DNA from: an uncultured Alphaproteobacteria bacterium
GTDB lineage: Bacteria > Pseudomonadota > Alphaproteobacteria > HIMB59 > GCA-002718135
NCBI GenBank assembly: GCA_902586695.1
Contig: CACIIL010000009.1
Location: forward strand, 1-45,728
Direction of reading: 5' to 3'
DNA: 45,728 bases
Below the pieces are notes generated by a model, which did no database searches, had not been told where the DNA came from, and worked only from the letters and a program-made list of their open reading frames with translations. The position numbers and the translations under genes were made by a program. The stretch's first letter is position 1. The number at the start of each line of letters is the position of its first letter. This document shows positions 1-45,728 of the stretch, piece after piece.

Positions 1-557
1 CAACTGGCATGAAAGCAAATGTTTTTATTGTTGATAAATCTGAGGCAAGATTAAATGAATTAAAATCTAAATTTGGTGAAAGTATTACCACACTTGTTTC
101 TGATCAAATTAATCTTGAAGAACAAGTTGCCGCTTGTGATTTATTAATTGGAGGTGTTTTAATACCAGGAGCAAATGCACCAAAATTAGTTTCAAAAGAA
201 ATGATTAAAAATATGAAGCGTGGATCAGTAATTGTAGATGTTGCAATTGATCAAGGTGGATGCGTAGAAACAAGTAAACCAACAACCCATGCAGATCCTA
301 CTTATATTGTTGATGATGTTGTACATTATTGTGTAGCCAATATGCCAGGGGGTGTTCCAATGACTTCAACTTTAGCTTTAAACGCTGCTACTTTACCATT
401 TGTTTTAAAACTTGCACAAGACGGATATCGAAATGCTCTAGCAAGTGATGCTAATTTTTTAGCAGGTCTGAATGTGTGTCAGGGAAATGTGACTTACAAA
501 GCTGTAGCCGATGATTTGGGTTTAGATTTTGTTGACCCAAGCAAAGCAATAAATTAA
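1..557 (+). CDS. ald: Alanine dehydrogenase, C-terminal part (5' end outside window)
   Basis: Frame open from the window edge; MKANVFIVDKSEARL..., IGGVLIPGANAPKLVS, GSVIVDVAIDQGGCVETS, NMPGGVPMTSTLALNAATLPF are typical of alanine dehydrogenase. Confidence 0.93.
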   Translation, partial: TGMKANVFIVDKSEARLNELKSKFGESITTLVSDQINLEEQVAACDLLIGGVLIPGANAPKLVSKEMIKNMKRGSVIVDVAIDQGGCVETSKPTTHADPTYIVDDVVHYCVANMPGGVPMTSTLALNAATLPFVLKLAQDGYRNALASDANFLAGLNVCQGNVTYKAVADDLGLDFVDPSKAIN

Positions 558-569
558 TCAACTTTAAAT

Positions 570-1547
570 ATGACAGACTCTAATGATGAGTTAATGATGG
601 AAACAATGTATTGGTGGGGAATACCCACATTGTTTCGTTGTGAGCATAGAAAAGATTTGTCAAATTGTGATATTGCTCTAGTAGGTGTGCCTCACAGTAC
701 CGGTAATGGTACGACAGAAAGAGATCAACATTTAGGTCCAAGGGCAGTGCGTCATGTTTCAGCAGGACTTAGAAGAGTTCATTTAGATTTTAATATCAAT
801 CCTTGGAAAAAGAAAAAAATTTTTGATCTTGGTGATGTTGCTCTTCCTCATGCAAATAATAATGAAAAATGTATTGAGGATATAACAAATTATTATAAAA
901 AAATTGCAAGACTAAATAAACCTGTTGTCTCAATAGGTGGAGATCATTCTATTACTGGTGGAATCTTGCAAGGTTTAGGCTCTAATAATTTAGAAATGAC
1001 TAAAGAAAAAAAAATATCATTTCTTCATATTGACGCTCACACTGATACCTTTAGTCAACTTGATCATTTTATGGGGGCAAAAAAGAGCGCTGCCCACTGG
1101 GGAGCATATCTTGTTGAACAAGGTATTATAGATCCTAAGACTAGTATGCAAATTGGAATGCGTGGCAATCCTCGCACATTAGATTGGTTACAACCAAGTT
1201 ATGATCTTGGATATAATGTTGTGACTATGGATGAATTTCAAAAAAGAGGGATTAAAGATGTTATAAAGGAGACTCTTGATAAAATAGGAGATAATCCAGT
1301 TTATATTACTTTTGATTTGGATTCACTTGATGCATCGGTAGCGCCTGCTGTATCAAATATAGAACCCAGCTTTACTGGCTTTACAATTGATGAAGCAAAA
1401 GAATTAATTCAATCAGTAAAAAATAAAAATGTTATTGGTGGAGATGTAGTATGTTTAATGCCAACTAAAGATCAGAAAAATAATATTACATCAATGGTAG
1501 CAGCATCTATTATGTTTGAGATTATAAGTGTTATTGCTTTTAGGTAA
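570..1547 (+). CDS. Ureohydrolase (arginase/agmatinase/formiminoglutamase superfamily)
   Basis: Metal-binding motifs SIGGDHSITGG, HIDAHTDT, TFDLDSLDAS. Confidence 0.88.
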   Translation: MTDSNDELMMETMYWWGIPTLFRCEHRKDLSNCDIALVGVPHSTGNGTTERDQHLGPRAVRHVSAGLRRVHLDFNINPWKKKKIFDLGDVALPHANNNEKCIEDITNYYKKIARLNKPVVSIGGDHSITGGILQGLGSNNLEMTKEKKISFLHIDAHTDTFSQLDHFMGAKKSAAHWGAYLVEQGIIDPKTSMQIGMRGNPRTLDWLQPSYDLGYNVVTMDEFQKRGIKDVIKETLDKIGDNPVYITFDLDSLDASVAPAVSNIEPSFTGFTIDEAKELIQSVKNKNVIGGDVVCLMPTKDQKNNITSMVAASIMFEIISVIAFR

Positions 1548-1555
1548 AATTTTAA

Positions 1556-2608
1556 TTAATTAAATTTTTTTGAAGCTAAACACATTATTTTTAATTTTTT
1601 CATTGCTAATTCTCTACTTAAATGTCCAAGACCACAATCAGGCGCAGCAATTAATTGTTCTTTAGAGATAAATTTTAATGCTTCTTCTATTCTTCTTTCA
1701 ATTTCTTCAATAGTTTCAATTTTAGAATTTGCAATTTTAATTAATCCAAAAATTATTTTTGTATGTTTGTAATCTTTAAGTAATGTTAAATCATTATAGC
1801 GATGTGCATCTTCAATAGAGACACTATCTATTTTTGAGTTATCAAGAGATTTTGCAATTTTTTTATAAGAATCTAAAGGTGCTTTAGGATAATCAACTGC
1901 ATCAAGTTTATCTGGATAACCACAACAGATATGTGTAATTTTTTCTACATCATTTTGATTTATTCCCTCAAAACATTTTTCTAAATTTTCAATTCCAAAC
2001 GATAAAGCATTTTCAGGTTTTCTTGCAAACAATGGTTCATCAACTTGAATATATTTACATCCAGCATCAACCAATCTTTTAATTTCTGTATTGATAGCAA
2101 TTGCTAGATCATATCCCATTTCTTCATCTGATTTATAATATGTATTAGCAATAGTGTCGGTAATTGTCATAGGTCCAGGAATAGTTATTTTAATTGGTTT
2201 ATTTGACAGACTTTGATTATGTTTCCATTCATCTACTAAAAAAGGATCTCTTGAAGATATTTTATTTGTTATTGTGGGAAGCCAACACTTATAATTGCCT
2301 GTTCTTGCAACTTTTTCTGTAAGATTATTGAAATCTATACCAGCTAAATGTCTACAGTGATAATGAATATAATTTTCTCTACGAACTTCACCGTCTGTTA
2401 TAATATCAATACCACATTCTTTTTGATCTTGAATTATTTCTTTTGTAGCACGAAGAAACAATTCTTCAGCTTTATTTCCCATTTGATTAATTTCATCATT
2501 ATAAAATTTAGTAGGAAATTGAGTATCAGTACCTCCTGATGCATTAAACCAATCAGTAATTTTTAAATAATTTGGTTTAGGGTAAGCTCCAATAACAGTT
2601 GTTAACAT
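1556..2608 (-). CDS. Cobalamin-independent methionine synthase C-terminal-domain (MetE-core-like) protein
   Basis: 350 aa; TVIGAYPKPNYL, DGEVRRENYIHY, IPGPMTITDT, YIQVDEPLF, THICCGY, PDCGLGHLSRE; no N-terminal MetE domain. Confidence 0.8.
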   Translation of the reverse strand: MLTTVIGAYPKPNYLKITDWFNASGGTDTQFPTKFYNDEINQMGNKAEELFLRATKEIIQDQKECGIDIITDGEVRRENYIHYHCRHLAGIDFNNLTEKVARTGNYKCWLPTITNKISSRDPFLVDEWKHNQSLSNKPIKITIPGPMTITDTIANTYYKSDEEMGYDLAIAINTEIKRLVDAGCKYIQVDEPLFARKPENALSFGIENLEKCFEGINQNDVEKITHICCGYPDKLDAVDYPKAPLDSYKKIAKSLDNSKIDSVSIEDAHRYNDLTLLKDYKHTKIIFGLIKIANSKIETIEEIERRIEEALKFISKEQLIAAPDCGLGHLSRELAMKKLKIMCLASKKFN

Positions 2609-2675
2609 GAATTAATTTATATAGATTTAATTTAATTTAAATTAAATATAAATAAAGTTTATTCTAATAACTTCT

Positions 2676-3584
2676 ATGGATTTATTACCCTCAAAAAACA
2701 CACATAAGTACTTTAGAGGTAATTTACATGGACATTCAGATCATTCAGATGGAGCTTTAAATCCAAAAGAGGTCATTAAAAAGTATCAAGAATTAAGTTA
2801 TGATTTTACATGCCTTTCAGATCACTTATGGAAAGGTAGTAAATTTGCAGCTGAAACAGTATTAGATATAAAAAATCTTAATCAAACAGATTTTATTACT
2901 ATTCCCTCAGCAGAACTTCATTGTAGGGGTAAAAAATATATTAGGGATGGGCTTTGGCATATTGTTGCAAATGGTTTACCATTAGATTTTAAATGTGCTG
3001 ATGAAGAAGAAACAGCATCTCATTTAGTTCAAAGAGCAATTGATGCAGGTGCGTTTGTTACAATTGCTCATCCAGAATGGTACTCTCTAACATTTGATGA
3101 ATGTCTTTCTGTAAGTCATGCACATGGTGTTGAAGTTTATAATCATTCATGTCACATAGAAGCACAACGTGGTTTTGGCACTGCAACTGTAGATTATCTA
3201 TTACAAGAAAATAATAAAATATTTTTAACTGCTACTGATGATTCACATTTTAAAATGAAAGATTTTGGAGGTGGATGGGTGATGGTTGCAGCTGATAATT
3301 TATCAGAAATATCTATTTTAAACGCTTTAAAAAATGGGCAATATTATTCTTCTACCGGAGTTGAAATATTTGAGTTTCAGATCAATAATCGTAAAGTAAC
3401 TATCCGGTGTTCACCTTCAAACCAAGTCTGTATAGTTGGTCAAGGAGCTAAATCTATGAGTCAGAATGGAAAAAATATTACAAACGCTGAATTTGACCTT
3501 ATCGACTATCCTTCTGATTGGTTTAGGGTTAGTATTGCTAACGATTCTGGGAAATTTGCTTGGACAAACCCAATTTGGTTTTAA
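2676..3584 (+). CDS. PHP-domain metal-dependent phosphoesterase-like protein
   Basis: GNLHGHSDHSDGALNP, FTCLSDHLW, IAHPEW, TDDSHF. Confidence 0.8.
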   Translation: MDLLPSKNTHKYFRGNLHGHSDHSDGALNPKEVIKKYQELSYDFTCLSDHLWKGSKFAAETVLDIKNLNQTDFITIPSAELHCRGKKYIRDGLWHIVANGLPLDFKCADEEETASHLVQRAIDAGAFVTIAHPEWYSLTFDECLSVSHAHGVEVYNHSCHIEAQRGFGTATVDYLLQENNKIFLTATDDSHFKMKDFGGGWVMVAADNLSEISILNALKNGQYYSSTGVEIFEFQINNRKVTIRCSPSNQVCIVGQGAKSMSQNGKNITNAEFDLIDYPSDWFRVSIANDSGKFAWTNPIWF

Positions 3585-3600
3585 GAAAAATTCACATTTT

Positions 3601-3630
3601 TTGAAAAAAATTTAGATAATTCCGTATAAT
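3601..3630 (+). promoter_or_regulatory. Candidate sigma70-type promoter for the family-5 ABC operon
   Basis: TTGAAA (3601-3606) - 18 nt - TATAAT (3625-3630), about 70 nt upstream of the start codon. Confidence 0.5.
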
Positions 3631-3700
3631 TTTTTTGTATTTTTAGCTTATTCATGTCATGGGTTTAGAATTACTTTAAATTTAAAGAGGAGAAAATAAT

Positions 3701-5752
3701 ATGTTTAAAAAATTATTTTTAGCATTGGTATTTTCATCATCAACAGTGTTGTGGAGCGGAAGCTCTATTGCAGATGGTCATTGTAAAGGTTCTACAATGG
3801 GTGATGGTCAAACAGGCGGAAAATACCCTCAACAATATGAATTGTCAGAATATGAAAGTGCAGCTGGTTGTACTATGAAGTTTTCTGAAAATCCAAATAT
3901 TACGAGTATTAATGCAACTATTCAAGGTAACAAAGGTCTAGCAGGTGTTGCAGATCGTTTACCTGATGAACCGCTAGTTGTTGTTCCTTATGATTCAATA
4001 GGATCTTATGGTGGAACAATTAACTTTTTATCAAATGCAACAGAAGCAGGTACTTCTGATATGCTATCAACACGTCATGTAAACTTAGTTCGTTTTGCTG
4101 ATGACTTATCAACTATTGTTCCAAACGTAGCAAAAGATTATGCATGGAATGATGATTTCACTGAATTGACTTTTACTCTTAGAAAAGGTCATAAGTGGTC
4201 AAATGGTGAGCCATTTACAGCAAGAGACGTTGAGTTTTGGTATGAAGATATGATGATGAATACCAACATCAGAGAAAAACCATATCCTTACCTTCTTGTT
4301 GGTGGCGAGCCTATGACTGTAGATGTAGTTAATGATACAACTGTAAGATTTAACTTACCATCTCCTTTCCCAGGACTTTTAGCTACTCTTGCATGGTCTT
4401 ATAACCAAGCATTTATACCTGCTCATTTTTTAGAGCAATTTCATCCAGAAATAGATTCAAATGCTGATGCCAATGCACAAGCACTTGGTTTTGAAAATGG
4501 TTGGGATGCTTTGGCAGCTTATTATGGTAACTCTGGTTGGACTGATACTCCAACACCGATGTTGAGAAACCCTGATTTAGTAGGTGGTTTAGAATATGCA
4601 GCTTACCCTTCTTTAGAAGCGTATATGACAATTGAAGATACGACTGAAGGAAGAGTGTATGCAGCTAATCCATATTTCCACCAAGTTGATACTGCTGGAA
4701 ATCAATTACCATACATTGATTATCAAAATGAGAGATATATTAATGAAAACGAGATTAGACTTTTAAAACTTGTTAATGGTGAAGTTGATTACAAATCACA
4801 ATCAGTTCAACTTGAATCTGCACCTCAATTACTAGACGGAGCAGAAGCTGGTGGATATAACCTTCAAATTAACCCAGGTTGTGGAGCTGCACTATTTAGC
4901 TTTAACGTTACTCATCCAGATTTGGAAAAACGTAAAGTTTATGGTGATATTCGTTTCCGTCAAGCAATGTCAATTGCTCTTGATAGGAATGAGATCAATG
5001 ATGTGGCTTACTACGGTTTAGGTGTGGTAGAGCAGTTTGTAGGTATTTCACCTGCACCCGACTTTGTTCCTGATGAAATCAAAATGCATATGACTCAATA
5101 TGATCCAGATGCTGCTAATGCACTCTTGGATGAAGTTGGGTTAAAAGATGTTGATGGAGACGGATTTAGAGAACTTCCAAACGGAGCACCTTTTGCAATG
5201 AACATCGACTATGCTACTCAAGGTATAGGTGGTGTTGAAGTTGAATTAGTAGCTCGTATGTGGAACGATGTTGGAGTTAAAACTTCTTTTAAAGAGGTAA
5301 CTCCAGATGAATATCGTGGATCTCAATCATCTAATGCTCTTGATGTACATGCATGGGATAAAGGACAACCATTAGCGATTATAGCAGGTAACCCTGAAAC
5401 ATTTAAAGCGCCTTTTGGTAATTACTTTAACCATACGCAAGGAATGTTATGGGGTGCTTATATTGATAGTGATGGTTCAGATGGTGTAGAGCCTCCTCAG
5501 TGGGTATATGATTTAAGTGATGGAATTGATAAGTTCCAATCATATGAATTAGGTACTGCTGAATCAAATGAGTGGGGTGAAAAAATTACAAGAATGTTAA
5601 CAGAGCAAACTCTGTTAATTGGTACTGTAAAAGCGCCTTTCCCTACATACCACAGAAATGCTTTGAAAAACTTTACACAATTCAAAACAACTTCTTATGA
5701 GTATTACAGAACTTATCCATATCTAGCTACTCAGTGGTGGTTAGACGAATAA
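3701..5752 (+). CDS. ABC transporter substrate-binding protein, family 5 (oligopeptide/saccharide type), large 683-aa form
   Basis: Signal peptide; LTFTLRKGHKWSNGEPFTARDVEFWYEDM; DIRFRQAMSIALDRNEIND; RBS AGAGGAGA. Confidence 0.92.
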   Translation: MFKKLFLALVFSSSTVLWSGSSIADGHCKGSTMGDGQTGGKYPQQYELSEYESAAGCTMKFSENPNITSINATIQGNKGLAGVADRLPDEPLVVVPYDSIGSYGGTINFLSNATEAGTSDMLSTRHVNLVRFADDLSTIVPNVAKDYAWNDDFTELTFTLRKGHKWSNGEPFTARDVEFWYEDMMMNTNIREKPYPYLLVGGEPMTVDVVNDTTVRFNLPSPFPGLLATLAWSYNQAFIPAHFLEQFHPEIDSNADANAQALGFENGWDALAAYYGNSGWTDTPTPMLRNPDLVGGLEYAAYPSLEAYMTIEDTTEGRVYAANPYFHQVDTAGNQLPYIDYQNERYINENEIRLLKLVNGEVDYKSQSVQLESAPQLLDGAEAGGYNLQINPGCGAALFSFNVTHPDLEKRKVYGDIRFRQAMSIALDRNEINDVAYYGLGVVEQFVGISPAPDFVPDEIKMHMTQYDPDAANALLDEVGLKDVDGDGFRELPNGAPFAMNIDYATQGIGGVEVELVARMWNDVGVKTSFKEVTPDEYRGSQSSNALDVHAWDKGQPLAIIAGNPETFKAPFGNYFNHTQGMLWGAYIDSDGSDGVEPPQWVYDLSDGIDKFQSYELGTAESNEWGEKITRMLTEQTLLIGTVKAPFPTYHRNALKNFTQFKTTSYEYYRTYPYLATQWWLDE

Positions 5753-5773
5753 AATAAGTAAATAAATATCTTT

Positions 5774-5810
5774 AAAAGCGGCAATTTTGTATTGCCGCTT
5801 TTCTTTTTTT
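5774..5810 (+). terminator. Perfect hairpin plus T-tract between binding-protein and permease genes
   Basis: AAAAGCGGCAA-TTTTGTA-TTGCCGCTTTT followed by CTTTTTTT; 11-bp perfect stem, 22 nt after the stop codon. Confidence 0.85.
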
Positions 5811-5846
5811 AATTATTCTTAAACATAAATTAAGAGAGATCGAATT

Positions 5847-6860
5847 ATGATTAATTTTATTCAATTCACATTAACAAGAGCTTTATTAGCTATTGTAACA
5901 TTACTCATAGTTTGTTTTATAGTTTTTTCACTAATGGAATTAGTTCCAGGTACGTGTGCAGAGCGATATTTGGCTTTTAAAAATACACAAGGTTCCCAAA
6001 TAACATTTGAAGATATTGAAGCTGAAAAAATCCGTTTAGGTTTAGATAAACCTTTTTTCTATAGATATGGAAAATGGGTTTCAGATATTGTTGTAAGACA
6101 AGATTTTGGAGATAGTTGTATTCTTCGAATGAACATTAATGAACTTCTTAGTGGAAGATTTGTTCTTTCACTCACTATTTGTTTAGTAGCTCTGATTTTT
6201 TCTTATTTAATTGCCATACCTGTTGGTATTATTTCCGCCACGACAAAATATGTTTCTTTAGATCAAACTTTAAAATTTGTTAGTTATTTAGGTATAGCTT
6301 TACCAAATTTTTTAGTAGCACTTTGTATTATGCTTTTTATGACCGTCTATTATGGAGATACTATGACAGGTTTATTTTCTCAAGAATATGAAAATGCTCC
6401 ATGGTCTACTGATAAGGTAAAGGATTTTCTCGCTAGAGCATGGCTACCAATTTTTGTTCTTGGGTGGAATGCGACTGCTTTTGCTCTACAAACTGTAAGA
6501 GCATTAATGCTAGACGAAAATGATAAACTGTATGTAATGGCAGCAAGAGCGAGAGGAATATCGGGTATGAGTTTATTATGGCGTTATCCAGCAAAACACT
6601 CGCTTGGGCCAGTAATCAATTCTATCGGTTTTGATTTAAATAGAATTTTTAGTGCACTTCCAGTTGTTGCATTGATTTTAATTTTAACTGAAGCTGGCGC
6701 ACTTTTGATTGAAGCATTAGCTAGATCTAATGATCAGCAATTAGCTGGTGCTATTATATTTTTACTTACCGCAACAATAGTATTTGTAAATTTTATAACT
6801 GATATAATTTTAGCAATAATGGATCCAAGAATAAGGAAAGGAGTTATGGGTGGAGGTTAG
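5847..6860 (+). CDS. ABC transporter permease (DppB/OppB type)
   Basis: N-terminal TM segment, LVPGTCAERYL, LGLDKPFFYRYGKWVSDIV, permease EAA-like region AARARGISGMSLLWRYPAKHSLGPVI. Confidence 0.9.
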   Translation: MINFIQFTLTRALLAIVTLLIVCFIVFSLMELVPGTCAERYLAFKNTQGSQITFEDIEAEKIRLGLDKPFFYRYGKWVSDIVVRQDFGDSCILRMNINELLSGRFVLSLTICLVALIFSYLIAIPVGIISATTKYVSLDQTLKFVSYLGIALPNFLVALCIMLFMTVYYGDTMTGLFSQEYENAPWSTDKVKDFLARAWLPIFVLGWNATAFALQTVRALMLDENDKLYVMAARARGISGMSLLWRYPAKHSLGPVINSIGFDLNRIFSALPVVALILILTEAGALLIEALARSNDQQLAGAIIFLLTATIVFVNFITDIILAIMDPRIRKGVMGGG

Positions 6861-8013
6861 TAATAGAAAAAAGGAAGCATATTATACTGCAACACAAATG
6901 CAATTGGTAAGAACACGTTTTTTTGGAAACCGTTCGGCGATGATTGCTGGCTCAATATTATTATTCATGATCGTGTGCAGCTTATTCTCAGGTTTTCTAT
7001 CCCCATACGATCCAACAATTGCTGGTCGAGACAAAAACTATGAAAATGGTGCGCCTCAAATTCCAATGTTTTGGGATGAAAATGGTTTTTCTCCAAGACC
7101 TTTTCTTCATACTTTGAGTAAATATAGAGGTGCTGATACAAATTTTAGATGGGTGTACAAAATTGATAAAGAGAAAAGGCGTTATGTTTATTTTTTCGTG
7201 AAAGGTTGGGAATATAAATATTTTAATTATAAAATTAACCTTCCAGGTAAGGCGTTAGATTTTACTATTCCAGGAATTACATTTGATACGCATTTATTTG
7301 GTGTTGATGAGGGTGGGATTCATTTATTTGGTACAGATAAAGCAGGAAAGGATTTGTTTAGTAGAACCTTAAGTGCAATTTATATTTCACTTGCAGTTGG
7401 AACATTGGGAGTATTTATTTCTTTTGTTCTATCTTTAATTATTGGTGGTATCTCAGGATATTATGGTGGGTGGATTGATAGTTTGCTGCAAATGTTTACT
7501 GACGCTATACGAACAGTACCACCCATACCTTTATTTATGTGTTTAGCAGCTTTTGCACCTCTTGAATGGAGTTCTGAACTAAGATTTTTCTTTATATCCT
7601 GTTTGCTAGGTCTAATATCTTGGCCAACATTGGCAAGGCGTGTTCGAACACATTTACTAAGTGAAAGAAGTCAAGAATATATTTTGGCAGCTAAAATGTG
7701 TGGAGCTTCATCAACTCATATAATTATTAGACATCTTTTACCAAGTTTTACGAGTTACATAATTGTTGATTTGGTTATAAGTTTTCCTTACATGTTGTTA
7801 TCTGAAACAGCACTTAGCTTTATAGGTTTAGGTTTAAGAGAACCTGTAAATTCATTAGGTGTGCTGTTACAAAATGCAACAAAGGCAGATGTATTATTAA
7901 ATTATCAATGGTATTTCATTCCAGTCTTTTTCTTAGTTGTTTTAATTTTGACCTTTGTTTATGTCGGAGATGGTCTTCGAGATGCAGCTGACCCACACAA
8001 AACAAAAAATTAA
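6850..8013 (+). CDS. ABC transporter permease (DppC/OppC type) with extended extracytoplasmic segment
   Basis: FLSPYDPTIAGRDKN, HLFGTDKAGKDLFSRTL, EYILAAKMCGASSTHIIIRHLLPS; overlaps preceding gene. Confidence 0.9.
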   Translation: MEVSNRKKEAYYTATQMQLVRTRFFGNRSAMIAGSILLFMIVCSLFSGFLSPYDPTIAGRDKNYENGAPQIPMFWDENGFSPRPFLHTLSKYRGADTNFRWVYKIDKEKRRYVYFFVKGWEYKYFNYKINLPGKALDFTIPGITFDTHLFGVDEGGIHLFGTDKAGKDLFSRTLSAIYISLAVGTLGVFISFVLSLIIGGISGYYGGWIDSLLQMFTDAIRTVPPIPLFMCLAAFAPLEWSSELRFFFISCLLGLISWPTLARRVRTHLLSERSQEYILAAKMCGASSTHIIIRHLLPSFTSYIIVDLVISFPYMLLSETALSFIGLGLREPVNSLGVLLQNATKADVLLNYQWYFIPVFFLVVLILTFVYVGDGLRDAADPHKTKN

Positions 8014-8018
8014 TATTT

Positions 8019-9005
8019 ATGAGTCATCTTTTAGAAATAAATAATCTTGATGTTAAGTTTGATACTGATGAAGGGCGAATTACCGCAATAGAGAATGTAT
8101 CTATTTCATTAGATCAAGGTAAGGTTTTGGGAATTGTTGGAGAGTCAGGTTCTGGTAAATCTGTTACCGCAAAATCAATCATGCAATTAAATCCAGGAAA
8201 TACAATATATAATGATGATGCTGAAATAATAATTGATGATGAAAATGTTTTAAAATTTACTTCTAATAATGATTTGAAAAAAATCAGAGGAGGCAAAGTA
8301 TCAATGATTTTTCAAGAACCAATGGCGAGTTTTGCTCCAGCAATAAAAATTGGTCATCAAATGATTGAGCAACTTATGATTCACAAGCCTTTAACTAAAA
8401 AAGAAGCAAAAGATATATCAATAGATATGTTAAATAGAGTAGGGATTGCTGATGCAGAGAAAAGATTTAACCAGTATGCTTTTGAGTTATCAGGTGGGAT
8501 GAGACAAAGAGCCATGATAGCTATGGCATTATCTACTATGCCTAAATTATTGTTAGCTGATGAGCCAACCACTGCACTTGACGTAACTATACAAGCTCAA
8601 GTTATCAATCTAATGAAAGATATAATTAAAGAATTTAATATGGGTGTTATTTTTATAACTCATGATCTAGGTGTAATTGCTCAAGTGGCTGATGATGTAG
8701 CGGTGATGTATCTAGGTAGCGTTGTTGAGCAAGGTCCGGTTAATGAAATTTTAAAAAATCCAATGCACCCTTATACTAGAGGTTTAATAAACGCTCTTCC
8801 AGATATTAATAATTTAGATGCCCCACTTACACCTATACCAGGTAATATCCCAAGTCCTTTAGACAGACCTAATGGATGCGTCTTTAGAACTAGGTGCCCC
8901 CATGCTTCTAAAGAAGGTAAGGAAGAAAATATAAAAATGGGTTTAGTAGAAGTTAAACCAGGTCACTGGTTAGATAAATGTGGTGTTGATTGTGGAAAAA
9001 AATGA
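8019..9005 (+). CDS. Oligopeptide-type ABC transporter ATP-binding protein (DppD/OppD type)
   Basis: Walker A GESGSGKSVT, signature LSGGMRQRAMIA, Walker B LLLADEPTTALD, C-terminal GCVFRTRCPHAS. Confidence 0.95.
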   Translation: MSHLLEINNLDVKFDTDEGRITAIENVSISLDQGKVLGIVGESGSGKSVTAKSIMQLNPGNTIYNDDAEIIIDDENVLKFTSNNDLKKIRGGKVSMIFQEPMASFAPAIKIGHQMIEQLMIHKPLTKKEAKDISIDMLNRVGIADAEKRFNQYAFELSGGMRQRAMIAMALSTMPKLLLADEPTTALDVTIQAQVINLMKDIIKEFNMGVIFITHDLGVIAQVADDVAVMYLGSVVEQGPVNEILKNPMHPYTRGLINALPDINNLDAPLTPIPGNIPSPLDRPNGCVFRTRCPHASKEGKEENIKMGLVEVKPGHWLDKCGVDCGKK

Positions 9006-9994
9006 GTAAAAATATTGTATCAGTGAACAATCTTTCGGTATCTTTTGATTACCAAGAAAATTTCCTATCAAAGAAGCAAAAAATAAAAGCCGTTAATAAT
9101 ATTAACATAAAGATCAAAAAAGGATCTTTCTTTGGTCTTGTTGGTGAGTCTGGATCTGGAAAAACCACACTTGGAAGAGCAATATTAGGTGCAAATAAAA
9201 TAAGTACAGGAAATGTAATTTTTCATGATGATGACAGAGATTATGATTTAACATCCATTAATTCAAAGGAAATGAAAGAATATAGAAAAAAAGCACAGCT
9301 AATTTTTCAAGACCCATATGCTGCACTTAGTCCCAGAATGACTGTAAGAGATATAATTGCAGAACCTTTAGAGGTTATGAAGATTACAAATTCACGTGAA
9401 GAAACTGATGAAAAAGTAAGAGAAATTGCTTCAAAATGTCGATTAAATTTAGAGCATTTAAGAAGATACCCACATGCATTTTCAGGAGGGCAAAGACAAC
9501 GTATTTCTATTGCAAGAGCCCTTGTGAGTAATCCAAAATTTATTGTAGCTGATGAAAGTGTTGCTGCGTTAGATGTCTCAATTCAAGCAGATATATTAAA
9601 TCTTTTAAAGCAACTTCAAAATGAATTAAATTTAACATATTTATTTATAAGCCATGATCTAAGTGTTGTAGCTCACGTCTGTGATATTGTGGCGGTAATG
9701 TATCTTGGTCATATAGTCGAGATGGCTCCTTCGAGAGATCTATTTAGTAATCCGAGACATCCTTATACAAAAGCATTATTATCTTCCATTCCATCAATTG
9801 ATCCTGAAAATAAATCAAAAGCTATTGAGCTTGAAGGAGAGATACCTAGTGCAATGAACCCTCCTTCTGGATGTGTTTTTAGAACAAGATGCCCTCATGC
9901 TTCACAAGATGGTAAGGAAGAAAATATTGAAATGGGATTAGAAGAAGTTGAGCCGGATCATTGGGTAGATCGATGTGGCGTTAGTTGTGGGTGA
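8990..9994 (+). CDS. Oligopeptide-type ABC transporter ATP-binding protein (DppF/OppF type)
   Basis: GESGSGKTTLGRA, FSGGQRQRISIARAL, FIVADESVAALD, C-terminal GCVFRTRCPHAS; overlaps dppD-like gene. Confidence 0.95.
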   Translation: MWKKMSKNIVSVNNLSVSFDYQENFLSKKQKIKAVNNINIKIKKGSFFGLVGESGSGKTTLGRAILGANKISTGNVIFHDDDRDYDLTSINSKEMKEYRKKAQLIFQDPYAALSPRMTVRDIIAEPLEVMKITNSREETDEKVREIASKCRLNLEHLRRYPHAFSGGQRQRISIARALVSNPKFIVADESVAALDVSIQADILNLLKQLQNELNLTYLFISHDLSVVAHVCDIVAVMYLGHIVEMAPSRDLFSNPRHPYTKALLSSIPSIDPENKSKAIELEGEIPSAMNPPSGCVFRTRCPHASQDGKEENIEMGLEEVEPDHWVDRCGVSCG

Positions 9995-10890
9995 AAAGTA
10001 ATTTATTTATAGCGGTCGCACTTTCCTTATCTGGATTATTTTTATTAGACTGTATGGGTATTGCGATAAAATACCTCAGAGATGATTATCCAGCAGCACA
10101 ATTATCAGTTTTTAGAAACTTGTTTGGAATGATACCATGTTTTATTGCATTGTATTTTTCACAAGACTGGCATGCTAGTGGAAAAAAATTAGTAATAAAA
10201 AGATGGCGTTTTGGATTAGCAAGAGGTCTAATTATGTCGTTTGCACAACTATGTTTGTATACCTCTTATCTTTATTTACCCTACGCGTTGGTTGCAACAA
10301 TGGAGTACACAGGACCAATGATGATTACATTATTAGCAATACCACTACTTGGTGAAAAATTTGGCTGGTATAAAACATTAGCTGTATTAACAGGTTTTGT
10401 AGGTATAATATTTATTATGCAACCTTGGTCTGAAAGCTTTAATTTTTATATGTTACTTCCTGTAATGGCTGCTTTTGGTTATTCTCTTGCAAGAATAACA
10501 GCTTTAAATTTTTCAAATGATACCCCTGTGCCATTAATAAATCTTTACGCCAATATAGGCACTTTAATATGCGCAATACTTTTAGTTATTACATTTAATA
10601 TGTGGGAAAATTTCAAAAGTTTATATGATTTACTTATATTGTTTTTAATGGGTTTTACGGGTGGTTCAGGTGTTTTATTATTAATTTATGGTTCCAGAAA
10701 AGCAGAACTTAGTAAAATTATGCCCTTTGATTATATTGAGATATTTTTTGCTTTAATTTTGGGTTGGATTTTCTTTAAAGAGTGGCCAGTAGATCAATTA
10801 TTTCCAGGCGCTTTATTTATAGTTGCTGGAGGAATAATTATATATCTACGTCAAAAGAATTTATCAGAAACAAGAGATAGAAAAGTATAA
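9985..10890 (+). CDS. EamA/DMT-family transporter
   Basis: About 10 TM segments in two EamA repeats; start TTG 9985 or GTG 9991; overlaps dppF-like gene; stop overlaps next start (TAATG). Confidence 0.85.
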   Translation: MWVKSNLFIAVALSLSGLFLLDCMGIAIKYLRDDYPAAQLSVFRNLFGMIPCFIALYFSQDWHASGKKLVIKRWRFGLARGLIMSFAQLCLYTSYLYLPYALVATMEYTGPMMITLLAIPLLGEKFGWYKTLAVLTGFVGIIFIMQPWSESFNFYMLLPVMAAFGYSLARITALNFSNDTPVPLINLYANIGTLICAILLVITFNMWENFKSLYDLLILFLMGFTGGSGVLLLIYGSRKAELSKIMPFDYIEIFFALILGWIFFKEWPVDQLFPGALFIVAGGIIIYLRQKNLSETRDRKV

Positions 10891-11939
10891 TGAAAGTTAA
10901 AGTAGAAAAAATAGATAACCCATCTCAACTAAATATAGAGTCGGTTGAAGTTCATAACGAGAATAATTATAGTTTTAAATTCTATACCTATGGTGGTTAC
11001 ATTCATGAAGTTAATATCCCTATAAATCTGCAAGAAGATAAAACTGAAGATGTTTTACTAGGCTATGGCGATATTGATGGAGTATTAGCATCTAATGGTT
11101 ATTTTAATTCTATTGTTGGAAGAGTTGCAAACAGAATAGGATCTTCAAAGTTTATTATAGATAATAATGAATATCAGCTTTATTCGAATGTTAATCCTAA
11201 TCATTTACATGGTGGAAAAGTTGGGTTTAATAAAAAAATATGGAAGATAGAAAATATTGATGAAACAAAAAATTCTATCAAATGTGTAATGAAATATTTG
11301 TCACCACATATGGAAGAAAATTATCCCGGTAATCTTGATTGTACTGTTTCTTACGAATTAAATAATAATAATGAGCTCTTAATAGATTTTGAAGCAACCT
11401 CTGATGAAGATACGATTGTAAATATGACTAATCATAATTATTGGAATTTTCATGGACACGGAGATAACTACCAAAATAATGAAAATCATGTTGTGCTAAT
11501 TAATTCAAAATCAATCTGTGAAACAGATGAACAATCTATTCCTACTGGTAAAATTTTAAATGTTAAAGGATCAAGATTTGATTTGCAAAAAGATTTTTTA
11601 ATTAATAAAGATTTTTTAAAATCTGGAGGTATTGATCATAATTATGTTTTAGATGATCGGTCAATGAAAGAAACTGTTGCTAAAATTTATAGTAAAAAAA
11701 CTGGTCTAGGAGTGGAGTATTTTACAAACCAACATGGTATTCAGTTTTATACAGGCAATATGATGTTGGCTAAATATGTCGGTAAGCAAAATAAGTCTTA
11801 TGGCCTTCAACATGGAATGTGTTTAGAACCACAATATTATCCAGATGCTATTAATCATCCTAATTTTCCTTCCCCAATACTAAGAAAAAATAAAAATTAT
11901 TTATCCAAAATAAAAATTAAATTACGAAATGATTTTTAA
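10890..11939 (+). CDS. Aldose 1-epimerase (mutarotase) family protein
   Basis: NSIVGRVANRIGSSKFIIDNNEYQL, HLHGGKVGFNKKIW, NMTNHNYWNFHG, GIDHNYVLDD, CLEPQYYPDAINHPNFPSPIL. Confidence 0.92.
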   Translation: MKVKVEKIDNPSQLNIESVEVHNENNYSFKFYTYGGYIHEVNIPINLQEDKTEDVLLGYGDIDGVLASNGYFNSIVGRVANRIGSSKFIIDNNEYQLYSNVNPNHLHGGKVGFNKKIWKIENIDETKNSIKCVMKYLSPHMEENYPGNLDCTVSYELNNNNELLIDFEATSDEDTIVNMTNHNYWNFHGHGDNYQNNENHVVLINSKSICETDEQSIPTGKILNVKGSRFDLQKDFLINKDFLKSGGIDHNYVLDDRSMKETVAKIYSKKTGLGVEYFTNQHGIQFYTGNMMLAKYVGKQNKSYGLQHGMCLEPQYYPDAINHPNFPSPILRKNKNYLSKIKIKLRNDF

Positions 11940-11987
11940 AAAATAAATTCTTGTTTTATTGTTTCTATACATTAATAATCATAGCTA

Positions 11988-12485
11988 ATGAAAATCAGCC
12001 AAAAAATAATTAATAATTTAAAATCAGGTGGGGCAGATTTTTTTTTAAGTGTCCCATGTAAACTTTTGGCAAATATGATTACAATATTAGAGAATGATAA
12101 AGATATTTATTATTCAGCAATACCAAGAGAAGAAGAGGGTATGGGTATTTGTGCTGGTGCATATTTAGGTAACAAGCTTCCTTGTATAATGATGCAAAAT
12201 ACGGGTATTGGTAATTCAGTTAACTCAATTGTTTCTCTTCTTCAATTATATCAAATGCCTGTTGTTTTTTTAATAAGCTATAGAGGAACACCTGGTGAAC
12301 CTGTAGGTGCACAAGGTGGTATGGCTAGTGTTACTGAAGATATTCTAAATACTCTTCGTATACCAATGCTACAGTGTAATACAGAGAAGGATCTTGATAA
12401 AATTTCTACTTTTACAAATCATGCTAAAGTCATTGAAAGTCCAGTTGCTATATTGTGTAATTTTAATTTAATGAAAGAAGATTAA
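11988..12485 (+). CDS. comD: Sulfopyruvate decarboxylase, alpha subunit (ComD-like ThDP enzyme)
   Basis: FFLSVPCKLLANMI, AIPREEEGMGICAGAYLGNKLPCIMMQNTGIGNSVNSI; short stand-alone subunit followed by the beta subunit. Confidence 0.82.
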   Translation: MKISQKIINNLKSGGADFFLSVPCKLLANMITILENDKDIYYSAIPREEEGMGICAGAYLGNKLPCIMMQNTGIGNSVNSIVSLLQLYQMPVVFLISYRGTPGEPVGAQGGMASVTEDILNTLRIPMLQCNTEKDLDKISTFTNHAKVIESPVAILCNFNLMKED

Positions 12486-12487
12486 AG

Positions 12488-13057
12488 ATGAATAGATTTG
12501 AATTACTTAATCTTTTGCAAAATACTATACAAGATGAGCTTGTTATTTGTAATATTGGTCTTCCATCTCAAGAATTATACAAAATTAATGATCGCCCTAA
12601 TTATTTTTATATGTTGGGAAGTATGGGTTTAGCGTCATCAATAGGTTTAGGCCTTTCATTAGCTGTAGATAAAAAAATAATTAGTATTGACGGTGATGGC
12701 TCAGTTTTAATGAATATGAATACACTTGCAACAATTGGTAATAGGGCACCAGCGAATTATACTCTTTTGATAATAGATAACGGCTCTTACGGATCTACAG
12801 GAGATCAAAAAACATTTACGAATGAACGCACATCATTAAAAGATGTTGCTATTGGATCTGGTTGTCAAAATGTAATTGAATGCTCAGGAGAAGAAACAAA
12901 TGAAAATTTACAGAAAGCGCTAGTAGATACAAATAATTCTTATGTTATTATTTCAAAAATAAAGTCAGGGAATGTGCCAATAAAACCAATTCCTCTTAAT
13001 GCTGTTACAATAAGAGATCGATTTAGAAAAGAAATAGGTTTAGTTAATTACCTTTAA
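12488..13057 (+). CDS. comE: Sulfopyruvate decarboxylase, beta subunit (ComE-like, ThDP-binding)
   Basis: MLGSMGLASSIGLGLSLAVDKKIISIDGDGSVLMNMNTLATI, IDNGSYGSTGDQKT (GDG...N ThDP motif). Confidence 0.82.
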   Translation: MNRFELLNLLQNTIQDELVICNIGLPSQELYKINDRPNYFYMLGSMGLASSIGLGLSLAVDKKIISIDGDGSVLMNMNTLATIGNRAPANYTLLIIDNGSYGSTGDQKTFTNERTSLKDVAIGSGCQNVIECSGEETNENLQKALVDTNNSYVIISKIKSGNVPIKPIPLNAVTIRDRFRKEIGLVNYL

Positions 13058-13074
13058 TATTTTTATAAGACACT

Positions 13075-13980
13075 ATGATTTATTCTGTTGGTTCAATCTT
13101 TCTTGATCATATTATTAAAATTGATAATTTTCCTAAAAAACCTGTTAAAGTTATTGCTCAAGGAATAGAAAAAAGACTTGGTGGGTCAGCAGCGGTAGCT
13201 AGTTTTACTATAAAAAAGCTTGGATTAAATACATCTTTTATTGGCAGGTTAGGCGATGATGATGCTTCTAAATATTTAAAAAGTGAGTTACGTAAATTTA
13301 ATATTGAACATAAAGATGTTATTTTTATTAAAGGTGCTCAATCATCACAAAGTTATGTTTATGAAGATAAGAATGGTGAAAGACTACTCGCAGCTTTTAG
13401 TGAAAAAAAATTATTAAATAATAAAAAATTACCCAAAATTGAATTTACAAAAAATACAACCTTTATTACTGATTTAAGATGGGTTGAAGCAACTCATTAT
13501 ATTGCGAAGAATTGTCAAAAAAAGAAGCTAAACCAAATTGTTGATTTGGATAATTATAAATTAAACACCAAAGTAAAACAAATTATCAATCTGTCTTCAC
13601 ATCCTATTTTTTCTGAGACAGGATCATTTGAATATACAAAAATCAAATCAATCATAGGTTCATTAAAAAAAATGTATTCAATTAAAAATAAATTTTATGC
13701 AATAACCGCTGGTAATAAAGGTGTTTATTGGATTGAAAATGGTATAGTATTTAATTGCAAACCTCCAAAAATAAAAGTTGTGGAAACAAATTGTGCAGGA
13801 GATGTTTTCCATGGAGCATTTACAGCTTTTATTCATCAAAAATATTCTATGATTGACTCTATGAAATTTGCTACTGCCACAGCTTCATTAAAATGCACTA
13901 AAAATGGAGGTATCTATTCCATACCTACTTTCTCATCTGTTAAAAATTTTGCAAAAAAAATTCAATTAAGGAAATTATAG
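13075..13980 (+). CDS. PfkB-family sugar kinase, YihV-like (candidate 6-deoxy-6-sulfofructose kinase)
   Basis: RLGGSAAVASFTIKKLG, FIGRLGDDD, AQSSQSYVYEDKNGER, TDLRW, PIFSETG, NCAGDVFHGAF, ASLKCTKNGGIYSIP; several of these resemble E. coli YihV as recalled. Confidence 0.82.
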   Translation: MIYSVGSIFLDHIIKIDNFPKKPVKVIAQGIEKRLGGSAAVASFTIKKLGLNTSFIGRLGDDDASKYLKSELRKFNIEHKDVIFIKGAQSSQSYVYEDKNGERLLAAFSEKKLLNNKKLPKIEFTKNTTFITDLRWVEATHYIAKNCQKKKLNQIVDLDNYKLNTKVKQIINLSSHPIFSETGSFEYTKIKSIIGSLKKMYSIKNKFYAITAGNKGVYWIENGIVFNCKPPKIKVVETNCAGDVFHGAFTAFIHQKYSMIDSMKFATATASLKCTKNGGIYSIPTFSSVKNFAKKIQLRKL

Positions 13981-13984
13981 TTAT

Positions 13985-14908
13985 ATGAAAATATTAATAA
14001 CTGAATTTATGGAAGCTAAAAGTGTAGAATTTCTTCAAGCTAATTTTGATGTCATAGTTGATGAAGATTTATCAACAGATACTAATGAATTAAAAAAAAT
14101 AATTAACAACTTTGATGCTTTAATTGTGAGAAATAAAACACAAGTTAATAGAGAAGTTCTAGAAAATGCTACTAATCTAAAATTTGTTGGCCGTTTAGGG
14201 GTTGGTCTTGACAATATTGATATTGAGTTTTGTAAAACTAATAATATTCATGTTCAGCCAGCAACAGGTATGAATGCAAATTCAGTTGCTGAATATGTGA
14301 TTAATACATCTCTTTCCTTATTAAAAAATATTCCCTTAATACACCAAGAGACTTCGATAGGTAATTGGCCACGAACATCAATTTCTTCAAGAGAGATTAG
14401 AGGTAAAACGATTGGTTTATTGGGTTTTGGGTTAATTGCAAAAAAAGTATCTAACTTAGCTAAAGTATTCAATGCTCAAATAATTGCATACGATCCATAT
14501 GTTGATCCAAGTGTTGGTAATGAATTTGATACCAAATTACTTGATATGAATGAGATATTTAAATTGTCAGATGTAATTTCAATTCATCTACCTCTTACTG
14601 ACAAAACTAAAAACCTATTAAATTATGAGGCTTTTAAGAAAATGTTAAAAAAACCAATTATTATTAATTCTTCTAGAGGCTCTATAATTAATGAAGAAGA
14701 TTTACTAAAAGCTTACGATGAAAAACTAATATCCGGATTTGCTCTGGACGTCTATGATAGAGAACCTGTACAAAAATCTTTTTTAGAAAGAATACAAAGT
14801 AATACAAATTGTATACTTACACCTCATGTAGCTGGGGTAACTGAAGAGTCAAATGCGAGAGTAAGTGAGTTTATAGCAAAAGCTGTAAAAGAGTTTTTTA
14901 AATTATAA
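13985..14908 (+). CDS. D-isomer-specific 2-hydroxyacid dehydrogenase (SerA/SlcC-like; candidate sulfolactate dehydrogenase)
   Basis: NLKFVGRLGVGLDNIDIEFCK, GKTIGLLGFGLIAKKVSNLA, NSSRGSIINEEDLL, GFALDVYDREP, LTPHVAGVTEES. Confidence 0.85.
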   Translation: MKILITEFMEAKSVEFLQANFDVIVDEDLSTDTNELKKIINNFDALIVRNKTQVNREVLENATNLKFVGRLGVGLDNIDIEFCKTNNIHVQPATGMNANSVAEYVINTSLSLLKNIPLIHQETSIGNWPRTSISSREIRGKTIGLLGFGLIAKKVSNLAKVFNAQIIAYDPYVDPSVGNEFDTKLLDMNEIFKLSDVISIHLPLTDKTKNLLNYEAFKKMLKKPIIINSSRGSIINEEDLLKAYDEKLISGFALDVYDREPVQKSFLERIQSNTNCILTPHVAGVTEESNARVSEFIAKAVKEFFKL

Positions 14909-15991
14909 ATTAAACTCTTTCATAAATACAACTCTATTTTCTACTATAGAATTTTCAGCCGCCTCACCAATTGCAACTGACATTAAACCATCTCTTAAAG
15001 ATACCTCTGGTTTTTTATTTTTTTGAATAGCATTTATAAAAGCTAAATGCTCAAAGTAAGTGGAACCATGATGATGTCCTGCGGCTAAAATATCTTTATC
15101 TACTTTAACTTCTTTTGACTTATTAACATTGTCTTTTCTCAAACCAATTCTAACTTCTGAAGAGTCCTTGCCTGAAGCATTTGATGGAACAAATGTTTCT
15201 ATTTTTCCTATATCTCCTATAGCCACTATTTCTTCTTGATATTCTGAATTTTCTGCAAACATACATAAATCAAGCATCCCTCGAACACCATTTTCAAAAT
15301 CTACAATTACATATGCGTTATCTATAATATCCGGAGTTTTGCCATCATATTTTTCTTCTAGATGATTAACATCCTGACTTCCACTGGCATAAACTTTTAT
15401 TGGCTCACTTTGAATAACAAGTCTCATTAGGTCAAAGAAGTGACAACATTTTTCAACTAATGTGCCTCCAGTGTTAATAATAAATCTATTCCAATCATCA
15501 ACTTTATTTAAAAAAGGAAATCTATGTTCACGAATAGAGAGCATTTTTATTTTACCAATTACATGGTTATGAACTTCATTAATTAATTGTGTTACAGGAG
15601 GCATATATCTGTATTCCATTCCAGTCCAAATTATCTTTGAATAGTCTTTTGAAAGTAGCTCAAATTTTTTACAATCTTCAGTGGTTGTGCATAAAGGTTT
15701 TTCTATCAACAAATGTTTATTTGTTTTTAAAATTTGTTCTAAAACATTGATATGTGTAAAATTGGGTGTAGCAATAATATAGGCATCTGCAATATTTTTA
15801 CTTATTAATTCATTTAAATCATTATAAAATTTTGTAGACTCCCGAACTAATGATTTTGCTTGGTTTCTTGAGCTCTCATTAGTATCACAAACTGCAACTA
15901 CTTCTGCATTTTCAATTAGATTTATATTCTGAATATGTTCTTGGCCCATAACACCAGTTCCAATTATTCCATATTTTATAGTTTCACTCAT
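14903..15991 (-). CDS. Gfo/Idh/MocA-family NAD(P)-dependent protein (oxidoreductase or NAD-dependent glycosidase)
   Basis: YGIIGTGVMGQEHIQNI, IIATPNFTHINV, LLIEKPLCTT, GMEYRYMPPV, EHRFPFLNKVDDWNRFIINTGGTLVEKCCHFFDLMR. Confidence 0.88.
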   Translation of the reverse strand: MSETIKYGIIGTGVMGQEHIQNINLIENAEVVAVCDTNESSRNQAKSLVRESTKFYNDLNELISKNIADAYIIATPNFTHINVLEQILKTNKHLLIEKPLCTTTEDCKKFELLSKDYSKIIWTGMEYRYMPPVTQLINEVHNHVIGKIKMLSIREHRFPFLNKVDDWNRFIINTGGTLVEKCCHFFDLMRLVIQSEPIKVYASGSQDVNHLEEKYDGKTPDIIDNAYVIVDFENGVRGMLDLCMFAENSEYQEEIVAIGDIGKIETFVPSNASGKDSSEVRIGLRKDNVNKSKEVKVDKDILAAGHHHGSTYFEHLAFINAIQKNKKPEVSLRDGLMSVAIGEAAENSIVENRVVFMKEFNL

Positions 15992-17367
15992 ATTGTATAA
16001 GTTGGTATCTTTAATTTTTTTCCTAAAAGTTTAACATCTTCAATTACATCTCCATAAGTAAAGCTCACATGATGCTCTAATCCACTTAAAAATAAGTTTT
16101 TAATTTTTTTAAAAGTATTTTTACCTAAATTTATTACTCCAGAAGTTCCAGAAAAAGAATTTTTTCTTCTGAGTACTTTTCCCTTCATTAAAATAAACTT
16201 TAATTTATTTTCTGATTTTGAAACTCGAAAGATTGTAATTTCTCCAGCCCTAAATGCAAAATTGTGAAGAAGTGGTTTTTTTCTATTTGAGTGAACAGTA
16301 GCACTAGGTGTATTTGTTTCAGCCATACTTAGGGGGGCAAGACCGCAATGCCAGAAAACTGTAGTATTATCTTTTTCATCAACATCTACAATATCTACTA
16401 ATAAAGCAGGTTTCTTATTTAATTGATTTAATATGTTACAACTTAAGCTTCCAAGTACATCAGCTTCACATGCAGCACTTATTTTATTTTCATTCATCAT
16501 AGCCATTGGTCCGCATGAAGCACATCCATACTCAGTAAACATTTCTGGCCAACAACGTACTGCAAAAGCATCAATATTTTGTTTTTGTTGAATTTGTTCA
16601 AGGCCATGGAACAAAGATATGCTTTTGTTTAATTCTTTTTGATTTAACATATGTAAATTTTTAAGGTTAGAACTGATATTTTTTTTAGTTACATTAATTA
16701 TTTTTTTATCAACCCTTCTAGAAATGTTAAATAATTTATACAAATTTATCTTTTCTATTTTTGCATTAAATTTTGTTTTTAATTCTTTAGTATTAAAATC
16801 ACATGTATGAAAACCTTCTGGTCTTTCACCAATCAGACCTAATTTAGGTTGTTTAAATTCAATTATTTTCTTATTATTTTTTTTTGAATTTGTTATTTTT
16901 TTTAAAAAATTTCTTTTCGTAAAATTATTATTACTTTTTATAAATTTTAATATTTCTTTTGAAAAAGATGACTCATCATTAGAGTAAATTATAAAATTAG
17001 AATAAAATTTATTTTTGATTAAGGCATGCAATCCTAAATTGACACCACAAAGAGAATTTAATCTCAATCGTCCACCTGTTCTTTTCTCTTTAAATGACAC
17101 AAATAAAATTGGTTTTTTAAATTTTGCAACAAAAGAAGAAATAAATTTTGCATCAGTAAAGGTAGATTGAATAACAATAAATTTATTATATTTACGATTT
17201 TCAAAATATTTTAGTGCGTTTCTCCCAACTTCGTCATTTGTTATTAAATCTTCAAAAAAAATAATGTTCTTACTTAATTTTTTTATTGATTTTTTTGTTT
17301 TTGCTATTTTTTTTATAGCCAATTCAATATCAAAAGTATCTCTAGCTAAACTTAGGCACCCAATCAT
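15988..17367 (-). CDS. L-fucose/L-arabinose-isomerase-fold sugar isomerase (SqvD-like candidate)
   Basis: AVRCWPEMFTEYGCASCGPMAMMNENKISAACEADVLGSLSC; VFWHCGLAPLSMA; RAGEITIFRV. Confidence 0.75.
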   Translation of the reverse strand: MIGCLSLARDTFDIELAIKKIAKTKKSIKKLSKNIIFFEDLITNDEVGRNALKYFENRKYNKFIVIQSTFTDAKFISSFVAKFKKPILFVSFKEKRTGGRLRLNSLCGVNLGLHALIKNKFYSNFIIYSNDESSFSKEILKFIKSNNNFTKRNFLKKITNSKKNNKKIIEFKQPKLGLIGERPEGFHTCDFNTKELKTKFNAKIEKINLYKLFNISRRVDKKIINVTKKNISSNLKNLHMLNQKELNKSISLFHGLEQIQQKQNIDAFAVRCWPEMFTEYGCASCGPMAMMNENKISAACEADVLGSLSCNILNQLNKKPALLVDIVDVDEKDNTTVFWHCGLAPLSMAETNTPSATVHSNRKKPLLHNFAFRAGEITIFRVSKSENKLKFILMKGKVLRRKNSFSGTSGVINLGKNTFKKIKNLFLSGLEHHVSFTYGDVIEDVKLLGKKLKIPTYTI

Positions 17368-18431
17368 TAAAAACCTTTATAAGTATTTTTAAAGTTTATG
17401 GAATTTTTTTGGATCAATTTATTTTTTAAATAATTTTCTAAAGATTGGGCATTATTATTTGTAAGTGCATTCAATTTTTTTACATAATTTGCACTTTCTT
17501 TATTAAGATTTTTTTTAATTTTTTGGTAATTTGGATAGTCTTTAAATGCATCAAGCCAAATAGTTCTACCAGCAAGATATCCAGAAGCACCATTTTTATA
17601 AGCTAATTTTAAACAATTAAAAAAAGATTTCTTACTCATTCCAGAGGATAGCATTACCCATGGAATATTTTTTGTTGCTTTAGATAGTTGCTTAAAAGCA
17701 TTTTCTGTAACTTTAGTAAATTTACTATTCTCTAAATACTTACTATCTACAGGACTCTCTAATTTAAATATATCAACTTTGTATTTTGCTTTAGAAAATT
17801 CTTTAACACTACCTATAATATGATTTTGATTTTTATCTAGCTGCTCTTTGTAATCTTTTGAATAACCAATTTCATTTTTGAAAGGATAAACTAATAGCTC
17901 AAGTAAAAAAGGAATATCATATTTTTCACATTGCTTGCCAATAGTTTCAATATATTTTTTTTGGTGATTAATTGATTTTTGATCAGCATCAGGTCGATAC
18001 CATGCTAGTACTTTTACTGCATCACCACCTATTTTTTTTATTTTTTCAACTGTCCAATTTTTAATATTTCTTGAATATCTCCCTTCCCCTTTTTCCGTAA
18101 ATGCATGATCTTCTAATGTGATGATTAAACCACTGCATTTGCTTGTAGTAATAAGGTTGGGTATTGAATAAACTGGATCCATCAATACGGCTGTAGAGTA
18201 TTGTGAAAGGCTTAATGAAATTTGTTTTTTAAAATCAACAACATCCTTAAATTTATATTTCTTTTTTTTACTTTTTATTAAATTAAAGATAGGGGGCCTT
18301 TGATCAATTGCTAGCATTTGCAAATGATGATTGTCATTACATAATTTTTTGATATGAATGTATTTGCCAGTTGTTAGAGATTTCATATTTTTGTTTAAAT
18401 TGTTTCTATATATTTGGCTGGTTTTGAACAT
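17367..18431 (-). CDS. LacD/YihT-family class I aldolase (candidate 6-deoxy-6-sulfofructose-1-phosphate aldolase)
   Basis: LQMLAIDQRPPIFNL, STAVLMDPVYSIPN, LIITLEDHAFTEKGEGRYSRNIKNWTVEKIKKIGGDAVKVLAWYRPDAD, PFLLELLVYPF, PWVMLSSGMSKKSF. Confidence 0.75.
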   Translation of the reverse strand: MFKTSQIYRNNLNKNMKSLTTGKYIHIKKLCNDNHHLQMLAIDQRPPIFNLIKSKKKKYKFKDVVDFKKQISLSLSQYSTAVLMDPVYSIPNLITTSKCSGLIITLEDHAFTEKGEGRYSRNIKNWTVEKIKKIGGDAVKVLAWYRPDADQKSINHQKKYIETIGKQCEKYDIPFLLELLVYPFKNEIGYSKDYKEQLDKNQNHIIGSVKEFSKAKYKVDIFKLESPVDSKYLENSKFTKVTENAFKQLSKATKNIPWVMLSSGMSKKSFFNCLKLAYKNGASGYLAGRTIWLDAFKDYPNYQKIKKNLNKESANYVKKLNALTNNNAQSLENYLKNKLIQKNSINFKNTYKGF

Positions 18432-18615
18432 TTAAATACTTTATTGTCTTGATAACTCAAGAATTAATTTTTTTAATAAATCATAAATTTTCAATTTTAT
18501 TAAGAATTAAAATATTTGCTAAATTTTAATGTTAATTTGCTATGATTTGTTGTGTTTTTTTACTCTTGTATAACCTTCTAGTTTATGTTTTAAACTACTT
18601 AAAATTGGAGGAATA

Positions 18616-19872
18616 ATGATTAAATCTATTTTAAAATTTTTTTCAGTAACTTTCATTTCTATTTCATTCACAATAATTTCAACAGTTGCTTCTGCTGAAA
18701 TTACAATTAACTGGCCATCAATTTGGGTTGGAAAAGACTCTAAGACAACAGTTATTCGTGAACTAGTAGATGAATTTAATGCTGCAAATGCAGGTGCAAT
18801 CAAAGTTGTAATAGAAGAACAAACTGATTATGACATCTATGCACAAAAATTAACTGCTCAAATATCTACAGGTGATCTACCTGATGTATTTACAGTTGGT
18901 GCTGACTTGTTAGATATTTTACATAGAAGTGGCAAAGCAATGGATCTTGCTCCTCATGTAGGCTCTGACTCACATTGGAACAATGTTTATCCGGAAAATG
19001 CTCTTCAATCTAATATGATGGAAGGACAATTAACTGCATTACCATATGAACTTTTTGTAACACCAGTAACTTATAATAAAAAATTATTAAAAGCTGCTGG
19101 CTATGATGAGTTTCCTACAACATATGATGAGTTCTTCAAAATGTGTGAAGCTGTAACTGCAACTGGTAAAGTTTGCACATCTCAAATGACAGGTAAAAAC
19201 GCATGGACCTCAATGCTTTGGTTTTCTCAAGCCGTAGCATCAGCTGGTGGACCTAATGTTTATGAAAGAGGTCTAGATGATCCAGCTTGGGCTCAAGCTT
19301 TTGAAGTTATGGAAAAAATGTATATGTATACAACAAGCGATGCTATTGGTGCAGATGCAGGTGTTTCAGGTGGACATTTCTTAAATGAAAGAACTGCAGT
19401 CTTCATGAATGGACCATGGTTTATTGCACGTTATACTTCAGACGGTATACCTGGATTACACGCAAACATAGGTGTAGCTCCAGCTCCAATGCTAACTGGT
19501 GGTAAAGGTGCTCCAGGCGGGTATGTAGGTGGAAGACAATCATCATTAGCAGCTGGTAAGCAATCTGATCCTGCAAAAGAAGAGGCAGTTGTTAAATTCT
19601 TAAAATGGCTTACTACTCCTGAAAATGTTGCAAGACTATCTTATAGTTCTGGTGCAATGTTTATTGTAAAGGCTGATTTGCCTGCTGATATGGATAGACT
19701 ATTCATTGAAATGAATGAGCAAAAAGGAAATGCTCCTTACGTAGCTCCAACATTTTTGAATGGAATAGCTTCTTTACCAATAGCGAAAGAATTTCCTCAA
19801 GCATTATCTGCTTTAGCTATAGGTGATGTAACACCAGAAGGTGCAGTTGAAATGCTTAAAGACGCTGAATAA
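18616..19872 (+). CDS. Sugar ABC transporter substrate-binding protein, family 1
   Basis: Signal peptide; TAQISTGDLPDVFTVGADLLD, PYELFVTPVTYNKKLLKAAGYDEFPTTYDEF, NERTAVFMNGPWF; RBS GGAGGA. Confidence 0.92.
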   Translation: MIKSILKFFSVTFISISFTIISTVASAEITINWPSIWVGKDSKTTVIRELVDEFNAANAGAIKVVIEEQTDYDIYAQKLTAQISTGDLPDVFTVGADLLDILHRSGKAMDLAPHVGSDSHWNNVYPENALQSNMMEGQLTALPYELFVTPVTYNKKLLKAAGYDEFPTTYDEFFKMCEAVTATGKVCTSQMTGKNAWTSMLWFSQAVASAGGPNVYERGLDDPAWAQAFEVMEKMYMYTTSDAIGADAGVSGGHFLNERTAVFMNGPWFIARYTSDGIPGLHANIGVAPAPMLTGGKGAPGGYVGGRQSSLAAGKQSDPAKEEAVVKFLKWLTTPENVARLSYSSGAMFIVKADLPADMDRLFIEMNEQKGNAPYVAPTFLNGIASLPIAKEFPQALSALAIGDVTPEGAVEMLKDAE

Positions 19873-19882
19873 AATCTAAAAC

Positions 19883-19920
19883 AACTATGAGGTATTTTTA
19901 TACCTCATAGTTTATTTTTT
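19883..19920 (+). terminator. Perfect hairpin plus T-tract between sugar-binding-protein and permease genes
   Basis: AACTATGAGGTAT-TTTT-ATACCTCATAGTT (13-bp stem, 19883-19912) followed by TATTTTTTT; 11 nt after the stop codon. Confidence 0.85.
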
Positions 19921-19922
19921 TT

Positions 19923-20795
19923 ATGAAACTCAGAAAAGATGAAGTCGTTTGGCTATTGATATTTATAGCTCCAGCGATATGTCTTTTTTTTCTCTTTTTT
20001 ATTTTACCTATTCTTTTTCTTTTTGTTACTAGCTTTACTAACTGGGATGGTATTGGTGCAGAATTCGTTGGTTTAGAAAATTATTCTAAATTGTTAAATA
20101 AAAAATCTTTTATAAGAGCAATTACTAATAATTTATATTGGTGTGTTACAGCAGCATTAATAACTGTTCCATTAGCTCTTATAGTAGCATTACTTTTAGC
20201 TCATCGGTCTAGAGGCTGGAAGGTATTTAGAACAGTTCTTTTTATTCCTCAGGTTGTATCATCAGCTGCAATAGCAATGCTTTGGGCAGCAATGTTTAAT
20301 GCTGAATATGGTTTAGTAAATTTTCTGTTAGAGATTATCGGATTCTCAGATTTTGAGAAATATAATTGGCTGGGTAACGTTCGAACAGCTAATGCGGCAT
20401 TAATTGGTTTTTCTTTGTGTTATGTTGGTTATTTTATGGTTATTATGTTGGCAAAAACAGCTGGTATTTCTGATGATTATTACGATGCGGCAAACATAGA
20501 TGGAGCAACACAATTTCAAAAGGATGTTTATATCACCGCCCCATTAATCAAAAGTACATTTTTTCTTTGTATAATTTTAGCAGTAATATTTAATTTAAGG
20601 CAGTTTGAATATGTGTACCTAATGACTGCCGGTGGTCCAGCTAATAAAACACAAGTCCTAGTTGTTTATATTTGGAATGAATTATCTGTGCAAAGACTTG
20701 GACGTGGTAATGCTGCAGGTGTGATAATGATATGTATAGGTGCCGCACTTTTATTGATACTTCGTAAATTATTAAAAAGTGAGACTTATAATTAA
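19923..20795 (+). CDS. Sugar ABC transporter permease (MalF/UgpA type)
   Basis: Multiple TM segments, LFVTSFTNWDG, YYDAANIDGATQFQKDVYITAPLIKS. Confidence 0.92.
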   Translation: MKLRKDEVVWLLIFIAPAICLFFLFFILPILFLFVTSFTNWDGIGAEFVGLENYSKLLNKKSFIRAITNNLYWCVTAALITVPLALIVALLLAHRSRGWKVFRTVLFIPQVVSSAAIAMLWAAMFNAEYGLVNFLLEIIGFSDFEKYNWLGNVRTANAALIGFSLCYVGYFMVIMLAKTAGISDDYYDAANIDGATQFQKDVYITAPLIKSTFFLCIILAVIFNLRQFEYVYLMTAGGPANKTQVLVVYIWNELSVQRLGRGNAAGVIMICIGAALLLILRKLLKSETYN

Positions 20796-20796
20796 T

Positions 20797-21633
20797 ATGA
20801 AAAGAGATTTATCCATAAACTTTTATTCTATTTTTAAATGGGTAATTCTTATATCGTTTGTATTGTATGCAGTATTCCCTTTTCTTTGGCTAATTCTAGC
20901 TTCATTAAAAACAAATGCTGAACTACTTGATGATCCATTTGCACTTCCAGAAGTTTTTCAATTTAAAAATTATGCTGACGCAATGGAGGCAGCCGGATTG
21001 GGTCAATTAATAATTAATTCTTTAGTGATAAGTACTAGTGCAACTTTTTTAAATATATTATTTTCTTCAATGTGCGCATTTGCAATAGCACGTCATACTT
21101 TTTGGGGAAAAAATGTATTATTTTTAATGATTACAGCAGGCATTTTAGTTCCTCTAAATGCATTAATCATACCTTATTTTGCAATTATTAATTTTTTAAA
21201 TCTTTATGATACAAGACTAGGATTAATTTTAGTTTATTGTGCTGTTGGACTTCCTGTTTCTACTTTTATTTTAACAGAGTTTTTTAAATCTATACCAAAA
21301 GAAATAGAAGAAGCATCATTTCTAGATGGTTGTAATTTCGTCTCTCGCTATTTTAAAATTATGCTTCCATTAGCTATACCTGGTCTAGCTACTGCAGGAA
21401 CCTTTCAATTTATTTTATGTTGGAATGAATTCATTTATGCAATGTTATTAACATCCTCAACTGAAATAAGAACAATTCAATTTGGTATAAGTTATTTTAC
21501 TAATCAATTTTTCTCAGATTATGTAGGAATGTTTGCAGCTGTTGTAATTAGTATACTTCCAAGTATTACCGTATTTATCCTTTTTCAAGAAAGAGTTATA
21601 ACTGGGTTAACTGCTGGATCAGTAAAGGGGTAG
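20797..21633 (+). CDS. Sugar ABC transporter permease (MalG/UgpE type)
   Basis: FPFLWLILASLKTNAEL, EIEEASFLDGCNFVSRYFKIMLPLAIPGL; ATG 20797 preferred over the ORF-track start at 20779. Confidence 0.92.
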   Translation: MKRDLSINFYSIFKWVILISFVLYAVFPFLWLILASLKTNAELLDDPFALPEVFQFKNYADAMEAAGLGQLIINSLVISTSATFLNILFSSMCAFAIARHTFWGKNVLFLMITAGILVPLNALIIPYFAIINFLNLYDTRLGLILVYCAVGLPVSTFILTEFFKSIPKEIEEASFLDGCNFVSRYFKIMLPLAIPGLATAGTFQFILCWNEFIYAMLLTSSTEIRTIQFGISYFTNQFFSDYVGMFAAVVISILPSITVFILFQERVITGLTAGSVKG

Positions 21634-21643
21634 AGCATCTAAA

Positions 21644-22918
21644 TTGATAAGCCCTAACATCATAAAAATTATATGTCATGATATTGGAAAACATCTTGGT
21701 TGTTATGGCGTAAAATCAGTTAGTACTAGTACAATTGATAGTCTTGCAAAAGAAGGTATTTTATTTAATAATGCTTTTGCAACAAGCCCAGGATGCAGTC
21801 CTAGTAGAGCTGCAATTGCTACTGGTAGATATCCTCATAATACAGGTGTACTAGGTTTAGCCCACGCTCATTTTGGATGGGAATTAAATAAAACTATACC
21901 TCACATTGCAAAATACTTATCTAACAAGGGTTATAGGACTATGCTCTTTGGCCTTCAACACCTAACATACCATGAAAAGTCACTTGGTTTTGATAGCATA
22001 TTTCCAGAAAGACCAGCAGACGATGTTGTAAAAAATATAAGAAAAAAAATAAATGAAAAATTATCAAATAAATCTTTTTATGCAGAAATAAATTTTTTTG
22101 AACCACACCGACCTTTTGACTTTGGAGGAGTTAAACCATTCAAATCCAAAGGTGTCTTTATTCCTAAATATATTCCAACAAATCAACATAGCAAAATAGA
22201 GTTTGCTGCAATGCAAGGTGCAATTAAAAAAATGGATGAATCAATTTTAAAGATAATAAAAATTTTAAAGAAAAAAAATCTATATGAAAATACAGTAATA
22301 ATTTTTACAACTGATCACGGTATACCATTTCCAAGGGCAAAAGGCACTTTATATGACTCTGGAATTGAGACAAGTTTAATATTGCACTATCCAAAACTCA
22401 AATTAAAGAATAAAAAAATTAACGAACTGATTTCTAACATTGATATTTTACCTACACTTTTAGATCTAGCAAAAGTTAAAAAATCAAAAAAAATACAGGG
22501 TAAAAGTTTTTACAAGCTTTTATACAACAAAAAATACATTGAAAATAAATATATTTTTGCAGAAAAAACTTATCATGAAGGTTTCGACCCTATACGCTGT
22601 GTTAGGAATAAAGATTATAAATTGATTATAAATTTTGATTCAGACAGAACAATAAGAGTGCCATCTGATATTATGAATGGCGGTACTTACCAAAGTATGA
22701 TTGGTAAATTGATAAATGTGAGAGAACGATATGAGTTATACAATATCAAGAAAGATAAATATGAAAGAAAAAATTTAGCTAACAATAAAAAGTATAAAAA
22801 AGTAAGGCAAAAACTAATCAAAGAAATTATGTTATGGATGAAATCGACAAAAGATCCTCTATTATTTAAACAAATAAAATCACCTTTTTTTCTTGATACT
22901 ATCAAAGAACTAAAATAA
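21644..22918 (+). CDS. Sulfatase, Cys-type (formylglycine motif CSPSR)
   Basis: FATSPGCSPSRAAIATGRYPHNTG (C-x-P-S-R), FTTDHGIPFPRAKGT, SNIDILPTLLDLA; probable TTG start. Confidence 0.9.
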   Translation: MISPNIIKIICHDIGKHLGCYGVKSVSTSTIDSLAKEGILFNNAFATSPGCSPSRAAIATGRYPHNTGVLGLAHAHFGWELNKTIPHIAKYLSNKGYRTMLFGLQHLTYHEKSLGFDSIFPERPADDVVKNIRKKINEKLSNKSFYAEINFFEPHRPFDFGGVKPFKSKGVFIPKYIPTNQHSKIEFAAMQGAIKKMDESILKIIKILKKKNLYENTVIIFTTDHGIPFPRAKGTLYDSGIETSLILHYPKLKLKNKKINELISNIDILPTLLDLAKVKKSKKIQGKSFYKLLYNKKYIENKYIFAEKTYHEGFDPIRCVRNKDYKLIINFDSDRTIRVPSDIMNGGTYQSMIGKLINVRERYELYNIKKDKYERKNLANNKKYKKVRQKLIKEIMLWMKSTKDPLLFKQIKSPFFLDTIKELK

Positions 22919-22930
22919 CATTTTAGATAC

Positions 22931-23620
22931 ATGACAGAAGTTAAAAATAAAAAAATATATATTAAGTCATCAGAGTTTATTTATAGAGTTGAGCATTTGA
23001 CTTTAGAGGGAACTTGTTCAACAGATCATGGTCCGAAGAATGTTAAAATTAAAAATTTATACGTAGACAAATATCCAGTAACAAATAAAGAATATTTAAA
23101 TTTTGTAAAAAAAACAGGTTATCAACCTAGAGACACACAACGATTTTTAGCCCATAAACCTAAAAATAATCAATCAAATTATCCCGTTGTTTGCATTTCT
23201 CAAAATGATGCAATGCAGTATGCTAAATGGGTTGGTGGAAGGCTTCCAACTGATGAGGAGTGGCAGTATATTGCTTCAGGGCCAGATTATTCAGACTGGC
23301 CATGGGGTGATAAGTTTGATCCATCGCTCTGTAATCATGATCATAATTCATTAAAACCAGTTAATTCAAATAAACAAGGATCAAGTTGGTGCGGGTGTGA
23401 GGATATGAGTGGCAATGCTTGGGAATGGACATCTGGAGTTTATGATGATGGAGAACATCGATTCGCTCTTTTGCGAGGAGGTAGTTTTTATTATGCACAT
23501 GATCATTGGCATGTGGGGGGAGGAGCTAGAAAAACAAATTTCCATTGGAAACTGCAGATATTAAACGAGGGAATGAATAGAGCTTCAACTTTAGGTTTTC
23601 GTTGTGTGTATGATGCATAA
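22931..23620 (+). CDS. SUMF1/FGE-domain protein lacking the canonical catalytic cysteines
   Basis: YVDKYPVTNKEYLNFVKKTGY, GGRLPTDEEWQYIA, EDMSGNAWEWTSG, LLRGGSFYYAHDHWHVGGGARK, STLGFRC; no Cys in the RGGSF..AR segment. Confidence 0.85.
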   Translation: MTEVKNKKIYIKSSEFIYRVEHLTLEGTCSTDHGPKNVKIKNLYVDKYPVTNKEYLNFVKKTGYQPRDTQRFLAHKPKNNQSNYPVVCISQNDAMQYAKWVGGRLPTDEEWQYIASGPDYSDWPWGDKFDPSLCNHDHNSLKPVNSNKQGSSWCGCEDMSGNAWEWTSGVYDDGEHRFALLRGGSFYYAHDHWHVGGGARKTNFHWKLQILNEGMNRASTLGFRCVYDA

Positions 23621-25436
23621 AATTAAAAATGTGAAGAATAAAATAATCAACTTTTCATCAAAAGATTTATTTTTATCTATTGATTATTCAAAAAAAGTTA
23701 ATTTAGATAAATTAATTGATTTGAATTCAAATTATAATTTTTTAGATAAAAAGAGTAATGATCTTTTAAAAATAAAAATAGAAAATGAAATTATACCGGA
23801 TCGTTTTTTAAAAATTGAAAAAGTTTCAGAAAAAACACATAATAAATTAAAATTTATCTCTTTAGCCTTTTCCCAATCTTTTAAAAAAGATTTTTTTAAA
23901 GGAAGAATTTCAATAATTCAAAAAAAAGAAAATGTTATTGATGTAATTTTTCAATTAGCTGGAAAATGGAAGAATAATGTACCAAAAAAAACTTCACTTA
24001 TTTTTCCTTTTTTGCGCAATCTAAATAATCATAAAAATTTTTTAAAACCCGGTCATGTATTTAACGGTAAAAAAACTCTGAAAAAGAGCGCTTGGAATTT
24101 TCATGAATATCCGCCAGCAATTTTAACAGATAAATCTAAAAACTTTGCTATTGGCATAGAATTTTATGACCAATTTCCATGGCAGGCAAATTATAATCTT
24201 AGTATGCATGAAGCTATCTCAAAAGAAGGTTTTGAAAAATATGAAACTGAAGTTCAATTAACCAAAAACTTATCCGATGTTATTGTAATGAGGTTGTACA
24301 CAAGTTCAGAAGGAAAAAATAAAGTTTTTAATCTTTGGAAAGAAAATACAAGAAGCAGATATGATTTACGAAAATATTTTAAACCAAAAAATACGTGGAT
24401 TAAAAAAAATTATATTACACATTTTACATTTGCTTATGGAAAAGAGTCTTTTAATTATGAAAAAATAAAATTTAATATTAAGAAAATTATAAAAGAAGGA
24501 AAAGAATTCGGGGGATACGACTCATTAATTTTTTGGCATCAGTATCCAAGATTAGGTCTGGATAACTCTAATCAATGGAATCTATATAAATATTTACCTG
24601 AAGAATATAAATCGATTAAAAATATTGTTAGAGAATGTCATAATCATGGAGTTAAATTTTTTATTCCATTTAAGCCTTGGGATGTAAGATCAAATGAAAG
24701 CTTAGATTACCATGCGAAATCTTTAGAAAATTTTATATCTAAAACAAATATCGATGGTTTTTTTCTTGATACCATGTCTTCCTTGCCTGAATCCTTTCTT
24801 AGAATACAAAAGAAATTTCCATCTTTTGAATTTGCTTCTGAAGGAACCCCAAGAGAGCAAAGACAAATTGAACAGTTAACAAGTTCTTGGGATCAAATTG
24901 GAGATATTAGGAGAAATTATAAGGTGGAGGTTGAAGCAAATATGTTTCGATTTGTGTTTCCTGAACACCCTTTAAACTTAGTCTCTAGATGGAGCGTAGG
25001 GTCTGATAAAGATTCAATAATTAAAAGAGCTGCATTTAATGGTACTGGATTAGTAATTTGGCAAGATGTTTTTGGATGCTGGTTGCCTTTTAGTAAAAAA
25101 CAAAAACAATTAATCAAAAAAATAAAAAATATTCTTGATAAGTTTCATGCTATTATTTTTGGATCTAATTCAGTCCCATTAATTGAAACATTATCAAATG
25201 GTTTAATCTGTAATCAATTTTGTAATAATAGTAATCAAAAGATATTTGCAATTTATAATTTTACAAATAAAAATATTAAAGGCCCACTCTTTGCTGTAGA
25301 ACCTAAAACTAAAATTAAATTAAAACAAATTTATGGAATAAATACCTCATTGCAAATCAAGAAAAGAAAAGAAATTCTTGCTGTATTTGGAACTGTTTAT
25401 GCTAACGAAGTAGCACTAATTCATGTTAAGTATTAA
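23604..25436 (+). CDS. Putative TIM-barrel glycoside hydrolase-like protein
   Basis: 610 aa, no signal peptide; beta-sandwich-like N-terminus then barrel-like motifs GGYDSLIFWHQYPRLG, ECHNHGVKFFIPFKPWD, NIDGFFLDTMSSLP, FEFASEGTP; start GTG 23604 or ATG 23610. Confidence 0.55.
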   Translation: MCMMHKIKNVKNKIINFSSKDLFLSIDYSKKVNLDKLIDLNSNYNFLDKKSNDLLKIKIENEIIPDRFLKIEKVSEKTHNKLKFISLAFSQSFKKDFFKGRISIIQKKENVIDVIFQLAGKWKNNVPKKTSLIFPFLRNLNNHKNFLKPGHVFNGKKTLKKSAWNFHEYPPAILTDKSKNFAIGIEFYDQFPWQANYNLSMHEAISKEGFEKYETEVQLTKNLSDVIVMRLYTSSEGKNKVFNLWKENTRSRYDLRKYFKPKNTWIKKNYITHFTFAYGKESFNYEKIKFNIKKIIKEGKEFGGYDSLIFWHQYPRLGLDNSNQWNLYKYLPEEYKSIKNIVRECHNHGVKFFIPFKPWDVRSNESLDYHAKSLENFISKTNIDGFFLDTMSSLPESFLRIQKKFPSFEFASEGTPREQRQIEQLTSSWDQIGDIRRNYKVEVEANMFRFVFPEHPLNLVSRWSVGSDKDSIIKRAAFNGTGLVIWQDVFGCWLPFSKKQKQLIKKIKNILDKFHAIIFGSNSVPLIETLSNGLICNQFCNNSNQKIFAIYNFTNKNIKGPLFAVEPKTKIKLKQIYGINTSLQIKKRKEILAVFGTVYANEVALIHVKY

Positions 25437-26967
25437 AATAATTATATAACAATTCTTTAGGAGGATCATTCTCTTTAATTAGATTAATCATTTTCTCTTT
25501 ATATTTATTAATAAGATTTTGATCTTGTATTGGACTTAATTGTCCTGGATCCTCAAGAATATTATAGAGAGCACTTTTTGTATCCTCTAATATTTTAAAT
25601 CCCTCATCTGTCTTTCTTTGAATTCTATTAATTTTCATAACAGGTATTTTTTTTGAAAATGTAAAAGGTTCATGAATTTCAATAGTTCTTAGTTCTTCAT
25701 GAGAAAAAAACTGCCTCATATGAGTTGGCATTAAAGTGTATTGATATTTATCCAGACTAATTTGATCAAAATTATCAGGGTAATGGAAATAGGTATAATT
25801 TCCATCTGTTATATTTATTCCACCTCCCCAATAACCATAAAGAGCTGAATACAGATCGGAGTCTTTATCTAAAATATCTAAAAGAGATTTTCCTTTCACT
25901 TCTTTGGGTATGGTTAAATTATTTATAGATAGAAATGTAGGCATTAAGTCAATATTTTGTGTCACTGTATTTCGAGTTTCTCCATCATATTGTTTATATT
26001 CAGGATGATGAATAAATAGGGGTATGTGTGCTATTTCATTATACATAGGCATTCTATTTTTTGCCCACCAGTCATGTTCTCCAAGCATAAAACCATGATC
26101 AGTTGTGAGAATTAAAGCAGTGTTATCCCATAAATTATGTTCATCAAAGTAATCCAAAATAGTTCCTAACAAATAATCACATAAGCCTACCAAGGCTAAA
26201 TAATTAGCTTTAAGTTCTGCTACTTCATCGTCTGCTTCTTTTACTTTATCATACTGTGGCCAATCTAATCTTGGGCCGCGATAGTTTGTTTTAAATTTTT
26301 CTCTAAATCTTTTTGGGGCAAAAAAAGGTTCATGAGGATCAAAGGTTTCTAATTGTAAAAACCATTCATCAGCATTCTTATTTGTTTGAAGAAAATCAAG
26401 GGCAGAATTAAAACATTTGACAGAAGGGAAGTCTTTTTCTTCTTTTATAAATTCACTATTTACAGCATAACGATAATAACCAGATTCTCTATTTTTTAAA
26501 TCTAATTGTGATTTATGAAATTTTTCTCTAAATTTTTCTAATGGAGGTTGAACCATAGCTTTCCATGGATCACTTTCTTGTCCTCTTATAAAATTCCAAG
26601 AATTAAAACGGTTATGATAAGTTGCACCTCCATCTTCAAAATAATGATAATGGTCAGTAATTAAGTGTGAATAAACTTTACTTTTTCTTAATATTTCTGG
26701 AAAAGAATTATCAAATGGCTCCAGAGGACCCCAACTTCTATGCAAAAAGCTAAGTCTTCCTGAATGCATATCTCTTCTTGCTGGCATGCAAGGCATACTC
26801 CCAACATAATGATTATTAAACTGAATTGATTTTTCAGCTAAGCGGTTAAAGTTTGGTGTTTCAAGATATTTGCCACCATAAGAATTTAACATTCTTAAAT
26901 TTAAAGAATCAAATAAAAGAAATAAAGTCTTCAATGCAAATTCTAGTTTGTTTTTGTCATTGTGCAC
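25426..26967 (-). CDS. Sulfatase, Cys-type (formylglycine motif CMPAR)
   Basis: FLLFDSLNLRMLNSYGG, GSMPCMPARRDMHSGRLSFLHR (C-x-P-A-R), LQLETFDPHEPFFAPKRF, ILTTDHGFMLGEHDWWAKNRMPMYNEIAHIPLFIHHP. Confidence 0.92.
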   Translation of the reverse strand: MHNDKNKLEFALKTLFLLFDSLNLRMLNSYGGKYLETPNFNRLAEKSIQFNNHYVGSMPCMPARRDMHSGRLSFLHRSWGPLEPFDNSFPEILRKSKVYSHLITDHYHYFEDGGATYHNRFNSWNFIRGQESDPWKAMVQPPLEKFREKFHKSQLDLKNRESGYYRYAVNSEFIKEEKDFPSVKCFNSALDFLQTNKNADEWFLQLETFDPHEPFFAPKRFREKFKTNYRGPRLDWPQYDKVKEADDEVAELKANYLALVGLCDYLLGTILDYFDEHNLWDNTALILTTDHGFMLGEHDWWAKNRMPMYNEIAHIPLFIHHPEYKQYDGETRNTVTQNIDLMPTFLSINNLTIPKEVKGKSLLDILDKDSDLYSALYGYWGGGINITDGNYTYFHYPDNFDQISLDKYQYTLMPTHMRQFFSHEELRTIEIHEPFTFSKKIPVMKINRIQRKTDEGFKILEDTKSALYNILEDPGQLSPIQDQNLINKYKEKMINLIKENDPPKELLYNYFNT

Positions 26968-27881
26968 AAAATTTCAAAAGCAATTGTGGCTCCAACTAAA
27001 GAAGTCATATTATTTACATCAAATGGAGGAGAAACTTCTACTAGATCAGCGCCTATAAAATTTATTGAATTTAATTGCCTAATAATCAATTGAGCTTCTC
27101 GAACATTAATACCTCCCACTTCAGGTGTACCTGTTCCAGGAGCAAAAGTAGGGTCAATACCATCAATATCAAAAGTGAAGTAAGTTGGAGTATCCTCCAA
27201 AACATCTTTAATTATATTTATTGTTTCTTTCATTCCAATTTCATAAAACTTATCAGTTGAAATAATTTTTACACCCTGGTCAATTGCCCATTTTAGATCA
27301 TCTGGGTCATATAAACCTCCACGTAACCCTAAAATAACATATTTTTTTGGATCAATAAGATTTTCTTCAATAGCTCTACGAAAAGGAGTGCCATGTGTAT
27401 ATTTGAAGCCACCAAAATAAGTGTCCCAAGTATCTGAATGGGAGTCAAATTGAAACATTCCAACAGGCTTCTTTTTTGCCAACGATCTCAATATAGGGAG
27501 TGAAACAAGATGATCTCCTCCAATTGATAATGGTATAGTATTGGAATTAACAATTTTTTCAAAATAATTTGTTATTTTTTCAAGTGAGTCTTGAAGATCT
27601 GCTGGATTTACTGGGCAATCACCAATATCTGCAATTTGAAATTTATCATAAGGGCTTTTTAGAGAAGATGGATGATATGTTCTTACAAGAGATGATGCAT
27701 TGCGAATTTCTCTAGGTCCATGTCTTGCCCCAGGTCTATTTGTTGTTCCGCCATCCCAAGGTATACCACAAATGCAATAATCTAATTTTTCTAAATCTTT
27801 TATAATAGGTAAACGAAAAAAAGTTGCTATATCTGCAAAGCGAGGAGTTGTTTGACCAGCTGTTGGTTTTATTTGAGTCAT
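26943..27881 (-). CDS. Ureohydrolase (agmatinase/guanidino-acid hydrolase-like)
   Basis: PGARHGPREIRNAS, SIGGDHLVSLPIL, QFDSHSDTWD, FTFDIDGIDPTFAPGTGTPEVGG. Confidence 0.92.
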   Translation of the reverse strand: MTQIKPTAGQTTPRFADIATFFRLPIIKDLEKLDYCICGIPWDGGTTNRPGARHGPREIRNASSLVRTYHPSSLKSPYDKFQIADIGDCPVNPADLQDSLEKITNYFEKIVNSNTIPLSIGGDHLVSLPILRSLAKKKPVGMFQFDSHSDTWDTYFGGFKYTHGTPFRRAIEENLIDPKKYVILGLRGGLYDPDDLKWAIDQGVKIISTDKFYEIGMKETINIIKDVLEDTPTYFTFDIDGIDPTFAPGTGTPEVGGINVREAQLIIRQLNSINFIGADLVEVSPPFDVNNMTSLVGATIAFEILCTMTKTN

Positions 27882-27902
27882 AATTAGTAGTTATGGTATA
27901 AT
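27873..27902 (+). promoter_or_regulatory. Candidate promoter for peroxiredoxin gene
   Basis: TTGAGT (27873-27878) - 18 nt - TATAAT (27897-27902). Confidence 0.45.
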
Positions 27903-27925
27903 GAATAAAATATTACAACACAAAA

Positions 27926-28471
27926 ATGATAGATAATCCAAATATATCTGTTTTAGATAATGATGGCGTTATTCAGCATTTGGAAAATAATGTTATTCCA
28001 AGTATTTCTTTGCCAAACCAAGAGGGGAATCTTTTACGTCTTGACCGATCTGATACGTTCAGAATGGTTTTATATTTTTTTCCAATGACAGGTAGGCCCG
28101 ATAAACCTCTTCCAGATAATTGGAACAATATACCTGGGGCAAAAGGGTGCACAAAAGAAAATTGCAATTTTAGAGATAATTATGATGAAATTATCTGTCT
28201 AAATGCATTACCAATTGGTATTTCAACACAAACAGTTGATTATAATAAAGAAATGACATCAAGACTTAATATACCTTATGATGTATTGAGTGATGAAAAA
28301 TTAGAACTTAAAAATTCATTAAAATTACCCATATTTTTAATAAATAAAAAAGAATATTTAAAACGCCTCACATTAATTGTTGAAAAAAATATTATTAAAA
28401 AAGTATTTTACCCTATAAATGAGTTAGATAAGCATATAGATGATGTTTTGAAATGGTTAAAAATAAATTAA
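27926..28471 (+). CDS. Peroxiredoxin (AhpC/TSA, BCP-like)
   Basis: VIPSISLPNQEGNLLRLD, VLYFFPMTGRPDKPLP, PGAKGCTKENCNFRDNYDEI, SRLNIPYDVLSDEKLEL. Confidence 0.8.
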   Translation: MIDNPNISVLDNDGVIQHLENNVIPSISLPNQEGNLLRLDRSDTFRMVLYFFPMTGRPDKPLPDNWNNIPGAKGCTKENCNFRDNYDEIICLNALPIGISTQTVDYNKEMTSRLNIPYDVLSDEKLELKNSLKLPIFLINKKEYLKRLTLIVEKNIIKKVFYPINELDKHIDDVLKWLKIN

Positions 28472-28791
28472 GCTTTTTGATTACTTTAATAATTTTTTGC
28501 CTTTTTGCATTACTAGTTAATGCAAATCCTAATTTAGATCAGTGGATGGAGTCAGAGAAAACATACAAAGATCTTATTGATGAGGGCTTTGAGGTAAAAA
28601 GTTATGCAATAAACAATATTGAAACAGTTAATGGCTTATATATCATTTTATTTGTTACTGTTTTGCAAAAAGATAAAGAAGTTTATGAATGTCAAGAATA
28701 TCAAACAATAGATAAAACAATTGAAACATTTGATATGCAACTTATCTGTAAAGAATTAGTTCAGCCATATGAAAGAGGTTTGGGAACTTAA
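28453..28791 (+). CDS. Small exported hypothetical protein
   Basis: 112 aa with signal-peptide-like N-terminus ending VNAN; overlaps preceding gene. Confidence 0.6.
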   Translation: MVKNKLSFLITLIIFCLFALLVNANPNLDQWMESEKTYKDLIDEGFEVKSYAINNIETVNGLYIILFVTVLQKDKEVYECQEYQTIDKTIETFDMQLICKELVQPYERGLGT

Positions 28792-29369
28792 TTTTTATAA
28801 TATTCCAAAAAGAACCACTGCAGAGCTATGAGTGTAAGTCCATTTATAATTTGTTTATTTTTTAACATTTTTCTTACATGATCCACTTTGAAAGCTTTTA
28901 CTAAAATATCTTCATTTTCATTTTTCAATCCCATGATTCTTTTACCTTTAAATGAATTTACTTCGCCTAAAAATAAATGATAATATGACTCTGATGATCC
29001 TGGAGCAGGAAAATAACTTTGGATTGTTTTAATTTTATTTACTTCACATCCAGTTTCCTCTAAGCACTCCCGTTTTGCTGTTTCTTCAGGTTTTTCATTG
29101 TTATCAATTATTCCAGCAACAATTTCATAAAGATAGTCATCATCATATCTGGATATAACACCGGCTCTAAACTGTTTAATTAAGATAATTTCTTTTTTTA
29201 TAGGATCATATGGTAGTAAAGTAGAAACATGAGCACCACTAAAGATTTCTCTTTCCACTTCATTAGTCCAATTACCATCATGTTTTTGATGAATGAATTG
29301 ATATTTATTTAAATTAAAGAAACCTGTATATAAATTTTTTTTATTAATTATTTTGTATTTTGGCTTCAT
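28788..29369 (-). CDS. NUDIX hydrolase (ADP-ribose pyrophosphatase-like)
   Basis: NUDIX box GIIDNNEKPEETAKRECLEETGCEV. Confidence 0.9.
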   Translation of the reverse strand: MKPKYKIINKKNLYTGFFNLNKYQFIHQKHDGNWTNEVEREIFSGAHVSTLLPYDPIKKEIILIKQFRAGVISRYDDDYLYEIVAGIIDNNEKPEETAKRECLEETGCEVNKIKTIQSYFPAPGSSESYYHLFLGEVNSFKGKRIMGLKNENEDILVKAFKVDHVRKMLKNKQIINGLTLIALQWFFLEYYKN

Positions 29370-29407
29370 TGATTTGATAAAATTAAATTAGTGTATATAT
29401 TTAAAAT

Positions 29408-29866
29408 ATGATTCAAAAAGCTTTATTTGGTGCAGGTTGTTTTTGGGGCGTAGAGGAGCATTTTCGCAAAATAAATGGTATAACCGAGACGTTAGTAGGT
29501 TACTCAGGAGGCAATACAGAGAATCCCACTTATGAAAGTGTGTGCTATGATAATACCGATCATGCTGAGGTTTTGCTTGTAAATTTTGATGAAGAAAAAA
29601 TTTCATATGAAGATTTAATTCAAGAATTTTGGAAATGTCATGACCCTACTACCTTAAATAGACAAGGACCTGATTTTGGTAAACAATATCGTTCAGTAAT
29701 TTATTATTATAATGACGAACAAAAAAATATTGCTTTAAAATCAAGAGAAAATAATCAAGAAAATTTTGACAATAGAATTGTAACTGAAATAACTAAAGCA
29801 GATACTTTTTATAAAGCTGAAGATTATCATCAAAAATATATTAAAAAAAGAGAATTGATTGAGTAA
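29408..29866 (+). CDS. msrA: Peptide-methionine (S)-S-oxide reductase MsrA
   Basis: FGAGCFWGVEEHFRKINGI, VGYSGGNTENPTYESVC, FWKCHDPTTLNRQGPDFGKQYRSVIYY. Confidence 0.96.
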   Translation: MIQKALFGAGCFWGVEEHFRKINGITETLVGYSGGNTENPTYESVCYDNTDHAEVLLVNFDEEKISYEDLIQEFWKCHDPTTLNRQGPDFGKQYRSVIYYYNDEQKNIALKSRENNQENFDNRIVTEITKADTFYKAEDYHQKYIKKRELIE

Positions 29867-29936
29867 AATATTACAATTATTTTTTATAAGAATTCAAAAA
29901 ATATTTTTACAAAATTACTTAAATAATTAATAAAAA

Positions 29937-30119
29937 ATGGTTAATGACTTTTTTATTGCATTTTTATCAAGTTGGTTCATACTATTATTCTTTTGGACTA
30001 CAATTATATTATTTGTATATTTTCGAAACCCACCTAATTCTAGATTGAGCAAAAAGATTGTTATAAGATCATATCTTTTTTTTATACTACTATTGATATT
30101 GATTTACTTAATAAAATAG
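29937..30119 (+). CDS. Small membrane protein, hypothetical
   Basis: 60 aa with two predicted TM helices; no recognised motif. Confidence 0.4.
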   Translation: MVNDFFIAFLSSWFILLFFWTTIILFVYFRNPPNSRLSKKIVIRSYLFFILLLILIYLIK

Positions 30120-30310
30120 TCCGATTCGTTTTATTAATCAATTTGAGGTATTATAATATCTATATGTAGTAGTGCATTTTGATTTTAATACTAACATATT
30201 GGGATATAAGGATTTTTTAAGATTTTTTGTTGAATACTTGACCTTTCAAACTTATAACCTACCTCGATATTAAAGAAGTTTCAAATTTTATTAAAGTATA
30301 GGGTTAAAGA

Positions 30311-30535
30311 ATGTCAATTATTAAAAACTATTTTAAACAAAATAGAGTGACGCACACTTTTTCTAGCTGCCAGTGGCCAATTGGCGACCCGCAAGAAAAA
30401 GATTTTCATTTCTGTGAAGCTAATACCTTAACTGGTAAGCCTTACTGTAAAGACCATTGTGATGTTGCTTATATCGATGAAAAAGAGCTGAAAAAAGAAA
30501 AAGAAGCTCAAAAAAATCGTCGAATTGCTGCTTAA
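30311..30535 (+). CDS. Stand-alone GcrA C-terminal (sigma70-interacting type) domain protein
   Basis: 74 aa: SCQWPIGDPQEKDFHFCEANTLTGKPYCKDHCDVAYI matches the GcrA C-terminal CxWPxGDP...FHFC...PYCxxH motif; the N-terminal HTH is absent. Confidence 0.8.
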   Translation: MSIIKNYFKQNRVTHTFSSCQWPIGDPQEKDFHFCEANTLTGKPYCKDHCDVAYIDEKELKKEKEAQKNRRIAA

Positions 30536-30548
30536 GTTTTCTTTTTTT

Positions 30549-30579
30549 AAAATGGCTGTATTTTTTATGCAGCCATTTT
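30549..30579 (+). terminator. Probable intrinsic terminator
   Basis: AAAATGGCTG ... CAGCCATTTT, 10-bp perfect stem downstream of the GcrA-like gene. Confidence 0.7.
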
Positions 30580-30631
30580 CATTTTGTTGACAATATAAGT
30601 CAATTTCTTAAAATACTCCCCAATTATAAAT

Positions 30632-31822
30632 ATGTTTTACTCTGTTCTCAAAAAATTGAATTTTGATGGCAAACTTATAGTAATTGATCATAATAATAAA
30701 ACTTATGAATTTGGTAATAATACAAATAAAATAAATCTTAAAGTTAGATTAACTAACAAATCTATAGAAAAGAAATTATTTAGAAATCCTGCCCTTCACT
30801 TTGGTGAAGGTTACATGAATAAAGAAATAATCATTGAAGAAGGAACAATTGAAGAATTAATAGATATCGTTACATTATGTTATGATGACTTTGTTAAAAA
30901 TAATTTTATTTTTAGAGTTTATGAAAATTTTTCAGGTTATTTTAAAGTTTTTCAACAATTAAATGAAACAATTAAGTCAAAAAGAAACGTAGCACATCAT
31001 TACGATTTAAAAGAAGATTTATACAAACTATTTCTTGATCAAGATATGCAATATTCATGTGCATATTTTCACAATGAAAATATAAGTTTAGACCAAGCAC
31101 AAATTGATAAGAAAAATCATATAATTAATAAACTTAAAATTAATAAAAATATGGATGTGCTAGATATTGGATGTGGTTGGGGAGGTATGGCCTTGGAAAT
31201 TGCTAAACAAACTGGAGCAAAAGTTAAAGGTATTACACTATCAGAAAATCAATATGCAACTGCTTCAAAAAGAGCGCAAGAAGAAGGTTTGACAGACTTA
31301 GTATCTTTTCAAATACAAGATTATAGAAATGAAGATAAAAAATATGATCGAATATTGTCTGTAGGCATGTTCGAACATGTTGGAATTAAATATTTCAAAC
31401 CATATTTAAAGAAAACTTATGAATTATTAAAAGATAATGGCGTATTTCTTCTGCACACAATCGGTCAAAGAGGGATTCCTACAGCAACAAGTCCATGGAT
31501 AAGAAAATATATTTTTCCTGGAGGATATATCCCGTCTCTATCAGATATTATTAATGAGACTCAGAAACTTAATATAAATATTACTGATATAGAGATATTG
31601 AGATTACATTATGCTCATACTTTAACACACTGGTATAGAAATGTTCAAAAAAATAAAAATGAAATAATTAAAATGTTTGATAGTCGTTTTTATAGAATGT
31701 GGGAATTTTATTTACTTGCTAGTAAATATTCTTTTGTAAACATGGGAAATGTAGTTTTTCAAATCCAAATTGCTAAAAATATTAACAATTTGCCTTTAAC
31801 AAGAAATTATATGTATAATTGA
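30632..31822 (+). CDS. cfa: Cyclopropane-fatty-acyl-phospholipid synthase
   Basis: NVAHHYDLKEDLYKLFLDQDMQYSCAYF, MDVLDIGCGWGGMALEIAKQTGAKVKGITLSENQ, FEHVGIKYFKPYL. Confidence 0.95.
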   Translation: MFYSVLKKLNFDGKLIVIDHNNKTYEFGNNTNKINLKVRLTNKSIEKKLFRNPALHFGEGYMNKEIIIEEGTIEELIDIVTLCYDDFVKNNFIFRVYENFSGYFKVFQQLNETIKSKRNVAHHYDLKEDLYKLFLDQDMQYSCAYFHNENISLDQAQIDKKNHIINKLKINKNMDVLDIGCGWGGMALEIAKQTGAKVKGITLSENQYATASKRAQEEGLTDLVSFQIQDYRNEDKKYDRILSVGMFEHVGIKYFKPYLKKTYELLKDNGVFLLHTIGQRGIPTATSPWIRKYIFPGGYIPSLSDIINETQKLNINITDIEILRLHYAHTLTHWYRNVQKNKNEIIKMFDSRFYRMWEFYLLASKYSFVNMGNVVFQIQIAKNINNLPLTRNYMYN

Positions 31823-31847
31823 CATAATTTAGATATAAAATTAATAT
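31819..31847 (+). promoter_or_regulatory. Candidate sigma70-type promoter for the MotA/MotB-like pair
   Basis: TTGACA (31819-31824) - 17 nt - TAATAT (31842-31847), overlapping the cfa stop codon. Confidence 0.5.
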
Positions 31848-31877
31848 TAAACACTTATACTAAATTTATAAATTTTT

Positions 31878-32918
31878 ATGCAACATAGTTTAAATCAATA
31901 TTTGATAAGAGTAGTTGTTTTTCTAGCATTGGTTTTTGTAATTGTTGTACTGCTTTATCCAGTTTTGCAAGATGCTTTTTTATCAAATATATTTATTAAC
32001 CTAATTATTCTCACAGCATTAGCGGTAGGTATATTGTTTAATTTATATAAATTAACAGTTTTAAATACTGATTATATTGCTTTAGCCAACTTTGAAATTA
32101 ACAAATCTCCAAAATCATTTTTAAATAACAATGGCATTTTACAAAATATATCATTAGATTTAAAACAAATAGATGGAAGATTTGTTTTTAAAAGTTCATC
32201 CATTAATAGATTAATAGAGAATACTGATATGTCTCTATCAAGTGTTAGAGAAACATCTAGATATTTAGTTGGTTTATTAGTTTTTTTAGGATTACTTGGA
32301 ACTTTTTGGGGTCTTTTAAAAACTATAGGATCTGTAGGAAATGTAATAAGTGGCTTAGGTATTGATGATACAAATGTTGCTGGTTTTTTTAATTCTCTTA
32401 AAGATGGTTTGAATGCACCCTTACAAGGAATGAGTATAGCTTTTAGCAGTTCACTACTTGGTTTAGCTGGTTCTCTTATACTTGGATTTATAGATATTAA
32501 TTTAGGTCAGGCTCAAAATAAATTCAGTTTATTTTTTGAAAAAATAATTAATAATAATTCAGTACCTGATTTAGTTAATGATAATTCTTCTAATAATATC
32601 AATAATCAAGCAATACAAAAAATATACGATAACCTTGATAGTATTGTTTATTCTTTGAAACAGACTTCTGAAAATCAAAATGAAATAAATAATTATCTTA
32701 AACAATTGACTAAACAAATTAAAAGTACAAATAAAAATTCTGCTGATTTAGAAGAAAAATTATCAAATTTTTTATCTACTCAACTTAATACTCAAGCAAG
32801 TATTTTGCAAATTATAAGTAAAATTAATGAGAAGGGTATTTTAGATGACTCAACAAAAAAAATATTTGTTAATTTGAATAAAGGCATTCAAGAACTTATA
32901 GCTAAAAATAAAAAATAA
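31878..32918 (+). CDS. MotA/TolQ/ExbB-family proton-channel-like protein
   Basis: TM segments; YLVGLLVFLGLLGTFWGLLKTIGSVGNVISGL, LNAPLQGMSIAFSSSLLGLAGSLILGFID; C-terminal coiled coil. Confidence 0.8.
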   Translation: MQHSLNQYLIRVVVFLALVFVIVVLLYPVLQDAFLSNIFINLIILTALAVGILFNLYKLTVLNTDYIALANFEINKSPKSFLNNNGILQNISLDLKQIDGRFVFKSSSINRLIENTDMSLSSVRETSRYLVGLLVFLGLLGTFWGLLKTIGSVGNVISGLGIDDTNVAGFFNSLKDGLNAPLQGMSIAFSSSLLGLAGSLILGFIDINLGQAQNKFSLFFEKIINNNSVPDLVNDNSSNNINNQAIQKIYDNLDSIVYSLKQTSENQNEINNYLKQLTKQIKSTNKNSADLEEKLSNFLSTQLNTQASILQIISKINEKGILDDSTKKIFVNLNKGIQELIAKNKK

Positions 32919-32920
32919 TA

Positions 32921-34855
32921 ATGGCATCTCGGTCTTTAAGAAATAGACTTGGTGAATCAACTAATATTTGGCCTGGATTTGTAGATGTTTTAGCAACTTT
33001 ATTAATTGTTATTATTTTTGTACTTATGGTTTTTACTGTTTCTCAGATATATTTGAGTGATGCTATTTCAGGCAGGGATAAAGCATTACAAGAATTAAGA
33101 TTACAAATAACAGAACTTTCTAAACTCTTACAATCAGAAGTAACTGAAAAAAAAGAAGTTCTTAAAAGTTTATCAGATACAGAGTCACAGTTAAGTGGAG
33201 TTAAAAAAGATTTGCAACAACAACAACTTCTTTCTGAAGAATTGCAGACTGATGTTGCAAAGAAAAGTAGTGAAATATTTGTTCAAGAACAAAATATTAT
33301 TGCTCTTTCTGATCAAATTTCTCAACTTTTGAGTGAATTAAGAATTGTTGCAAAAGCTTTAGAAGTCTATGAAGGTATAGATAATGCTATTTTAAATACA
33401 GACGGCTTAGGTGAAAAAATAAATAAAGCTTTAGCTACTCGTATCGATCAGTTGAAGACTCTAAATTCTAAATTAGATGAAACAAATCAAAAACTTTCTA
33501 TTAGTGAGACTAATCTTAATAAAAATATTAATGAATTAAATTCAGTAAATGAAAAATTAGCATCAAATGAAAAAATATTAGAAAATAAAATAAATGAATT
33601 AAATTCAGTAAATGAAAAATTAGCATTCAATGAAAAAATATTAGAAAATAAAATAGCAGAATTAAAGATAAAAAATGATAATTTATTAGCTATTAATGAA
33701 AGTTTAGGGATTGAAGATGGAGGAATTATTGAACAACTTAATGCTATAAAAGTTAAGAATCAAAAACTTGAAAAATTAAATCAAGATTTACTAATTTCAC
33801 AGCAAGAAACTAAAGACACTTTAAGTCTTTTGGAAAAAACAAATTTAGATCTAGTATTGAGAGATGAAGAGTTACAAAATCAGATAAACCAATATCAGGA
33901 ACTTACGAATGATTTATTAGAGATAAATGATAGCCTTGGTCTTAAGGACGCAACACTTCAAGAGCAATTAGAAGCGATAAGATTTAAAAATCAAGAGCTA
34001 GCAAGACTTAATCAAAATCTAATTAATAAAGATAATACTATCTTTGATTTAAGAGGCAAAATAATTGAGTTAAATAATGTTTTGTCAATTTCTGATGATA
34101 AAAGAATAGAGCAAGAGTTAGAAATAGCACTATTGAAAAGAAATATTGAAAATGTTGAGGATGATCGAGCTAAAGAAAATGAAATTTCACGCAGTAAAGT
34201 TGAGCAAATGCAAGTTGAGGCATCTCAAACTTTTGAACAAATTTCAATTTTATCAAATGAAATTGAAAATTTAAAAAATGAAATATTAATTTTGAATAGG
34301 GCTTTAGAAGCCAGTGAAATAGAAACTGCATCCAAAAATTTAGAAATTGAAATTTTGGGTGAAAGATTAAATAAAGCATTAACTTCTGAGATATTTGAAT
34401 TACAAAAATATCGATCTGAATTTTTTGGTAAATTACAGTCTTTATTGGGTGACAGAGATGATATTAAAGTCGTAGGTGATAGATTTATTTTTGAATCAGA
34501 ATTATTATTTGACTCTGCTTCAGCAAATCTGCAAGAAAATGGAAAGGCTAAATTAAAAGAAATTGCAATTACGTTAATGGAAACTACAAATGAAATACCA
34601 ACAGGTATTGATTGGATAATTCAAGTAGAGGGACATACTGATAAAAGACCTATTAACACGCAACAATTCCCATCTAACTGGGAGTTATCTACTGCTAGAG
34701 CAAATTCTGTTTTAAAATTATTGCTTGAAATTGGTTTCGCACCAAAAAGACTTGCAGCAGCGGGCTATGGAGAATTTTATCCTATAAGTGATGGGGAAAG
34801 CAAAGAAGATTACCAACAAAATAGAAGAATTGAATTAAAATTAACTTCCAGATAG
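32921..34855 (+). CDS. OmpA/MotB-domain protein with long coiled coil
   Basis: N-terminal TM WPGFVDVLATLLIVIIFVLMVF; about 450-aa coiled coil; C-terminal VEGHTDKRPINTQQFPSNWELSTARANSVLKLLLEIGFAPKRLAAAGYGEFYP...NRRIELKL. Confidence 0.9.
   Translation: MASRSLRNRLGESTNIWPGFVDVLATLLIVIIFVLMVFTVSQIYLSDAISGRDKALQELRLQITELSKLLQSEVTEKKEVLKSLSDTESQLSGVKKDLQQQQLLSEELQTDVAKKSSEIFVQEQNIIALSDQISQLLSELRIVAKALEVYEGIDNAILNTDGLGEKINKALATRIDQLKTLNSKLDETNQKLSISETNLNKNINELNSVNEKLASNEKILENKINELNSVNEKLAFNEKILENKIAELKIKNDNLLAINESLGIEDGGIIEQLNAIKVKNQKLEKLNQDLLISQQETKDTLSLLEKTNLDLVLRDEELQNQINQYQELTNDLLEINDSLGLKDATLQEQLEAIRFKNQELARLNQNLINKDNTIFDLRGKIIELNNVLSISDDKRIEQELEIALLKRNIENVEDDRAKENEISRSKVEQMQVEASQTFEQISILSNEIENLKNEILILNRALEASEIETASKNLEIEILGERLNKALTSEIFELQKYRSEFFGKLQSLLGDRDDIKVVGDRFIFESELLFDSASANLQENGKAKLKEIAITLMETTNEIPTGIDWIIQVEGHTDKRPINTQQFPSNWELSTARANSVLKLLLEIGFAPKRLAAAGYGEFYPISDGESKEDYQQNRRIELKLTSR
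33530..33655 (+). repeat. Tandem 63-bp repeat, 2 copies, inside the coiled coil
   Basis: 33530-33592 and 33593-33655 encode NELNSVNEKLASNEKILENKI / NELNSVNEKLAFNEKILENKI; differ by two adjacent nucleotides. Confidence 0.95.
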
Positions 34856-34896
34856 GTGCCTTAAATTTAACATAAAGTTTTCTTATTCTGATAAAA

Positions 34897-35397
34897 ATGA
34901 GATTACTTGTCTTTATAATATTTGCAATGCTATCATATAACGCTTACGCTGGATGTGATGATCAACCATCTAATGAAGTTGATTGGACAAATTGCAATTT
35001 TGTTGAAAATCTTGATTTGATTGGTGTAGGTTTAGCTAATGCAAAGATGTCAGGTGTCAATCTATCTTTAGCTAATTTAGAAAAATCTCAGTTAAATAAC
35101 TCTGATCTTTCTGTTGGAAATTTTATATTTGCCAATTTCAGTAATTCAAATTTATATGCTTCTAATTTGCAAGGTGCTAATTGTAATAATGCAAATTTTG
35201 AAAATGCTAATTTAGCAAAGGTTAATTTTGAAGGAGCAAATCTTTTTACATCATCATTTAAGGGCGCTAATCTATATGAAGCAAATCTATTAGGTGCAAA
35301 TATTTCAGGAGCAATTTTTGATGAAGCTAATCTTTCAAGTGCAATTTGGGTTGATGGAAAAAAATGTGCTTTAGGCTCAATTGGAACCTGTAATTAA
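34897..35397 (+). CDS. Exported pentapeptide-repeat protein
   Basis: Signal peptide MRLLVFIIFAMLSYNAYAG then A(N/D)LxxA-type repeats. Confidence 0.88.
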   Translation: MRLLVFIIFAMLSYNAYAGCDDQPSNEVDWTNCNFVENLDLIGVGLANAKMSGVNLSLANLEKSQLNNSDLSVGNFIFANFSNSNLYASNLQGANCNNANFENANLAKVNFEGANLFTSSFKGANLYEANLLGANISGAIFDEANLSSAIWVDGKKCALGSIGTCN

Positions 35398-35471
35398 ATT
35401 TGACTATTATAATATTTTTTTAAATATCTAATTTACTTTTTAATGAATTTAATGCAGACACTAGATTTATT

Positions 35472-36374
35472 ATGGGCAATAATAATTATTTTTATGCATT
35501 TGTAGTTGTTTTTTTAGCTGGTTTATTATGGAGTTTTGGAGCAGTAGTTGTTCGTTATATGCACGATGCTAATTATTATGTTTTCCAATACTTATTTTAT
35601 AGAGGTATTTCAATCGCAATAATATTAATTGGATATTTATTTATAAAAGAAGGATTTAAATTTTATAAAAATTTTTTTAATATTGGTTTATCTGGAATTT
35701 TAGGAGGTTTATTTCTTGCTACAGCATTCACTGGTTTTATTTATTCAATTACAATAACTACTGCTGCAGTTACCCTTTTTATGCTAGCTGCAATGCCATT
35801 TATTGCAGCCATTGTTGGATATTTTTTTCTAGGTGAATTACTCTCAAAATCAACGCTAATATCAATGATTTTAGCTTTTATAGGTGTTATTATTATGATT
35901 GTTAATGACAGTATGCTCGGTACTGCTTTAGGAGCATTGATAGGCTTTGTATCAGCTAGCGGTTTTGCTTTATATACTGTTACTTTGCGTTGGAAACCTC
36001 AAACACCAAAATTTACTACAGTTATTCTTGCAGGATTATTTTGCGCAACCTTTTCTTTATTTATGTTAGATTTTTCTTTTGAAACTTTTGAGCAAATGCC
36101 AATTAAAAATTCTTATTTAAGTTTATTGCATGGCTTAATAGTTGCAAGTGGATTGATACTATACAGTTTAGGTGCAAGATATTTGCCTGCAGCTGAATTA
36201 GCCTTATTATCATTAATGGAAGTTGTTGGAGGTGTTTTGTGGGTCTGGATACCAATTTTTGGAATTAATGAACAACCAACATTGACTGTAATTTTAGGAG
36301 GAATTATTATTACTTTAGCAGTCTGTTACCATGGGTTAAGTACCAAAATCAAAAGGCATCCTATAACGCAATAA
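35472..36374 (+). CDS. EamA/DMT-family transporter
   Basis: About 10 TM helices, two EamA repeats. Confidence 0.88.
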   Translation: MGNNNYFYAFVVVFLAGLLWSFGAVVVRYMHDANYYVFQYLFYRGISIAIILIGYLFIKEGFKFYKNFFNIGLSGILGGLFLATAFTGFIYSITITTAAVTLFMLAAMPFIAAIVGYFFLGELLSKSTLISMILAFIGVIIMIVNDSMLGTALGALIGFVSASGFALYTVTLRWKPQTPKFTTVILAGLFCATFSLFMLDFSFETFEQMPIKNSYLSLLHGLIVASGLILYSLGARYLPAAELALLSLMEVVGGVLWVWIPIFGINEQPTLTVILGGIIITLAVCYHGLSTKIKRHPITQ

Positions 36375-36395
36375 TGATTTATATTTATTAAAAAT

Positions 36396-37031
36396 TTATT
36401 CCATTAAAGTTGATACCAAATGCAATCTGTCAATTTCTCCACCATTAAAAAAATTATGGTATTTTGTATTATCAGTTATATAAACTGAACCATCAGCAGG
36501 CATATGGAAACTTTCATCTTCTATAACCATTCTACAGCCAGGGTTAGTAATTATGGGTATATGAATTCTTCTCTCGGGATCTCTGTGCCAACTTAAACAT
36601 GATCTAGGAGGTTTCATTAAAAATCTCATTCTTCCTATTTTCCATTCTGCACTTATTGTATTATGTACCTCTTCAATATAAGTTCCCCTAAAAGGTTTAC
36701 AAACTTCAGAATATTCTTCTTCATCAATAGAATCTAATCGCTCCTCCTCCTCCCAATTTGAAGAGGGAAAAGTCCAGTATTTACCTCTTATGTTTCCACC
36801 ACTTATTGATTTAGGATCATTCGGTTTTTGGTTTACACATATTGCATTAAAATCATATAAGCTTGGATCATCTTTTGACCAATTTTTTATTTGATAAAAT
36901 ATAGTTAAAAACTCTGCTTTGACTTTTTCTATATTAAAGTTGAATTTATCATATTTTTCTAAGTATTTAGATTTTTTGACAAATTTTAAAGGTTTACCCT
37001 GATCAGACTCACTTGTAGTTTTTGTATTCAT
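36396..37031 (-). CDS. Aspartyl/asparaginyl beta-hydroxylase-like (2OG-Fe) protein
   Basis: MKPPRSCLSWHRDPERRIHIPIITNPGCRMVIEDESFHMPADGSVYITDNTKYHNFFNGGEIDRLHLVS: HxD plus distal H, R/H pattern. Confidence 0.7.
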   Translation of the reverse strand: MNTKTTSESDQGKPLKFVKKSKYLEKYDKFNFNIEKVKAEFLTIFYQIKNWSKDDPSLYDFNAICVNQKPNDPKSISGGNIRGKYWTFPSSNWEEEERLDSIDEEEYSEVCKPFRGTYIEEVHNTISAEWKIGRMRFLMKPPRSCLSWHRDPERRIHIPIITNPGCRMVIEDESFHMPADGSVYITDNTKYHNFFNGGEIDRLHLVSTLME

Positions 37032-37051
37032 AACTATTTATATATCACTGA

Positions 37052-37079
37052 TTGAGGCAAAAAGTCATGTGTTTATAAT
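37052..37079 (+). promoter_or_regulatory. Candidate promoter for heme operon
   Basis: TTGAGG (37052-37057) - 16 nt - TATAAT (37074-37079). Confidence 0.45.
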
Positions 37080-37124
37080 ACCATTTTAATTGCTTTTTAG
37101 TCGCACTCTTATATTTGTTTTCTA

Positions 37125-38651
37125 ATGAATTTATTAAGTAAAGTAAGAATTTTATCTAGGAAAAGTGATTTAGCTATTATTCAATCAATGCAAGTAGGAA
37201 ATGCCTTACAAAAAAAATTTCCAAATCTTTCAATAGAATACATGACTAAATCTACAGCCGGAGATAAAGATCTTAAAACCCCTCTCTCTGAAATGCCTAA
37301 TCCAGGAGTTTTTACTGATGATTTACGAAAGGAATTAATAAAAAATAATTGTGATATAGTAGTTCATTCTTGGAAAGATCTACCACTTGATTTGGGAAAG
37401 TCTACAATTATAGCAGGAACTTTAAATAGAGAAGATCAAAGAGATATAATATTTGTTAATAAAAAAAATCTCAATAAAATAAAAGTTTCTAAATCAATAA
37501 GTATTTTATCTTCATCACCTAGAAGAATATACAATTTAAAAAGTTTTATACCCAAATATTTTCCCTTTCAATTAGAAAATATTAATTTTGAAAACATTAG
37601 AGGCAATATTCCAACTCGTTTTAGAAAATTCTTAGAAAACGATTTAGACTCAATTGTAATTGCAAAAGCAGCCATAGACAGGTTGATTGCAAATCCTTTT
37701 CCAGAATTTATAAATTTATCAAATCAAATTAAAAATTATATTGATAAGTGCATTTGGATGATTACCCCTTTATCTTTAAACCCCACATCCCCCGGTCAAG
37801 GATCTCTAGGAATAGAAATAAATAAAGAAAATACAAAATTAAGTAATGCAATTTCTAATATTTCAGAATCAAAAGATATTAAATTTGTAAATATGGAAAG
37901 AAAAATTTTAAAAAATTATGGGGGCGGTTGTCATCAAAAAATAGGAGTTAGTTTTTTTGAAACTAATAATGGAATAATACATTCAGAAAAAGGTGAAACG
38001 GAAGAAGGAAAAAAATTTTATGAATGGAAAATTCATCAACATAGAAAAATAAATGCTAAAAAAATAGATCCTAAATATATTTTCCCATTTAATATTAAAG
38101 ATTATAGTTTTTTTGATAGAATAGAGATAGAAGAAAATATTAATAAAATTTCTAAAATAAATGATCATTGTATTTGGATTTCAAGAAAATCATCTTTGCC
38201 TAAGGGAATAAATATTCCTAAAAATAATATTATATGGACTAGTGGTCTTAAAACCTGGAAAGCTCTTGCTGATAGAGGATTATGGGTAAATGGATGTGCT
38301 GATGGCTTAGGAGAAGATTTGGATCCTAATATTTCCTCTTTAATTTCTCTCCCATGGATTAAATTAACTCATGATACTGCCCCAAATAGTAAAATTAAAA
38401 AAATACTTAAAACATATAAATTGCTTGAAAAAACTAATTCCTTTGATTTTAAGGAAAAAAAGTATTTTTTTTGGATGAGCTCATCCGCTTTTAATTTAGC
38501 AGTAAAGAATAATCCTATTATTTTAGACGCATATCATGCATGTGGACCAGGTAATACCTATAAAGAAATAAAAAAAGTGATAAAAGACCCAACCAAATTA
38601 TATGTATATCTATCATATGAGGATTGGAAAAAGGAAATAACTAATGAATAA
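37125..38651 (+). CDS. hemC: Hydroxymethylbilane synthase with about 190-aa C-terminal extension (possible HemC-HemD fusion)
   Basis: RILSRKSDLAIIQSMQV, KSTAGDKDLKTPL, DIVVHSWKDLP, SSSPRRIYNLKSF, IRGNIPTRFRKF, SPGQGSLGIEI, GGGCHQKIGVSF (cofactor Cys). Confidence 0.9.
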   Translation: MNLLSKVRILSRKSDLAIIQSMQVGNALQKKFPNLSIEYMTKSTAGDKDLKTPLSEMPNPGVFTDDLRKELIKNNCDIVVHSWKDLPLDLGKSTIIAGTLNREDQRDIIFVNKKNLNKIKVSKSISILSSSPRRIYNLKSFIPKYFPFQLENINFENIRGNIPTRFRKFLENDLDSIVIAKAAIDRLIANPFPEFINLSNQIKNYIDKCIWMITPLSLNPTSPGQGSLGIEINKENTKLSNAISNISESKDIKFVNMERKILKNYGGGCHQKIGVSFFETNNGIIHSEKGETEEGKKFYEWKIHQHRKINAKKIDPKYIFPFNIKDYSFFDRIEIEENINKISKINDHCIWISRKSSLPKGINIPKNNIIWTSGLKTWKALADRGLWVNGCADGLGEDLDPNISSLISLPWIKLTHDTAPNSKIKKILKTYKLLEKTNSFDFKEKKYFFWMSSSAFNLAVKNNPIILDAYHACGPGNTYKEIKKVIKDPTKLYVYLSYEDWKKEITNE

Positions 38652-39606
38652 AATGTTAATGAGATTAAAGAGGAATAATATTTTGCGTAATATGTGCGTA
38701 GAAACTACCTTTTTAAAAGATCAAATTATACAACCAATTTTTATTAGTAATCAGGTAGATGTAAAAAAAGAAATTCCTGGCATACCTAGTAACTATGTTA
38801 TGAATTTAAATGATTCAATTAAACAAATAGAAAGTGATTTAGAAAATCAACAAAGAAATTTTTTAATTTTTATGATTCCATCACATAAAAGCGAATTTGA
38901 TTTTAATTTAGAATTTCAGCAAAAAGTTATATTAAAAATAAAAGAAACATTTAAAAATGAAATATTTTTATGGGCAGATGTTTGTCTTTGTTCAATGACT
39001 ACACATGGTCATTGTTGTATATTTGATAATAACAAAAATATAGATTTAAATAAAAGTTTATCTAGTCTTTCTGAAGTAGCTCTAAGTTATAGCCAAGCAG
39101 GAGTTGATGGAATCTCTCCTAGTGACATGATGGATGGAAGAACAAGTTCTATAAGAAAAATTTTAGATGATAATAGTTTTCACCTATTACCAATTATGAG
39201 CTACAGTACTAAGTTTGCTAGTAATTTTTATGGACCTTTTAGACATGCGGCTGATTCAAGCCCAACATTTGGTGATAGAAAACAATATCAACTAGATTAT
39301 AGAAATAAAAATGAAGCAATTAGAGCGTCTGTTAGATGTTTTGAAGAAGGTGCTGATTTGTTGATGGTTAAACCAGGTCAGGGATCAATAGATCTTATAG
39401 AAACTATAAAAAATAAAACTGGATTAATGGTAGGGGCTTATCAAGTTAGTGGAGAATATGCTGGAATAGCGTTAGCTGCAGAAAAAAATCTTTTAAATTT
39501 AAACGATGCACTATTAGAAAGTTGGCACGTAATGAAAAGAGCAGGGGCTCAATTTATTATATCTTATGGCGCAAGAAAATCTAAAGAATTAGGAATACGT
39601 GAGTAA
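38644..39606 (+). CDS. hemB: Delta-aminolevulinic acid dehydratase (porphobilinogen synthase)
   Basis: WADVCLCSMTTHGHC, GISPSDMMDGR, MSYSTKFASNFYGPFRHAADS, LLMVKPGQGSIDLI, AYQVSGEYAGI. Confidence 0.96.
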   Translation: MNKMLMRLKRNNILRNMCVETTFLKDQIIQPIFISNQVDVKKEIPGIPSNYVMNLNDSIKQIESDLENQQRNFLIFMIPSHKSEFDFNLEFQQKVILKIKETFKNEIFLWADVCLCSMTTHGHCCIFDNNKNIDLNKSLSSLSEVALSYSQAGVDGISPSDMMDGRTSSIRKILDDNSFHLLPIMSYSTKFASNFYGPFRHAADSSPTFGDRKQYQLDYRNKNEAIRASVRCFEEGADLLMVKPGQGSIDLIETIKNKTGLMVGAYQVSGEYAGIALAAEKNLLNLNDALLESWHVMKRAGAQFIISYGARKSKELGIRE

Positions 39607-40597
39607 TCATCAATTTAAAAACGCCTTAAATAGAGTTAATCAATCTATTCCACCGATTTGGTTTATGCGTCAAGCAGGAAGATATCATTCACATTATCAA
39701 AATTTAAAAAAAAAATATAGTTTTGAGCAATTATGTAAAACACCAGAATTAGCAGCTGAAGTTGCATGTGGTCCAATACAAGAATTTGATTATGACATAG
39801 CAATTTTGTTTAGTGATATTTTATTTTTGTTAGAAGGTCTCGGTCTTGAATTGACATTTGATCCTAAACCCAGATTCGGCTCTCTTATTAATTCAAAAAA
39901 TTTTAAAGATTTTAGCAATATCGATAAAGCGATAGAACATATGCATTTCCAATCAGAAGCAATAAAGTTAACTAGAGAAAAACTAGCAGATAACAAAAGT
40001 TTAATAGGTTTTGTCGGTGGACCATGGACTTTACTATGCTATGCTTTTGGTAAGGATCAAGTTAATTCAATAGATGCAAATAATCAATTAGAATTTCTGT
40101 CTAATACTGTTGTCCCTCTTTTAAAAAAAAATATTAAGTTACAACTTGATGCTGGTGCAGAAGTAGTAATGGTACTTGATAGTCAATTAAAAGATTTAAA
40201 TTCAAAAGATTTCAAAGATATTTATATTAATTTTTTAAATGATATAGCATCTACTTACCCAATGAAAATTGGATATTACTCAAAAGGTAAAAATGAAACA
40301 GATTTATACAATTGTTTTAAAATACCATTTGCTGGATTTGGTTATGATCATTCAATAAATTTGTCTAATGTATTTAATAATCAAAATACAGGATTTGTGC
40401 AGGGTAACTTTAACGAAGAATTAATGTTATTAGATACGGATATATTTCTTAAAAAACTAAAAGATTATATTAATCATATGAAATCCATTGAAAATCGTAA
40501 TGGGTGGATCTGTGGACTTGGGCATGGTATTAATAAAGATACACCTGAAAAAAATGTTCATTTATTTATAGAAAATATAAGAAAAGAATTTTGCTAA
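39599..40597 (+). CDS. hemE: Uroporphyrinogen decarboxylase
   Basis: PPIWFMRQAGRYHSHYQNLKKKYSF, AILFSDILFLLEGLGLEL, GFVGGPWTLLCYAF, GLGHGINKDTPEKNV. Confidence 0.96.
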   Translation: MSNHQFKNALNRVNQSIPPIWFMRQAGRYHSHYQNLKKKYSFEQLCKTPELAAEVACGPIQEFDYDIAILFSDILFLLEGLGLELTFDPKPRFGSLINSKNFKDFSNIDKAIEHMHFQSEAIKLTREKLADNKSLIGFVGGPWTLLCYAFGKDQVNSIDANNQLEFLSNTVVPLLKKNIKLQLDAGAEVVMVLDSQLKDLNSKDFKDIYINFLNDIASTYPMKIGYYSKGKNETDLYNCFKIPFAGFGYDHSINLSNVFNNQNTGFVQGNFNEELMLLDTDIFLKKLKDYINHMKSIENRNGWICGLGHGINKDTPEKNVHLFIENIRKEFC

Positions 40598-40603
40598 TTA
40601 GGT

Positions 40604-41629
40604 ATGGTTAAATATATTGGTGAAAAAGATTATGAGCACGGAAGTAAAGAAAAAACTGGTGTGCTTATAACAAATCTAGGTACCCCAGATGCTCCAGAAA
40701 GAAGAGAATTAAAAGTTTATCTTAACCAATTCTTATCAGATCCTAGGGTAATTGAACTTCCTAAATTTTTATGGCAAGCTATATTAAAGTTAGTAATTTT
40801 ACAAATAAGACCATCAAAATCTGCAAAATCTTATAAAAAAATTTGGACTAGTAACGGCTCACCACTATTGGATATTTCAAAAAGACAACTAGTTAAAATA
40901 AAATCAGCTTTCTCAAATTCTAATAAAAATATGGTTTTTGAATTAGGGATGAGATATGGAAATCCATCAATACAAGATGCATTAAACAAATTTCAAAAAA
41001 AACAAGTACGTAGATTATTAGTTTTACCAATGTATCCTCAATATTGTGCTGCTACTACAGGTAGTACATTTGATGAAGTGACAAATGTTTTACAAAAGTG
41101 GCGCTGGATTCCAGAAATGCGTTTTATTAACCAATATTTTGAGGAAAAAAATTATATTGAAGCACTTTCGAATTCTATAAAATCATTTTGGAAAAAATAT
41201 CCAAAACCTCAAAAGGTTATTTTTAGTTATCATGGCATACCTAAAAGATATTTAACTAATGGTGATCCGTATCATTGTTTTTGCCTTAAAACTACAAGAC
41301 TTGTAAAAGAACAGATGAAATTATCAGATAATGAAATTATGACAACATTCCAAAGTAGATTTGGACGTGAAGAATGGCTTAAGCCATATACAAGCGAAAC
41401 ATTAAAAGAATTACCAAAACAAGGAATTAAAAATATCCATATAATTTCTCCAGGTTTTAGTAGTGATTGTCTTGAGACACTTGAGGAACTTGAAGAAGAA
41501 AATAAAGAATATTTTATGGAATCTGGGGGAGAGTCCTACAAGTACATACCCTGCCTAAATGATAACGAAGATCATATTGATGTTTTTATTAATCTGATTA
41601 GAAAGCATACGCAAGGTTGGCCATTATGA
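40604..41629 (+). CDS. hemH: Ferrochelatase
   Basis: GVLITNLGTPDAPERRELKVYLNQFLSDPRVIELP, GMRYGNPSIQDAL, LPMYPQYCAATTGSTFDEV, FSYHGIPKRYLTNGDPYHCFC, SPGFSSDCLETLEEL. Confidence 0.97.
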   Translation: MVKYIGEKDYEHGSKEKTGVLITNLGTPDAPERRELKVYLNQFLSDPRVIELPKFLWQAILKLVILQIRPSKSAKSYKKIWTSNGSPLLDISKRQLVKIKSAFSNSNKNMVFELGMRYGNPSIQDALNKFQKKQVRRLLVLPMYPQYCAATTGSTFDEVTNVLQKWRWIPEMRFINQYFEEKNYIEALSNSIKSFWKKYPKPQKVIFSYHGIPKRYLTNGDPYHCFCLKTTRLVKEQMKLSDNEIMTTFQSRFGREEWLKPYTSETLKELPKQGIKNIHIISPGFSSDCLETLEELEEENKEYFMESGGESYKYIPCLNDNEDHIDVFINLIRKHTQGWPL

Positions 41630-42435
41630 TCAACGATCCAAAATTCATTACCGCTAAAGATTGGTTTGAAAAACTGAGAGATGACTTAATTGAAACTATT
41701 GAAACAATTGATGAAAATAAATTTGAAATCACTAACTGGAGTCATAAAGGTGACGGTGGCGGTAAGATGAGTAAAATTAAGGGCAAAGTTATTGAAAAAG
41801 GTGGTGTAAATATTTCTACAGTAGGAGGCACCTTTAATGAGACTATGAGAGAGTCAGTTCCTGGGGCTAAAGAAAATCCAAATTATAATGCAACAGGTAT
41901 TAGTGTTGTTTTACATCCTATTTCTCCAAAAATTCCTTCAATGCATTTTAATACAAGATTTATAATGACAAGTCAGGAATGGTTTGGTGGAGGCATGGAT
42001 GTTACTCCTTGTTTAATTTTTAATTCTGAAGAAAAATATCATGATGGTTTAGAGAATTTATGTAATAAATTTGATAAAGGATATTATCCTAAATTTAAAA
42101 AATGGTGTGATGATTATTTTTATCTTAAACACAGAAATGAACCAAGAGGAATAGGAGGCATCTTCTTTGATTATCTTCATACAGGTGATTGGGGTAAAGA
42201 TTTTGAATTTGTGCAAGAGGTGGGAAATTATTTTCATAAATTTATTGAAAATACAATAATTTCTTTAAAAGATGAAAAATGGAGTGAAGAAGAAAAAAAT
42301 AAACAACTCCATAAACGTAGTCGTTATGCAGAATTTAATCTATTATATGACAGAGGAACAAAATTTGGTTTAGAAACAGGTGGCAATGTAGAAGCTATTT
42401 TAATGTCAATGCCACCAATAGCCAAATGGGAATAA
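41617..42435 (+). CDS. hemF: Oxygen-dependent coproporphyrinogen III oxidase
   Basis: GGGKMSKIKGKVIEKGGVNISTVGG, MHFNTRFI, WFGGGMDVTPCL, RGIGGIFFDYLHTGDWGKDFEFVQEVG, YAEFNLLYDRGTKFGLETGGNVEAILMSMPP; likely ATG 41628. Confidence 0.97.
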   Translation: MAIMINDPKFITAKDWFEKLRDDLIETIETIDENKFEITNWSHKGDGGGKMSKIKGKVIEKGGVNISTVGGTFNETMRESVPGAKENPNYNATGISVVLHPISPKIPSMHFNTRFIMTSQEWFGGGMDVTPCLIFNSEEKYHDGLENLCNKFDKGYYPKFKKWCDDYFYLKHRNEPRGIGGIFFDYLHTGDWGKDFEFVQEVGNYFHKFIENTIISLKDEKWSEEEKNKQLHKRSRYAEFNLLYDRGTKFGLETGGNVEAILMSMPPIAKWE

Positions 42436-42438
42436 AAA

Positions 42439-42858
42439 ATGTTATTTAATACAATTAAAGTAATTCACATATTTAGTATAATTGCCTGGATGGTTGGCCT
42501 TTTATATCTTCCACGTTTATTTGTTAATCATGCTAACCAAAAAATAACAAAAGAAACATCTGAAACATTCAAATTGATGGAAAGAAAATTGTATAGAATA
42601 ATAATGTTTCCTTCTTTTATTGTAACTTGGATATCAGGTCTATCAATGACACATTATGTAGGTCTTGATACTTGGTTATTACTAAAAATTTTATTTGTAA
42701 TTTTATTATCAGTATACCATTTTTTTTGTTTAAAATGTATTAACGACTTTAAAAATGATAAAAACAAATTTTCAGTTAAATTTTTTAAAATTACAAATGA
42801 AGTTCCATCAGTAATATTAATATTTATAATTATTCTAGTTGTATTTCAGCCTTTTTAA
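42439..42858 (+). CDS. hemJ: Protoporphyrinogen IX oxidase HemJ-like membrane protein
   Basis: KVIHIFSIIAWMVGLLYLPRLFVNHA, LMERKLYRIIMFPSFIVTWISGLSM; position after hemF. Confidence 0.85.
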   Translation: MLFNTIKVIHIFSIIAWMVGLLYLPRLFVNHANQKITKETSETFKLMERKLYRIIMFPSFIVTWISGLSMTHYVGLDTWLLLKILFVILLSVYHFFCLKCINDFKNDKNKFSVKFFKITNEVPSVILIFIIILVVFQPF

Positions 42859-42861
42859 AAA

Positions 42862-43515
42862 TTAAGACTTTATAGTTTTAATAGGTTGTTTTCTATTTGG
42901 ATTACAAGTTTTACATATCTCACATTTAAGCCCATAACAACTTCTAGCCTGACAGTACTCTCTTCCATAAAAAATTATTTGAAGATGTAATTTATTCCAA
43001 GATTTTTTTGGAAAAAGATTTTTTAAATCTTTTTCAGTCTGAACAACATTTTTACCATTAGTTAACCCCCAACGTTGAGCCAGTCTATGAATATGAGTAT
43101 CTACTGGAAATGCTGGATGACCAAATCCTTGAGACATAACTACACTTGCAGTTTTATGACCTACTCCTGGTAATTTTTCTAATTCTTCAAAACTTTCTGG
43201 CACCTTACCTTTAAATTTTTTTACAAGTATTCTTGATAATTCAAAAATCGCCTTGGATTTTTGTGGAGCTAATCCACAAGGTCTAATAATTTTATAAATA
43301 GTATTTTTTGAAACTTTTATCATTTTATGAGAGGTATTTGCTTTTTTAAAAAGCATAGGTGTTACTTGGTTCACTCTTTCATCAGTACATTGTGCACTTA
43401 ATAAAACTGCAACTACTAATTCAAACTTATTTTTGTGGTTTAGAGGAATAGGAACTTTTTTATATATCCTATTTAAAATTTTGAAGATCTTCTTTGCTTT
43501 TTCAGTTTTTTTCAC
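42862..43515 (-). CDS. nth: Endonuclease III
   Basis: LVAVLLSAQCTDERVNQVTP, LEKLPGVGHKTASVVMSQGFGHPAFPVDTHIHRLAQRWGL, Fe-S loop C..C..C motif at C-terminus. Confidence 0.95.
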   Translation of the reverse strand: MKKTEKAKKIFKILNRIYKKVPIPLNHKNKFELVVAVLLSAQCTDERVNQVTPMLFKKANTSHKMIKVSKNTIYKIIRPCGLAPQKSKAIFELSRILVKKFKGKVPESFEELEKLPGVGHKTASVVMSQGFGHPAFPVDTHIHRLAQRWGLTNGKNVVQTEKDLKNLFPKKSWNKLHLQIIFYGREYCQARSCYGLKCEICKTCNPNRKQPIKTIKS

Positions 43516-43658
43516 TACTTAAATAACTCCATTATTGGCTCATGTATAAATAATACTAAAAATTAGTACAAAATATAGCATTTATTAATATTAATAATAT
43601 TGAATATTTCTATTGAAGTAGTATGGGGTTATTATCAAATTTCTATGGAGGAAATAAT

Positions 43659-45233
43659 ATGAAAAAAACTTTAAACATAGTTTTGTCATTGCTATTCATG
43701 GGTTTTATTTCACCAGCATTTGCTAATACTATTAAATGGTCAATGCCAGGTGATTCTTTAACACTTGATCCGCATGCACAAAACGAAGGACCAACACATA
43801 TGGTTTCTCGTCAAGTATATGAAGGTTTAGTAACTCCAGGTATAAATATGGAAATACTTCCTCAGCTTGCTGAATCATGGGATGCTACTAGTGCAGATAC
43901 CTGGGTATTTAACATTCGTAAAGGTGTTAAGTTTCATGATGGATCATCTTTAAAAGCAAGTGATATCGCTTTTAGTATTAATAGAGCTAAAACAGCTCCA
44001 TCTGATATGGTTGATTTAATCAAAAGTATAAAATCTGCAACAGCTACTGGTGATCATACACTTGAAATAAAAACTGAAGGCCCAAATCCAATTCTTTTAA
44101 ACCAATTAACTCAGATATTTGTAATGTCTGAATCATGGGCAAAAGCAAATGGTTGTGAAGTATCATATAACTGGGATGCAGGTGAGACTTCTTATTGTGC
44201 ATCAAATGCAAATGGTACAGGACCTTTTAAAATTACTTTGAGAGAGCAAGATGTAAGAACACATTTTAAAAAAAATAAAAGTTGGTGGGGTGACCACGGT
44301 ACACATAACATTGAAAAAATTGAATTACTTCCAATAAAAAATGATGCAACAAGAGTTGCAGCTCTTCTTTCTGGAGAAATCGATTATACTAATGTTGTGC
44401 CTGTTCAAGATATTGAAAGAATCAAGTCTTCTTCTGGTCATATAGTAAAAATGACACCTCAAAATAGAACTATATTCTTTGGTATGGATCAAGGTTCTGC
44501 AGAATTAAACTCTTCTAATGTTAAAGGAAAAAATCCTTTTGCGGATAAAAGAGTTCGTCTAGCAATGTATCATGCTTTAGATATGGACGCTATTAAGGAT
44601 AAGGTTATGAGAGGACAAAGTGTTCCTGCAGGTATTATCACTGCACCTGGTGTTAATGGTCATACTGCAGAGCGTGATCAAAGATTACCTTATGATCCTG
44701 AACTATCTAAAAAACTTTTAGCTGAAGCTGGTTATCCTGACGGATTTGAGCTGACACTAGATTGTCCAAATGATCGTTATATTAACGATGAAGCAATTTG
44801 TGTTGCAGCAATAAGTATGTTTGCTAAAATTGGTGTTACAGTAAATCTTGATGCTAAAACTAAAAGTCAACACTTCTCTGAAGTTAAAGAGGGTGATGCA
44901 AATGGTATGACTAGTGATATGTATATGTTAGGTTGGGGTGTTCCAACTTTTGATAGTCATTATGTTTACTCATACTTGTTTGACAGTGCTGGTAGCTGGA
45001 ATAAAGTAAATTTCAGTAATGCTAGAGTTGATGAATTAGTTGCAGCAATGGGTGTAGAAACAGACTTGGATAAAAGAAATGCTATGATTGCAGAAGCTTG
45101 GGATATCACTCAAGACGATGTAACATACCTACCTTTACATCACCAAGTTGTTAACCAAGCATCTAAAGGTAATGTTGATGTTCCAATTAGAATGAACAAC
45201 GAACCATTATTTAGATTTGCGAACGTAAACTAA
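43659..45233 (+). CDS. ABC transporter substrate-binding protein, family 5 (dipeptide-type)
   Basis: MKKTLNIVLSLLFMGFISPAFA signal peptide; DSLTLDPHAQNEGPTHMVSRQVYEGLV; VFNIRKGVKFHDGSSLKASDIAFSI; GGAGG RBS before 43659 favours this start over 43623. Confidence 0.92.
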   Translation: MKKTLNIVLSLLFMGFISPAFANTIKWSMPGDSLTLDPHAQNEGPTHMVSRQVYEGLVTPGINMEILPQLAESWDATSADTWVFNIRKGVKFHDGSSLKASDIAFSINRAKTAPSDMVDLIKSIKSATATGDHTLEIKTEGPNPILLNQLTQIFVMSESWAKANGCEVSYNWDAGETSYCASNANGTGPFKITLREQDVRTHFKKNKSWWGDHGTHNIEKIELLPIKNDATRVAALLSGEIDYTNVVPVQDIERIKSSSGHIVKMTPQNRTIFFGMDQGSAELNSSNVKGKNPFADKRVRLAMYHALDMDAIKDKVMRGQSVPAGIITAPGVNGHTAERDQRLPYDPELSKKLLAEAGYPDGFELTLDCPNDRYINDEAICVAAISMFAKIGVTVNLDAKTKSQHFSEVKEGDANGMTSDMYMLGWGVPTFDSHYVYSYLFDSAGSWNKVNFSNARVDELVAAMGVETDLDKRNAMIAEAWDITQDDVTYLPLHHQVVNQASKGNVDVPIRMNNEPLFRFANVN

Positions 45234-45248
45234 GATTAAACTTTAATT

Positions 45249-45275
45249 TCTGGCCAGTTATATATTCTGGCCAGA
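45249..45275 (+). terminator. Perfect hairpin between binding-protein and permease genes
   Basis: TCTGGCCAG-TTATATATT-CTGGCCAGA, 9-bp stem, 15 nt after stop codon; no T-tract. Confidence 0.75.
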
Positions 45276-45284
45276 TAATCTACA

Positions 45285-45728
45285 ATGATAAGCTATTTTT
45301 TCAAAAGACTATTACAATCTATTCTTGTAATGTTTGTTGTAGCTTTTGTTTCATTCTCATTATTTAATTTTGTTGGAGACCCAGTAAATAGTATGACTGG
45401 TGAAGATGCATCAGATGAAAGAAGAGCTGAGGTAAGAGAAGTATTAGGTTTAAATGATCCAGTTTATGTTCAATTTTCAAGATTCATTGGAAATATCGTT
45501 CAGGGTAATTTTGGTATTTCTTATCAATTGAAAAGAGAAGTTTCAGATTTGATAGGAGAAAGACTTCCAGCCACTCTTGAATTAGTTTTTGTTTCAGCAA
45601 TGTTAGCTATTATTATAGGTACCATATTAGGAGTATATACTGGAATTCATAGGGATAGTTTTCTGTCAAATGTAATTCTTGTTATTTCATTAGCTGGAGT
45701 TTCACTTCCAACATTTATTATTGGAATC
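45285..45728 (+). CDS. ABC transporter permease (DppB type), truncated by window end
   Basis: MISYFFKRLLQSILVMFVVAFVSFSLFNFVGDPVNSM...LGLNDPVYVQFSRFIGNIVQGNFGISYQ, open to the window edge. Confidence 0.92.
   Translation, partial: MISYFFKRLLQSILVMFVVAFVSFSLFNFVGDPVNSMTGEDASDERRAEVREVLGLNDPVYVQFSRFIGNIVQGNFGISYQLKREVSDLIGERLPATLELVFVSAMLAIIIGTILGVYTGIHRDSFLSNVILVISLAGVSLPTFIIGI

Follow-up and report, generated by a model that had tools for sequence, protein, structure and literature searches.

Does the locus at positions 10,890 to 18,431 take sulfoquinovose (SQ) only as far as a C3 sulfonate, or does it carry the sulfonate on to the C2 level within the same cell? SQ breakdown is usually pictured as a two-step process, in which sulfoglycolytic bacteria excrete C3 sulfonates and other bacteria desulfonate them. 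The amounts of this plant and algal sulfur sugar are large: some ten billion tons are formed each year (PMC10755693). Here we examined the locus within a 45,728-nucleotide stretch of DNA from an uncultured alphaproteobacterium (the window, meaning the whole stretch analysed). With a probability of a little over three-quarters, we read it as a sulfo-EMP-type SQ pathway joined to a branch leading from sulfolactate to sulfoacetaldehyde, with GabD, Xsc and Pta encoded elsewhere.

The locus comprises eight open reading frames, five on the plus strand followed by three on the minus strand, and the order, strands and coordinates given for them in the preliminary description all proved correct. Because the intergenic gaps are only 48, 2, 17 and 4 bp, followed by overlaps of 6, 4 and 1 bp, we read the genes as two convergent operons, GalM-ComD-ComE-PfkB-SlcC-like on the plus strand and Gfo/Idh/MocA-isomerase-aldolase on the minus strand.

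The identity of the sugar is indicated most clearly by the Gfo/Idh/MocA protein (14,903 to 15,991, minus strand). Its best matches in the PDB are 8qc2 and 8qc3 (371 and 370 bits over residues 2-357) and 8zn9 (351 bits), after which scores fall to 100 bits (3ezy). It carries the motifs EKP at 97, YRYMPP at 127, EHRFPFLNK at 155, EKCCHF at 180 and HHGST at 307; the published sulfonate-binding residues Arg166, Leu170 and Lys172 align with these motifs and are conserved, and the published catalytic residues Lys107, Tyr136, Glu189, His193 and His321 are kept in them as well. Judged by this similarity and these motifs, the protein is the GH188 NAD+-dependent sulfoquinovosidase SqgA, an identity that pins the sugar as SQ and is the strongest single indicator of it. 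The first plus-strand gene (10,890 to 11,939) encodes a GalM-family aldose 1-epimerase (PF01263, Aldose_epim, 240.8 bits), a predicted SQ mutarotase for which we infer SQ anomers as substrate.

The isomerase (15,988 to 17,367, minus strand) has NF048012, the sulfoquinovose isomerase model, as its sole family match (303 bits, E=3.3e-90), well below the cut-off of 700; Fucose_iso_C was also recognised. Its sequence found no match in the PDB, and we therefore compared the fold of a predicted model using Foldseek. The top hits were L-arabinose and L-fucose isomerases (E of 1.5e-18 and 4.8e-12), which for a model with a pLDDT of 78 and poor global superposition supports the fold class only. A plasmid search with the isomerase returned distant relatives only. 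On the family match and the modelled fold we predict an SftI/SqvD-like sulfoquinovose isomerase.

The PfkB-family kinase (13,075 to 13,980, plus strand) had been called YihV-like, and this is borne out: its best PDB match is the sulfofructose kinase 7ag6 (144 bits against 95 for the next chain), whereas a tagatose-kinase model gives 23 bits. We take Lys27, Asn109 and Arg138 of YihV to be the sulfonate-pocket residues; K25 and R135 of the window kinase, kept in 71/71 and 63/72 orthologues respectively, align with Lys27 and Arg138, and the equivalent of Asn109 is Ala107. A YihV-like sulfofructose kinase is thus the prediction from similarity.

The aldolase (17,367 to 18,431, minus strand) had been described as LacD/YihT-like, of which the LacD half stands and the YihT half does not. 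It exceeds the cut-off of NF009498 (317 bits against 184) and scores 132 bits against LacD chains and 65 bits against YihT, so that it is a LacD/PRK12858-type enzyme of the DeoC/LacD family. It belongs to a class I fold family, whereas the SqiA type is class II, and a candidate Schiff-base lysine, K223, is kept in 36/36 aligned relatives. Since the sequence is nearer LacD/PRK12858 than YihT, its predicted role as sulfofructose-1-phosphate aldolase is assigned from gene context: the gene adjoins that of the isomerase in a Rhodobacterales genome (G082), in G176 and in SUP05 clusters. It is absent from most of the same-genus genomes compared. With the isomerase and kinase assigned by similarity and the aldolase by context, predicted genes for these three sulfo-EMP steps lie together in the window. 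The LacD-type aldolase and the L-arabinose/L-fucose isomerase fold would also suit a pathway for another sulfosugar, or for a non-sulfonated 6-deoxyhexose of the fucose or tagatose type. We consider this very improbable, since SqgA retains the Arg, Leu and Lys that bind the sulfonate, the characterised FlSqgA is inactive on glucosides (PMC10755693), and a YihV-like kinase and sulfopyruvate enzymes lie alongside.

The second stage begins with the 2-hydroxyacid dehydrogenase (13,985 to 14,908, plus strand). Introduced as SerA/SlcC-like, it falls in a clade (100/99 support) with the suyAB/comC-linked SlcC of Paracoccus aestuarii, and SerA lies apart; from this placement it is a predicted (S)-sulfolactate dehydrogenase forming sulfopyruvate. 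The sulfopyruvate decarboxylase subunits precede the kinase on the same strand. ComD (alpha subunit, 11,988 to 12,485) passes the cut-off of TIGR03845 (155.6 bits against 147.95) and scores 97 bits with the phosphonopyruvate decarboxylase model. ComE (beta subunit with the ThDP domain, 12,488 to 13,057) reaches 220.0 bits with TIGR03846, 1.5 short of the cut-off of 221.5, as against 130 bits with the phosphonopyruvate model; its orthologues in a 96%-complete relative (G220, 223.8 bits) and in G082 exceed that cut-off. These scores place ComDE nearer the sulfopyruvate than the phosphonopyruvate enzymes, in favour of the preliminary description. ComD is 80-99% identical among genus relatives, and ComE is 53-56% identical to annotated Roseobacter comE. 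We also weighed the possibility that the SlcC-like protein is a sulfolactaldehyde (SLA) reductase or some other hydroxyacid dehydrogenase, with the SQ branch ending in DHPS and ComDE acting on another 2-oxoacid. The SUP05/Thioglobus clusters (aldolase-isomerase-SqgA-PfkB-SlcC), which have neither comDE nearby nor an SLA dehydrogenase, speak for it, but the clade membership, the ComD score and the presence of GabD, SlcC and ComDE in one operon of G082 leave it little credence.

That operon is one of several in the Rhodobacterales (G082, L156, L158 of Marivivens and L181 of Tropicimonas), an independent arrangement where a single run, PfkB-aldolase-SftI-SqgA-GalM-GabD-SlcC-ComD-ComE, includes the predicted SLA dehydrogenase step that has no counterpart in the window. 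Co-occurrence of the families in other genomes, a check that the preliminary description called for, is seen as well: the seven-gene core SftI-SqgA-SlcC-PfkB-ComE-ComD-GalM is contiguous and in identical order in 40 of the best 80 named genome loci, so the arrangement of the block is not due to chance. All forty named genomes bearing this core are marine. GalM adjoins the block in the 40 named loci and lies inside the G082 operon. Across 385 alphaproteobacterial genomes SqgA occurs in 29, ComE (at least 199 bits) in 12 and both in 8 (hypergeometric P of 1.6e-7, or 1.2e-5 leaving out the genus of the window, with relatedness not corrected for). At a further locus, L157, genes 3' of slcC were considered as comDE or suyAB and rejected, being cytochrome oxidase subunits and a CbbQ-type ATPase.

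This linkage bears on whether the island instead houses two functions, a sulfo-EMP pathway with excretion of sulfolactate, and ComDE and SlcC for imported sulfolactate, DHPS or cysteate. Such a division has precedents, in that Roseobacter ComDE belong to DHPS (hpsNOP-type) clusters that lack SQ genes, SlcC is located in suyAB clusters, and the SQ part occurs without the sulfolactate branch in G176 and several Rhizobiales; the window, moreover, has no SLA dehydrogenase. We nevertheless think it unlikely, because comDE, the kinase gene and slcC form one run on one strand with gaps of 2-17 bp that is kept in 40 genomes, Rhodobacterales hold all the steps including GabD in one operon, and no hpsN-type gene was seen within the window.

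The joined pathway needs steps encoded elsewhere. As the preliminary description had it, the window contains neither an SLA dehydrogenase nor Xsc, and the search of the rest of the genome that it called for was answered in part. The 75% complete assembly yielded no Xsc or Pta, and of GabD only a fragment, 82% identical and cut off by the end of a contig (C43). Two of its TPP enzymes were rejected as Xsc, one (on C2) being acetolactate synthase and the other (on C20) reaching 379 bits where the cut-off is 676; none of its full-length aldehyde dehydrogenases is GabD-type, and one is a phosphonoacetaldehyde dehydrogenase. In relatives both enzymes are found. The Xsc model scores above cut-off in 27/36 same-genus genomes and also in G220, G082 and G176, and Xsc lies 41-62 kb from the SQ locus in eight same-genus genomes, with a Pta-family protein between the two in G022 and G028. 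GabD is above cut-off in G220, G020, G022, G019 and G028. Xsc also turns up in same-genus genomes that lack the SQ locus, so its main role may be in taurine breakdown, and the unlinked GabD may act on succinate semialdehyde only; recruitment of GabD, Xsc and Pta to the pathway is presumed. The identification of SqgA, the presence of Xsc and a GabD-type dehydrogenase in the lineage, and the Rhodobacterales linkage are additions to the preliminary description.

Uptake is likewise putative. An EamA/DMT-family transporter gene (9,985 to 10,890, plus strand; PF00892) overlaps GalM by 1 bp and is a conserved neighbour, preceding GalM at almost all loci of the genus, MarineAlpha5 L104 being an exception. 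A carbohydrate ABC transporter (SBP_bac_1 binding protein and two permeases; 18,616 to 21,633, plus strand) is a possible importer; other members of the genus have unrelated cassettes in its place. The binding protein was rejected as an SQ binder, its best PDB matches being general sugar binders, and no SQ-specific transporter was recognised.

Taken together, the best reading of the genes, their linkage and the key residues of SqgA and the kinase is that a full route from SQ glyceride to sulfite and acetyl-phosphate may exist in one genome. SqgA would release SQ from sulfoquinovosyl glycerol, GalM would interconvert its anomers, and the isomerase would yield sulfofructose, which PfkB would phosphorylate to sulfofructose-1-phosphate for cleavage by the aldolase to DHAP and (S)-sulfolactaldehyde. 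The aldehyde would be oxidised to (S)-sulfolactate by a dehydrogenase of the GabD/SlaB type whose gene lies elsewhere, SlcC would convert this to sulfopyruvate, and ComDE would decarboxylate sulfopyruvate to sulfoacetaldehyde; Xsc, also encoded elsewhere, would then give sulfite and acetyl-phosphate, and Pta acetyl-CoA. The GabD product is reported to be S-sulfolactate, which SlcC oxidises via sulfopyruvate (PMC11382572, PMC12421959), and the stereochemistry of the handover would fit. Many of the tiny-genome marine Alphaproteobacteria with the cluster are known from single-cell genomes. We give even odds to the broader proposal that a streamlined open-ocean lineage mineralises algal sulfoquinovosyl glycerol in one cell, by sulfo-EMP and then SlcC-ComDE-Xsc, to DHAP, acetyl-phosphate and sulfite, the dedicated aldolase having been lost in most members, where some other aldolase, perhaps a housekeeping one, has taken over. 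If true, free-living plankton would use the whole SQ molecule, one cell type covering what several species normally share, and the cluster supplies concrete candidate enzymes. The literature we found on AEGEAN-169 or marine SQ degraders does not mention it.

The families and their linkage thus support the joining of two stages proposed at the outset; as to these being usually described in different organisms, SuyAB-dependent coupling of sulfosugar and C3-sulfonate degradation has been reported before (PMC12421959, PMC11465081), and what looks new is an exit through ComDE and Xsc in open-ocean bacteria with streamlined genomes. The sulfo-EMP pathway of Arthrobacter sp. AK01 (PMC10755693, PMC8873060) has SqgA, sulfofructose kinase, sulfofructose-1-phosphate aldolase and SLA dehydrogenase in common with the proposed one and takes SQ glyceride to DHAP and S-sulfolactate. 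That organism excretes sulfolactate, whereas the window continues with SlcC and ComDE, and has an SftI/SqvD-like isomerase and a LacD/PRK12858-like aldolase instead. Paracoccus wurundjeri (PMC12421959) likewise both degrades a sulfosugar and desulfonates the C3 sulfonate, passing through S-SLA and S-sulfolactate and using SlcC, but its tandem sulfofucose and sulfolactate sulfolyase pathway has an Entner-Doudoroff upper part and a ComC/SuyAB exit, in place of sulfo-EMP and ComDE (then Xsc). The actinobacterial Tyr-variant GH188 clusters, flagged as a possible new pathway (PMC11465081), also unite GH188, sulfofructose kinase, aldolase, a fucose-type isomerase and a PGDH-like dehydrogenase; they have sulfolactate sulfolyase subunits and Tyr at 170, where the window has ComDE and an SqgA with Leu at that position. 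The Xsc pathway for DHPS in Jannaschia/Ruegeria (HpsNOP, SlcD, ComDE, Xsc; PMC11382572) shares the route from sulfolactate through sulfopyruvate to sulfoacetaldehyde by ComDE, followed by Xsc, but starts from DHPS via R-sulfolactate and SlcD rather than from SQ via S-sulfolactate and SlcC. Finally, Sulfo-TK (SqvD, SqwGH; PMC12890257) has an SqvD-type isomerase and a C2-sulfonate product in common; in those anaerobes transketolases form sulfoacetaldehyde, whereas the window, which has no transketolase, would reach the C2 level by decarboxylation.

The eight genes of the predicted sulfoquinovose (SQ) locus (window 10890-18431), all placed exactly by the preliminary description, form a + strand run GalM-ComD-ComE-PfkB-SlcC that converges with a - strand run aldolase-isomerase-SqgA. 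They are separated by gaps of 48, 2, 17 and 4 bp or overlap by 6, 4 and 1 bp, and GalM overlaps the EamA gene by 1 bp. The window is an entire contig of a 1.12 Mb, 57-contig assembly (75% complete), and the named genomes closest to it include marine single-cell ones, for example AG-457-I08, and the MAG MarineAlpha5_Bin5. It may belong to the HIMB59/AEGEAN-169 group, as suggested by its genome size, by a complete 1.4-Mb genome from the same order (G037) and by the relative AG-337-I02. Two arginase/agmatinase-family proteins (570-1547 and 26943-27881) lie on either side of the region.

The Gfo/Idh/MocA protein had been assigned correctly to its family, but its identity, which is key to the locus, was overlooked: sequence comparison identifies it as a predicted SqgA, the GH188 NAD+-dependent sulfoquinovosidase. 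Its best PDB matches by phmmer are the SqgA structures 8qc2 (371 bits) and 8qc3 (370 bits), followed by 8zn9, titled only as a putative oxidoreductase (351 bits), and the next match scores 100 bits. In alignment it keeps the ArSqgA residues described as binding SQ and the sulfonate group (PMC10755693).

E. coli sulfofructose kinase (7ag6) is clearly the best match of the PfkB kinase (144 bits; next PDB chain 95), bearing out its description as YihV-like. At Lys27, Asn109 and Arg138, which we take to be the sulfofructose kinase positions to compare, orthologues have the equivalent of Lys27 in 71/71 and of Arg138 in 63/72, and that of Asn109 is not kept. The isomerase has sulfoquinovose isomerase SftI as its sole NCBIfam match (303 bits, under the curated cut-off of 700), and its predicted model has the L-arabinose/L-fucose isomerase fold, as proposed earlier. 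By sequence, the aldolase is placed with the LacD/PRK12858 type and not with YihT; a candidate Schiff-base lysine is conserved in all 36 aligned relatives.

It had been considered that ComDE might instead be phosphonopyruvate decarboxylase, for which both subunits score far under the cut-off. ComD exceeds the cut-off of the sulfopyruvate decarboxylase alpha model, and ComE falls 1.5 bits short of that for beta. The dehydrogenase described as SerA/SlcC-like proved to belong with SlcC, forming one clade (100/99) with that of the suyA-suyB-slcC-comC-type cluster of Paracoccus aestuarii, with SerA apart. This SlcC (13985-14908) is 62% identical to SlcC of a SUP05 bacterium (L131) versus 54% to that of a same-genus genome, G030, to which ComDE are 80-84% alike, suggesting possible gene exchange within the SQ block.

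As an independent test, counterparts of these genes recur in G082, a complete genome from a different family of Alphaproteobacteria, as a single operon, PfkB-aldolase-isomerase-SqgA-GalM-GabD-SlcC-ComD-ComE. This operon is shared by a Tropicimonas genome and two MAGs, one from Marivivens and one from an uncultured member of the Rhodobacteraceae; its GabD-type gene is predicted to fill the sulfolactaldehyde (SLA) dehydrogenase gap. One genome (G176) has this operon without SlcC-ComDE. Across 385 alphaproteobacterial genomes, SqgA and a strong ComE occur together in 8, versus ∼0.9 expected by a statistic that ignores relatedness. SUP05/Thioglobus-type gammaproteobacteria (L131, L133, L136, L140, L141, L143, L144) carry aldolase-isomerase-SqgA-PfkB-SlcC without comDE; in L131 an FGGY kinase, perhaps for glycerol freed by SqgA, adjoins the cluster.

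The isomerase is present in 20 of 36 same-genus relatives. Among the best 80 loci of named genomes, 40 have contiguous SftI-SqgA-SlcC-PfkB-ComE-ComD-GalM, only 5 of them with an adjacent aldolase. Upstream of the isomerase in G034, a relative, a 26-residue remnant of the aldolase 3' end persists (C42:4664-4741, L072). This points to loss of the aldolase gene there, with its reaction, if it still takes place, handed over to some other aldolase. The sugar ABC cassette adjoining the isomerase varies among relatives. The window's cassette (18616-26967: sugar ABC transporter, sulfatase, FGE-type sulfatase-maturation protein, 610-aa protein, second sulfatase) is common to only some, others having unrelated sugar cassettes at that site. 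The 610-aa protein (23604-25436) is 59-99% conserved in relatives, yet neither Pfam nor NCBIfam gave a match for it at 1e-3.

Elsewhere in the genome, contig C10 (L052, 3997-4959 and 10604-12055) encodes an aldolase and an isomerase that are distantly paralogous to those of the SQ locus (34% and 25%, respectively), adjoined by a sugar ABC transporter. A 564-aa ThDP enzyme on C20 (L002, 1474-3168), Xsc- and acetolactate synthase-like but under both cut-offs, adjoins a luciferase-like monooxygenase. A putative phosphonate route is represented at L009 (1483-2922) by a protein that, at 792 bits, exceeds the cut-off of the model for phosphonoacetaldehyde dehydrogenase and lies next to an alkaline-phosphatase-like hydrolase.

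Xsc (940-957 bits; cut-off 676) was identified in 27 of 36 same-genus genomes, in eight of them on the same contig as the SQ locus and 41-62 kb from it, and also in G082, G176 and a further relative, G220. A Pta-family protein sits between the SQ locus and Xsc in two relatives (G022, G028). Neither Xsc nor Pta was found in the 75% complete assembly itself, which has at a contig edge a GabD fragment 82% identical to the full GabD of G220. Xsc is present too in relatives without the SQ locus and is therefore not dedicated to SQ.

In the proposed route, sulfoglycolysis would yield S-SLA, which GabD would convert to S-sulfolactate; SlcC would oxidize this to sulfopyruvate, ComDE would form sulfoacetaldehyde, and Xsc would free sulfite. 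With each reaction predicted from protein families, the chemistry and stereochemistry from S-SLA onwards are consistent with published work (PMC11382572, PMC12421959).

Among the openly accessible papers searched, we found none that unites SQ sulfo-EMP with ComDE-Xsc or that describes the breakdown of SQ by this lineage of plankton. A ComDE-Xsc route following on from DHPS has been described (PMC11382572), as have actinobacterial GH188 clusters that include sulfolyase genes (PMC11465081). A sulfosugar pathway and C3-sulfonate desulfonation in one organism are known for sulfofucose; that system has a SuyAB exit (PMC12421959), whereas the locus described here would combine SQ sulfo-EMP with ComDE.
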